The position numbers were made by a program, and so were the translations under genes. This document shows positions 1-64,000 of a DNA stretch of 64,000 bases, one piece after another; the first letter of the stretch is position 1; every line of letters begins with the position of its first letter. The stretch is from Lycium barbarum (lineage: Eukaryota > Streptophyta > Magnoliopsida > Solanales > Solanaceae), in NCBI RefSeq assembly GCF_019175385.1, contig NC_083338.1, positions 61,908,884-61,972,883 on the forward strand, read 5' to 3'. The notes below the pieces were generated by a model. The model searched no databases. It saw only the letters and a list, made by a program, of their open reading frames with translations, and was not told where the DNA came from.

Positions 1-26
1 CAATGAAAAATTTCCGAGGTGTAACA
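1..26 (-). repeat. E1 3' LTR, first 26 bases
   Basis: Read on the minus strand this starts TGTTACACCTCGGAAA, directly after the polypurine tract, and runs off the window edge. The same start is seen in E4 at 30393. Confidence 0.8.
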
Positions 27-61
27 TTTTCCCCCCTTAAGAACATTCGTCCTCGAATGTT
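27..61 (-). promoter_or_regulatory. E1 polypurine tract and pre-PPT stem-loop
   Basis: On the minus strand a G-rich purine tract (complement of 27-41) abuts the 3' LTR and would prime plus-strand DNA synthesis. Just upstream, 42-61 forms an inverted repeat, AACATTCG and CGAATGTT around the loop AGGA, which recurs before the PPT of the other elements. Confidence 0.75.
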
Positions 62-232
62 AAAGTCTTCGGGGATCCCATAAAAATTTCACCAGAGTTT
101 CCCCTATAATATGGCACTACCATCCTGCCACAACAATCCATAATAGCAATGCCTCACTGGGCTAAAACACAATAGCATAGAAATTTGGTCACACACAACC
201 CAAAAAAAGCATAAAAGGAATACATACATACC

Positions 233-1159
233 TTAGGATCTTGACGTCTCATCTTGGACTTCTTTTAAGGGCTGAAATAAATGTGGGTATTTGGATCGCA
301 TACTTTCTTCTACTTCCCACGTCATTTCCTCTCGTTTGCTGCTTCTCCATAGAACCTTAACTGAGGCCACTTCTTTGTTTCTAAGCCTCCGTACTTGCCT
401 ATCTAATATGGCAATGGGTATCTCTTCATAAGTCAGTTTCTCTATCACTTGCACATCATTTACTGGGACGATCCTAGTAGGATCTCCAATACATTTTTGA
501 AGCATCGAGACGTGAAATACTGGATGGACTGACTCCAATTCTGGAGGTAGCTCTAACTCATAGGCCACCTTGCCTATCTTACGTACAATTTCATATGGCC
601 CAATATACCGGGGGGTAAGCTTCCCCTTCTTACCAAATCTCATTACACCCTTCATAGGTGACACCCTCAAGAATACCCAATCTTTCACTTCGAACTCCAA
701 GTCTCTTCGACGATTATCCATATAGGACTTTTGATGACTTTGGGTCGCTAACAGCCGATCTTGTATGAGCTTAACTTTCTCTATAGCCTGTTGGATCAAG
801 TCTGGCCCTATCAATTTAGTCTCTCCTATTTCAAACCACCCAATCGGGGATCTACACTTTCGCCCATATAGTGCTTCATATGGTGCCATCTGAATGCTGG
901 AATGATAACTATTATTGTAAGCAAATTCAATGAGTGGCAAATGATCATCCCAATTTCCTCCAAAGTCTATCATACATGCCCGTAACATATCTTCAAGAGT
1001 CTGAATAGTACGTTCAGCTTGCCCATCGGTCTGTGGATGAAAGGCCGTGCTGAGGCGCACTTGGGTCCCTAGACCCTCTTGGAAAGACCTCCAAAACTTA
1101 GCTGTAAACTGAGTCTCTCTATCGGAGATAATAGATACTGGAACACCATGGAGTCTCAC
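233..1159 (-). pseudogene. pol: E1 pol: integrase core to chromodomain tail
   Basis: 308 codons open on the minus strand. The frame starts inside the integrase catalytic core (RLHGVPVSIISDRETQF holds the second catalytic Asp; [15 protein letters not shown] holds the catalytic Glu). It continues through the integrase C-terminal domain (WVFLRVSPMKGVMRFGKKGK, GPYEIVRKIGKVAYELELP) to the chromodomain-like tail (HPVFHVSML near residue 210, VKVLWRSSKREEMTWEVEE near 268). Its first Met is not a true start: sequence from 1347 to 1160 still encodes integrase ([10 protein letters not shown] with the first Asp, then [16 protein letters not shown]), but a one-base loss near 1178 shifts the frame. It would insert cDNA and bind chromatin if intact. 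Here it is a fragment of a dead element. Confidence 0.85.
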
Positions 1160-1347
1160 TATGTCCTTAAGGTAAAGCCTTCATAGTCTTCTGCTACATA
1201 GGTCGTTCTGACCGGTAAGAAATGTGCTGACTTGGTGAGTCTATCCACAATCATCCATATAGAATCATACTTACGTCGGGAACGGGGTAACCCTGTAATG
1301 AAGTCCATATTAATCATCTCCCACTTCCAAGTTGGGATTTCTATGGC

Positions 1348-1791
1348 TTACAACAATCCACCCGGCTTTTGGTGCTCAATTTTCACTTGTTGACAATTAG
1401 GACATTGAGCTACAAACTCCACTATATCTTTCTTCATCCCATTCCACCAATATATAGACTTAAGGTCATGATACATCTTCGTCGTTCCGGGGTGAACAGA
1501 ATAATGGGAACAATGAGCCTCTCTCAATATCTGGTGGCGTAGACTTGCCACATCAGGAACACATAATCTGCCTCTGCATCGGAGAACTCCGTCTCCTGAA
1601 ATATCAAATGATGACACCTCTCTCCGAGGGAGTGTATCTCTGTACTGCATTAGCATGGGATCCTCGTATTGTCGCTCCTTCACCTTTGCTACTAGCAACG
1701 AGACTGCCAAATTCTGAATGGTAGCTCCGCTGCTACCTGAGTCCATTACTCGGACTCCTAGGCTAGCTAACTGTTGAAGCTCACGGGTCAT
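1348..1791 (-). pseudogene. pol: E1 pol: RNase H-integrase linker and HHCC zinc domain
   Basis: 147 codons in the pol frame upstream of the previous fragment. It begins in the spacer after RNase H (MTRELQQLASLGVRVMDSG) and contains the integrase zinc-binding domain: the His pair lies around EAHCSHYSVHPGTTKMYHD, the Cys pair is CPNC in VAQCPNCQQVK. It ends HQKPGGLL at a stop that replaces the Gln seen in E4 (GGLLQAMEIP), so this is a nonsense mutation rather than a natural end. Homology continues upstream to 1823, where E2 cuts E1. Confidence 0.85.
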
Positions 1792-1823
1792 TTCTCTCTT
1801 TTCTGGTCGTACATCACTTAGAA

Positions 1824-4635
1824 TGTTATATCCCGTATTTTTGCATATTCGGGAAATTTGAAATAATTGTGACTAGTAAGAGATAAAGCAATATTTTGGT
1901 TCTAGCAAATATATATGTTGTTCATGAGAAATATTGATGCGAAAATATCGAGGGAGGCTAAGGGCAAAAATTGGAAATTTGAAAATTTGTTTCATGGATT
2001 ACAAATATTAGCCAACTAATTGGGCTTAAAAAAAAAGAGAAAAAGAGGCCCAATTCATTAGGGGTGGCCGGCCATGGGCCCAAGCCCATGTGCCCATTTA
2101 AGTCAAGGCTAATAAATAAGAGAAAAGGGCCATGTATTCATCATTCATCTAGAACTTTACAGACAAAACAAAATGAGAGCAAGACTTGAGAGAACAAGGG
2201 GCATTCGGCCACCTTGGAGAAAAAGAGAAAAAATTTAGCCCATCAAATCTTTGATCCAAAAATCTTAATTTTCTAGTATTCCTACTAGGTTCAAGACCCT
2301 CATCAACGTGGTATAATTTTTGAGGCAAGAAAGTACTTTTTTTGGCAAGTGGAAAAAAAATGAAAAAAGGTAAGAATTCTATCTTTTTTTGTTATGGAAG
2401 ACTTATTTATGTATTGTAGTGTATGGAAATGAATGGAAAATATGGAGATGTTGTGTGTGGTGTGTGAGCCGTGTGTGTGTGTTGTGGCCGTGTGGTGTCT
2501 TTTGGTGAAGGAAGATGAATTAAATTTATTTAGTATGAAATTTGTGTGTTGTGGCCTTGTGATGTAAATGGAAGAATAATGGTTCAAGATTGACATGAAA
2601 ATTGGTTGTAAGTTGTTGTAGGAAAATTGTGTGATTTTATTATAAGTTTTATGTAATTATGGAAATGGAATTGCTAAAACATGAATTGCTGTTGTTGTTG
2701 ATGAAATTGGAAAAAGAAAATGTGACGTTGTGACCTTGTCGCATTTGTGGAGATTTCGAATGGAATATGGTGATAGTGGGATTGTAGAATATTTGGAAAA
2801 ATTGTATGAAATGCTTTTGAATTGTATTTGGTTGATCTTGAATTAGTAATGAATATGTGAGCATTGGAATCGGCTTGAAAATACGTAGTTGAATTGAATA
2901 AGGATGAACTATGTAGAAAGGAAGGTTACTAGTGTTGGAATGCGTTTTAAATTGGTTTTGGATGTTATTGGTATGGTTGTTGGTATTGTTGGTATGGTTG
3001 TTGATGAATTTGGTCGAGTTAAATTCTCGGGGATTTCGAATTTACAGGGGAGATGCTGCCGAAATTTCTGTAGACAAGCACTAGTTAGAATTGGATTTCT
3101 AAGTACTTGTAGCTAATATTTGGTAATTGATAATATTATTGTAGATATTGGAGAGCCCGAGACTTGAGTCGGGATTTGGTTAGCGAGCGATTGAGGTATG
3201 TGAAGCCTACCTTTCTTTCTTTTGGCATGACCTTTATGAAATGAATAAATGACACATACGTATGTTTCCAAAGAAAAATTCCATTCTTAGAGCCACTAGG
3301 ATGGCCGATGTCTTTTACCTCCAATAAGCTATTCCATATGGTTTGATACGCATTTATGATGTTTGAAATATTTTAGTTGATATGTTTCCGAATGTTGTTC
3401 GAAAAATATTTGATATGGCTAAAGTCTTGGATATATGGTTTGATATGTATATATGATTCTAAGGCTCCATCTGATTTGCTCCATAGCGATATTTGAAAGT
3501 TCCCTAATATGATCGTTACTTGAATTTCCGAAAAGAGCTTCTGAAATGCTTTTAAAAAGTTTTGTACTTCAAAAGTTCGTAACTTTCGTATACTAATTCT
3601 GATTGACCCGAAACTGATTTCTGAGCCTTCGGATGTCGTAAATATATTTGTCCATTGAGTTTTGAAGTTTATTTATTTATATGCATATGGTTCCCTCACT
3701 ACTCCGCTCGTGCATACTACTATTACATCGTTATCTTCGCCATAGGGCTGGGTACCGCTTATATACGGCGTTATGATGTGATATGGCATATGATATGTTC
3801 TGATGTTTTGATATGATATGATGATATGATATGTTCGGGGATTGTACGGAGAGTTGACACCTTCTGGAGTATGATGTGTTGTGGCGCCAATGTCGGAGTG
3901 GCGACCGCGTTCCTGAGCCTTATGCATGATCTTTATTTGCATTATCTATGTTTTTAAAACAGGTTTGATATATTAATTCTGTAACCGCTTTCCATACTCC
4001 TTATTTCAGTTCTTATTTGGATTATTGTACTTCCTGCTTTACATACTCAGTACATATTTCGTACTGACCCCCTTTCTTCGGGGGGGGGGGGGGGGGGCTG
4101 CGTTTCATGCCCGCAGGTACAGACGTTCGTTCTGGTGACCCGCCAGTGTAGGATACATTCTGCTACTTTGGAGTGCTCCTTTGACTCAGAGCCCATACTT
4201 TTGGTACAGATCTTTCGTTGTATATGTCTCTGTATATATGTATGACTATCTGGGGTACAGCGGGGCCCTTTCCCGTCATATGTTTCGGTTATGGTTTGTA
4301 GACGCCTGTAGACATATATGTGGGTCATGGGTCATGTTTGTTCGATTATGTTTGTGATTTGTGCCTTAAGCGGTCCCGTTTGCTATTATGGCCATAACGG
4401 CCCACATGTTTGTACATGTGTGTATATTCCGGCGATGTGTATTCCGCTAGCCTACCGGCTTTTGATATGATATTTCTGTATAGGTGACCGCTTAAGATGA
4501 TGTCTGTTTTCAGTATCTGTTCAAGATAACGTATGCTAAATTTGAATAAGTCTTTGATATGTCGATTTGGTAAGAGAACGAGTTTGGGTGTCCAAATAGG
4601 GCACCAGTCGCGGCCAACGGGGTTGGGTCATGACA
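1824..4635 (+). repeat. E2 5' LTR
   Basis: 2812 bp from TGTTATATCCCG to GGGTCATGACA. It matches 9195-12098 except for point changes and a gap of about 84 bp near 3730 that is present in the 3' LTR near 11112-11195. Conserved LTR blocks in order: TATA-less promoter block with CCGAAATTTC (3039-3075), donor-like AGGTATGT (3194), three-hairpin cassette (4044-4117) and a 19-base poly-G at 4080-4098. Confidence 0.92.
3039..3075 (+). promoter_or_regulatory. LTR core promoter-like block, E2 5' LTR
   Basis: ACAGGGGAGATGCTGCCGAAA and following bases match a block found in the other LTRs. In them a TATA-like run lies just upstream of AGGGGAAATGCTGCC and the CCGAAATTTCGG palindrome. Here the TATA run is degraded and the right half of the palindrome has changed. 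The 3' LTR copy is at 10418-10454. A transcription start near this block is inferred. Confidence 0.4.
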
Positions 4636-4653
4636 AAAGTGGTATCAGAGCGG
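4636..4653 (+). promoter_or_regulatory. E2 primer binding site
   Basis: TGGTATCAGAGC at 4640-4651 is complementary to the 3' end of plant initiator tRNA-Met and lies four bases after the LTR. This is the usual minus-strand primer site of Tekay-type elements. Confidence 0.88.
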
Positions 4654-4692
4654 TTTGTTCTCGGAATGTCTACAGGCCGTGTCTAGTAGAGT

Positions 4693-4732
4693 CTTGTTTA
4701 TCGGTGTGTTGTGCACCACCTCTATAAACAGG
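4693..4732 (+). promoter_or_regulatory. Leader stem-loop with GTGCAC loop, E2
   Basis: The stem pairs CTTGTTTAT with ATAAACAGG and GGTGTG with the bases after the loop (one mismatch here). The loop is TTGTGCAC, with the self-complementary GTGCAC at 4711-4716. It lies 41 nt after the primer site and is conserved in position in E3, E5, E6 (twice) and E7. A dimerisation or packaging role is inferred by analogy with retroviral leader hairpins. Confidence 0.6.
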
Positions 4733-7700
4733 AGGCTACAGGACATTTAGGATGTTACCTTTCTTTCATATCTTAGATCGTGCGATAGAGCCCAGCCATA
4801 GGAAATGAAATTCCTTTTACTAACCCTTAATTTCAGCTAAAGAACGGTATCGATAGAAGAAAGTGGCTGATGATATTGGGAGCTGCACTGTACACAGGTA
4901 AGCAACGGTGCGAAAGGGGCATGTTGGATAAGGTAAGAATATTGAGATATGATTGAAAAATATGGTTGAAGAATGAAAGATGAGGTAGATATGAAAGTGT
5001 AATAGGTGCAGTTTGAGTTGGACATGTGAGGTAAGTCTCGACATCTTTATACCTTTACTTGAAATTTTTAGCCCTGTGTGACTATGATACGGTATGATAT
5101 ATACTTATATATGTTGGCCCTGTGAGGCATTGTTGGTATTTCGTGTGTGCAGGTTTTGGGTAGTAAGAAGTACAGAGGAACCTCTGCCCAAATGTTTCCC
5201 AGAAATATAAAGAGGAGAGTGAGATATAAGTTCATAATATGTCTTAAAAGTCGATACCGATAGGGCAAATTTACTACGTTGTATTAAAGCTTAAGAGATA
5301 TCCTCCATGTTATTCGTAAGAAGCATCATCCTTATTTGGGAAATTTTATTTCGAGAAAGCATATATGAGTAGCAAATTCGCAATTCATTTAAACTGACCA
5401 GAATACGTTCCAACCACATTTTACTTTAGAAAAGCCTGTGTTGAAGGGCAAAAATGTCCGGCGATTAAGTTTCACCTTATTGGAAGAATACAAAGCGTAT
5501 GACAAGCAGTTGGGAATTAAATGATTCGCTCATGACTCAAAAATAAATATGGAGGTAAACTATGTGAATCAAGCACTAAGAAGTTCTGTGGTGCTTGTCG
5601 GACTCTAGTTTTCTTCTGCTGGTGGATAAAGAATGCCTCATAGTAACATTTTATCAGTTCTCATCGACAAATTGGAGATGGAATTTGTGGAAGAAAAACT
5701 TAAACTTGTGGGCTGTCTAGGATCGTATATTTCATGTGTTATTGTTGAAATACTAAAGATGATCTAGGAAGAGGTGGCAACTCGTATCAGAACATTTTAT
5801 TGAGGTATCGAGTGAACCGATAAACAGGGATAAATAACGACGAGTTACAGAAAAAAAAAAAAAAAGGGAGTAACAGTATGATGGAGATAAAAGTACAGAA
5901 GAGGAAGAGTTATACCAAATTTTGGAGGTGTTGATAAGACAGCTTGTGAGATATTAAGGATATGATTGATCAGAATGGGCGAAGGGTCAAGTACATCTAG
6001 TCCACAGAGTGTAATTAAAACATAGAAGAATCGTGAATAAGATTAAGAAGTATTACGTCATAGGATGGATTACGAACAGGATGTACTGTGAACACCGTAA
6101 GGATTGCTATAGAAATGAGTAAAGCCTAGCAAGGAAGTAACAAAAGGAAATGGTGTAACTAGTGTGAAATGGTAAAGTAGATGTAGAACGAATAAGAAAG
6201 AACTTACAAGGTCCTACAGGGAAAGTTCAGAATAAAAGTTAAGTGGTAACAAAAGCGAAAGCGCGCACCGGAAGAGAAGGGGTTAATAGAAGGAAGAAGA
6301 TAAGAAGAAAACGAGTGGGATTACAGTTTAGCAATGTGTTATGACATGTATAGCTGAGGAAATGAGTTATATAAGCGACAGAATTGTGAAAGACCGAACT
6401 AAAGGAAGATGAGCAACAAGACAGAACAAATACCAGAAATGACTGGTGTGATAAGAATAAAAAGAGATAAACAAAATATGATTTGAAAATGAGGAAAGGC
6501 TTATGTAGAAGTTGTGTTTTCTGAAAGATACGGGAATAGCATGAGATTCCTCGTGCACAAAATAAAAGATGGACGTAGACTGGAGAAATGGAAGGAGTGT
6601 TAAAGGACGCACCCAAGACAGACGTAATTAATTAAGTATGAGTATAGAATAAAAGGGAAACATACAGTTATGGACTTAAATATGTAGTGCGACGAAACGA
6701 TAATAAGACAAGACCACTATAAAGACAAATTCGATATGATTTCGAGTAAGTTAGAATTTTGCATTTGATATACAACAAGAGAGAAAGAATATGAGGCATA
6801 AAAGAGTACCACGTATATGTGACTTCACTTCGGGAACAGTGAAATCTTTAAAGGACAAGGATTGTGGGTTTGCGAAACAACTGATGCATTGTGAATTTAT
6901 TAGAAGAAAGAGACGATATTCGTTGGGATAAAGATAGTGTTATAAGAAAGTTTGGGACATTTATCATTAGAATATAAGTGCTACCTAATGGAGAATTTGA
7001 AACGACTATAAGCACTAGCTAATTACTGATCAGAATAAATGGAACGTGGCCTCGGATAAATTGCTACATTAATTACAATACTTGAGTACCAACCATCAGA
7101 TAAGATTTTGTACTATATAATCGAGAGTCCTCATCGCCTCGTGATTTTGTTAAGGTCTCGTACGAAGATAATCAAGTTATAGATTATAAAGAAAAGACAT
7201 AGATATGGTATAAGTACAACCCCAAAAGGGGGGAAGCGGGTGAAAGTAAAGTAAGTATAAATGGAAACAATTGAGACTGCAACACGTTTAATGTGAATTC
7301 TCAAACTTTAAGTGAGATCCCTTGCAGAACAAGTTAGTGAGATTTGAAGGCCAGCAATAAGCGGATAGAAGTCAAGATGGTATGGAATACAGTGCTGAGA
7401 ATTATTGGTAGAGGTCTTGGATAATATGACAACAGAAAATGGATGCTTGAAAAAAAAAAAGAATACGACAAAAGAATGGTAACGAGCAACTTAAAAGATA
7501 TTATAAAGGATAGAAAGGCTATACCGAATTAGAGGTTAAGATGTTGACAACGGATTTATTGGCTAATGATATTGTGACATATAAGTAGCAAAGGAGAAAG
7601 GATAGGAAATCTCTCCTATAGCAAGATATGAGAAAACCAAATGGTGAATAGAGGAAGGGAAAAGAGTATGGCGAAATAGACAGCAAGTGAGTGATAGTAC

Positions 7701-8340
7701 GATAAGATATGTAAAACAGGATGAACCGGGAAAAGGAAGGACTATGACTATGATTAGATACCCTTTATACAAATTGTACAAGAATAGTTATGCAACCTAC
7801 GAATACTTGTATGCTGAGGACAAGACCAAGTAAGTACTTGATAAAAAGGGTAAGAGTTCAGTAACAACAATGTGGTTGCAATATTTTGGATACGCCAAAG
7901 AAAGGTGTAAGGTGGTTAGAGGAAAATTACAGAGACATAATTAGTACGGAGGGCAAAAGCCATAATTGGGCCCCGATACTATTGAAAGGTATGAAGGAAG
8001 AATGTAAGGTAAAGTATGAAGACTAGTGAGACGACGCTAAGATATTTTTTGGGCTGATTTGAGCATCTACACATACTCGTGTAAAGATTACAATAGGATG
8101 CACGATAGGAGAACTAAGGGAAAATCTGAGTAAAGGGGCGATAGAAGAGTTGAGTCAAAAATAGAGAAACGACATGAGATAATATGCCTAAAGTGTTATA
8201 AGTGGGATTAAGGGAATTTGCGAAATAGTTTAAGCGAGATGGTCAGAACGAGCTAGTTACTAGAAGACAGTGAATTTAAAGAGAACGAGCAAGAAGGACT
8301 CGACTTAAGCTTCAAGTTTAGAGGGATATGATGAGTTGCA
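4733..8340 (+). other. E2 non-coding interior
   Basis: About 3.6 kb without a credible gene. The first part is the common leader (GGAGGCTACAGGACATTTAGG and following). From about 5470 it is collinear with E5 interior on the opposite strand (shared stretches include ACAAAGCGTATGACAAGCAG near 5490 and GTACAACCCCAAAAGG near 7213), so it is ancestral element sequence rather than host DNA. The 5S rRNA-like core of E5 is missing: similarity is lost after AGAACATTTT near 5790. A 17-base A run lies near 5850. Short frames here are chance openings. Confidence 0.7.
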
Positions 8341-9072
8341 GTTGATTTCAGTGGTAGCCGGGATGATCATTTGCCGCTTATTGAATTCTCTTATAATAAT
8401 AGTTATCATTCCAGCATTTAGATGGCGCCGTATGAAGCCTTATATGGCAGAAAATGCAGATCTCCGATTGGTTGGTTCGATGTGGGTGGAACTAAATTGG
8501 TTGGTCCAGATATGATTCAACAAGCAGTCGATAAGGTGAAGCTCATTCGGGAACGGTTGTTAGCAGGCCAGAGTTGACAGAAATCATATGCGGATAAACG
8601 ACGTCGACCGTTAGAGTTCCATATTGGTGACTGGGTATTTCTGAAAGTGTCACCTATGAAAGGTGTAATGAGATTCGGCAGAAAAGGAAACCTCAGTCCG
8701 CGACATATTGAGCCTTACCAGATTGTTCAAAAAATAGGCGAGGTCGCCTACGAGTTAGACGTACCATCTGATCTGGGAGCAGTACATCCAGTATTCCATG
8801 TGTCAATGCTCCTAAAGTGTATTGGTGATCCTTCTAGAATATTTCCTATAGAAGATGTCCAGGTAACTGAGGAGTTGTCCTATGAAGAACGACTTGTAGC
8901 TATTTTGGATCGTCAGGTGAGGAGATTGCGCGCCAAAGATGTGCCTTCTGTTAAGGTTTTGTGGCGGAACAATAACCAAGGAGAAATGACCAGGGAAGCG
9001 GAGGACGAGATGAAGAAGAAATATCCTCACTTGTTTCCTATGCCTACAGGTAATCTAAATTCCTTAAATTAA
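8341..9072 (+). pseudogene. pol: E2 pol remnant: integrase C-terminus and chromodomain
   Basis: Plus-strand pol sequence begins near 8350 at the end of the integrase core ([18 protein letters not shown]), hits a TAG in place of the Gln of SSIQMAPYE near 8420, runs through [18 protein letters not shown] and KVKLIRERLL, and hits a TGA near 8575. The last open part (8647-9072, 141 codons) holds MKGVMRFGRKGNLSPRH, HPVFHVSML, EERLVAILDRQVRRLR and VKVLWRNNN, i.e. the integrase C-terminal domain and chromodomain-like tail. The frame ends naturally at TAA about 120 bp before the 3' LTR. All upstream gag, PR, RT and RNase H are absent. Confidence 0.85.
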
Positions 9073-9158
9073 TTATGTTGAATGGTGAATGATTTATATG
9101 TGCGGTCCATAAAAAGAAACTCCCCCGAAATGCTTGTAAGACCTTATAAGGAAAATTT

Positions 9159-9194
9159 AACATTCGAGGACGAATGTTCTAAAGGGGGGGAGGA
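9159..9194 (+). promoter_or_regulatory. E2 pre-PPT stem-loop and polypurine tract
   Basis: AACATTCG (9159-9166), loop AGGA, CGAATGTT (9171-9178), then AAAGGGGGGGAGGA directly before the 3' LTR. The stem has eight perfect pairs. The purine tract is the plus-strand primer. Confidence 0.8.
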
Positions 9195-12098
9195 TGTTAT
9201 ATCCCGTATTTTTGCATATTCGGGAAATTTGAAATAATTGTGACTAGTAAGAGATAAAGCAATATTTTGGTTCTAGAAAATATATATGTTGTTCATGAGA
9301 AATATTGATGCGAAAATATCGAGGGAGGCTAAGGGAAAAAATTGGAAATTTGAAAATTTGTTTCATGGATTACAAATATTAGCCAACTAATTGGGCTTAA
9401 AAAAAAGAGAAAAAGAGGCCCAATTCATTAGGGGTGGCCGGCTATGGGCCCAAGCCCATGTGCCCATTTAATTCAAGGCTAATAAATAAGAGAAAAGGGC
9501 CATGTATTCATCATTCATCTAGAACTTTCAAGAAAAAACAAAGTGAGAGCAAGACTTGAGAGAACAAGGGGCATTCGGCCACCTTGGAGAAAAAGAGAAA
9601 ATATTTAGCCCATCAAATCTTTGATCCAAAAATCTTAATTTTCTAGTATTCCTACTAGGTTCAAGACCCTCTTCAACGTGGTATAACTTTTGAGGCAAGA
9701 AAGTACTTTTTTTGGCAAGTGGAAAAAAATGAAAAAAGGTAAGAATTCTATCTTTTTTTGTTATGGAAGACTTATTTATGTATTGTAGTGTATGGAAATG
9801 AATGGAAAATATGGAGATGTTGTGTGTGGTGTGTGAGCTGTGTGTGTGTGTGTGTGTGTGTTGTGGTCGTATGGTGTCTTTTGGTGAAGGAAGATGAATT
9901 AAATTTATTTGGTATGAAATTTGTGTGTTGTGGCCTTGTGATGTAAATGGAAGAATAATGGTTCAAGATTGGCATGAAAATTAGTTGTAAGTTGTTGTAC
10001 GAAAATTGTGTGATTTTATTATAAGTTTTATGTAATTATGGAAATGGAATTGCTAAAACATGAATTGCTGTTGTTGTTGATGAAATTGGAAGAAGAAAAT
10101 GTGACGTTGTGACCTTGTCGCATTTGTGGAGATTTCGAATGGAATATGGTGATAGTGGGATTGTAGAATATTTGGAAAAATTGTATGAAATACTTTTGAA
10201 TTGTATTTGGTTGATCTTGAATTAGTAATGAATATGTGAGCATTGGAATCGGCTTGAAAATACGTAGTTGAATTGAATAAGGATGAACTATGTAGAAAGG
10301 AAGGTTACTAGTGTTGGAATGCGTTTTAAATTGGTTTTGGAAGTTATTGGTATGGTTTTTGGTATTGTTGGTATGGTTGTTGATGAATTTGGTCGAGTTA
10401 AATTCTCGGGGATGTCGAATTTACAGGGGAGATGCTGCCGAAATTTCTGTAGACAAGCACTAGTTAGAATTGGATTTCTAAGTACTTGTAGCTAATATTT
10501 GGTAATTGATAATATTATTGTAGATATTGGAGAGCCCGAGACTTGAGTAGGGATTTGGTTAGCAAGCGATTGAGGTATGTGAAGCCTACCTTTCTTTCTT
10601 TTAGCATGACCTTTATGAAATGAATAAATGACACATATGTATGTTTCCAAAGAAAAATTCTATTCTTAGAGCCACTAGGATGGCCGATGTCTTTTACCTC
10701 CATAAGCTATTCCATATGGTTTGATACGCATTTATGATGTTTGAAAGATTTTAGTTGATATGTTTCCGAATGTTGTTCGAAAAATATTTTGATATGGCTA
10801 AAGTCTTGGATATATGGTTTGATATGTATATATGATTCTAAGGCTCCATCTGATTTGCTCCATAGCGATATTTGAAAGTTCCCTAATATGATCGTTACTT
10901 GAATTTCCGAAAAGAGCTTCTGAAATGCTTTTAAAAAGTTTTGTACTTCAAAAGTTCGTAACTTTCGTATACTAATTCCGATTGACCCGAAACTGATTTA
11001 TGAGTCTTCGGATGTCGTAAATATATTTTTCCATCGAGTTTTGATGTTTATTTATTTATATGCATATGTTTCCCTCACTACTCCGCTCGTGTATACTACT
11101 ATTACATCGTTCGCCGGATCCCGGGCCGGTTTTGTGATCGTGCGCACTATGTTACATTCGGCAGTATGATGTGTTACGGTCCCCGAGACCACGCCATAGG
11201 GCTGGGTACCGCTTATATACGGCGTTATGATGTGATATGGCATATGATATGTTCTGATGTTTTGATATGATATGATGATATGATATGTTCGGGAATTGTA
11301 CGGAGAGTTGAAACCTTCTGGAGTATGATGTGTTGTGGCGCCAATGTCGGAGTGGCGACCACGTTCTTGAGCCTTATGCATGATCTTTATTTGCATTATC
11401 TATGTTTTTAAAACTGGTTTGATATACTGATTCTGTAACCGCTTTCCATACTCCTTATTTCAGTTCTAATTTGGATTACTGTACTTCCTGCTTTACATAC
11501 TCAGTACATATTTCGTACTGACCCCCTTTCTTCGGGGGGGGGGGGGGGGGGGGAGGGGGGCTGCGTTTCATGCCCGCAGGTACAGACGTTCGTTCTGGTG
11601 ACCCGCCATTGTAGGATACATTCTGCTACTTTGGAGTGCTCCTTTGACTCGGAGCCCATACTTTTGGTACAGATCTTTCGTTGTATATTTCTCTGTATAT
11701 ATGTATGACTATCTGGGGTACGGCGGGGCCTTGTCCCGTCATATGTTTCGGTTATGGTTTGTAGAGGCCTGTAGACATATATGTGGGTCATGGGTCACGT
11801 TTGTTCGATTATGTTTGTGATTTGTGCCTTAAGCGGTCCCGTTTGCTATTATGGCCATAACGGCCCACATGTTTGTATATGTGTGTATAATCGGGCGATG
11901 TGTATTCCGCCAGCCTACTGACTTTTGATATGATATTTCTGTACAGGTGACCGCTTAAGATGATATCTGTTTTCAGTATCTGTTCAAGATAACGTATGCT
12001 AAATTTGAATAAGTCTTTGATATGTCGATTTGGTAAGCGAATGAGTTTTGGTGTCCAAATAGGGCACCAGTCGCGGCCCACGGGGTTGGGTCGTGACA
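9195..12098 (+). repeat. E2 3' LTR
   Basis: 2904 bp, same ends as the 5' LTR. It contains a CA/TG microsatellite at 9839-9860, longer than in the 5' LTR. It also has an extra segment of about 84 bp near 11112-11195, the cassette at 11498-11579, and a G20-A-G6 tract at 11534-11560. Confidence 0.92.
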
Positions 12099-12103
12099 TA
12101 GAC
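12099..12103. repeat. TAGAC target-site copy between E2 and E3
   Basis: Five bases separate the end of E2 from the start of E3. TAGAC recurs at 22300-22304 after E3 and, as TAGAA, at 1819-1823 before E2. Confidence 0.85.
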
Positions 12104-12680
12104 TGTCACGACCCAACCCCGTAGGCCGTGACTAGTGCTCGATATGGGCACCCAAACACATTTATCAAATGCTATCTCAAAATTTTTTTTTTCAAACGCA
12201 TTCAAGTATATAGCAGAAGCCGACAAGGCTATATTCCACATTTAGGTACCCCAGAATAGTCATAAACACAACAATATGTACAACTGAAGGATCTATACCA
12301 AAAGGGTGGGCTCCGGAACAAAGGAGCACTCCCAAAAGCAGACTATGTACCTAGGCTGGCGGACCTCCACAGTAAGCGTCTGTACCTGCGTGGCATAAAG
12401 CGCAGCCCCCGAAGAAAGAGAGTCAGTACGGAATATGTACTGAGTATGTAAAGCATGGAATACAGAAAATAGAAACATAACTGGAACAACGGTACCAAAG
12501 CAAGTATGCTATCCAAAATACCAGAGTGCTTACCTTCCATACACGAGTCATCTATATATTTATACGACGTGGTCAGAGGCCAGAAGAAATACAATAATTA
12601 CATGAATCATCCTGTGTACCAAAAGCTCACCTACCAAACTCAGGGTGTGCATGACAGGGTTCGTATCTCTTATATGTATT

Positions 12681-13050
12681 TATCAAATAACATGCCCCGA
12701 CCCTTTGTGAGGGGCGCGAAAAATGGAATCATATATGTTAATATCATATATCAAATGTTCATGTATCGTGCCCCGGCCCTTGGTAAGGGACACGGTGAAT
12801 CATATATCAAATATACCAATGTCATGTATCATATATGCAAGTAACGTACCCCGGCCCTTAGGGAGGGGTGCGGTGAATCATATTTCATGTATGTCAATGT
12901 CATGTATCATGCATGCATATAACGTGCCCCGACCCTCTTTTGCGGAACGCGGTGAATGGAGTCATCATATGCCATCCTGGCCACCTCCCCGTAATCATAC
13001 CATGCACATATACGTGACCCGGTCCGCAAGTGAGAGGGACGCGGTGAATA
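12681..13050 (-). repeat. Imperfect tandem repeat with GC hairpins in E3 3' LTR
   Basis: About five degenerate units of roughly 80 bp. Each has CCCCGGCCCTT, a short loop and an AAGGG-like arm, then GCGGTGAATCATAT-like spacer and AT-rich ATGTATCATAT. The units can fold as short hairpins. The 5' LTR copy is at 19207-19580. The same hairpin unit, inverted, recurs three times in E8b (27761-27984). Confidence 0.7.
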
Positions 13051-14382
13051 ATGCAGAGAAGTACGCACGAGAACATATCCTGGCCCGGGCTCAGTGAAAT
13101 CCAAATCAAAGATTGCACGAACAGAGTAGAGCGAAACCACATGCACACAATCAAGACCCGAGATACACACATACTTATATGCAAACACATTATCGGCATC
13201 TGGAGGTCCAGAAACAAGCTTCGGGTCAATCGGAACTGGTAGACGAAAGTTACGAGCGTTCGAAGTACGGAACGCTCCATAAATGTTTCGTAAATCAATT
13301 CTTGTAAAACCAAAGTGTTAGTCATATCAGATATCTTTCGGATGATGTATAGATCAAATTAAGTACAACTTAGCTTCATACGCACATACCATTACATATC
13401 AAGGTATTAATTATATCACTTATTTTATTTTATTTTCTTCTTTTTATTAACAACTAAGGAACATATCAATGGGTCTTTAGATATCGCGCCAACTTCATAT
13501 AGATTAAATCAAATAACTTTCGAAATCATATGTACGTATCATAACATATCAAGCCTCGGTGAAAACATCATACGTGGTGTCGTATTTACAAAATCTTCTT
13601 TACAACATGCTTCATGAAAGTTGGAGATATTATGACTCATAATATTCTTTCCGACACAAATTCTTTATACTTATTTCGTTACTCAATCATGTCGTAAGGT
13701 GGATCATGTCAGGCATACTTCTATCAATATAATTCAGAATCATAGGAAGACTCGGAACATTTTAGCTAGCACTTTAGAAGCGAATTACTCCCGGATATCT
13801 TACGGATCAGACCAAATATAATTTATAGGATCGCGTGTACATATCAAAATATAGATTAAAAACTCAATGGAATAGTAAGACAACCATCGTTTGGTAATCG
13901 GGACAACAACCAAGAGTTTCCTTTAATAATCGCACGGAATTAAGCCAAGTAGAACAATAGAGGAGGATTCGGGAATAGTGGGTCCACCTCGGATCAAGTC
14001 GAGGTGGCGGACATGAATCTCGGATATTAAGGTCTATAGAATCATCCAAGGAAGTTTCGAAGCGATTTGATTATATTTACAAAAGTTTCGGACGTTTGAT
14101 CACTTTTCAACAAAATGTGAGTTTTATGGTTCAATTCAATGGAATGAATAGTACTCGATTTCAAGTTCGGATTTCCATGAACAGAATTGCCCCCGGGGCT
14201 CCGATATCGACCTAGTATACCTAGGACATGCCAAAAGAAGGAATGGGGTAGCCTTACATACCTTCCGCGCTCCTTACGCTTGTCCAAAATCAAACTCCGT
14301 TTCGCCAAAAACCTACAATTGGTCATAAGTGCCAAATGTGAGTTGTGAACTTTTAAGAATTCAATTTAGGTTCATATTTGTC

Positions 14383-14415
14383 TACCGAAATTGCGGCAGC
14401 ATTTCCCCTATAAAT
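14383..14415 (-). promoter_or_regulatory. LTR core promoter-like block, E3 3' LTR
   Basis: On the minus strand: TTTATAGGGGAAATGCTGCC then CGCAATTTCGGTA, i.e. a TATA-like run, the conserved AGGGGAAATGCTGCC and a one-base variant of the CCGAAATTTCGG palindrome. The 5' LTR copy is at 20908-20940. A transcription start here is inferred from recurrence across LTR types. Confidence 0.45.
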
Positions 14416-15772
14416 TCAACACCCCGAGAATTTAACTCGGCCAAATCAACAATAACACCAACAACCAATCTAGCAACATCAATAACCAATTCAAAACGCA
14501 CTCTAGCATCAAGTACTCTTTCTACATAATCCAACAATATTCACTACGTTCACTTTAATGGCTTACCTTCAAGCCAACATCAATGCCTATACACTCAAAT
14601 ACTAGCCCGAACTCATGTCATCAACATTCAAGAGCATTTCAAACAATTCACACAATTTTTCAAACATCCAAAATAATACTCCAACTCACCCGAAATTGCC
14701 CCAAACCCAAGTTCCTCAACTATAACACATTCATTCCTTCCAAATTCATGACTTATACCATTAATCCACACATTAACAATGCAATCCTCACAAATACAAA
14801 AATTATATAAAATTCACATTAATTTCCAAATCAACCCATAACCACCACAACATCACTTTGAGTCGTTAAACTTCCATTTTTCTTCATAGGATCCACAACG
14901 ACGACAACTTAAATACTAACGACGATTTATTCATTCTCAACTACACAAAAGGGGGGGGGGGGCATACGGCCAACACCACACCCATACACAAAGATGATTT
15001 TTCATTCTTTCCTTCACTCTACAACAATCAAAACATGCCAACTAAAGCTAATATGTCACTTTGAGCATCACATACACACACGGCAAAACACCTTCCACAC
15101 GACCCAACTTCAACTTGACTCTTATCATGAATTTCTTCCCTTCTAGCACACAACAACACATATAAACCATTTATAACACATAAAACAAGATTAGAACTCA
15201 CCTTTCCTCTTCAACTTCTGAACTTGCCTAAAGTGGTAGATAGAGAAAACGAGCAATCTAACGCTTCTAACAACACTTCCACGTTAACAAGCGCCTTTCA
15301 ATTAGCAAGTTTGCTTGAAGAAATTAATTTTTGATAGCTCAAAATTGATCTTGAATTTCCAAGGGTTTGGCCGAAATCCCCTTAAGTCTTTCTCTCCATT
15401 TTATCTTCTTGAAGGTTCTTGAAAATGAATAAGGATGACCTCTCTTTATTAATTCATCACATGCCCAAATTTAAGGAAAAAAAAACATGGGCTTGGGCCT
15501 CCCTTTCTAGGCCATGGCCGGCCACCCTACCATCTTGGGCCTTTTGTTCTCTCTTTTTTTTTTTTGAGCCCAATTGATGGCTAAACTTTGTAATTCATGA
15601 AACAAGTTTCCGAAATTCCAATTTTATCCCTTGGCTTTCCTCCGTGTTTCCACATCAATATTTTTCATGAACAACACACACATATATTAATTCAAATCAC
15701 ATATGACCATATTCCTTACAAATCAAAATTATTTCGAATTTTTCCGAATGCGCGAAAATACGGGATATAACA

Positions 15773-15808
15773 TCCTCCCCCCCTTAAGAACATTCATCCT
15801 CGAATGTT
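15773..15808 (-). promoter_or_regulatory. E3 polypurine tract and pre-PPT stem-loop
   Basis: The minus-strand purine tract CTTAAGGGGGGGGAGGA abuts the LTR. The stem-loop at 15789-15808 has one mismatch (AACATTCA opposite CGAATGTT). Confidence 0.78.
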
Positions 15809-16672
15809 CAATTAACCTTAGAGGGGTTCGTGTAATACTTCGGGGAAGTTTCTTTCCTCCCTTCATAACGTTTCTAGCATTATAATTGTTACCTCCTTGT
15901 CTTCCATTTACTTACTTTTCCTTCCTTTCCACGTATCGTCGCATCGGAATCTTCTACCCTTACTGTAGTGAGATTAGTATCAGTTCATTTCATAATATCT
16001 ATACCCTATCCTTTACTTGTCTCTTAACTTTCGTTCGGCTAATATATTTCATATATCTCTACACTGGCTGCTGGGGCCCACCGCCGATCGGTACGGCCAT
16101 AGATGGGATGTTATACGCATACTTACGCATTTATTACCATTTACTCACAAAACACTTCCAAACGCATTATTCAAACTTACCCTAATTCCAGAACTGTATT
16201 GTGTTTCCTTCTTCTTCACCGACCGGGTCTGCTTTGGCATATCCGACCTATCTAGGGTTCCTAACCATTTGGTACATTCTTATTTCCTTTAGGTTACCCC
16301 TGGTTTCCCATCTGCCTTTTATATTTACATTTACGCAAATTTTGGTGTACTTCCCAGGGGGCCACCCATCCCAAAATTGCTCCGCCCCTAGCACGCTTAA
16401 CCCCGAAACTTCCGTGCATTTTGATGCATTAGTGCTGGTATAATCGCGTCGACTGCCTCACACGACCTTTGTCACGCACTTTAAGGCATGTCGGTGTCTT
16501 AACACTTTCCGGAAGGTTCTCGTAGCGGGTCCCACTCCGATCTGGAGAGGATCGTTTATTATTACGAAACTACCGGGTTAGCCCTCCTTTTTGTTTTTTT
16601 GAACAAGCACTTTCATCTGTACATATGACTACCACAGACGGTTTTATCGATTCGGGTCTCATCCCAGTTTTA
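15809..16672 (-). other. E3 non-coding module replacing pol
   Basis: About 860 bp between gag and the polypurine tract, where PR-RT-RNase H-INT would lie. No pol similarity is visible. It aligns by eye with E5 (about 37640-38320) and in part with E7 (about 53650-53970). Shared blocks include ACACTGGCT near 16060, a TTAGGTTACCCC block near 16290, the 5S-like segment (16350-16449) and a GTGGGACCC-like block near 16525. The similarity across three elements of different LTR type argues that the module is inherited and not random filler. Confidence 0.7.
16350..16449 (-). ncRNA. 5S rRNA-like segment in E3
   Basis: On the minus strand this reads like a 5S rRNA gene lacking its last bases. GCGATTATACCAGCACTAAT (16428-16447) resembles the 5S 5' part. 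TTAAGCGTGCTAGGG resembles box A. GATGGGTGGCCCCCTGGGAA resembles box C. Against the plant 5S consensus as I remember it, 16350-16400 matches at about 40 of 51 positions. The middle (16401-16427) is diverged. It is probably a captured copy, not a functional rRNA gene. Whether pol III transcribes it is unknown. Confidence 0.75.
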
Positions 16673-18184
16673 CTAGCAATCGAGGGGGGAAATATATATC
16701 AATACATATTCATTTCGGAAGAAAGTTAATAATATACTTGTAACTGCATCTGGTGGTGCCTCCTGATCCTGTCGGCTGGCCAACGCATACAAGCGGTTTG
16801 AAGGACCACTGGAACTGGGAGCTCCGCCACGACCTCTGCCGCGGCCTGCTGGTATCGGCACACCCTACCGCGTGGGGCGTATAGCTACAGAAGGGAGAGA
16901 CGAGCCAGCAACTGACCCAGTGGGCTGGGCTGAACCACCTGAACCTCCCCTATACGGGCACTCCCTCATAACATGGCCTTGACGGCCGCAAGTAAAACAA
17001 GCACCGGTGGCGCGACGGCACTCTCCCAAATGGCGCCTACCGCACTGGGGACACTGAGGCATAAGCGACCTAGTCTGGCTGAGCCCGCCACTTACCTGCG
17101 AATCGGGAGCCATAGAGCTCTGGCCAGCTCCTGAATATCTGACACTATCAAATCTCTCACCGGTAGGCCGTGGGGGCGCACTTTGCGCTGGCTGAGAAGA
17201 CTGTCTAACATACTGTTGAGGCTGTCCGCCTCGAAACTCCCCAGAGTATCCCATGGACCTGGCCCTCTTGGGCGGCCTCCTGTCTCGATCCCTACTAGGA
17301 TAATCAGCCCTGTGTCGGTCCTTCATACCCTGAGCATAGGCTTGTAGCCGGGCAATATCCATGTCGGTCTGCAATGCCACCGCCATGCAGCCATCAATCA
17401 AATAGCGGTCTAACCCCATCACGTACCGGTGCATCCGGTCAGTCATATCTGCAACTATAGCAGGTGCATACCGGGCCAGAGAAACAAACTCCAAATTATA
17501 CTCACGAACACTCCGACCCCTCTGCTACAGATGCAAAAATTGATCAACCCGCGCCCGCCGTAACTCTGGTGGCAAAAAGTGACGGGTAAAAGCAGCCACG
17601 AACTCGTCCCAAGTAGCTGGGGAAACTCCCTCACCCCTAGATAGCTCCCAGGACTCATACCAGTTAGCGGCAACATCCCGCAATCTGTGCGCGGCCAACT
17701 CGACAGACTCAGTCTCTGAAGCCCTGACCAAGTCCAATGAGCGCCGCATCCCCCAAATGAAGTCATGGCGGTCCTCGTCGGGCTTAGACCCGAAAAACTC
17801 TGGGGGCCCACATAATAGGAACTCTCGAACCCTCAGGCTATCACGCCTGTCATCATCATCCTCATCTCTCCTCCCGCGTCTGCGAGCCTGCCCCGCTACC
17901 AGTGTGGTCAATAACTGCACAGCCTCCCTCAGCGTCCTGTCCTCCGCCCCTGGCTGAGGAGCTGGAGGCTCGGGTGCGGGTACTCGGGCCCCTGGAGCTG
18001 CTGATGGACCTGCTCCAGGCTCCGCCGGTGGTGTAGCAGATCCCTCTGAGTGGGGTACAACCTCGGGCAAATCCTGAACACGAGCCCGGGTAACTCGCTG
18101 CGCCTGACTGGTCTCTCCGACCATCACCTTACCCTTCTGGGAAGCCGTATCCTTCTTCGGAGGCATCACTGAAAAACACAACAA
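16673..18184 (-). pseudogene. gag: E3 gag with truncated protease start
   Basis: One minus-strand frame broken by two nonsense codons. It starts at MPPKKDTASQKGK (an earlier in-frame Met lies six codons upstream). A Pro/Ala-rich linker follows, then the retrotransposon gag core (EFFGSKPDEDRHDFI, LRDVAANWYESWE, FLPPELRRARVDQFLHL). A TAG at 17525-17527 replaces the Gln seen in E6 (FLHLQQRGRS). The frame resumes to RYAPAIVADMTDRMHRYVMG and the zinc knuckles CPQCGRRHLGEC and CFTCGRQGHVMREC (C-X2-C-X4-H-X4-C intact). The second stop is at 16865-16867. The last part (AGRGRGRGG, YALASRQDQE) reaches the protease start but reads YVLIYISP instead of the ALIDPGST active-site stretch and then stops. It would form the particle and bind RNA if intact. 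Confidence 0.88.
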
Positions 18185-18273
18185 CCGATCAGAACATAAT
18201 CACCCTAATAGCATAGCTCTATGGCACGATCGAAGATCCAAAGAAAGGTAACACTCTAAATGTCCTGTAGCCT
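18185..18273 (-). other. E3 leader between stem-loop and gag
   Basis: About 90 bp of untranslated leader that shares GGAGGCTACAGGACATTTAG with the other elements and ends in a pyrimidine-rich TTGTGTTTTTCAG directly before the gag ATG, which resembles a splice acceptor. No gene. Confidence 0.5.
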
Positions 18274-18313
18274 CCCGTTTATAGATGTGGTGTACAACAC
18301 ACCGATAAACAAG
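18274..18313 (-). promoter_or_regulatory. Leader stem-loop with TGTACA loop, E3
   Basis: Minus strand: stem CTTGTTTAT/ATAAACGGG and GGTGTG/CACATC, loop TTGTACAC. One base differs from the GTGCAC loop of E2, E5 and E6, yet a six-base palindrome (TGTACA, 18291-18296) remains. Confidence 0.6.
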
Positions 18314-18352
18314 ACTCTACTAGACACGGCCTGTAGACATTCCGAGGACAAA

Positions 18353-18370
18353 CCGCTCTGATACCACTTC
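18353..18370 (-). promoter_or_regulatory. E3 primer binding site
   Basis: The minus strand reads GAAGTGGTATCAGAGCGG right after the 5' LTR and is complementary to initiator tRNA-Met. Confidence 0.88.
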
Positions 18371-21300
18371 TGTCACGACCCAACCCCGTAGGCCGTGACT
18401 AGTGCCCGATCTGGGCACCCAAACACATTTATCAAATGCTATCTCTAAATTTTTTTTTCAAACGCATTCAAGTATATAGCAGAAGCCGACAAGGTTATAT
18501 TCCAAATTTAGGTAATTTCCAGAAAAATTTCGGCAGAGTTTCCTTTGTTTTACAGACAATCCAAGATAACCCTGCACACAGAAAATACCAACAAAGGCCA
18601 CAGCGGCCAACAAGGCAACATGTAAACATATGCGGACCAGCCACCGCGGAGAATGGGATCGCCCAAACACAACATATACACACATCCGTACAGAAAGACC
18701 CCAACCCACAAACATGTCTACAGGCCTCTAATACAGACAACAGAATCATATGGCGAGACAGGGCCCCGCCGTACCCCAGAATAGTCATAAACACAACAAT
18801 ATGTACAACTGAAGGATCTGTACCAAAAGGGTGGGCTCCGGAACAAAGGAGCACTCCCAAAAGCAGACTATGTACCTAGGCTGGCGGACCTCCACAGTAA
18901 GCGTTTGTACCTGCGTGGCATAAAGCGCAGCCCCCGAAGAAAGAGGGTCAGTACGGAATATGTACTGAGTATGTAAAGCATGGAATACAGAAAATAGAAA
19001 CATAACTGGAACAACGGTACCAAAGCAAGTATGCTATCCAAAATACCAGAGTGCTTACCTTCCACACACGAGTCATCTATATATTTATACGACGTTGTCA
19101 GAGGCCAGAAGAAATACAATAATTACGTGAATCATCCTGTGTACCAAAAGCTCACCTACCAAACTCAGGGTGTGCATGACAGGGTTCGTATCTCTTATAT
19201 GTATTTATCAACTAACATGCCCCGGCCTTTTGTGAGGGGCGCGGAAAATGGAATCATATATGTTAACATCATATATCAAATGTTCATGTATCGTGCCCCG
19301 GCCCTTGGTAAGGGACACGGTGAATCATATATCAAATATGCCAATGTCATGTATCATATATGCAAGTAACGTACCCCGGCCCTTAGGGAGGGGCGCGGTG
19401 AATCATATTTCATGTATGTCAATGTCATGTATCATGCATGCATATAACGTGCCCCGGCCCTCTTTTGCGGAACGCGGTGAATGGAGTCATCATATGCCAT
19501 CCTGGCCACCTCCCCGTAATCATACCATGTACATATACGTGCCCCGGTCCGCAAGTGAGAGGGACGCGGTGAATAATGCAGAGAAGTACGCACGAGAACA
19601 TATCCTGGCCCGGGCTCAGTGAAATCCAAATCAAAGATTGCACGAACTGAGTAGAGCGAAACCACATGCACACAATCAAGACCCGAGATACACACATACT
19701 TATATGCAAACACATTATCGGCATCTGGAGGTCCAGAAACAAGCTTCGGGTCAATCGGAACTGGTATACGAAAGTTACGAGCGTTCGAAGTACGGAACGC
19801 TCCATAAATGTTTCGTAAATCAATTCTTGTAAAACCAAAGTGTTAGTCATATCAGATATCTTTCAGATGATGTATAGATCAAATTAAGTACAACTTAGCT
19901 TCATACGCACATACCATTACGTATCAAGGTATTAATTATATCACTTATTTTATTTTATTTTCTTCTTTATATTAACAACTAAGGAACATATCAATGGGTC
20001 TTTTGATATCGCACCAACTTCATATAGATTAAATCAAATAACTTTCGAAATCATATGTACGTATCATAACATATCAAGCCTCGGTGAAAACATCATACGT
20101 GGTGTCGTATTTACAAAATCTTCTTTACAACATGCTTCATGAAAGTTGGAGACATTATGACTCATAATATTCTTTCCGACACAAATTCTTTATACTTATT
20201 TCGTTACTCAATCATGTCGTAAGGTGGATCATGTCAGGCATACTTCTATCAATATAATTCAGAATCATAGGAAGACTCGGAACATTTTAGCTAGCACTTT
20301 AGAAGCGAATTACTCCCGGATATCTTACGGATCAGACCAAATATAATTTATAGGATCGCGTGTACACATCAAAATATAGATTAAAAACTCAATGGAATAG
20401 TAAGACAACCATCGTTTGGTAATCGGGACAACAACCAAGAGTTTCCTTTAATAATCGCACGGAATTAAGCCAAGTAGAACAATAGGGGAGGATTCGGGAA
20501 TAGTGGGTCCACCTCGGATCAAGTCGAGGTGGCGGACATGAATCTCGGATATTAAGGTCTATAGAATCATCCAAGGAAGTTTCGAAGCGATTTGATTACA
20601 TTTACAAAAGTTTCGGACGTTTGATCACTTTTCAACAAAATGTGAGTTTTATGGTTCAATTCAATGGAATGAATAGTACTCGATTTCAAGTTCGGATTTC
20701 CATGAACAGAATTGCCCCCGGGGCTCCGATATCGACCTAGTATACCTAGGACATGCCAAAAGAAGGAATGGGGTAGCCTTACATACCTTCCGCGCTCCTT
20801 ACGCTTGTCCAAAATCAAACTCCGTTTCGCCAAAAACCTACAATTGGTCATAAGTGCCAAATGTGAGTTGTGAACTTTTAAGAATTCAATTTAGGTTCAT
20901 ATTTGTCTACCGAAATTGCGGCAGCATTTCCCCTATAAATTCAACACCCCGAGAATTTAACTCGGCCAAATCAACAATAACACCAACAACCAATCTAGCA
21001 ACATCAATAACCAATTCAAAACGCACTCTAGCATCAAGTACTCTTTCTACATAATCCAACAATATTCACTACGTTCACTTTAATGGCTTACCTTCAAGCC
21101 AACATCAATGCCTATACACTCAAATACTAGCCCGAACTCATGTCAACAACATTCAAGAGCATTTCAAACAATTCACACAATTTTTCAAACATCCAAAATA
21201 ATACTCCAACTCACCCGAAATTGCCCCAAACCCAAGAACCTCAACTATAACACATTCATTCCTTCCAAATTCATGACTTATACCATTAATCCACACGTTA

Positions 21301-22299
21301 ACAATGCAATCCTCACAAATACAAAAATTATATAAAATTCACATTAATTTCCAAATCAACCCATAACCACCACAACATCACTTTGAGTCGTTAAACTTGC
21401 ATTTTTCTTCATAGGATCCACAACGACGACAACTTAAATACTAACGACGATTTATTCATTCTCAACTACACAAAAGGGGGGGGGGGGGGGCATACGGCCA
21501 ACACCACACCCATACACAAAGATGATTTTTCATTCTTTCCTTCACTCTACAACAATCAAAACATGCCAACTAAAGTTAATACGTCACTTTGAGCATCACA
21601 TACACACACGGCAAAACACCTTCCACACGACCCAACTTCAACTTGACTCTTATCATGAATTTCTTCCATTCTAGCACACAACAACACATATAAACCATTT
21701 ATAACACATAAAACAAGATTCGAACTCACCTTTCTTCTTCAACTTCTCAACTTGCCTAAGGTGGTAGATAGAGAAAACGAGCAATCTAACGCTTCTAACA
21801 ACACTTCCACGTTACCAAGCGCCTTTCAATTAGCAAGTTTGCTTGAAGAAATTAATTTTTGATAGCTCAAAATTGATCTTGAATTTCCAAGGGTTTGGCC
21901 GAAATACCCTTAAGTCTTGCTCTCCATTTTATCTTCTTGAAGGTTCTTGAAAATGAATAAGGATGACCTGTCTTTATTAAGTCATCACATGCCCAAATTT
22001 TTAAAAAAACAAACATGGGCTTGGGCCTCCCTTTCTAGGCCATGGCCGGCCACCCTACCATCTTGGGCCTTTTGTTCTCTCTTTTTTTTTTTGAGCCCAA
22101 TTGATGGCTAAACTTTGTAATTCATGAAACAAGTTTCCGAAATTCCAATTTTATCCCTTGGCTTTCCTCCGTGTTTCCACATCAATATTTTTCATGAACA
22201 ACACACACATATATTAATTCAAATCACATATGACCTTATTCATTATAAATCAAAATTATTTCGATTTTTTCCGAATGCGCGAAAATACGGGATATAACA
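18371..22299 (-). repeat. E3 5' LTR
   Basis: 3929 bp, the longest LTR here. It is near-identical to 12104-15772 by eye apart from about 265 extra bp (18512-18776) and a longer G run (15 bases, 21476-21490). Cassette at 18911-18971, promoter-like block at 20908-20940, hairpin repeats at 19207-19580. Confidence 0.92.
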
Positions 22300-24720
22300 T
22301 AGACTCCCCATCGATCTACGGCTAAGAGCATCAGCCACAACATTTGCCTTCCCGGGGTGATACAAAATATCAACATCATAGTCTTTTAGCAACTTTAGCC
22401 ATCGTCGTTGTCGCAAATTCAACTCTTTCTGCTTGAAGATATACTGAAGACTCTTATGATCTTTATAAATATCCACGTGGACAGCATATAAGTAATGTCT
22501 CCATATCTTTAATGCATGAACCACCGCGGCCAATTCTAGATCATGGGTGGGATAATTCTGCTCATGTTTTGCCTTGAAGCATATGCAATCACTTTGCCAT
22601 GTTGCATCAATACACAGCCTAGCCCAACTCCTGAAGCATCGCAATACTGGGGCAGAGGTCAATGTACCCTTTAACTCTTTGAAACTACGTTCACAAGCAT
22701 CTGTCCATTTAAACTTTGCCGATTTCTGGGTCAACTTTGTGAGTGGTGCAGAAATAGAAGAAAAACCTTCAACGAACCTCCTGTAGTAACCTACTAAGCC
22801 CAGAAAGCTACGAACCTCCGTAGGAGTTGTGGGCCTTGGCCAAGTTTTCACGGCCTCAATCTTTTGACTGTCTACGAGAATACCATCGGCTGTAACAATA
22901 TGTCCCAAAAATGTCACTGAGTTCAACCAAAACTCACATTTGGAAAACTTTGCACACAACTCTCGAGTTCGGAGAACTCCAAGGACAATACGCAAATGAT
23001 CTGCATGTTCCGCTTCGGATCTAGAATACACCAAGATGTCATCGATAAATACTATCACAAATAAATCCAAGAAGGGCCTGAACACAATATTCATCAAATC
23101 AATAAATACGGTCGGCTCGTTCGTTAGCCCAAATGACATCACCCGGAATTCAAAATGACCATATATTGTTCTAAAAGCTGTCTTAGGGATATCTTTCTCC
23201 CTAACTCTCACTTGATGATACCCGGAACTCAAATCAATCTTTGAAAACCATTTGGCACCTTGCAATTGATCAAATAAATCATCAATCCTCGGGAGAGGAT
23301 ATCTATTCTTAATCGTTACCTTATTCAGCTGTCGATAATCAATGCACATTCTCAAGGAGCCATCTTTCTTTCGGACAAACAATACGGATGCTCCCCACGG
23401 GGATGAACTAGGCCTAATGAAACCTTTATCAAGCAAGTCTTTCAATTGCTCCTTCAACTCTTTCAATTCTGCGGGAGCCATCCTATATGGAGGAATAGAT
23501 ATAGGCTTAGTGCCTGGTAGCACATCAATGGCAAAATCAATCTCCCGCTCTGGAGGAAGGCCTGGAAGCTCTTCCGGGAACACATCCGGAAATTCGTTCA
23601 CTACGGGAACTGACTGAAGAGTCGGCGATTCAGCTTCTATATCTTGAACTCGCACTAGATGATAAATAAAACCTTTCGTGACCATCTTCCTTTCCTTTAG
23701 ATAGGAAATAAACCTACCCTTTGGTGACGCCGTATTCCCTTTCCATTCTAAGACTGGTTCTCCCAGAAATTGGAAACAAACCATTTTCATTCTACAGTCA
23801 ACATTGGCATAACAAGAAGCCAACCAATCCATGCCCATAATGATGTCAAAATCTACCATTTCTAGCTCATACAAATCAATCATGGTACGGCGATCACAAA
23901 TCATAACTACACAATCTCTATATACTCGGCTGGCTATTACCGATTCACCCACGGGTGTAGACACCTCAAAAAGTTTGATCGACTCCGGCTCGACTATAAA
24001 TTGACCGACAATATATGGAGTAACATATGATAAGGTGGAGCCTGGATCAATCAAAGCATATACATCATGAGAGAATACCGATAATATACCTGTGACCACG
24101 TCTGGAGAAGACTCAAGATCTTGGCGTCCAGCCAAAGCATAAATACGGTGCTTAGGACCGCTAGAACTGGGAGCTTTCCCTCTTCCTCTACCATGGCCGA
24201 CTGGCGCATGTGGACCTGGCCCCATAGGGCGTACAGATGCCGAAGATCCGGCTACCGACCCTGATGGCTGGGTCCTACCTCTACCATGTACTGAGGGGCA
24301 ATCACGCATAATATGACCTGGTCGACCACATGAATAGCAAACATCTGAACCCAATCGGCATCGACCCCAATGGGACTTCCCACACTGGGAACATCGTGGT
24401 ATAGGTGGCCTTGACTGGCCTGAATCGTCTCTGAACTGAGGTCCTGAATAACTCGGGCTCGGCCCTGAACGAGCAGACCTATCAAGGCTCTGGCCTGAAA
24501 ACCGTGGAGGTGCACTGGTCATAGAATAGCCTGAATGTCTAGGGAACTGCTGCCTGTGTCCGCCTTTGGTCTCACTCATTGGGCCTGAAGATCTGGCCCT
24601 CTTGCTATGACCCCTGTCCTGCTCGCGTTCACTTCTCCGCTGCTGTAGGTTCTCTTCTAAGTTCTGAGCATGTGCCTGAATGCGTGCAATATTCATACTG
24701 TCCTGAAGGGACGCAGTCAA
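22300..24720 (-). pseudogene. gag-pol: E1 gag C-terminus, protease, RT and RNase H
   Basis: Long minus-strand frame, 825 codons including some read from the E3 LTR. Residues 1-200 are the gag C-terminus with knuckles [12 protein letters not shown] and C128-X2-C131-X4-H136-X4-C141. Protease has [11 protein letters not shown] (Asp225). RT has [20 protein letters not shown] (448-467), [12 protein letters not shown] and FIDD at 558-561. The connection is [15 protein letters not shown]. RNase H is damaged: around residues 665-690 the frame reads [15 protein letters not shown], while the normal [17 protein letters not shown] lies in another frame, so a deletion and a second shift flank it. The end, [11 protein letters not shown], meets the insertion site. 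The start at 24720 is artificial: gag continues upstream after a frameshift (DKM then LTASLQD). Confidence 0.88.
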
Positions 24721-24939
24721 GCATTTTGTCCATCAAGTATGGCCCGAGGCCCTTTACAAATCGGTGTACCCTGTCGCCCATATCTGCTACCATGGCCGGA
24801 GCATACCTAGCCAAGGAGTTAAAACGGAGGCTATACTCTAGGGCAGTCATACTACCTTGCCTCAAGTTCACGAATTTATCAGCCCTAGCTCGCAGAACTT
24901 CTGGGGGCATATAATGACGGAGAAAGGCATCAACAAACT
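24709..24939 (-). pseudogene. gag: E1 gag core fragment (copy 1)
   Basis: Minus-strand gag core: [57 protein letters not shown]. It runs into the C-terminal gag of the previous entry after a one-base shift. Upstream codons read from the E8a/E8b LTR starts are not gag. A near-identical copy lies at 25723-25953. Confidence 0.8.
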
Positions 24940-25038
24940 TGTTATACCCCGCGTTTTCGGAGCATGAGCGTGACACGTGCTTCCTAAAAAAAATTGACAA
25001 CCATGTTGTTGCTGCATAATTTAAACTCACGTCGATAG
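24940..25038 (+). repeat. E8a LTR start fragment (copy 1)
   Basis: TGTTATACCCCGCGTTTTCG begins here inside E1 gag and runs 99 bases before E8b. It looks like the first bases of a plus-strand LTR that E8b later interrupted. Copy 2 is at 25954-26052. The rest of the element is not in the window. Confidence 0.6.
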
Positions 25039-25530
25039 TATTATATCCCGTATTTTTGTACGTCGGATTATTCGTAAGCCGAGGTGGGGTCCACACGTCG
25101 AGATTTTTTTTAGGGACATGTGACAAGTTATATGAATCACATATGTGAAGTTAAACACAACTCAAGAAGGACCCTTGAGCCAAATCAAAGTGGAAGCCCT
25201 CCAAACAAATAATTTTAAGTTACGTTTTTGGGTGATCTGACTTCGCGAGGCCATAACCCCATCGGTATTTGGGAATTTGGGAAAACTACCAGAATTAAAG
25301 TTGTATATAATTGAATTAGATTTCCAACCATAGGTCGCGGGTCGATAGGAGACATCGGGATAATGCGATACAGACGTTTTAAGGCAGAAAGGTCAGTGGG
25401 CTAGGCCCAATCGGGGCCCAACCGGGTTAGGCCCATGACCCATGCCTATTTAAGTGAAATTTCAGCCCTTTCTCCTCATTTTTCAGACCAAGAACACCAG
25501 AAAATTCTGGAAAGAGAGAGAGAAGGGCCT
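25039..25530 (+). repeat. E8b LTR start (copy 1)
   Basis: Starts TATTATATCCCGTATTTTTG, the TA-form of the common LTR start. It is truncated at 25530 by the duplication junction and contains no gene. Confidence 0.75.
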
Positions 25531-25953
25531 GGTCATAGAATAGCCTGAATGTCTAGGGAACTGCTGCCTGTGTCCGCCTTTGGTCTCACTCATTAGGCCT
25601 GAAAATCTGGCCCTCTTGCTATGACCCCTGTCCTGCTCGCGTTCACTTCTCCGCTGCTGTAGGCTCTCTTCTAAGTTCTGAGCATGTGCCTGAATGCGTA
25701 CAATATTGATACCGTCCTGAAGGGACGCAGTCAAGCATTTTGTCCATCAAGTGTGGCCCGAGGCCCTTTACAAATCGGTGTACCCTGTCGCCCATATCTG
25801 CTACCATGGCCGGAGCATACCTAGCCAAGGAGTTAAAACGGAGGCTATACTCTAGGGCAGTCATACTACCTTGCCTCAAGTTCACGAATTTATCAGCCCT
25901 AGCTCGCCGAACTTCTGGGGGCATATAATGACGGAGAAAGGCATCAACAAACT
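25483..25953 (-). pseudogene. gag: E1 gag fragment (copy 2)
   Basis: Duplicate of the gag region. The knuckle-proximal part ([20 protein letters not shown]) runs on into E8b sequence at its C-terminus, and the gag core part is as in copy 1 with Arg for Leu in PPEVRRARAD. The same one-base frameshift near 25734 is present, so it predates the duplication. Confidence 0.8.
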
Positions 25954-26052
25954 TGTTATACCCCGCGTTTTCGGAGCATGAGCGTGACACGTGCTTCCTA
26001 AAAAAAATTGACAACCATGTTGTTGCTGCATAATTTAAACTCACGTCGATAG
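25954..26052 (+). repeat. E8a LTR start fragment (copy 2)
   Basis: Second copy of the 99-base fragment, offset 1014 from copy 1. Confidence 0.6.
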
Positions 26053-27070
26053 TATTATATCCCGTATTTTTGTACGTCGGATTATTCGTAAGCCGAGGTG
26101 GGGTCCACACGTCGAGATTTTTTTTAGGGACATGTGACAAGTTATATGAATCACATATGTGAAGTTAAACACAACTCAAGAAGGACCCTTGAGCCAAATC
26201 AAAGTGGAAGCCCTCCAAACAAATAATTTTAAGTTACGTTTTTGGGTGATCTGACTTCGGGAGGCCATAACCCCATCGGTATTTGGGAATTTGGGAAAAC
26301 TACCAGAATTAAAGTTGTATATAATTGAATTAGATTTCTAACCATAGGTCGCGGGTCGATAGGAGACATCGGGATAATGAGATACAGACATTTTAAGGCA
26401 GAAAGGTCAGTGGGCTAGGCCCAATCGGGGCCCAACCGGGTTAGGCCCATGACCCATGCCTATTTAAGTGAAATTTCAGCCCTTTCTCCTCATATTTCAG
26501 ACCAAGAACACCAGAAAATTCTGGAAAGAGAGAGAGAAGGGCCTTGGAGAGAAGAAAAACCAATTTTGACCAAAATCTGAGCCCCGAATCCCGAAGCCCA
26601 TGAAGAGAAAAGTGTTGTACGCTGTGTTGTCTTCGATTTGAGCTAAATATCAACCAAGGAGAAGAGTGATAACGTGGTGGATGCATGCTTAAGGTATGAA
26701 TAAGGTTTCTTTTCATTGTTAACGAGTTTATTTAGAGTTTTAACGGATTAGAACGGAGGGAATAGCCTGATAAATTCGTTTGTTGGTGCTGTGAATTATG
26801 GAACGAGATTTGAAGAAAACTTTGGATGAAAATAAATGTATTTAACTTGTAAAATGTGGAGGATGTGGTTATTGATGGTGTTAGTGTTAATTTCAGTTTC
26901 TTTATGGAAATAAAATTATTAAATAGTTATATCGCAAATTCGGTTGGTAGAGAAATTTAGAAAACAGTGCGCGGGCTGTTTTATGGCATACGTCGGTATT
27001 GGAAATGATGTTAATACTATTAGTATTGTTGTTGATATTGTTGGTTGTTGAATTGGAATCTCGGGCTAGG

Positions 27071-27108
27071 CATATAAACAGGGGAAATGCTGCCCGAATT
27101 TCGGCAGA
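27071..27108 (+). promoter_or_regulatory. LTR core promoter-like block, E8b
   Basis: ATATAAACAGGGGAAATGCT followed by GCCCGAATTTCGGCAG: a TATA-like run, the conserved purine block and the palindrome with one base lost. Confidence 0.45.
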
Positions 27109-27760
27109 AATTAAAAGGGTTTTAATTAAAGTTTCGAGACGAACGTACAACGATGATCCTAATGATATTATGAATGATTCCATATGTAGAGTACGAGGCT
27201 ACGAATAATTCTTACGCGAGTTGCAAGACGGGAAGTAAGTTGAAAGTTGAGAATCATCTTCCAGGTATGTAAGGCTTACCCTTTCTTTCTTTTGGCATGT
27301 CCTAGAGCTGAGTAAGTTATGACATGTACCTTGGGGTAACTCTATTCCTAAACTCCGAGCTTGTTTATGATTCTTAATCACTTCTTGACATAAGCATGCT
27401 TAGTTTGGTGGAGCTTATTGTATGATTGATTAACGAGCAAAGCATAAAGAGTTTTTGTTCCTAAAAGAGTTCTATAAGGATTAATGTCCCTAACTTTCAT
27501 CGACGGTCTCGGATTGCTTTGAAACGTTCGTAGAGGTTTCCGTAATGAATAACGTCCATAACATTCTTATGTTAACTCGGATTGACTCGAAACGTGTTCA
27601 TGATCCATCAAGTGTCGATTAGTGTACCTACCTATCGAGTCTTAAAAAATTGATTTATTTGCATATAGTTTCTCACTACTCTGCTCGTGCATACCTCAAT
27701 ATGTCTTTCACTGAGTCCCGGGCCAGGATACGTTCTCGTGCGTACTCCACTGCATTGTTC

Positions 27761-27984
27761 ACCGAGTCCCTCACTAGAGGGCCGGGATACGTTATATGTA
27801 TATGTATATGATGATATGATGATACGGGGGTGGCTGCCAGGATGTCACATGATGACTCTATCCACCGAGTCCCTCACTAGAGGGCCGGGATACGTTATAT
27901 ATATATATATATATGATATATGATATGGACATGCATGATTTTATCCACCGAGTCCCTCACTAGAGGGCCGGGATACGTTATATG
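27761..27984 (+). repeat. Three hairpin-bearing repeats in E8b LTR
   Basis: Three copies of ACCGAGTCCCTCACTAGAGG then GCCGGGATACGTTATAT, starting near 27761, 27864 and 27948. Each contains the inverted repeat CCCTC-ACTA-GAGGG. The spacers are AT-rich (TA repeats at 27894-27914). A related, more diverged unit (GAGTCCCGGGCCAGGATACG) starts near 27713. Confidence 0.8.
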
Positions 27985-28900
27985 TAATATGATATATTGT
28001 CACGACCCAGCTAGGGGCCGCGACGGGTACCCGGAGCTAGTTACCGAGCACCGCTCACTCTATTACTTATCTTGCTCATTTAATACTCTTTTATCGATTT
28101 TACGTACCAATTGTAGGAAAATCATATTTTATCAAAACATAAATATTTTATATACATTTGCCTCTCGGCCATCAAAATAATATACATACATATGAAAACA
28201 TCTTGTGAGACCATCTAACCCACACTGCGTATCTACGAGCCTCTACTAACATAATGAATACATAGACGGAACAACACTCCATCATGCCCAAAATATGCAT
28301 ATATGAATGTACATCAAAAGAATAGCCATAAGCACCTCCGAACAATGGAGTGTTATTTATCAGCTGACAGCTACTGAGGACCTGGGCCAAGCTCTCCTCC
28401 CTGTCTACCTGTGGGCATGAACACAGCGTCCAAAGAAAGGACGTCAGTACGAATATTGTACCGAGTATGAGAGGCATACATAATGAAAGAAACATCAATA
28501 ATATGAGGATAACAATAACATGAGACATCTGGATTTGACTGATAATCATAAATGAAGTAATGCATGTTGTCTTAATCATACTCATCATCATAACATGTAT
28601 GCATCACATGCAAGCTGCCCGTCCATGTCGAAACAGTGTGATAATCAATAATATTAGCCCGCGTCCAGGCCTCCCGCGTCCGGGGTACCATCTCATGCCG
28701 CCCACTAGTGGTGTCTGCCCACGCCTGTAGGTCGTGGTGTATCCATATCGCCACCCGCCGAAGCGGTGTCTGCCCGGCCAACTAGGCCCGGTGTGAAATG
28801 GTCATGACATGCTCAATGTAAATGCTCATAGTAATATGCTTATCATAAAATACTTATCTTATCATAATGCGTATATAAGACTCATGATCAACTTTACTCT

Positions 28901-28932
28901 ATCGGGGTGACGTAAGGTCGTGATCCCCCGAT
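28901..28932. promoter_or_regulatory. TGACG-containing hairpin, E4 LTR
   Basis: ATCGGGG, a loop with TGACGTAAGGTCG, then CCCCCGAT. E7 has ATCGGAG/CTCCGAT around TGACGTAAAGTCG, so the stem changes on both sides. TGACG is the bZIP (as-1 type) core. Confidence 0.45.
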
Positions 28933-30091
28933 TACATTATGTAACCATCATGGACACTCCGCCCCACCTTGGAAGGACTAGTACATAAGGTGAGTGTAGG
29001 CAAGGAATATCATCATCATCATTCTAATGTCATCATATCGTATAACTTATCTCATATAGGCATTCATAGGCATAAGCTTTTAACTTCTTAGAATGTAAGA
29101 ATTCATGAAAGGAATAGATATTCAAGCTAAAAGATTCATGCCATTAGAAGGAAGGACTAGCCTCAGATACCTTGGTCGTTTAGCTAAGATATCGCTCACT
29201 TGTTCTCCGTCGATCTCACGTCGTTACCTTTATAAGAGAATTCGTATCAACATTAGTAAACTGACTATAAGAACGCGTCGCTAATTCTAGGAGGAGTCGG
29301 ACAACGCTTCCTTCGCTCCTACCACTTTTCTCATGTTTTATATTAACTCCCAACATTCATAATATTACTCGCAATATCATAATCGACAATCGTCATTTAC
29401 GTACATTTGGCAAAATCCACCATTTTCCTCCAATTTTCCCTTATTTCTACTTCTAGCTCATCCTTGCGTTTTCATGCATTTAATGCTTGTTTCATGATAT
29501 AAACATCATTTATAACGTATTAGCACTCAGAACACTTCAATATTCATAGTTCAATTCCACTATCATTCATTTATGTCACTATTCACTCCATAATGACCCA
29601 TTTCTATGTTCTTCTACATTTCAAGTGTCTAAGCTTTCCAATACTTCAAACAACATGGAATAATCATGAAACTTACCTTGGATGATGGTTGAACAATCCT
29701 TAAGTGGAAATACTTCAATTAGCCAAAACCCTAGTCCCACTTTCTTGGGAATTTCTTGACTTAGAAGATCCTTTGATGTGTTCTTACACTTATTTTTATG
29801 AATTTGGTGTTGATAATCTTGATATCTCCTTTGATTCTCTTGAATTCTTGTGGAGGAAATATTTGGAGAATTCTAGAAGTCTCTTGAGTTGTGTGGAAGG
29901 AAATGACGTGAATTGAGGCTTAAGTTCTCTTTTAATAATTCAAAATCTGGTCTTTAATGAATTCTTGTCAGGATGAACAGTGGTCGTAAATTGCAGTTTA
30001 CCGTATTGTGGTTTACGGTTCGTCCTCCATGGTCGTTTTTAATCATTTCAAAGACAGAAAGTTTTGGCTGAGGAACATGGCAGTTTAAGAC

Positions 30092-30240
30092 CTGGTTTAC
30101 GGTCCGTAAACCAGTTTACGGGGCCGTAAACTGGGTCGTATTTAACCATATTCAAAATTTACAGAAAGTTGGGATTTTTGACAAGCTGGAGGACGATTGC
30201 ACTATACGGTCCGTAAATCACTTTACGGGCCGTATAGTGC
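30092..30240. repeat. Cluster of CCGTAAA/TTTACGG palindromes in E4 LTR
   Basis: Three inverted repeats: 30092-30114 (11-bp arms CTGGTTTACGG), 30112-30133 (10-bp arms CAGTTTACGG, overlapping the first), 30199-30240 (19-bp arms GCACTATACGG... with one T/C difference, loop TCAC). Weaker TTTACCG and TTTACGG copies lie at 29996-30020. The cluster sits 150-400 bp inside the LTR start, i.e. in U3. Confidence 0.8.
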
Positions 30241-30393
30241 CATATACGACCACTGGGCTGAAAAAATTTCCGCGACTTTCTTATTTCCAAAAATTCATAA
30301 TTAGCCATTCCCGACTTAATAAAACATCATTCACTCAAACTCTTCATCATTCCACTCATCATACAAGTACGGAGAAATTTCCGAGGTGTAACA

Positions 30394-30430
30394 TTCTTCC
30401 CCCCTTTTGGGGCATTCGTCCTCGAATGTT
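30394..30430 (-). promoter_or_regulatory. E4 polypurine tract and pre-PPT stem-loop
   Basis: The minus-strand tract CAAAAGGGGGGAAGAA abuts the 3' LTR. The stem-loop at 30413-30428 is CATTCG/CGAATG with loop AGGA on the minus strand. Confidence 0.75.
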
Positions 30431-30598
30431 CGACACTCGGGGATCCTGGAAAAATTTCGCCGGAGTTTCCTTTATAATTTGGACACTACCTTTCCATTAC
30501 AACAACCCACAATATCTTCGCCTCACAGGGCTATATCACAATATCAACACATTTCTGGCCACACACGACCAAAAACATAAAATTAAAACATACATACC

Positions 30599-31180
30599 TT
30601 ACACCATCGACGTCTCATCTTGAATCTCTTCTGGGGATTGGAACAAATGGGGGTACATAGATTTCATATTCTCCTCCGCTTCCCAAGTCATTTCTTCCCG
30701 ATTATTGTTTTTCCATAGAACTTTGACTGAAGCAACCTCTTTATTCCGAAGCCTTCGTACTTGTCTATCCAAAATGGCAATGGGCATTTCCTCGTATGTT
30801 AGCTTCTCTGTTACTTGCACATCATCAACCGGAACTATTCTTGTTGGGTCTCTAATACACTTGCGGAGCATCGAAACATGGAATACTGGATGCACAGATT
30901 CGAGCTCTGAAGGAAAGTCCAATTTATTGGCTACTCGACCCACCATGCGAATGATTTGGTAGGGTCCGATATATTTGGGACTTAGCTTTCCCTTCTTGCC
31001 AAATCTCATCACTCCCTTCATCAGCGATACCTTCAGGAACACCCAATCGCCCACTTGAAATTCCAAGTCTCGTCGGCGATTATCTGCATAAGACTTTTGG
31101 CAACTTTGGGCTGTTAACAGTCGGTTTGGAATCACTTTAACCTTTTCAACTGCTTGTTGGATCAAGTCGGGGCCTATCAA
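30599..31180 (-). pseudogene. pol: E4 pol: integrase C-terminal domain and chromodomain
   Basis: 193 codons continuing the frame of the next entry after a single TGA at about 31187-31189 (WFET-stop-EVQLIGPD). It contains KVKVIPNRLL, GDWVFLKVSLMKGVMRFGKK, GPYQIIRMVGRVANKLDFP, HPVFHVSMLRKC and VKVLWKNNNREEMTWEAEE, ending near PHLFQSPEE. This is the integrase C-terminal SH3-like part and the chromodomain-like tail that would steer integration in chromatin. Confidence 0.87.
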
Positions 31181-31189
31181 CTGTACTTC

Positions 31190-32764
31190 TCATGTTTCAA
31201 ACCATCCAATTGGAGATCTGGATTTTCTTCCATATAAGGCTTCATACGGGGCCATTTGAATACTGGAATGATAGCTGTTATTATAGGCAAATTCAATAAG
31301 AGGCAAATGCTCATCCCAACTACCACCAAAGTCCAGCACACATGCTCGTAGCATATCCTCTAAGGTCTGAATAGTGCGCTCGGCTTGTCCGTCAGTCTGC
31401 GGATGGAACGCCGTGCTGAGCTTAACTTGGGTACCTAGACCTTCTTGAAAGGACTTCCAGAACATGGCTGTGAACTGTGCCCCTCTGTCTGTGATAATGG
31501 CCAAAGGAATACCGTGAAGTCGTACAATCTCCTTGAGATACAATTTAGCATAATCTTCCGCTGAATATGTGGTTCTAACGGGAAGAAAATGAGTTGCTTT
31601 CGTGAGTCTATCCACGATCACCCATATAGAATCGTACTTCCCTCGCGTACGGGGTAATCCTACCACAAAATCCATGTTAATTTCTTCCCATTTCCACGTA
31701 GGAATTTCCATTGCTTGCAATAACCCTCCTGGCTTTTGATGCTCGGCCTTCACTTGCTGGCAATTTGGGCACTGTGCTACAAATTCTGCTATATCTCGCT
31801 TCATGCCATCCCACCAATATATCAATTTGAGATCGTGGTACATCTTGGTTGCACCTGGATGAATAGAATACCGGGAATAATGTGCTTCCTCTAAAATTCG
31901 TTGGCGCAAGTTTGCCACATTCGGTACACATAGCCGGCTTCGATATCTAAGAACCCCTTCTATGGAAACTTCGAATGGAGACTTTTCCTTTTCCTGAGAT
32001 AGATCTCGATAGTGGCTTAACTGAGGATCTTCATATTGCCGTCCCTTCACTTCTAGATTCAATGATGAAACTGTGGGGTCATTGATGCTAATACTTGCAT
32101 CTCCTGAATCAATTGGCCGTACGCCGAGACTTGCTAACCGATGGACCTCACGAACCATTTCTCGCTTTTCTGAAGGAACTCCACGTAAACTACCCATCGA
32201 TCGGCGGCTAAGTGCATCTGCTACTACATTCGCCTTCCCTGGATGATATAGAATGTTCACATCATAATCCGTCAGTAATTCTAACCATCTTCTTTGCCGC
32301 AGGTTCAACTCCTTCTGTTTGAAAATATATTGAAGGCTTTTGTGATCCGTATAGATGTCCACGTGCACACCATATAAATAGTGTCTCCACATTTTCAATG
32401 CATGAATGACCGCAGCTAGCTTAAGATCATGAGTGGGATAATTCTGTTCAAGTTTCCGCAACTGTCTCGAGGCATATGCAATGACGTTCCCATGCTGCAT
32501 CAACACACATCCTATTACCACGCCGGAAGCATCACAATATACGACATAGCCATCTGATCCTTCTGGAAGTGTTAGCACTGGCGCTGAGGTCAACCTGTTT
32601 TTCAGCTCTTGGAAGCTACGCTCACATGCATCACTCCACTGGAATTTATCCGACTTCTGGGTTAACTTTGTCAATGGGGCTGAAATAGATGAGAAGCCCT
32701 CTACGAATCTTCTATAATATCCTGCTAACCCAAGGAAACTACGAACTTTTGTGGGCGTCGTAGG
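31190..32764 (-). pseudogene. pol: E4 pol: RT connection, RNase H and integrase
   Basis: The open frame is 556 codons, but its first 32 come from the E5 LTR. The E4 part starts TPTTPTKVRSFLGLAGYYRR. RNase H is intact in sequence: YCDASGV (Asp110), THDLKLAAV, YTDHKSL (Asp172). After the linker [19 protein letters not shown] comes the integrase zinc domain (HYSRYSIHPG, CPNC at 364-367) and the DDE core: Asp397 (NMDFVVG), Asp458 (IITDRGAQF), Glu494 (GQAERTIQ). It ends at the TGA described above. Apart from this stop and the E5 insertion the module reads cleanly, so E4 is younger than E1. Confidence 0.9.
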
Positions 32765-35315
32765 TGTCACGACCCAACTCCCTAGGCCGCGACTAGTGTC
32801 CGTGCTGGACACCCAAACGTACCCAATAACCCAAATTAGCAAACGACAGAATATTTTCAAATATAAAAGTCACTTGGCGTTAGAAATGATCATAAATGAA
32901 CCGACGCAGTACATGGAAGCCGGTGAGGCTGTCACAAATCATATCATACCCAAACATATACAGAACCCACACAAGTATGTCTACAGACCTCTACAGAACA
33001 TGACAGACTCATGAGACGGGACAGGGCCCCGTCATACCCCTGAATAGTGTACATATATATAATAGCGGCAGACTGTACCAATATACAGGCTCTGAACAAG
33101 AGAGCGCTCCCAATATAGCAGAATAGATGTCCTAGGTAGGCGGTCAGCAAATCTGTCTTCTGCACCTGCGCGGCATGAAAACACAGCCCCGAAGAAAGGG
33201 GGTCAGTACGAAATATGTACTGAGTATGTAAAGCACAGAATGTAGTAAAAAAAGTCATCATCAAAGCAGAAGGTACAGAAAATGGACAGAATATCCAGAT
33301 TAGCAAAATACTGATCATAAAGCATAAATAGTATTTGTTGAAAACATATGTCGTACCTGGTCCCATTGCGGAACAAGATTTTAACCGAAACAGAACTTAC
33401 AGAGAAGTGAATGTGACATCCGAAGTATCAAATGCATATTTTCAAAACATGAGTAGTGTGTACAGAAACATATATCACATCATATCCGGCCCCTACCAAG
33501 GGGCTCAGCAAACAGAACGTGGCCACCCCCCTACGCTGGTGCCACCATACATAAGGAACAGAATAGGGGATAACCCCGTCACATAACATATCATATCAGA
33601 TGGCCATATCAGATCATATCATATCAGAATGTGTGTACATGGCACAACATACTCCAAAACCCATGTACATGTATACCTGCCCCCTCACATCGAGGCACGG
33701 CGAACAATGCAGTGGAATACGCTTGACAACATATCCTGGCCCGGGCTCAGTGGGGGAAACATTGAGGCATCCACGAACGGAGTAGTGAGCAACTAATTGC
33801 AATAAAAATAACATCTATATTTCCAGAGACTCAATGAGGCATATCGAATGACAAATCAAATCAATGAAATCGGACGGAATCATAGTAAATGAATTTCGAA
33901 TGTCATAATGGGTTACGGAGGCATAATCTTTTCTGAGATCGTTTCCAAGATCCAAAACAATTTATAAGACTTAACGGAATATTTAAAACAATTTTTGAAT
34001 AAGAGATAGAGGAGTAGTTCAAACGTTTCCTTTAAAGCAGTTCGAAGACAAGTCATAAATACAAAAGGGTAAAATCGGAAATAGTGGGCCCACCTCGGGA
34101 CAAGCAAGGCGGTGGGCTCAAATTACATATTTTAAGCTTATGGGGTCACCTACAAAGGTTCTACGGACGTTCTATAGCTTTACAAGTAGTTTAGGGAAAG
34201 TTTGCATGATTATCAAGAATACAAACCAAAAGGGCTCAATCTTACTGAAGGAAAAAGCGAGATTTTCAATTGCGGATTCCGATGGGCAGAAAGTCTTTCG
34301 AGGCCCGAATCCGATTCTAATACACTTAGGCATGCCAAAAGAAGGATCGGGGTAGCTTTACATACCTTTCAAGCTCCTTACGCCTTTCCAAGCTCACTTC
34401 CCGTTTCGTCAAAAATCTGCAAATGATCATATTTACCAATTGTGATTTATAGATTCTACGAATTCAACTTAACTCATATTTGTCTACCGAAATTTCGGCA
34501 GCACCTCCCCTATACATATATCACCCCCGAGAATTTAACTCGGCCAAAACAATCAACAACAACCCAACAACAACATCAACAACAACAACAATCACACTAA
34601 ACACAATATAACACAACTAGCTATCTTTCCAACACAATGCCATAACCTTCACTTCAACCTTAAATTCCAAACTAATCTCAATGGTTTCACATTCATCATC
34701 AATCTAGAGCATCACAACATAATTTAGAAGCATTTCATATCGTTTCCTCAAACTAATCTTACCTTTTTCTCCAATCTCCTTCACTCAAACATGTTGTCAT
34801 ATTGAAGAAACAAGGGCTCTTTCTTCCCAAACAATTGCACCATGTTGTAGAGGACCCTTAATATAGTAGGAATACCACAAGAAAAATATTTTTGGAGGAA
34901 GATTTAGAGTAGCTATTTTTCCATGGCCATGGCCGAAAATGGAGTGGTCTTATTTTTGCTCAAGGTTTCTTGATTCTTCTATGAGTTAAAGATGACTTAG
35001 TCATCTTTTAAGTCCACAAATTAAAACCCACACATGAGCCTTGGACCATTAAGGGGCCGGCAACCCCTCTACAATTGGGCCTCAATTTAGTTAAAAAAAA
35101 ATTCCAAGCCAAATTGGTCAAAATTCTTATTTTGTAATTCCCGAAACTAATTTCCAAAATTCTCATTTTTGCCCTTGGCCTCATTCCGTATTTCCACACC
35201 AATATTTTTCATGAAAATCACACATATATAAATTCAAATCAACATATGAACTTATTTCTTACAAATTGAAACAACTTTCCAATTTTCCAATTGTGCGAAA
35301 GCACGGGATATAATA
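32765..35315 (-). repeat. E5 3' LTR
   Basis: 2551 bp. About 560 bp present in the other copy (41487-42050 region) is missing near 34757, where CATTTCATATCGTTTCCTCAAA meets CTAATCTTACC. Cassette at 33166-33226, promoter-like block at 34485-34521. Confidence 0.92.
34485..34521 (-). promoter_or_regulatory. LTR core promoter-like block, E5 3' LTR
   Basis: Minus strand: TATGTATAGGGGAGGTGCTG then CCGAAATTTCGGTA, with the perfect 12-base palindrome. The 5' LTR copy is at 41217-41253. The donor-like AAAGGTATGTAAAGC is downstream near 34366. Confidence 0.5.
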
Positions 35316-35351
35316 TCCTCCCCCCCTTTAGAACATTCGTCCTCGAATGTT
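35316..35351 (-). promoter_or_regulatory. E5 polypurine tract and pre-PPT stem-loop
   Basis: The purine tract (complement TAAAGGGGGGGGAGGA) abuts the LTR. The perfect AACATTCG/CGAATGTT stem is at 35332-35351. Confidence 0.78.
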
Positions 35352-35456
35352 AGATTAGGCTTATAGGGTCTGTAAGTACTTCGGGGAAGTTTCTCTTTAT
35401 GGTCAGCACACATAATACACATTCATTAATGAATATAACTAAGCAAAGCTTTTAAA

Positions 35457-37250
35457 TTACCTGGAGGGATAGCGAACAACTGAGGATATTTCTTCTTCAT
35501 CTTCCCAGGTCATCTCCTCCCTGTTATTATTATTCCGCCACAGCACCTTAGCGGAAGCTACATCTTTGTTCTGTAATTTTCTTACTTGGCAATCCAGAAC
35601 GGCTACAGGCTGCTCTTCGTACGATAGTTCCTCCGTCACCCGAATATTATTTGCTGGAAATATTCTAGGAGGATCGCCGACACATTTTCGAAGCATGGAT
35701 ACGTGAAATACCGGATGTACTTCTTCCAAATCAGATGGTAGGTCTAGCCCGTAAACGACATTCTCAATTCTTCGAACAATCTGATAAGGTCAGATATATC
35801 GCGGATTGAACTTACTCTTTTTACCGAATCACATTATGCCTTTCATAGGCGATACTTCAAAAATACCCAATCACTAACCTGGGATTCCAACGGTCGACGC
35901 CGTTTATCAGAATATGACTTCTGTCGACCCTAAGCTGCTAATTGTCTCTCTCGGATAAGTTTCACCTTATCAACTGCCTATTGGATCATATCTGGGCCTA
36001 TTAATTCTGTTTCGCCAATATCAAACTAGCTGATGGGTGACCTGCATTTTCTGTCATACAAAGCCTCGTATTAAGCTAGAATGGTAGCGGTTATTATAAG
36101 CAAACTCGATCAACGGCAGATGATCGTCTCGGCTACCTCCGAAATCAATAATACAGGCTCGCAACATATCTTCTAGCATTTGTATAGTGTGCTCGGCCTG
36201 TCCGTTACTCTGAGGATGGAATACTGTGCTTGGACTTACCTGAGCCCCTAATCCTTCCTGAAACGAATCTCCAGAAATTAGTCATAAACTGAGTATCTCT
36301 GTCAATGACAATAGATATAGGAGCTCCGTGGAGTCTCATTATTCCTTTAATACATATAGTCTGGCATAATCCCCAACCGAATAAGTGGTTCTGACGGGGA
36401 GAAAATGGGCTGATATTTGTCAGTTTATCAACTATACCACATATGGAAATCATACTTCCGTGGAGCGCGAGGCAAACCCGTAATGAGATCCATACTAATT
36501 ATTTCCCACTTCTAAGTCAGAATTTTCATTTCCTGAAACAGTCCACCCGGTTTCTGATACCCAATTTTAACTTGCTGACAATTTGGGCACTGGTCAACGA
36601 GTCTTACGATGTCGGGCACACATAATCTGCCTCGGTATAACAATACTCATCTGGTAAAACCTCGAGCTGGATCTTTTCCTTGTCAAAGGTTGTATCTCTA
36701 TACGATACTAGAATAGAATCCTCAAACTGACGCTGTTTTACCTTTCCCATGATCGATGATTCAGTAACTTCTTCGGACAAAATTCCAATATCTTCAGAAC
36801 CGACCAAACGGACTCTAAGGCTAGCTGACTAATGAGTTTTACAGACCAATTCTTTACTTCTGAATGTATGCCGGTCAAGCCGTCCGTAGACTCACGACTA
36901 AGTGCGTCTGTCACAGCTTTAGCTTTTCTGGGGTGGCACAAAATATTAACATCATAATCCTTCAATAATTGAACCATCTTCTCTGTCGCGAATTCGACTC
37001 CCTTTTTCTTAAAACGTATACTGGCAGCCCTTAGGATCCGTATAAATATCAACGCGCACCCCACGTAAGTAATACCGCCATATCTTTAAAGCATGAATCA
37101 CCATAGCTAATTCCAGACCATGGGCGAAATAATTTTTCCTCGTGCGGTCTGAGCTGCCAAGGGACATAGGCCATAATCTGACCATTTCCAGACAACTACA
37201 TATTTCAGTCGATGTCGAAGGCCTAGACCAGTCCTTTATCGCTTCAATTT
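35457..37250 (-). pseudogene. pol: E5 pol remnant: RNase H end, integrase, chromodomain
   Basis: Minus-strand pol spread over three frames with many stops and small gaps. From upstream: LLKDYDVNILCHPRKAKAV and DALSRES (RNase H end, near 36870-36970), KQRQFEDSILVSYRD (linker), CPNCQQ-like sequence near 36585, VDKLTNISPF and MRLHGAPISIVIDRDTQFMT (integrase core with the second Asp, 36290-36340), a run of integrase C-terminus at 35740-36060, then HPVFHVSMLRKCVGDPPRIF and KVLWRNNNNREEMTWEDEEE (chromodomain tail, 35457-35729). Upstream of about 37250 RT similarity fades out. It is more eroded than the pol of E1 or E4. Confidence 0.8.
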
Positions 37251-38100
37251 TCTGTATGTCAGTTATTTTCGTTCATGCTTAATTTATTTTACTTTCATTC
37301 GCTCCCCCTCCTTGGGGTTGTACTTACACCATATTCGAATCTTTTCCTTCTAACCTACAACTTGATTATCTTCGTACGAAACCTTAACAGAATCATAATT
37401 ACATAGTACACAATCTTACTCGATAGTTGGCACTCAAGTGATATAATTAGGGTAGTTGCTTGTCTCATAGTAACCACATACTTTCTTCATACCCATTCCT
37501 TATCTGTCGTCCTATTTTCTCGACGATCGAATTATTTGATATTCACATAATTCATCATTTCATGTCGTAAGTTTTTCTTTGCCCTGTACTATTCCATTTT
37601 AGTTTGCTTTCGCAATTAACTTCGTGCTTTGCCCGTCGACTCTTTCAGAGGCTCCGCTTAATTACGTTTCTCACGGTTCACTTCTCCTGACATTTGGATC
37701 TTCCAATCTCAACCGGTAGCGAAATAAGTATCAATCTATTTCGTAACATTGGTACCACACCTTTCCCCTTTTCTCGTACATTCTCTCCAGTTAATGTTTT
37801 TCGTATATGACAACACTGGCTATTAGGGTTCACCAATCAATCGACATCATCATAAATGGGGGGGCCTACACATACGCATATATATCACTGCCATTCTTTT
37901 ACAATACATCTTCAATCACTTGTTCGAATTTACTCTAATTTTAGGGCTGCGCTGTTTTTTCTTTCTTTTTAACAATCCAATCCGTCTCAGCTCGTGTGAC
38001 CCCTATAAAATTTCTAGCCATTCCACACATCCTAATTCCATTTAGGTTACCCCGAATTTCCTATTCGTCTCTCATATCTATGTTGCGAAAATTTTGTACA
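37251..38100 (-). other. E5 non-coding stretch between pol remnant and 5S-like segment
   Basis: No gene. It is collinear with E2 interior on the other strand (for example CCTTGGGGTTGTACTTACAC near 37311 and CTTCGTACGAAACCTTAACA near 37370), and from about 37640 to 38100 with the module of E3. It contains a short G run at 37857-37863. Confidence 0.65.
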
Positions 38101-38198
38101 TTTCCCAGGGGGTCACCCATCCCAGAATTGCTCTGGCCCTAGCACGCTTAACCTTACAACTTTAATGCATTTAGGCACGTTAAGACCGGTATAATTAC
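38101..38198 (-). ncRNA. 5S rRNA-like segment in E5
   Basis: Minus strand: TTAAGCGTGCTAGGGC (box A-like), then AGAGCAATTCT, then GGATGGGTGACCCCCTGGGA (box C-like) ending at 38101. The core 38101-38151 matches the remembered plant 5S consensus at about 43 of 51 positions. The 5' part, AATTATACCGGTCTTAA near 38180-38195, is weaker. It lies between the leader and the pol remnant, whereas in E3 and E7 it lies between gag and the PPT. Confidence 0.75.
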
Positions 38199-39399
38199 AT
38201 TGATTGCCCCGCACAGCCTTTGTCACTTAATTTAAGATAAATCGGGGTCTTAACAACTTTTCAAAATGTTCTCATAGTGGGTCCCACCCCGACCTAGCGA
38301 GAATTCTTTTACCTTTCTGACTATATGGTTGCTGTGTCGCCCCTTGTACGTCTTCAATACTTACCTCCACGTATATATATAATTCTAGACAGCCCACGAG
38401 TTTAAGTCTGTATCCCACAAATTCCATCTCCAATTAGTCGATGGAAACTGATGAAATGCTACTGTAAGGCATTTTACAATCATCAGCACGAGAAAGCTAA
38501 AGTCTGACGAACTTCGCGGAATCTTTTAGTACTTAATTCACATAATTACCTCCATATTTATATATATGAGCCGTGAGCAAACCACTCAATTCCCGCCTGC
38601 TTGTCATACGCTTTGTATTCTTTCCATTAGAGGAAACTTGATCGTTTGACATTTTTGCCCTTCCACATATTTTTGCCCTTCACGTGGGCTATGCTAAAAC
38701 AAAATGGGGTTAGAACATATTTCTCGTCCCTTCAATTAAATTATGAATTCTCTACTCGTATGTGCTTTCTCGAGATAAAATTTTCCCGATAAGGGTAATG
38801 CTTCTTACAAATGACATGGAGGGTACCTCTTAAAATTTTAATCCACCATTATAGATTTATCCTATCGGTATCGACCTTCAATACAGGTTAAAAATGTATA
38901 TCTCATTTCCCTTTTCGTATTCCTAGAAAAATTTGGGCAGAGGTTCCTCTGTATTTCTTACTATACCAAAACCTGTACACAGGAAATACCAACCATGCCT
39001 CACAGGGTCAACACATATACGTCTATACATATCATATCACGTCGCATCACAGCCACACGGGGCTAAAAATTCCAAATAAAAAGTATCAGAATGCCGAGGC
39101 TTACCTCACATGCCCAACCCGAACTGCACCTGCTACACTTTCCATGTTTGTTTCCCTTTTTAATGTTCGACTTTATGTTTTAACCGTACTTCAGAATACC
39201 TTACCCAGCATACGTCTTTCATACCATTGCTTACCGGAGTACTGTGTAGCTTCCAATATCAGCAGTCGCTGTCTTACGTCGATACCGTTCTCCAGCTGCA
39301 ATCAAGGGTTAGTAAAGAAAGAAACTCATTTCCTACAGCTGGCTCTATCGCACGATCTAAGAATCAAAGAAAGGTAACACCCTAAATGTCCTGTAGCCT
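38199..39399 (-). other. E5 non-coding leader region
   Basis: No gag or other gene is visible. A GTGGGACCC block at 38278-38288 is shared with E3. Stretches at 38390-38640 are collinear with E2 5480-5720. The part nearest the primer site matches the common leader (CTGTAGCCTCCTG). Confidence 0.65.
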
Positions 39400-39439
39400 C
39401 CTGTTTATAGATGTAGTGCACAACACACCGATAAACAAG
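39400..39439 (-). promoter_or_regulatory. Leader stem-loop with GTGCAC loop, E5
   Basis: Minus strand: CTTGTTTAT/ATAAACAGG and GGTGTG/TACATC, where one C-to-U change gives a G-U pair. The loop TTGTGCAC has its palindrome at 39416-39421. Confidence 0.6.
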
Positions 39440-39477
39440 ACTCTACTAGACACGGTCTGTAGACACTCCGAGGACGA

Positions 39478-39496
39478 ACCGCTCTGATACTACTTT
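39478..39496 (-). promoter_or_regulatory. E5 primer binding site
   Basis: The minus strand after the LTR reads AAAAGTAGTATCAGAGCGG: the tRNA-Met site with TGG changed to TAG. Confidence 0.8.
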
Positions 39497-42400
39497 TGTC
39501 ACGACCCAACTCCGTAGGCCGCGACTAGTGTCCGTGCTGGACACCCAAACGTACCCAATAACCCAAATTAGCAAACGACAGAATATTTTCAAATATAAAA
39601 GTCACTTGGCGTTAGTAATGATCATAAATGAACCGACGCAGTACATGGAAGCCGGTGAGGCTGTCACAAATCATATCATACCCAAACATATACAGAACCC
39701 ACACAAGTATGTCTACAGACCTCTACAGAACATGACAGACTCATGAGACGGGACAGGGCCCCGTCATACCCCTGAATAGTGTACATATATATAATAGCGG
39801 CAGACTGTACCAATATACAGGCTCTGAACAAGAGAGCGCTCCCAATATAGCAGAATAGATGTCCTAGGTAGGCGGTCAGCAAATCTGTCTTCTGTACCTG
39901 CGCGGCATGAAAACACAGCCCCGAAGAAAGGGGGTCAGTACGAAATATGTACTGAGTATGTAAAGCACAGAACGTAGTAAACAAAGTCATCATCAAAGCA
40001 GAAGGTACAGAAAATGGACAGAATATCCAGATTAGCAAAATACTGATCATAAAGCATAAATAGTATTTGTTGAAAACATATGTCGTACCTGGTCCCATTG
40101 CGGAACAAGATTTTAACCGAAACAGAACTTACAGAGAAGTGAATGTGACATCCGAAGTATCAAATGCATATTTTCAAAACATGAGTAGTGTGTACAGAAA
40201 CATATATCACATCATATCCGGCCCCTGCCAAGGGGCTCAGCAAACAGAACGTGGCCACCCCCCGACGCTGGTGCCACCATACATAAGGAACAGAATAGGG
40301 GATAACCCCGTCACATAACATATCATATCAGATGGCCATATCAGATCATATCATATCAGAATGTGTGTACATGGCACAACATACTCCAAAACCCATGTAC
40401 ATGTATACCTGCCCCCTCACATCGAGGCACGGCGAACAATGCAGTGGAATACGCTTGACAACATATCCTGGCCCGGGCTCAGTGGGGGAAACATTGAGGC
40501 ATCCACGAACGGAGTAGTGAGAAACTACTTGCAATAAAAATAACATATATATTTCCAGAGACTCAATGAGGCATATCGAATGACAAATCAAATCAATGAA
40601 ATCGGACGGAATCATAGTAAATGAATTTCGAATGTCATAATGGGTTACGGAGGCATAATCTTTTCTGAGATCGTTTCCAAGATCCAAAACAATTTATAAG
40701 ACTTAACGGAATATTTAAAACAATTTTTGAATAAGAGATAGAGGAGTAGTTCAAACGTTTCCTTTAAAGCAGTTCGAAGACAAGTCATAAATACAAAAGG
40801 GTAAAATCGGAAATAGTGGGCCCACCTCGGGACAAGCAAGGCGGTGGGCTCAAATTACATATTTTAAGCTTATGGGGTCACCTACAAAGGTTCTACGGAC
40901 GTTCTATAGCTTTCCAAGTAGTTTAGGGAAAGTTTGCATGATTATCAAGAATACAAACCAAAAGGGCTCAATCTTACTGAAGGAAAAAGCGAGATTTTCA
41001 ATTGCGGATTCCGATGGGCAGAAAGTCTTTCGAGGCCCGAATCCGATTCTAATACATTTAGGCATGCCAAAAGAAGGATCGGGGTAGCTTTACATACCTT
41101 TCAAGCTCCTTACGCCTTTCCAAGCTCAGTTCCCGTTTCGTCAAAAATCTGCAAATGATCATATTTACCAATTGTGATTTATAGATTCTACGAATTCAAC
41201 TTAACTCATATTTGTCTACCGAAATTTCGGCAGCACCTCCCCTATACATATAGCACCCCCGAGAATTTAACTCGGCCAAAACAATCAACAACAACCCAAC
41301 AACAACATCAACAACAACAACAATCACACTAAACACAATATAACACAACTAGCTATCTTTCCAACACAATGTCATAACCTTCACTTCAACCTTAAATTCC
41401 AAACTAATCTCAATGGTTTCACATTCATCATCAATCTAGAGCATCACAACATAATTTAGAAGCATTTCATATTGTTTCCTCAAATTATACACACGATATA
41501 CATAATATACAAACTTTCCGCCAAAGTCATAATTCATCCAAAAACTCCTAATCTTTGGCATACGTATTCATAACATGTTTCCATCTTCCAAATCTATCAA
41601 TGATCATCATAATTTGCAACCTAACAACTTCATTTTCATAATGTCATAAAATCGTACTAAAACGACATAAGCTTCTACATTCCATTTCAATGCAAACTTA
41701 TATCATTTTATCTTCATTTACATTGCAAGCATCACAACAACACAACTAACACATTAAACAAAATTAATTCACTCCCATTCCAACTCCAGTATACCACACG
41801 GCCAAATGCTCTTTTTATCAATTCAACCAAATTTATTCAACTTTCATTCTCAATATGAATTCCATCATACTCACAACTAGAATACAACATAATTTCAATT
41901 GATCATTGGCATACAATGCATGCATACACACGGCCATACACTCTATTCCATACCCACTTTGAAATCTTCCATTTTTCCATACAATCAACTCATTCCCACT
42001 TACTACAACACAAACAAAACTTCATAACACAATAAAAAGAGATGAACTCTTACCTTTTTCTCCAATCTCCTTCACTCAAACATGTTGTCATATTGAAGAA
42101 ACAAGGGCTTTTTCTTCCCAAACAATTGCACCATGTTGTAGAGGACCCTTAATATAGTAGGAATACCACAAGAAAAATATTTTTGGAGGAAGATTTAGAG
42201 TAGCTATTTTTCCATGGCCATGGCCGAAAATGGAGTGGTCTTCTTTTTGCTCAAGGTTTCTTGATTCTTCTATGAGTTAAAGATGACTTAGTCATCTTTT
42301 AAGTCCACAAATTAAAACCCACACATGGGCCTTGGACCATTAAGGGGCCGGCAACCCCTCTACAATTGGGCCTCAATTTAGTTAAAAAAAAAAATTTCCA

Positions 42401-42608
42401 AGCCAAATTGGTCAAAATTCTTATTTTGTAATTCCCGAAACTAATTTCCAAAATTCTCATTTTGCCCTTGGCCTCATTCCGTATTTCCACACCAATATTT
42501 TTCATGAAAATCACACATATATAAATTCAAATCAACATATGAACTTATTTCTTACAAATTGAAACAACTTTCCAATTTTCCAATTGTGCGAAATCACGGG
42601 ATATAATA
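39497..42608 (-). repeat. E5 5' LTR
   Basis: 3112 bp, carrying the 560-bp segment missing from the 3' LTR. Otherwise it is near-identical by eye. Both LTRs start TATT on the minus strand. Cassette at 39898-39958. Confidence 0.92.
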
Positions 42609-42613
42609 GTAGG

Positions 42614-43654
42614 CCTTGGACAAGTCTTCACAGCTTCTATTTTCTGAGTGTCGACTCGGATGCCATCATCTGAAATAACATGACCCAGGAATGCATCAGA
42701 ATTAAGCCAAAACTCGCACTTCGAAAACTTTGCATACATTTCCCGATCTCGAAGAACGCCAAGAACAATTCTTAGATGATCTGCATGTTCTGATTCTGTG
42801 CGAGAATATACCAAAATATCGTCGATGAACACTATCACAAAAAGGTCCAAGAACGGCCTGAACACATTATTCATTAAATTCACGAACACTGCCGGGGCAT
42901 TTGTCAACCCGAATGACATTACTCGAAACTCGTAGTGACCATATCTTGTCCTGAAGGCAGTCTTGGGAATATCTGCTTCCCTAATTCTCACCTGATGATA
43001 ACCCGATCTCAGATCTATCTTGGAGAACCATTTAGCACCTTGCAACTGATCGAACAAGTCGTCAATTCTAGGAAGGGGATATATGTTCTTCACCGTCACT
43101 TTGTTCAACTGCCTGTAGTCGATGCACATTCGTAGCAATCCGTCTTTCTTCCTTACGAACAAGACTGGTGCTCCCCATGGCGAGGAACTAGGCCTTATAA
43201 ACCCCTTCTCAAGTAAATATTTTAGTTGTGCTTTTAGCTCTTTCAGTTCTGCTAGAGCCATTCGATACGGAGGAATAGAGATGGGCTTGGTGTCTGGTAA
43301 CACATCGATGGCAAAATCAATCTCCCTTTCTGGAGGAAGGCCTGGCAACTCGTCGGGAAACAGATCTGGGAATTCATTCACTACCGGGACAGACTGGAAA
43401 GTTGGCACTTCCGCTTCCGTGTCATGAACCCGAACTAGATGACAAATATAACCCTTGGCTATCATATTTCTCGCCTTAAGGTAGGAAACAAACCTACCCT
43501 TTGGGGAAGCTATATTACCCTTCCACTCAAGTACGGGCTCTCCCGGAAATTGGAATCGAACTACTTTTGTCCGGCAACAAACATTAGCATAGCATGATGC
43601 CAACCAGTCCATACCCATAATTACGTCAAAATCTATCATCTCAAGTTCAATCAA
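42614..43654 (-). pseudogene. pol: E4 pol: protease end and reverse transcriptase
   Basis: E4 pol upstream of the E5 insertion. It opens with the protease C-terminus ([20 protein letters not shown]), then the RT with all its boxes: IPPYRMA (128), [20 protein letters not shown] (166), [13 protein letters not shown] (211), [23 protein letters not shown] (248) and FIDDILVYS with the catalytic Asp pair at 278-279. The frame is open up to KTCPRPT at the insertion. The first Met is not a true start: protease codons continue upstream beyond an in-frame TAA. This is the best-preserved RT in the window. Confidence 0.92.
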
Positions 43655-43699
43655 ATCAGCCCTTGTCTGACGATCACATAAAATGACTACACGGTTCTT

Positions 43700-44308
43700 T
43701 TATACTTGTCTCACTATTACGGGATCACCAACCGGAGTGAATACCTCGAAAGGTTTAATCGGCTCGGGTCTCACCCCAACACAATCAACGATAGACGGAG
43801 TAATATATGAGAAGGTAGAACCCGGATAAATCAGAGCATATACGTCACGGGAAAATATAGTCAAGGTACCTGTGACAACATCTGGGGAAGACTCAAGATC
43901 CTGTCGCCCAGCTAAAGCATACACACGGGGCTGAACAACACCTGAAGTGGATGTTCCCCCTCTACCTCTGCCTCTGCCTGCTGTAGTCTGAGGAGTCTGT
44001 GCGGTCGGACGAGCTGACGAAGAACCCGCTGCTGAACCTGTGGGCTGAGTCCTCGCTCTATCTCGCGCTGAAGGGCAATCTCTCATCATATGACCAACCT
44101 GCCCGCAAGCATAACAAGCATCCGAACCCTGACGACACTGTCCAGAATGTAATTTGCCACACTGGCTACACCGCGGTACTGGAGGTCTCCTCTGGCTAAA
44201 GTCTCCCCTAGACTGCGAATCTGAGGCCCTCGAACTCTGCCCCTGGCCAGACTGAAAAGAACGGTCAAATCTCCTATCCGAGAATATGGGAGGTGCACTG
44301 GTCGCTGA
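43700..44308 (-). pseudogene. gag-pol: E4 gag C-terminus and protease start
   Basis: Minus-strand frame entered from the E6 LTR; E4 sequence starts at SATSAPPIFSDRRFDRS. Two knuckle motifs follow: CSQCGKLHSGQC and CYACGQVGHMMRDC (C-X2-C-X4-H-X4-C intact). After a Gly/Arg-rich linker (AGRGRGRGG) comes [10 protein letters not shown] and the protease active-site stretch. It reads ALIYPGSTFSY, so the catalytic Asp is Tyr. The frame stops at TAA (43700-43702) where E1 has a Tyr codon (RVYRDC). Both lesions alone would block processing. Confidence 0.88.
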
Positions 44309-45826
44309 TGTCATGACCCAACCCCGTAGGCCGTGACTAGTGCCCGATCTGGGCACCCAAACCCATCTATCAAATACATTCAAGCAAATAGCAGAAGCCG
44401 ACAAGGCTGTATTTACAAATTGAGATAATTTCCAGAAAAATTTCGGCAGAGTCTCCTTTGTTTTTCAGACTATCCAGAATAACCCTGTACACAGCAAACA
44501 CCAACAAAGGCCATACAGGGCTATATACTATATTCCTCTCCTTCATGAATTTCATTCATTTTAGCATACTACAACACATATAAACCATGTATAACACATA
44601 AAACAAGATTGAAATTCACCTTTCTTCTTCAACTCCTCACTTGCCTATCTCTTGGCAACTTGTATGATTTTGAATCTTTCTTGCTCCAACAACAACTCTA
44701 CCTTGTTAAGCACCCTTTGCTTGGTAGGAAATGATTTTTAAGAGAATTTTTATCAAATTTCCTTGGAATTTCTACTCTTGGCCGAAAGGCCTCCAAGGTT
44801 TTCTCCTTCTTTTCTTTCTTTGGTTTTCTTGAAGTTTCTAGACAACTAGGTGATAAAGATGACTTAGTCATCTATTTAATTCACACAATACAATTCACTT
44901 TGGGCCTAGCCCATAAGCATGGCCGGTTGGGCCTCTCTTTTACTTAAAAAAATATTTCAAGCCCACTTTGTATTCTTGGCTAGTTCTAATAATTTATGAA
45001 ACATTTTTCCGACTTCCAAATTTGCCCTTCGTCTTTCTCCATATTTCCACTTCTAGACTTTTCATAGGCAACTCATGTGCCAAACAAAATAAAATGTGGC
45101 CTTGCTTGTCGTCTTTCCGCGATTGTCTTGAATTATTCGATTGCACGAAAATGCAGGATATAACACACACACACCCACAGTTTCACACACACACCAAAAC
45201 TACGAAATTCTCGTTTATTCTCAATCCTTATAATATTCATACAAATTCCATAACACAAAAGTAGCAAACATTCTTACCTTTTCTTGAAATTCCGACTTGC
45301 CGCAAACGTGATTCTTTCGCCAAACAAATTGTATCACGTCGGAGAGCGTCTTGAACTTACTACAAATACAAAAAGAATAAGATGTTTGGATCAAACTTGG
45401 AGGCTAGAGAATTTTTCCTCTTTTCTTTTGCTATGGCCGAAACCCTCTCTAGAGGTGTTCTTAATTTTTTTTGTTGATTTTCTTGACTTTTCAATAGATA
45501 GGCATGAATATATACTTATCATTAAATGCTCACATGACCAATAAGTGGGGCTTGGGCCTTGGCCCCTTGGCCGGCCACCCCTAGCACTTGGGCTTCAATT
45601 TTTCAATTTTTCTTTTTGAGCCCAATTCGTAAAAATATCGTTTTGTAATTCCCGAAACTAATTTCCGAAATTCCAACTCTCACCCTCAGCCTTCCCCGAT
45701 GTTTTTGCACCAATAGTTTCATAACCAACATAGGCATATTAACTAAAATCAAAGTATTGCCTTATAACATACAAGTCCTAATTATTTCCAAGACTTTCCA
45801 ATTATGCGAAATTACGGGATATAACA
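44309..45826 (-). repeat. E6 first LTR, composite with E7 remnant
   Basis: Three parts: E6 LTR terminus 44309-44526, the last 640 bp of an E7-type LTR 44527-45165, then E6 LTR again from 45166 (CACACACACCCACAGTTTC). The E7 part ends ATGCAGGATATAACA, sharing ATGCAGG with the end of the right E7 LTR (58924-58930) instead of ATGCGGG of the left one. E6 resumes at the same CA-rich site that holds E7 in the middle LTR. A deletion removed the E6 part and all of E7 except this tail. Confidence 0.85.
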
Positions 45827-45863
45827 TTCTCCCCCCCTTTTAGAACATTCGTCCCCGAATGTT
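45827..45863 (-). promoter_or_regulatory. E6 interior 1 polypurine tract and stem-loop
   Basis: The minus-strand tract AAAAGGGGGGGAGAA abuts the LTR. The stem AACATTCG/CGAATGTT at 45844-45863 has loop GGGA. Confidence 0.78.
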
Positions 45864-46026
45864 AAATTAGTCTTAAAAAGTCTTATGAGCATAACGGGGG
45901 AGTCTCTCTTTATAACTAGCACACATGATTTATTCGTCAATTAATGCAACAAACTTAAAAGTTTAGATTACCTGTGGGCGTAGGAAACAAGTGGGGATAT
46001 TTCCTCCTCATCTCCTCCTCTGACTC

Positions 46027-46810
46027 CTAGGTCATCTCTTCCCGGTTGTTGTTGCGCCATAGGACTTTAACAGAAGGCACTTCCTTAGTGCGTAGTCTCC
46101 TGACCTGCCGATCCAGAATAGTTACAGGCTGCTCTTCATAAGATAAATGCTCCGTTACCTGAATATCATCCACTGGGAATATCTTGGAAGGATCACCAAT
46201 ACATTTTCGCAGCATAGACACATGAAATACCGGGTGTACGGCCTCCAAATCGGATGGTAAGTCTAGCTCATAGGCGACCTCGCCTATCTTCCGAACAATC
46301 TGATATAGACCGATATACCGCGGGCTTAACTTATCCTTTTTTCCGAATCTCATAACACCCTTCATAGGCGACACCTTCAGAAATACCCAGTCGCCAATCT
46401 GGAACTCTAACGGTCGACGTCGTCTATCTGCATAAGCTTTCTGTCGACTCTGTGCAGCCAATAATCGTTCCCGATTAAGTTTTACTTTATCTACTGCTTT
46501 CTGGATCACATCTGGCCCAATTAATTTAGTTTCGCCCACGTCGAACTAACCAATAGGAGATCTGCATTTTCTACCATAAAGGGCTTCGTATGGTGCCATC
46601 TGAATGCTGGAGTGATAACTATTATTATAGGCAAATTCTATAAGCGGCAAGTGATCATCCCAGCTGCCTCTGAAATCAATAACGCAGGCCCGCAACATAT
46701 CTTCCAGCGTCTGAATAGTGCGCTCGGCCTGCCCGTTGGACTGGGGATGAAAAGTTGTACTGAGGCTCACCTGAGTCCCTAATCCCTCCTGAAATGACCT
46801 CCAGAATAAC
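46027..46810 (-). pseudogene. pol: E6 interior 1: integrase C-half and chromodomain
   Basis: Begins in the integrase core after the fusion point: [20 protein letters not shown] (catalytic Glu), [29 protein letters not shown], then a TAG near 46548 in place of Trp (PIGWF in other copies). The open part 46027-46539 follows: [66 protein letters not shown], then a stop that cuts the usual WEAEE tail. RT, RNase H and the first half of integrase are deleted. Confidence 0.85.
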
Positions 46811-46814
46811 CTGC

Positions 46815-47726
46815 GGATCTGGCCCTCTTGGGCGGCCTCCTGTCCCGATCTCTTCTAGAATAATCAGCTCTATGTCAGTCCTCCATACCCAGGGCATAAG
46901 CCTGTAGTTGGGCAATATCCATGTCTGCCTGCAATGCCACCGCCATACAGCCATCAATCAAATAGCGGTCTAACCCCATTACGTATATGTGCATCCGATC
47001 GGCCATATCTACTACTATGGCAGGTGCATACCGGGCCAAAGAATAAAACTCCATATTAAACTCACGGACGCTCCGACCCCTCTGCTGCAGATGCAAAAAT
47101 CGGTCAACCCGCGCCCGCCGTAACTCTGGGGGCAAAAAGTGGTGAGTGAAAGCAGTCACGAACTCGTCCCAAGTAGCTGGGGTAGCACCCTCACCCCTGG
47201 ATAGCTCCCAGGACTCATACCAGTGAGCAGCAACATCCTGTAGTGTATGCGAAGCCAAATCAACAGACTCAGTCTCTGAAGCCCTGACCAAGTCTAGTGA
47301 GCGCCGCATCCCCCGAATAAAGTCATGGGGGTCCTCGTCGGGCTTAGATCCGAAAAACTCTAGAGGGCCACACGATAGGAACTCTCGAACTCTCTGGCTG
47401 TCACGCCTGTCGTCGTCATCATCATCTCTCCGCCCGCGTCTGCGAGCCTGTCCCGCTACTAGAGTGGTCAATAACTGCACAGCCTCTCTCAGTGTCCTGT
47501 CCTCCGCCCCTGGGTGAGGAGCTGGAGGCTCGGGTACGGGTACTCGGGCCCCTGGAGCTGCTGATGGACCTGCTCCAGGCTCCGCCGGTGGTGTAGCGGA
47601 TCCCTCTGAATGGGGCACAACCTCGGGCAAATCATAATCACGAGCCCGGGTAACTCGCTGTGCCAGACTAGTCCCTGCTATCCCTGCCTTGCCCTTCTGG
47701 GCCGCCGTTGCCTTCTTCGGAGGCAT
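46815..47726 (-). pseudogene. gag: E6 interior 1: gag fused to integrase
   Basis: Gag frame beginning at MPPKKATAAQKGK (residue 13 of the open frame; the upstream codons are leader). A Pro-rich linker, then FIRGMRRSLDLVRASETES, WYESWELSRGEGATPATW, FLPPELRRARVDRFLHLQQ, FYSLARYAPAIVVDMADRM. The frame ends at a TGA after GMED (46875-46877) where interior 2 has Arg (GMEDRHRADY). Beyond the stop the same frame reads HRADYS and [12 protein letters not shown], then joins integrase near 46812. The zinc knuckles and protease are gone. It is related to E3 gag. Confidence 0.87.
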
Positions 47727-47833
47727 CACTGCAAACACAATAACGAATAAGATCAAAATCATCCTAATAGCACAGCTCTAACGCACGATCTAAGATTCCA
47801 AAGAAAAGTAACACCCAAAATGCCCTGTAGCCT

Positions 47834-47873
47834 CCTGTTTATAGATGTGGTGCACAACACACCGATAAACAAG
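47834..47873 (-). promoter_or_regulatory. Leader stem-loop with GTGCAC loop, E6 interior 1
   Basis: Minus strand: CTTGTTTAT pairs with ATAAACAGG, GGTGTG with CACATC, one internal mismatch, loop TTGTGCAC (palindrome 47850-47855). Confidence 0.62.
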
Positions 47874-47910
47874 ACTCTACGAGACACGGCCTGTAGACAT
47901 TCCGAGGACA

Positions 47911-47930
47911 AACCGCTCTGATACCACTTT
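47911..47930 (-). promoter_or_regulatory. E6 interior 1 primer binding site
   Basis: AAAGTGGTATCAGAGCGG on the minus strand directly after the LTR; initiator tRNA-Met type. Confidence 0.88.
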
Positions 47931-50161
47931 TGTCACGACCCAACCCCGTAGGCCATGACTTGTGCCCGATCTGGGCACCCAAACTCATCTATCAAATACA
48001 TTCAAGTAAATAGCAGAAGCCGACAAGGCTGTATTTACAAATTGAGATAATTTCCAGAAAAATTTTGGCAGCGTCTCCTTTGTTTTTCAGACTATCCAGA
48101 ATAACCCTGTACACAGCAAACACCAACAAAGGCCACACAGGGCTATCAAAGCAACGTATAAACATATGCGGACTGGCCGCCTCGGCGTATGGGATCGCCC
48201 AAACAACATATACACATATCCATACAGAAAGACCCTAACCCACAAACATGTCCACAGACCTCTAAACAGACCGACAGAATCATATGACGGGACAGGGCCC
48301 CCGCCGTACCCAAATAGTCAGATATACAGAAATATATATACATAGTAAAAGATGTATGTACCAAAAGTGGACTCCGGATCAAAGGGAGTACTCCGAAATA
48401 GCAGAAAGTGGAGCCTACAGTGGTGGATCACCTGTGTCTGTACCTGCGGGCATGAAACGCAGCCCCCGAAGAAAGGGGGTCAGTACGAAAGATGTACTGA
48501 GTATGTAAAGCATAGAGTACAGAAATATGGGACACAACTGAAAGCAAACAGATACAAAGGGAAGTACTGAATGATATAGCAAAATTTGTATCAAAACATA
48601 TATATATAATGCAAATAAAATCATGCAAAGCTCAGGAACGTGGTCACCACTCCGACGCTGGTGCCACACACAGCATAACACCAGAAGGTTCAAATCTCCG
48701 TACATCCCCGAGCACACATATCAGCATAACATATCACCAGCCATATCACAGCATAACTCCAAACGGAACCCAGCCCTATGGCGAGGTCTCGGGAACCGTA
48801 ACACAGCATACGGCCGAATTTATCATAGCGCGCACGAATCATAGCCGGCCCGGGAACCGGTGAACGAAATCATAATAATGGCACGAGCAGAGTCGTGAGC
48901 AAACAATGCAATTTGTATATAAAAATACTCTTTGAAACTTGACAAAATCATAAGTCAACTCATTAGTCAAAGTAATCGAACAATTAGTCAATACGGGGTT
49001 CGTTTCAAAAAAGTATTTCCAACATAGTATTTATGGTTCAAAATTTAATTTCGAATATCGTGGCAGTCAAAACATTATTTTATGATAGCCAAATTCATAA
49101 ACAAAAGTGTCTTGCCGACATTATACAAGAATGGGCATAATAGAGCAAACAAAGAAGTCTCGGGGTTAGCGGGCCCACCTCAGGTCAAATCGAGGTGGCG
49201 GCATGAATCACGGACATTTGGGGTCTATGGAATCATACATGGAAGTTCGAGGCAACTTGGTCTCATTTACGAAAGTTTCGGACATTAGATCACTTTTCAA
49301 CATAATAGGAGTTTTATAATTCAATTCAATTGAATGAGTGGTACTAAATTTCCAATTCGGATTTCTAGGAACAGAATTGCCCTCGGGGCTCCAATATCGA
49401 CCTAGTATACCTAAGACATGCCAAAAGAAGGAATGGTTAGCCTTACATACCTTATATGTGTCTTACGCTCGCCCAAAACTCAAGTCCCGTTTCGCTCAGA
49501 ATCTGCAAATGGTCAAAGTTACCAATTAGGGATTTCAAGGCTTAAGAATTCACTTAACCTCATTTTTATCTACCGAAATTTCGGCAGCATTTCCCCTATA
49601 TATATAACACCCCCGAGACTTAGCTCGGCTCAATAAACATCAACCACAACAACCCACAATATCACAAACATCATAAGTCATACAAAATCACTCTAACGTC
49701 AATATTCTTTCTTTCTACATAAATCAACAACTTTCATCCAAACTTCACAACATCGAACTAACATCCACATTATCATATTCATTTACTCATTTAAAGTTAT
49801 TCAAACACATTCCAATAATATTCCAAGCGATATACATGAATTTAAGCAATCCGCTACTTTCCATATTCTATTCAAAACTTCTACGAATGCACAAAACTTC
49901 CCAAATCACATTGTCTTCCTTCCAAATTTATTAACAACAACCATAATCCACATTTAAAGTCTTACTTCCACAATTATATAAGAATACACATAAATCATAT
50001 ATTTTCCCATAAAAACCCGCAACCATTTCAATGCCAATTCAACTCGCTAAACATTCATTTACGTCATAAATGCCACAACGACGCAACTAACAAACTAAAC
50101 AAAAATCAAATTCGTCTCCTTCACCATAGCATGGCTCACGGCCACTTCATCACACACACAC
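47931..50161 (-). repeat. E6 middle LTR, part before E7
   Basis: LTR terminus (...GTCGTGACA on the minus strand) to the E7 insertion in a CA microsatellite at 50150-50161. Cassette 48444-48503, promoter-like block 49571-49606. Confidence 0.9.
49571..49606 (-). promoter_or_regulatory. LTR core promoter-like block, E6 middle LTR
   Basis: Minus strand: TTATATATATAGGGGAAATG then CTGCCGAAATTTCGGTA. This is the clearest TATA run of the set with a perfect palindrome. The donor-like AAGGTATGTAAGGCTAACC is 120-130 bases downstream (49437-49452). The third LTR copy is at 63345-63380. Confidence 0.55.
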
Positions 50162-53100
50162 TGTCACGACCCGACTAGGGGCCGTGACGAGTACCCGATA
50201 CTTGTACCGAGCTCCCTTATCTATCATATTACCTTTACCTCTTAGCAAGCCGTGTAAACAGAGCCATTTTTTTGTATTCTTTGACATTAGCAGCGTCATT
50301 CTGAACATAAACTAGTAAACTTCGTTGTTACTTTATACAACAATCATGCCGAGACACCATACATATATCTGTACCTGACTGACTATACATATCTGTCTAC
50401 GAGCCTCTAGACATAGTACACTTATACATAGAAAGGGCCGAATACTGTCGTGCCCGAATATACATACACACAAAATAGTACCGCGGGAGTGAGGCTCCGG
50501 AACAACTGGAGCACTGTAGAGTACCGCTGGTAGAGCTCCTAAGAATCACGTCCACCTGTCTGCTGACCTGCGCGGCATGAAACGCAGCGTCCACAAGAAG
50601 GGACGTCAGTACGAATAGTGTACCGAGTATGTAAGGCATAAAAGATAATATAAACAGTAACCTAGAGTATGATTTACAATATCATGGAGTCATAGGACAT
50701 ATAATGAGGCAGGAAGGTAACCTGTACGTGGGAAGGCCCCTTTTCAGGTCGGCTGTCATGTAGGATTGTCTTTTCACCTTTGAAACGTTTCTTTTCATAG
50801 GCATAGGAATTAGCATTTATATATTACTTATTCTCGTGTACAGAAAACAGTACATTTCAGTAAACAATATCTTTTATTCACATTTACAGACGCCGAATAC
50901 ATCGGCTCTCCCAACCCCCTCCCCAACGGTGTCCCAACACATTACATCATATATATATCATACATTAGATATATACAGACGCCGCGTACGACTCTCCCAT
51001 ACCCCGCGTCCGGGCATCCCGCATCCAGGATGGAATCCAGCTGAATCAGGTGGTAATATAACAGTGGCACTTCCCCTTCCCCATATACATATACATGTAC
51101 ATTTACTTCTCTCTTATACATACACATGTCCCATATACAAGTACTTACCTTATATATATACAAACCCATACACATCTACTTGTAGCACCTAACTAGCATG
51201 CACGGGAGTCCAAGGAAAGTTATGCCCATCGGAGTGACGTAAAGTCGGTAGCCTCCGATTACATTATAGAGTACTTGTGATCACCTTGTCTCACCTTGAA
51301 GGGACGAGTATTTTAAGGCGAGACTATCAACGGAGAGTAGTATTACAGTAAACGTAGAATGAAATCGTGGGCATCATAGATGACAATCATAGGCTTTGGA
51401 GTCTTAGAAAGTAAAGTTATAGCTAGGGAATATAAATACGATTCAAAAATTAGTTTATCAATTTCATATTCACATTGGACCCTTAGCTTAAAAATCTTAG
51501 TCGTAGAATCGTTCCGGTCGTACTTGTCATAGGTACATTCTCTTGTCTAACATTGTCATTATCATTATCCCCATAGAAACATTCTCGTTAGAGTAGTTAT
51601 AGTACTTATCATTCGGTAATGAGGTCGGGATCAAAAGTCCCCCTTGGATTTACTTTAAGTAAGTCAACCAAGGCTATAGGAAAATCCGAGAGTAACGGGC
51701 CCACCTCGGGCCGGATGAGGTAGCGTGTACTAGTTGCATATGTTACATGTCGTGTCATTACTTGTGAGGGTTCTAGGGTAATCGGGTCCCATTTATGCAA
51801 ATTATAGGGGTCTAGGAGATTTTTCCGACCATTGGCACACTTTCTAGTTCAATTCTATTGAACAAAAGGTAGAAAACTTTAGGTGCGGATTCCGGGGAAC
51901 AGAGTTGTCCCCGAGGCTCGTACCCAACTTATTTCTGCTAAGACATGCCATAGAAAGAAGGGTGAAGCCTTACATACCTCTTCCGCTCCTTTTTGCTATT
52001 CCAAATTCACGTCGCAATCTCGTCAAAATCTGCAATTTGGTCATAGTTACCAAAACTCTTATTAGCATACTTAGAGTTAGAATCTTAAGGAAACACTTGG
52101 CTACCGAAATTTCGGCAGCATTTCCTCTGTACATACACCATCCTCAACATTCAACATAGCCAAATTCTCAACCAACACAATCCGGGGATTCAAACCCGGC
52201 CAAACTATTAACATAATCAACAATCGCACTAGCAATTCACATATTTCATCCAAGATGCATGATTTCAATTTATTACTTTCTTCAAAACCTTCCGACTTCA
52301 ATGAACACGATAACAACCTTATAGTATATATTCCAACGACATCATACCAATATCATTACATGCTATCCATGCAAGAACATTATTCTTCAATATACATAAT
52401 CTTCCAATTACCAATACTTTACCAAACTTACCAAGTCTTTACTTGCAATATGCAATCTACAACACAACAACTAAAACACTAAATATAACTTGCTCATTAT
52501 TCTTCAACAATTCAACACATATACACGACTACATATGCCATATACACGACTCCAACATGCATACACCACTACAATCTCTCCAAACTCATTCAACTTCCAT
52601 TTTCCACATATCATTCACAACAATAACAACCAAACATTAATTAAAATAATTGAAACATGACTCCTACACACACATATATATACACGGCCATATACTATAT
52701 TCCTCTCCTTCATGAATTTCATTCATTTTAGCATACTACAACACATATAAACCATGTATAACACATAAAACAAGATTGAAATTCACCTTTCTTCTTCAAC
52801 TCCTCACTTGCCTATCTCTTGGCAACTTGTATGATTTTGAATCTTTCTTGCTCCAACAACAACTCTACCTTGTTAAGCACCCTTTGCTTGGTAGGAAATG
52901 ATTTTTAAGAGAATTTTTATCAAATTTCCTTGGAATTTCTACTCTTGGCCGAAAGGCCTCCAAGGTTTTCTCCTTCTTTTCTTTCTTTGGTTTTCTTGAA
53001 GTTTCTAGACAACTAGGTGATAAAGATGACTTAGTCATCTATTTAATTCACACAATACAATTCACTTTGGGCCTAGCCCATAAGCATGGCCGGTTGGGCC

Positions 53101-53332
53101 TCTCTTTTACTTAAAAAAATATTTCAAGCCCACTTTGTATTCTTGGCTAGTTCTAATAATTTATGAAACATTTTTCCGACTTCCAAATTTGCCCTTCATC
53201 TTTCTCCATATTTCCACTTCTAGACTTTTCATAGGCAACTCATGTGCCAAACAAAATAAAATGTGGCCTTGCTTGTCGTCGTTCCGCGATTGTCTTGAAT
53301 TATTCGATTGCACGAAAATGCGGGATATAACA
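50162..53332 (-). repeat. E7 3' LTR
   Basis: 3171 bp, minus strand TGTTATATCCCGCATTTTCG...CGGGTCGTGACA. Cassette 50568-50629, TGACG hairpin 51228-51259, promoter-like block 52102-52135. Direct GCC-rich repeats with CAGACGCCG lie near 50887 and 50977. Frames inside are not genes. Confidence 0.92.
52102..52135 (-). promoter_or_regulatory. LTR core promoter-like block, E7 3' LTR
   Basis: Minus strand: TGTACAGAGGAAATGCTG then CCGAAATTTCGGTA with the perfect palindrome; the TATA run is weak. The 5' LTR copy is at 57703-57737. The donor-like GAGGTATGTAAGGCTTCACC is near 51962-51980. Confidence 0.45.
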
Positions 53333-53368
53333 TCCTCCCCCCCTTAAGAACATTCGTCCTCGAATGTT
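53333..53368 (-). promoter_or_regulatory. E7 polypurine tract and pre-PPT stem-loop
   Basis: The minus-strand purine tract CTTAAGGGGGGGGAGGA abuts the LTR. The perfect AACATTCG/CGAATGTT stem is at 53349-53368. Confidence 0.78.
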
Positions 53369-54025
53369 AAACTTGCCTCATAGCGTAGTATATTATTTCG
53401 GGGAGGTATCCTTTGTAGATGCCTCATGTCACTTAGCATATTCATCTTAGGAGCTTAGGTTGCCCTTTGCGATCTTTACAGCTGAAATTCCTCCTTCGTA
53501 GCGTCTGCCGCATCAATCCCCTCACTAGACATGTTCCTGTATATCGCCATATCCGGGATTCCTTGTCTTAGCTAGTGTGGACTCAATATCGGTCTCACCC
53601 TGTGACATCTGCACTTTTCTCCTTCATCCTCAAAACTTTCTGTTGTCATGGCTTCCCCTTTTCTGTTAGTTTAGTCCGTCTTGGCCTATATGACTCGTAG
53701 GGGGTTTCTAACCACTTTCTACACCCCAATTTACTTTGGGCTGCCTAATTTTACACTCGTCTCTTGTTTTCGTATTTACGAAATTTTCAGCATCTTTCCC
53801 AGGGGGTCACCCATCATGGAATTACTCTCACCTGAGCACGCTTAACCCTGAAACTTTAATGCATTTCAGTGTCTCGATGTTAGTACTTTTACTTCCGCTT
53901 CCTCGCACTTCTTATATCGCATAATATGGGACGCGTTGGGGTCTCGGCAATGTTCGAACGCACTCATAGCGCATATTCCTCTTTTAATAAATATTTTAGC
54001 CTTCGTGATCACAAATATTCACTTT
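53369..54025 (-). other. E7 non-coding module replacing pol
   Basis: No pol similarity. The stretch from about 53650 to 53900 aligns with E3 and E5 modules (GTTTCTAACCA near 53713, CGAAATTTTCAGCATCTTTCCC near 53779). The 5S-like core is at 53795-53845. A GGGGTCTCGGCAATGTTCGAACGCACTCATAG-like block follows. The first 250 bp are private to E7. Confidence 0.65.
53795..53895 (-). ncRNA. 5S rRNA-like segment in E7
   Basis: Minus strand: TTAAGCGTGCTCAGGTGAGA (box A and start of the intermediate element), then GTAATTCCAT, then GATGGGTGACCCCCTGGGAA (box C) to 53795. The core matches the remembered plant 5S consensus at about 42 of 51 positions. The 5' part (53846-53895) is little like 5S. It differs from E3 and E5 at different positions, so the three are not one recent copy. 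Confidence 0.75.
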
Positions 54026-55558
54026 TTACCTGTGCGTGTGGCTACTCTTCGCTCTAATTTCCGAATTCTTGGTATGTTCGGCAATACAAAGAGCAGTGTA
54101 GGATAAGATAGAATTCGAATCAACTAATACACATGTCATAGAAAATGCCGAAAAAGTACATGTGGCCGCGTCTGCGGGAGGCTCAGGGTCCTGTCGTCCT
54201 GTCAGTGCATATAGGCGATGCGGAAGACTGGCTGAACTAGGTGCCCTTCCTCTACCTCGGTCGCGGCCCGCTGGGGCCTGATAAGTCTGTCCACGAGGGC
54301 ACACGGTCGACGATGAACCGATCGCTGATCCGGCTGGCTGAGTTCGGCCTCCTTCATCCTTTAGTGGGAAATCACTTACAAAATGGTCAGTTCGACCACA
54401 GGCAAAACAACCGCTGGTGTCTAGGTAGCACTGCCCAGAGTGTGGCTTGCCACACCGAGCACATCGTGGTGGGGGAAGCCCCGTCCCGCTAAAATTAGCT
54501 CTGTACTGGGATCCTGAAGCTCTAGTACCCTGATCCGGTCCCGAATAGGTGGAGCGGTCAAATCTTCTATCCGCAAATCGAGGTGGTGCACTGGCCACTG
54601 ATTGGCCTGGATACCAAGACTGCTCTTGTGCCTGCCCCCCTCTATACTCGCTTCTAGCCCCAGAAGATCTGCCCCTTTTTTTGGGACCCCTATCTGGATA
54701 ACGCTCCTCTCTCCGTGACTGGTACTGTTCTTCCAGATTTTGGGCGTGGGCCTGGATGCGGGTAATAGTCATCCCGTCCTGGAGTGAAGCCGTCAAGCAT
54801 TCCTTAACCAAATGTGGCCCTAGTCCACTCACATATCGGTGCACATGATCTCCCCTATCAGCTATCATGGCTGGGGCATAACTTGATAATGAGTTAAAAC
54901 GGAGGTTGTATTCTCGGACGCTCATATTTCCCTGTCTCAGGTTCAAGAACATATCGACTCGAGCCCGTCGAACCTCTGGCGGTAGGAAATGTCGCAGGAA
55001 CGCCTCAGTGAACTCCTGCCAAACCGGAGGGGATGCATTTGCTCCCCTCGATGATATCCAACTACTGTACCACAGAACTGCCACATCCCGCAGCCTGTAT
55101 GAAGCCAACTCTACGGATTCGGTATCTGAAGCATGTATAATCCTCAGAGTCCTCAGCATCTCATCTATAAAGCTCTGCGGGTCTTCCTCTGGTTTTGACC
55201 CATAAAACTCTGGCGGCTTCAGGGTAATAAATTCACGGGCTCTTGCACTTACCGCCCTGTCTCCCAAGTCTACATCTTTCCGCTGAACCTGTGCGGCAAC
55301 TAACTGGGTCAATAACTGGATGGCCTCTGCCATCTGCTGGCCCGGAGCTGCTGGCGGTGGGACTGGAGGTGCGGGGGCTGGAGCTGGAGCTGGAACTCTT
55401 TCCTGCTCTGCTGGTGCAGGGGGAGCAGGAAAAGTCTGAGGGGGAGCTTCATTATGAGATTCTCCTTCTTCTAGCTCCCGTTCGACTCTTCTCCCAGCCA
55501 CCGTCTCGCCCTTCTGGGCTGCCCTAGCTTTCTTCTTTGGCGGCATTACTGAAACCAT
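54026..55558 (-). CDS. gag: E7 gag with truncated protease start
   Basis: Longest uninterrupted gag here, 510 codons; the likely start is Met5 (MPPKKKARAAQKG). A basic N-terminus and Pro/Ala-rich linker (to about 75), gag core about 108-260 (EFYGSKPEEDPQSFIDEM, LRDVAVLWYSSW, EAFLRHFLPPEVRRARVD, SSYAPAMIADRGDHVHRYV), basic Arg/Gly-rich stretch to 340. The knuckles are CARCGKPHSGQC and C384-X2-C387-X4-H392-X4-F397, where the last Cys is Phe. Near 445 it enters protease (YALTGRQDPE), but the active-site stretch reads VLVDSNSILSY where E1 has ALIDPGST, and the frame ends about 35 codons later. It could make particles for trans-mobilised copies; the lost Cys may weaken RNA binding. Confidence 0.88.
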   Translation of the reverse strand: MVSVMPPKKKARAAQKGETVAGRRVERELEEGESHNEAPPQTFPAPPAPAEQERVPAPAPAPAPPVPPPAAPGQQMAEAIQLLTQLVAAQVQRKDVDLGDRAVSARAREFITLKPPEFYGSKPEEDPQSFIDEMLRTLRIIHASDTESVELASYRLRDVAVLWYSSWISSRGANASPPVWQEFTEAFLRHFLPPEVRRARVDMFLNLRQGNMSVREYNLRFNSLSSYAPAMIADRGDHVHRYVSGLGPHLVKECLTASLQDGMTITRIQAHAQNLEEQYQSRREERYPDRGPKKRGRSSGARSEYRGGQAQEQSWYPGQSVASAPPRFADRRFDRSTYSGPDQGTRASGSQYRANFSGTGLPPPRCARCGKPHSGQCYLDTSGCFACGRTDHFVSDFPLKDEGGRTQPAGSAIGSSSTVCPRGQTYQAPAGRDRGRGRAPSSASLPHRLYALTGRQDPEPPADAATCTFSAFSMTCVLVDSNSILSYTALCIAEHTKNSEIRAKSSHTHR

Positions 55559-55657
55559 AACATAGGTATAGGAAAAGAAATATGGAAGCCTGATAGCATA
55601 GCTCTATCGCACGATCTCAGAATACAAAGGTCACATTTCCTGAATGCCCTGTAGCCT

Positions 55658-55697
55658 CCTGTCTATAAGTATGGCGCGCTACACACCCATAGACAAG
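55658..55697 (-). promoter_or_regulatory. Leader stem-loop with GCGCGC loop, E7
   Basis: Minus strand: CTTGTCTAT pairs with ATAGACAGG, GGTGTG with CATACT, loop TAGCGCGC (palindrome 55674-55679). Relative to E6 the stem changes T-A to C-G on both sides and the loop changes from one six-base palindrome to another. Confidence 0.65.
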
Positions 55698-55739
55698 ACT
55701 CTACTGGACACGGCTCGTAAACAAACCCCTAGGACCGAA

Positions 55740-55757
55740 CTGCTCTGATACCACTTC
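55740..55757 (-). promoter_or_regulatory. E7 primer binding site
   Basis: The minus strand reads GAAGTGGTATCAGAGCA after the LTR; initiator tRNA-Met type. Confidence 0.87.
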
Positions 55758-58700
55758 TGTCACGACCCGACTAGGGGCCGTGACGAGTACCCGATACTTG
55801 TACCGAGCTCCCTTATCTATCATATTACCTTTACCTCTTAGCAAGCCGTGTAAACAGAGCCATTTTTTTGTATTCTTTGACATTAGCAGCGTCATTCTGA
55901 ACATAAACTAGTAAACTTCGTTGTTACTTTATACAACAATCATGCCGAGACACCATACATATATCTGTACCTGACTGACTATACATATCTGTCTACGAGC
56001 CTCTAGAAATAGTACACTTATACATAGAAAGGGCCGAATACTGTCGTGCCCGAATATACATACACACAAAATAGTACCGCGGGAGTGAGGCTCCGGAACA
56101 ACTGGAGCACTGTAGAGTACCGCTGGTAGAGCTCCTAAGAATCACGTCCACCTGTCTGCTGACCTGCGCGGCATGAAACGCAGCGTCCACAAGAAGGGAC
56201 GTCAGTACGAATAGTGTACCGAGTATGTAAGGCATAAAAGATAATATAAACAGTAACCTAGAGTATGATTTACAATATCATGGAGTCATAGGACATATAA
56301 TGAGGCAGGAAGGTAACCTGTACGTGGGAAGGCCCCTTTTCAGGTCGGCTGTCATGTAGGATTGTCTTTTCACCTTTGAAACGTTTCTTTTCATAGGCAT
56401 AGGAATTAGCATTTATATATTACTTATTCTCGTGTACAGAAAACAGTACATTTCAGTAAACAGTATCTTTTATTCACATTTACAGACGCCGAATACACCG
56501 GCTCTCCCAACCCCCTCCCCAACGGTGTCCCAACACATTACATCATATATATATCATACATTAGATATATACAGACGCCGCGTACGGCTCTCCCATACCG
56601 CGCGTCCGGGCATCCCGTGTCCAGGATGGAATCCAGCTGAATCAGGTGGTAATATAACAGTGGCACTTCCCCTTCCCCATATACATATACATATACATGT
56701 ACATTTACTTCTCTCTTATACATACACATGTCCCATATACAAGTACTTACCTTATATATATACAAACCCATACACATCTACTTGTAGCACCTAACTAGCA
56801 TGCACGGGAGTCCAAGGAAAGTTACGCCCATCGGAGTGACGTAAAGTCGGTAGCCTCCGATTACATTATGGAGTACTTGTGATCGCCTTGTCTCACCTTG
56901 AAGGGACGAGTATTTTAAGGCGAGACTATCAACGGAGAGTAGTATTACAGTAACCGTAGAATGAAATCGTGGGTATCATAGATGACAGTCATAGGCTTTG
57001 GAGTCTTAGAAAGTAAAGTTATAGCTAGGGAATATAAATACGATTCAAAAATTAGTTTATCAATTTCATATTCACATTGGACCCTTAGCTTAAAAATCTT
57101 AGTCGTAGAATCGTTCCGGTCGGACTTGTCATAGGTACATTCTCTTGTCTAACATTGTCATTATCATTATCCCCATAGAAACATTCTCGTTAGAGTAGTT
57201 ATAGTACTTATCATTCGGTAATGAGGTCGGGATCAAAAGTCCCCCTTGGATTTACTTCAAGTAAGTCAACCAACGCTATAGGAAAATCCGAGAGTAACGG
57301 GCCCACCTCGGGCCGGATGAGGTAGCGTGTACTAGTTGCATATGTTACATGTCGTGTCATTACTTGTGAGGGTTCTAGGGTAATCGGGTCCCATTTATGC
57401 AAATTATAGGGGTCTAGGAGATTTTTCCGACCATTGGCACACTTTCTAGTTCAATTCTATTGAACAAAAGGTAGAAAACTTTAGGTGCGGATTCCGGGGA
57501 ACAGAGTTGTCCCCGAGGCTCGTACCCAACTTATTTCTGCTAAGACATGCCATAGAAAGAAGGGTGAAGCCTTACATACCTCTTCCGCTCCTTTTTGCTA
57601 TTCCAAATTCACGTCGCAATCTCGTCAAAATCTGCAACTTGGTCATAGTTACCAAAACTCTTATTAGCATACTTAGAGTTAGAATCTTAAGGAAACACTT
57701 GGCTACCGAAATTTCGGCAGCATTTCCTTTGTACATACACCATCCTCAACATTCAACATAGCCAAATTCTCAACCAACACAATCCGGGGATTCAAACCCG
57801 GCCAAACAATTAACATAATCAACAATCGCACTAGCAATTCACATATTTCATCCAAGATGCATGATTTCAATTTATTACTTTCTTAAAAACCTTCCGACTT
57901 CAATGAACACGATAACAACCTTATAGTATATATTCCAACGACATCATACCAATATCATTACATGTTATCCATGCAAGAACATTATTCTTCAATATACATA
58001 ATCTTCCAATTACCAATACTTTACCAAACTTACCAAGTCTTTACTTGCAATATGCAATCTACAACACAACAACTAAAACACTAAATATAACTTGCTCATT
58101 ATTCTTCAACAATTCAACACATATACACGACTACATATGCCATATACACGGCTCCAACATGCATACACCACTACAATCTCTCCAAACTCATTCAACTTCC
58201 ATTTTCCACATATCATTCACAACAATAACAACCAAACATTAATTAAAATAATTGAAGCATGACTCCTACACACATATATATATATATACACGGCCATATA
58301 CTATATTCCTCTCCTTCATGAATTTCATTCATTTTAGCATACTACAACACATATAAACCATGTATAACACATAAAACAAGATTGAAATTCACCTTTCTTC
58401 TTCAACTCCTCACTTGCCTATCTCTTGGCAACTTGTATGATTTTGAATCTTTCTTGCTCCAACAACAACTCTACCTTGTTAAGCACCCTTTTCTTGGTAG
58501 GAAATGATTTTTAAGGGAATTTTTATCAAATTTCCTTGGAATTTCTACTCTTGGCCGAAAGGCCTCCAAGGTTTTCTCCTTCTTTTCTTTCTTTGGTTTT
58601 CTTGAAGTTTCTAGACAACTAGGTGATAAAGATGACTTAGTCATCTATTTAATTCACACAATACAATTCACTTTGGGCCTAGCCCATAAGCATGGCCAGT

Positions 58701-58938
58701 TGGGCCTCTCTTTTACTTAAAAAAATATTTCAAGCCCACTTTGTATTCTTGGCTAGTTCTAATAATTTATGAAACATTTTTCCGACTTCCAAATTTGCCC
58801 TTTGTCTTTCTCCATATTTCCACTTCTAGACTTTTCATAGGCAACTCATGTGCCAAACAAAATAAAATGTGGCCTTGCTTGTCGTCTTTCCGCGATTGTC
58901 TTGAATTATTCGATTGCACGAAAATGCAGGACATAACA
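55758..58938 (-). repeat. E7 5' LTR
   Basis: 3181 bp, near-identical to 50162-53332, with small differences in AT and CA repeats (TA run at 58266-58278). Its terminus is TGTTATGTCC on the minus strand against TGTTATATCC in the other copy. Cassette 56164-56225. Confidence 0.92.
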
Positions 58939-59602
58939 CACACACACCCACGGTTTCACACACACACCAAAACTACGAAATTCTCGTTTATTCTCAATCC
59001 TTATAATATTCATACAAATTCCATAACACAAAAGTAGCAAACATTCTTACCTTTTCTTGAAATTCCGACTTGCCGCAAACATGATTCTTTCGCCAAACAA
59101 ATTGTATCACGTCGGAGAGCGTCTTGAACTTACTACAAATACAAAAAGAATAAGATGTTTGGATCAAACTTGGAGGCTAGAGAATTGTTCCTCTTTTCTT
59201 TTGCTATGGCCGAAACCCTCTCTAGAGGTGTTCTTAATTTTTTTTGTTGATTTTCTTGACTTTTCAATGGATAGGCATGAATATATACTTATCATTAAAT
59301 GCTCACATGGAGCTCACATGACCAATAAGTGGGGTTTGGGCCTTGGCCCCTTGGCCGACCACCCCTAGCACTTGGGCTTCAATTTTTCTTTTTGAGCCCA
59401 ATTAGTAAAAATATCGTTTTGTAATTCCCGAAACTAATTTCCGAAATTCCAACTCTCACCCTCAGCCTTCCCCGATGTTTTTGCACCAATAGTTTCATAA
59501 CCAACATAGGCATATTAACTAAAATCAAAGTATTGCCTTATAACATACAAGTCCTAATTATTTCCAAGACTTTCCAATTATGCGAAATTACGGGATATAA
59601 CA
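58939..59602 (-). repeat. E6 middle LTR, part after E7
   Basis: Continues the E6 LTR from the CA repeat (CACACACACCCACGGTTTC) to TGTTATATCCCGTAATTTCG on the minus strand. The same segment is at 45166-45826. An extra 13-bp GAGCTCACATGAC-type repeat at 59309-59321 and loss of one CAATTTTT unit distinguish the two. Confidence 0.88.
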
Positions 59603-59639
59603 TTCTCCCCCCCTTTTAGAACATTCGTCCCCGAATGTT
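59603..59639 (-). promoter_or_regulatory. E6 interior 2 polypurine tract and stem-loop
   Basis: Same tract and stem-loop as interior 1 (stem 59620-59639). Confidence 0.78.
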
Positions 59640-59802
59640 AAATTAGTCTTAAAAAGTCTTATGAGCATAATGGGGGAGTCTCTCTTTATAACTAGCACAC
59701 ATGATTTATTCGTCAATTAATGCAACAAACTTAAAAGTTTAGATTACCTGTGGGCGTAGGAAACAAGTGGGGATATTTCCTCCTCATCTCCTCCTCTGAC
59801 TC

Positions 59803-60585
59803 CTAGGTCATCTCTTCCCGGTTGTTGTTGCGCCATAGGACTTTAACAGAAGGCACTTCCTTAGTGCGTAGTCTCCTGACCTGCCGATCCAGAATAGTTA
59901 CAGGCTGCTCTTCATAAGATAAATGCTCCGTTACCTGAATATCATCCACTGGGAATATCTTGGAAGGATCACCAATACATTTTCGCAGCATAGACACATG
60001 AAATACCGGGTGTACGACCTCCAAATCGGATGGTAAGTCTAGCTCATAGGCGACCTCGCCTATCTTCCGAATAATCTGATATGGACCGATATACCGCGGG
60101 CTTAACTTACCCTTTTTGCCGAATCTCATAACACCCTTCATAGGCGACACCTTCAGAAATACCCAGTCGCCAATCTGGAACTCTAACGGTCGACGTCGTC
60201 TATCTACATAAGCTTTCTGTCAACTCTGTGCAGCCAATAATCGTTCCCGAATAAGTTTTACTTTGTCTTCTGCTTTCTGGATCACATCTGGCCCAATTAA
60301 TTTAGTTTCGCCCACGTCGAACCAACCAATAGGAGATCTGTATTTTCTACCATAAAGGGCTTCGTATGGTGCCATCTGAATGCTGGAGTGATAACTATTA
60401 TTATAGGCAAATCTATAAGCGGCAAGTGATCATCCCAGCTGCCTCTGAAATCAATAACGCAGGCCCGCAACATATCTTCCAGCGTCTGAATAGTGCGCTC
60501 GGCCTGCCCGTCGGACTGGGGATGAAGAGTTGTACTGAGGCTCACCTGAGTCCCTAATCCCTCCTGAAATGACCTCCAGAATAAC
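59803..60585 (-). pseudogene. pol: E6 interior 2: integrase C-half and chromodomain
   Basis: Near-copy of interior 1. [20 protein letters not shown] starts after the fusion; a one-base deletion near 60411 shifts the frame inside LIEFAYNNS. Upstream of MSPMKGVMRFGKKGKLSP a stop replaces the Arg/Gln of the KVKL...QSRQK segment near 60221. The open end 59803-60150 has GPYQIIRKIGEVAYELDLP, HPVFHVSMLRKC and VKVLWRNNNREEMT, then the same stop as interior 1. Here PIGWF is intact, so the interior 1 TAG arose after the duplication. Confidence 0.84.
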
Positions 60586-60589
60586 CTGC

Positions 60590-61500
60590 GGATCTGGCCC
60601 TCTTGGGCGGCCTCCTATCCCGATCTCTTTTAGAATAATCAGCTCTATGTCGGTCCTCCATGCCCAGGGCATAAGCCTGTAGTTGGGCAATATCCATGTC
60701 TGCCTGCAATGCCACCGCCATACAGCCATCAATCAAATAGCGGTCTAACCCCATTACGTATCTGTGCATCCGATCGGCCATATCTGCTACTATGGCAGGT
60801 GCATACCGGGCCAAAGAATCAAACTCCATATTAAACTCACGGACGCTCCAACCCCTCTGCTGCAGATGCAAAAATCGGTCAACCCGCGCCCGCCGTAACT
60901 CTGGGGCAAAAAGTGGTGAGTGAAAGCAGTCACGAACTCGTCCCAAGTAGCTGGGGTAGCACCCACACCCCTGGATAGCTCCCAGGACTCATACTAGTGA
61001 GCAGCAACATCCCGTAGTGTATGCGAAGCCAACTCAACAGACTCAGTCTCTGAAGCCCTGACCAAGTCTAGTGAGCGCCGCATCCCCCGAATAAAGTCAT
61101 GGGGGTCCTCGTCGGGCTTAGACCCGAAAAACTATGGAGGGCCACACGATAGGAACTCTCGAACTCTCAGGCTGTCACGTCTGTCGTCGTCATCATCATC
61201 TCTCCGCCCGCGTCTGCGAGCCTGTCCCGCTACCAAAGTGGTCAATAACTGCACAGCCTCTCTCAGTGTCCTGTCCTCCGCCCCTGGGTGAGGAGCTGGA
61301 GGCTCGGGTACGGGTACTCGGGCCCCTGGAGCTGCTGATGGACCTGCTCCAGGCTCCGCCGGTGGTGTAGCGGATCCCTCTGAATGGGGCACAACCTCGG
61401 GCAAATCATAATCACGAGCCCGGGTAACTCGCTGTGCCAGACTAGTCCCTGCTATCCCTGCCTTGCCCTTCTGGGCCGCCGTTGCCTTCTTCGGAGGCAT
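60590..61500 (-). pseudogene. gag: E6 interior 2: gag fused to integrase
   Basis: Gag from MPPKKATAAQKGK near 61500. It is stopped by TAG at about 61132-61134 (FLSCGPP-stop; interior 1 reads GPLEFFGS) and again shifted by one lost G near 60904 in the PPELRR codons. The later frame, APELRRARVDRFLHLQQ to [20 protein letters not shown], continues through [11 protein letters not shown] into the fusion (HFRRD, stop). Interior 1 lacks both of these lesions but has its own stop after GMED, so the two decayed separately after duplication. Confidence 0.86.
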
Positions 61501-61607
61501 CACTGCAAACACAATAACGAATAAGATCAAAATCATCCTAATAGCACAGCTCTAACGCACGATCTAAGATTCCAAAGAAGAGTAACACCCTAAATGCCCT
61601 GTAGCCT

Positions 61608-61647
61608 CCTGTTTACAGATGTGGTGCACAACACACCGATAAACAAG
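61608..61647 (-). promoter_or_regulatory. Leader stem-loop with GTGCAC loop, E6 interior 2
   Basis: As interior 1 (palindrome 61624-61629), with one T-to-C change in the stem. Confidence 0.6.
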
Positions 61648-61686
61648 TCTCTACGAGACACGGCCTGTAGACATTCCGAGGACAAA

Positions 61687-61704
61687 CCGCTCTGATACCA
61701 CTTT
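61687..61704 (-). promoter_or_regulatory. E6 interior 2 primer binding site
   Basis: AAAGTGGTATCAGAGCGG on the minus strand directly after the third LTR; initiator tRNA-Met type. Confidence 0.87.
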
Positions 61705-64000
61705 TGTCACGACCCAACCCCGTAGGCCGTGACTAGTGCCCGATCTGGGCACCCAAACTCATCTATCAAATACATTCAAGTAAATAGCAGAAGCCGACAA
61801 GGCTGTATTTACAAATTGAGATAATTTCCAGAAATATTTTGGCAGAGTCTCCTTTGTTTTTCAGAATATCCAGAATAACCCTGTACACAGCAAACACCAA
61901 CAAAGGCCACACAGGGCTATCAAAGCAACGTATAAACATATGCGGACCGGCCGCCTCGGCGTATGGGATCGCCCAAACAACATATACACATATCCATACA
62001 GAAAGACCCTAACCCACAAACATATCCACAGACCTCTAAACAGACCGACAAAATCATATGACGGGACAGGGCCCCCGCCGTACCCAAATAGTCAGATATA
62101 CAGAAATATATATACATAGCAAAAGATGTATGTACCAAAAGTGGACTCCGGATCAAAGGGAGTACTCCGAAATAGCAGAAAGTGGAGCCTACAGTGGTGG
62201 ATCACCTGTGTCTGTACCTGCAGGCATGACACGCAGCCCCCGAAGAAAGGGGGTCAGTACGAAAGATGTACTGAGTATGTAAAGCATAGAGTACAGAAAT
62301 ATGGGCCACAACTGAAAGCAAACAGATACAAAGGGAAGTACTGAATGATATAGCAAAATTTGTATCAAAACATATATATATAATGCAAATAAAATCATGC
62401 AAAGCTCAGGAACGTGGTCACCACTCCGACGCTAGTGCCACACACAGCATAACACCAGAAGGTTCAAATCTCCGTACATCCCCGAGCACACATATCAGCA
62501 TAACATATCACCAGCCATATCACAGCATAACTCCAAACGGAACCCGGCCCTATGGCGAGGTCTCGGGAACCGTAACACAGCATACGACCGAATTTATCAT
62601 AGCGCGCACGAATCATAGCCGGCCCGGGAACCGGTGAACGAAATCATAATAATGGCACGAGCAGAGTCGTGAGCAAACAATGCAATTTGTATATAAAAAT
62701 ATTCTTTGAAACTTGACAAAATCATAAGTCAACTCATTAGTCAAAGTAATCGAACAATTAGTCAATACGGGGTTCGTTTCAAAAAAGTATTTCCAACATA
62801 GTATTTATGGTTCAAAATATAATTTCGAATATCGTGGTAGTCAAAACATTATTTTATGATAGCCAAATTCATAAACAAAAGTGTCTTGCCGACATTATAC
62901 AAGAATGGGCATAATAGAGCAAACAAAGAAGTCTCGGGGTTAGCGGGCCCACCTCAGGTCAAATCGAGGTGGCGGCATGAATCACGGACATTTGGGGTCT
63001 ATGGAATCATACATGGAAGTTCGAGGCAACTTGGTCTCATTTACGAAAGTTTCGGACATTAGATCACTTTTCAACATAATAGGAGTTTTATAATTCAATT
63101 CAATTGAATGAGTGGTACTAAATTTCCAATTCGGATTTCTAGGAACAGAATTGCCCTCTGGGCTCCAATATCGACCTAGTATACCTAAGACATGCCAAAA
63201 GAAGGAATGGTTAGCCTTACATACCTTATATGTGTCTTACGCTCGCCCAAAACTCAAGTCCCGTTTCGCTCAGAATCTGCAAATGGTCAAAGTTACCAAT
63301 TAGGGATTTCAAGGCTTAAGAATTCACTTAACCTCATTTTTATCTACCGAAATTTCGGCAGCATTTCCCCTGTATATATAACACCCCCGAGACTTAGCTC
63401 GGCTCAATAAACATCAACCACAATATCACAAACATCACAAGTCATACAAAATCACTCTAACGTCAATATTCTTTCTTTCTACATAAATCAACAACTTTCA
63501 TCCAAACTTCACAACATCGAACTAACATCCACATTATCATATTCATTTACTCATTCAAAGTTATTCAAACACATTCCAATAATATTCCAAGCGATATACA
63601 TGAATTTAAGCAATCCGCTACTTTCCATATTCTATTCAAAACTTCTACGAATGCACAAAACTTCCCAAATCACATTGTCTTCCTTCCAAATTTATTAACA
63701 ACAGCCATAATCCACATTTAAAGTCTTACTTCCACAATTATATAATAATACACATAAATCATATATTTTCCCATAAAAACCCGCAACCATTTCAATGCCA
63801 ATTCAACTCGCTAAACATTCATTTACGTCATAAATGCCACAACGACGCAACTAACAAACTAAACAAAAATCAAATTCGTCTCCTTCACCATAACATGGCT
63901 CACGGCCACTTCATCACACACACACACACCCACGGTTTCACACACACACCAAAACTACAAAATTCTCGTTTATTCTCAATCCTTATAATATTCATACAAA
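61705..64000 (-). repeat. E6 third LTR, runs off the window
   Basis: 2296 bp shown, near-identical to 47931-50161 and, from 63911 on, to 58939 onward. There is no insertion at the CA repeat (63915-63930), so it is the empty site for E7. Cassette 62218-62277, promoter-like block 63345-63380. Confidence 0.9.

What the first reader, a model, noticed from the sequence alone, without database searches (positions are those of the whole stretch)
16350..16449. 5S rRNA-like segment in the pol-replacing module of E3
Seen: the minus strand carries a 5S 5' part (GCGATTATACCAGCACTAAT), box A (TTAAGCGTGCT) and box C (GATGGGTGGCCCCCTGGGAA) in the right order and spacing for almost the whole 5S gene, between gag and the PPT. 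Known: 5S has an internal pol III promoter of box A, IE and box C; Cassandra elements carry 5S in their LTRs, and TFIIIA genes carry a 5S mimic exon. Inference: a Ty3-type element captured 5S sequence outside its LTRs. It could be a second promoter, a TFIIIA or RPL5 binding RNA, or a packaging device. I know of no description of this arrangement, but I could not search.
Basis: partly seen in the sequence, partly recalled or inferred. Interest (0 to 1): 0.9.

Follow-up and report, generated by a model that had tools for sequence, protein, structure and literature searches.

The report
5S promoter inside goji retrotransposons
A large group of parasitic DNA elements in the goji genome carries a captured piece of the 5S ribosomal RNA gene in the middle of the element, and evolution has kept mainly its two promoter boxes, which suggests an unrecognised use of the Pol III promoter machinery.

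Summary
The window is Lycium barbarum. Window 16349-16451(-) carries 5S nt 1-103, sense, inside E3, a non-autonomous Ty3/chromovirus-type element with TSD, between gag and PPT. Two further elements in the window (E4, E5) carry a homologous module; 9,124 exact matches of an element-specific signature occur genome-wide (reversed-pattern control 0), against 501 of the host-5S form. Similarity to host 5S genes starts at +1 and stops near nt 103, which suggests one capture, perhaps from 5S RNA. Since then box A (GTTAAGCGTGCT) and box C (GATGGGTGACCCCCTGGGAA) have stayed equal or nearly equal to the host gene, while spacers, flanks, helices I and V and loop E G75 drifted. Distant families share little besides PBS leader, 5S module and PPT/LTR start. 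Best reading: a DNA-level docking site for TFIIIA/TFIIIC in the internal region, needed in cis; not a 5S RNA mimic, and not the promoter of the genomic RNA as in Cassandra. Pol III transcription is unshown: no universal terminator, -1 C or upstream box. Literature searches found no description. New variant of a known kind.

The parts
16349..16451 (-). 5S rRNA-derived segment of E3 (5S nt 1 to 103)
16390..16401 (-). box A of E3, GTTAAGCGTGCT (5S nt 51-62)
16351..16371 (-). box C region of E3, GGATGGGTGGCCCCCTGGGAA (5S nt 81-101)
15965..16552 (-). 5S module of E3, homologous to 37716-38304 of E4 at 67.5%
18371..22299 (-). E3 5' LTR (TSD GTCTA outside)
12104..15772 (-). E3 3' LTR (TSD GTCTA outside)
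18355..18366 (-). E3 PBS TGGTATCAGAGC (initiator-Met type, recalled)
17525..18184 (-). E3 gag ORF, first part (Retrotrans_gag), ended by an in-frame stop
16865..17494 (-). E3 gag, continuation in the same frame, with zinc knuckle
15773..15785 (-). E3 polypurine tract AAGGGGGGGAGGA
38088..38202 (-). 5S-derived segment of E4 (Rfam match 20.7 bits); box A 38141-38152, box C 38102-38122
39497..42608 (-). E4 5' LTR (TSD CCTAC outside; holds an insertion of about 0.56 kb)
32765..35315 (-). E4 3' LTR (TSD CCTAC outside)
35526..37266 (-). E4 relics of RT end, RNase H, integrase and chromodomain, downstream of the 5S module
35316..35328 (-). E4 polypurine tract
53780..53889 (-). 5S-derived segment of E5 (Rfam match 24.2 bits); box A 53835-53846, box C 53796-53816
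55758..58938 (-). E5 5' LTR (TSD GTGTG outside)
50162..53332 (-). E5 3' LTR (TSD GTGTG outside)
54026..55558 (-). E5 gag, one open frame of 510 aa
53333..53345 (-). E5 polypurine tract

Best explanation
SHOWN: a 5S rRNA sequence (nt 1 to about 103) sits in the internal region of non-autonomous chromovirus-type LTR retrotransposons of Lycium, where protease-RT is missing. It is present in thousands of copies on several backbones, with and without recognisable gag, and its box A and box C are kept almost letter for letter while most of what lies around them drifted. INFERRED: one capture; the selected thing is the DNA internal control region, a docking site for TFIIIA and then TFIIIC/TFIIIB, needed in cis by elements mobilised in trans. 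Since the site lies 1.3-1.9 kb downstream of the 5' LTR in E3-E5 it cannot start the genomic RNA as in Cassandra. The likeliest uses are (i) keeping the copy accessible or insulated so that Pol II can fire from the LTR, or (ii) making a short sense Pol III RNA from the middle of the element. INFERRED origin: reverse transcriptase switched to a 5S RNA near nt 103, ran off its 5' end at nt 1 and returned to the element RNA.
For: Box A differs between the E3, E4 and E5 families by 1-10% and box C by 2-7%, against 28-63% in the flanks and 5S nt 1-26; within-family divergence is 0-10% throughout (57 distinct copies of 72 loci). Box A left free except its first G: 39 element-type strings, sorted by eye, among 84 listed with letters: 28 intact, 11 with one change, 0 with more; identity to host 97% against 59% in the spacer. 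Box C left free except its last G: of 9,843 loci with box A core and AGNAAT (control 1), 9,124 (92.7%) keep GATGGGTG. The boxes equal those of the host 5S genes L093/L094. No 5S-RNA-type constraint: G75 in 0 of 23, helix I pairs 45%, V 55%, each helix equal to shuffled columns. Not coding: E5 has a stop in each of the three sense frames of the box A-C stretch (read by eye). Among 12 representatives the 5S module is found in 12, the PBS leader in 11, the PPT/LTR start in 7 with the flanks held. Sharp start at 5S +1, end near 103. Cassandra shows the same pattern of kept boxes and variable spacers (PMC10853983, passages).
Against: No expression or binding data. T-run of 4 or more downstream in 9 of 23 copies (A-runs in 14 of 23), C at -1 in 1 of 23, no shared upstream box; by family, T-runs at nt 102-140 in 18 of 26 E3, 12 of 13 E4 and 1 of 18 E5 copies. 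IE positions vary. 10 of 13 E4 copies have a changed last letter of box A. One of the other 45 strings (C1:3915808) looks by eye like a copy with most of box A deleted, though none of the 45 scores above shuffles. Helix III stays 84% paired with double changes (34-41 in 19 of 23, 31-46 in 8, 29-48 in 5) and IV 97%, so part of an RNA hairpin could matter. The 20 diverse loci were picked with a pattern that fixes parts of both boxes. One genome only.
Confidence: 0.6

Rival explanations
1. RNA-level function: the segment in the genomic RNA mimics 5S RNA and binds TFIIIA or RPL5 for export, splicing control or packaging.
For: Sense orientation in 11 of 11 representatives whose PBS leader was found; helix IV hairpin sequence kept; helix III paired in 84% of cells with double changes at three pairs (all three run from G-C to A-T, which C-to-T decay on both strands could also give); plant TFIIIA genes carry a 5S mimic exon (recalled).
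Against: Loop E G75 kept in 0 of 23; helix I 45% and V 55% paired; no pairing above shuffled columns; box A is kept while its helix II partner strand drifts in E4 and E5.
Confidence: 0.15
2. Productive internal Pol III promoter: a short sense RNA of about 110-120 nt is made from each active copy and is itself the selected product.
For: Box A and box C at the 5S spacing; T4-5 at nt 112-115, close to the old 5S 3' end, in E4, L073, L080, L082, L083, L085, L086 and L092, and T-runs at 102-140 in 18 of 26 E3 and 12 of 13 E4 copies.
Against: T-run of 4 or more absent in 14 of 23 representatives, C at -1 in 1 of 23, no common -28 box; T-run in 1 of 18 E5 copies.
Confidence: 0.25
3. Passive passenger: 5S was captured by accident and hitch-hikes with successful elements.
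For: RNA capture by template switching is plausible; the three insertions in the window are young.
Against: Box-limited conservation across families that differ by 28-63% elsewhere and in over 9,000 copies.
Confidence: 0.07
4. Repeated gene conversion or re-capture from 5S genes or Cassandra keeps the boxes host-like.
For: Boxes equal the host gene.
Against: Letters between the boxes are element-specific (AGNAAT; host AGTAGT) in 9,124 loci, so a conversion tract would have to skip them.
Confidence: 0.05
5. A Cassandra or SINE3 insertion sits in the element.
For: Both carry 5S-type promoters (PMC10886601).
Against: Similarity stops at 5S +1 and about nt 103, and the flanks belong to the module shared by the families; dispersed loci that I take for Cassandra read TTGGGCCAGAGTAGTAATA, by eye farther from the basal copy L089 than the host gene is.
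Confidence: 0.03

Closest known systems
Cassandra (TRIM with 5S promoter in the LTRs; PMC10853983, PMC7215508, passages)
   Same: 5S-derived control region in a non-autonomous plant LTR element; boxes kept, spacers variable.
   Different: Here the segment is internal and single, not in the LTRs; E3-E5 span 8.8-10.2 kb with 2.5-3.9 kb LTRs, chromovirus-type backbone, two of three with gag; the site cannot start the genomic RNA.
Ajax / TRIMp3 (PMC10886601, sections read)
   Same: Partial 5S sequence limited to box A, IE and box C; RNA fold not kept.
   Different: Ajax: nemerteans, 421-434 bp, segment in the LTR.
TR-GAG and LARD elements (definitions recalled; names seen in the listing)
   Same: Large non-autonomous LTR elements with gag only (E3, E5) or without recognised gag.
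   Different: No 5S control region is part of those definitions.
P5SM exon of plant TFIIIA genes (recalled)
   Same: 5S-like sequence outside a 5S gene.
   Different: There the RNA fold is what binds RPL5; here fold features are lost and DNA boxes are kept.

Membership tests
5S rRNA gene (Rfam RF00001) | score over gathering cut-off 38 bits | tested here: not met
   E3 32.2, E4 20.7, E5 24.2 bits; relatives L089, L088, L087 do pass, 3 of 11 element loci scanned
5S rRNA gene (Rfam RF00001) | 5S fold with loop E and helix I | tested here: not met
   G75 0 of 23; helix I pairs 45%
Cassandra | 5S sequence within both LTRs | tested here: not met
   5S lies in the internal region in E3, E4, E5
Cassandra | miniature element, no coding domains | tested here: not met
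   LTRs of 2.5-3.9 kb; gag in E3 and E5
Cassandra | conserved 5S boxes A and C with variable spacers | tested here: met
Cassandra | Pol III transcription | not testable with these tools
   no RNA data held
LTR retrotransposon | two LTRs, PBS, PPT, 5-bp TSD | tested here: met
   E3 GTCTA, E5 GTGTG, E4 CCTAC; the E4 PBS has one mismatch
Ty3/chromovirus backbone (Tekay/Del, recalled) | Ty3 capsid-like gag and chromodomain integrase in the clan | tested here: met
   gag in E3 and E5; integrase and chromodomain relics in E4. Not shown in one and the same 5S-bearing window element
Ty3/chromovirus backbone (Tekay/Del, recalled) | placement by an RT tree | not tested
   no RT core in the 5S-bearing loci examined
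TR-GAG | LTR element with gag and no pol | tested here: met
   E3 and E5: no RT or integrase hit. Not met by E4, which has no gag hit and has pol relics
Autonomous element | RT core present | tested here: not met
   57 of 94 loci searched, 51 with protein hits, none overlapping RT residues 449-609 of the window pol; flanks held were limited, so an autonomous carrier elsewhere is not excluded

The most novel reading that the evidence does not exclude
A Pol III control region is a further cis-acting part of a large retrotransposon clan, besides PBS and PPT: it is not the promoter of the genomic RNA but a docking site for TFIIIA/TFIIIC that helps long, trans-mobilised elements escape silencing, place themselves in the nucleus or choose targets. 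With over 9,000 signature copies against about 500 of the host-5S form, the clan may also be a large genomic sink for TFIIIA.
Probability: 0.35. Interest if true: 0.85.

Novelty: new variant of a known kind. Interest (0 to 1): 0.76.

Why it matters
In the papers found, 5S-promoter capture by LTR elements is described only for miniature elements with the segment in the LTR. Here it sits inside long Ty3-type elements, is retained across backbones, and shows which letters are selected. That makes it directly testable whether Pol III factors serve retrotransposons in ways other than starting the genomic RNA. It also warns that counts of 5S-like loci in Lycium can be dominated by element copies (9,124 against 501 signature matches).

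Tried and rejected
Rejected: chance similarity; coding constraint on the island (E5 has stops in all three sense frames, read); a selected complete 5S RNA fold; embedded Cassandra (by eye). Led nowhere: viral and prokaryote collections hold no match to a 39-place version of the signature; a conserved terminator or upstream box was sought and not found in common. The box-spacing search did not complete (with gap 14-24; with gap 14-26), so constancy of spacing rests on the sampled loci and on patterns that fix it. A search with 3 mismatches did not complete. Copy-level decay was not modelled for CpG bias; five of the 11 single changes in box A are at its CpG. A label of mine was wrong: region 38375-39341 was called E4gag, but one search finds no gag similarity in E4. 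Corrected on re-check: the two E3 gag ORFs lie in one frame, split by a stop. Not done: an RT tree, other Solanaceae, expression.

Full report
WHAT IS THERE. The minus strand of window 16349-16451 matches the 5S rRNA gene from nt 1 to 103 (77/103 by blastn; Rfam 5S model 1-120, 32.2 bits, E 3.2e-4 in a 2 kb search, under the cut-off of 38; no hit at gathering threshold in the whole window). The window comes from Lycium barbarum: contig lengths of its 1.67-Gb genome equal those of L. barbarum records. The segment lies in E3, an insertion with LTRs 18371-22299 and 12104-15772, TSD GTCTA, PBS TGGTATCAGAGC and PPT AAGGGGGGGAGGA; LTR divergence K2P 0.016 (about 0.6-1.1 My at recalled rates). E3 has a Ty3-type gag, interrupted by an in-frame stop, and no RT or integrase hit.

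NOT ALONE. The same search found 5S-like stretches at 38152-38102 and 53846-53796, both minus (Rfam 20.7 and 24.2 bits). They belong to E4 (TSD CCTAC, K2P 0.009) and E5 (TSD GTGTG, K2P 0.010; gag of 510 aa in one frame). The three elements span 10.2, 9.8 and 8.8 kb and share a module of 0.3-0.66 kb around the 5S. In E3 and E5 it follows a gag-type frame that ends near the start of protease; in E4, which has no gag hit, it precedes relics of RT end, RNase H, integrase and chromodomain. E6, whose leader and gag are 88% like E3, and E2 have no 5S.

GENOME. E3-, E4- and E5-type segments each return the maximum of 40 scored copies, at 95-100%, 97-100% and 92-100% identity, out of 3,242, 2,673 and 3,036 first-look candidates. 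Of 28 E3-type loci held (8, the window copy among them, and 20), 26 show the gag C part and 28 the PPT block. Of 20 loci fetched, 12 are E5-type (12 show gag, 12 the PPT block) and 8 E4-type (5 show the E4 PPT block; 8 show RNase H/integrase relics). A 35-place signature in which the host's AGTAGT reads AGNAAT occurs 4,581 + 4,543 times (reversed-pattern control 0); the host form AGNAGT occurs 312 + 189 times (control 0), including a 5S array on C6.

WHAT IS KEPT. Between the three families (26 + 13 + 18 distinct copies; 15 identical fragments of 72 loci dropped), box A differs by 0.10/0.014/0.094 and box C by 0.022/0.068/0.060 (pairs E3-E4, E3-E5, E4-E5), against 0.28-0.42 in the left flank, 0.38-0.63 in 5S nt 1-26, 0.21-0.44 in nt 27-50, 0.15-0.60 between the boxes, 0.28-0.42 at nt 102-119 and 0.39-0.40 farther right; within families 0-0.10 everywhere. 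In the window the only runs of 8 or more columns invariant across E3, E4 and E5 are GGTTAAGCGTGCT, GATGGGTG and CCCCCTGGGAA. Most E4 copies read GTTAAGCGTGCC (10 of 13). With box A left free except its first G, 84 of the 100 places listed show letters; 39 are element-type by eye, with box A intact in 28 and one change in 11; identity to host 97%, spacer 59%. None of the other 45 scores above shuffles against the representatives, but one, C1:3915808, looks by eye like a copy that lost most of box A. The pattern itself is loose: 14,976 matches, control 3,088. With box C left free except its last G, 9,124 of 9,843 keep GATGGGTG. For 23 representatives (20 picked with the signature, so parts of the boxes are fixed, plus E3-E5), host 8-mers outside the boxes survive in 0-5 of 23, against 15 (nt 89-96, one letter fixed) and 13 (nt 93-100, none fixed) in the 3' part of box C; unfixed nt 51-54 average 0.99.

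DNA RATHER THAN RNA FOLD. G75, the bulged G of loop E (recalled), is kept in 0 of 23; pairing is 45% in helix I, 72% in II, 84% in III, 55% in V and 97% in IV, no better than with shuffled columns; double changes do occur in helix III (34-41 in 19 of 23, 31-46 in 8, 29-48 in 5), all from G-C to A-T. Against a classical Pol III gene: T-runs of 4 or more downstream in 9 of 23 (A-runs in 14), C at -1 in 1 of 23; T-runs at nt 102-140 in 18 of 26 E3, 12 of 13 E4 and 1 of 18 E5 copies. So the selected unit looks like the internal control region itself. Box A and C as TFIIIA contacts are recalled; the box names and the canonical C box AGGATGGGTG appear in PMC10853983 (passages).

ORIGIN AND SPREAD. 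Similarity to the host gene L093 rises from 25% (-9..0) to 68% (1..10) and falls to 38% at 101-110. A start at the RNA 5' end with an internal 3' end suits template switching onto 5S RNA; this is inference. Shared element letters argue for one capture, but the signature used for sampling fixes some of them. In a tree of the module (midpoint root, for drawing only), the host genes fall beside L089, L077, L088 and L076 (supports 86-99), while E3, E4, E5, L073, L075, L080, L082, L083, L086 and L092 form a 100/100 group; 8 of 22 inner branches are open. Of the nine new loci fetched with long context, three (L073, L075, L080) show gag and six do not. Across these nine and E3-E5, the 5S module is found in 12, the PBS leader in 11 (not L076) and the PPT/LTR start in 7, downstream flanks being limited; close pairs share more, distant pairs little else.

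HOW IT PROBABLY WORKS. Shown: presence, position, copy number, box-specific conservation. Inferred: TFIIIA/TFIIIC docking at the DNA, needed in cis. Because the site lies 1.3-1.9 kb downstream of the 5' LTR in E3-E5, it cannot start a genomic RNA with PBS and both LTR ends, unlike Cassandra. Kojima argues that TRIMp3 elements stay short because of Pol III processivity (PMC10886601, discussion section); E3-E5 are 8.8-10.2 kb, which again points away from genomic-RNA transcription by Pol III. I favour accessibility or insulation over a short RNA product, but the evidence does not separate them.

KNOWN OR NEW. Eight searches of the open-access library showed Cassandra and Ajax as 5S-bearing LTR elements, both with the segment in the LTR, and no paper with Lycium barbarum, LTR retrotransposon and 5S rRNA together (0 papers). 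Subscription papers are not covered, and only listings were seen for most hits. I read the outline and two sections of PMC10886601 and passages of PMC10853983, PMC7215508, PMC7076952 and PMC11963269.

Noticed in passing
window 44309-63925: Tandem LTR-internal-LTR-internal arrangement of E6 (two internals 98% alike) with E5 inserted in the shared middle LTR and part of an E5 LTR in the next: looks like unequal recombination after the E5 insertion.
   Followed up: partly
window 24515-26544: Adjacent direct duplication of about 1,016 bp, 98.7% identical.
   Followed up: no
window 1824-12098: E2, plus-strand LTR element with no gag or RT hit, a 1.1-kb leader region 78% like that of E4, and integrase C-terminus plus chromodomain.
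   Followed up: partly
genome C1 25235370-25263418: Five signature matches and a sixth with box C free, about 5.3-5.7 kb apart on one strand: probable tandem array of a 5S-module element.
   Followed up: no
genome C5 75.99-76.20 Mb: Dense run of diverged host-type 5S matches on one strand, perhaps a decaying 5S array.
   Followed up: no
genome C6 25.569-25.588 Mb: 5S gene array with about 390-bp repeat whose strand flips near 25.584 Mb.
   Followed up: no
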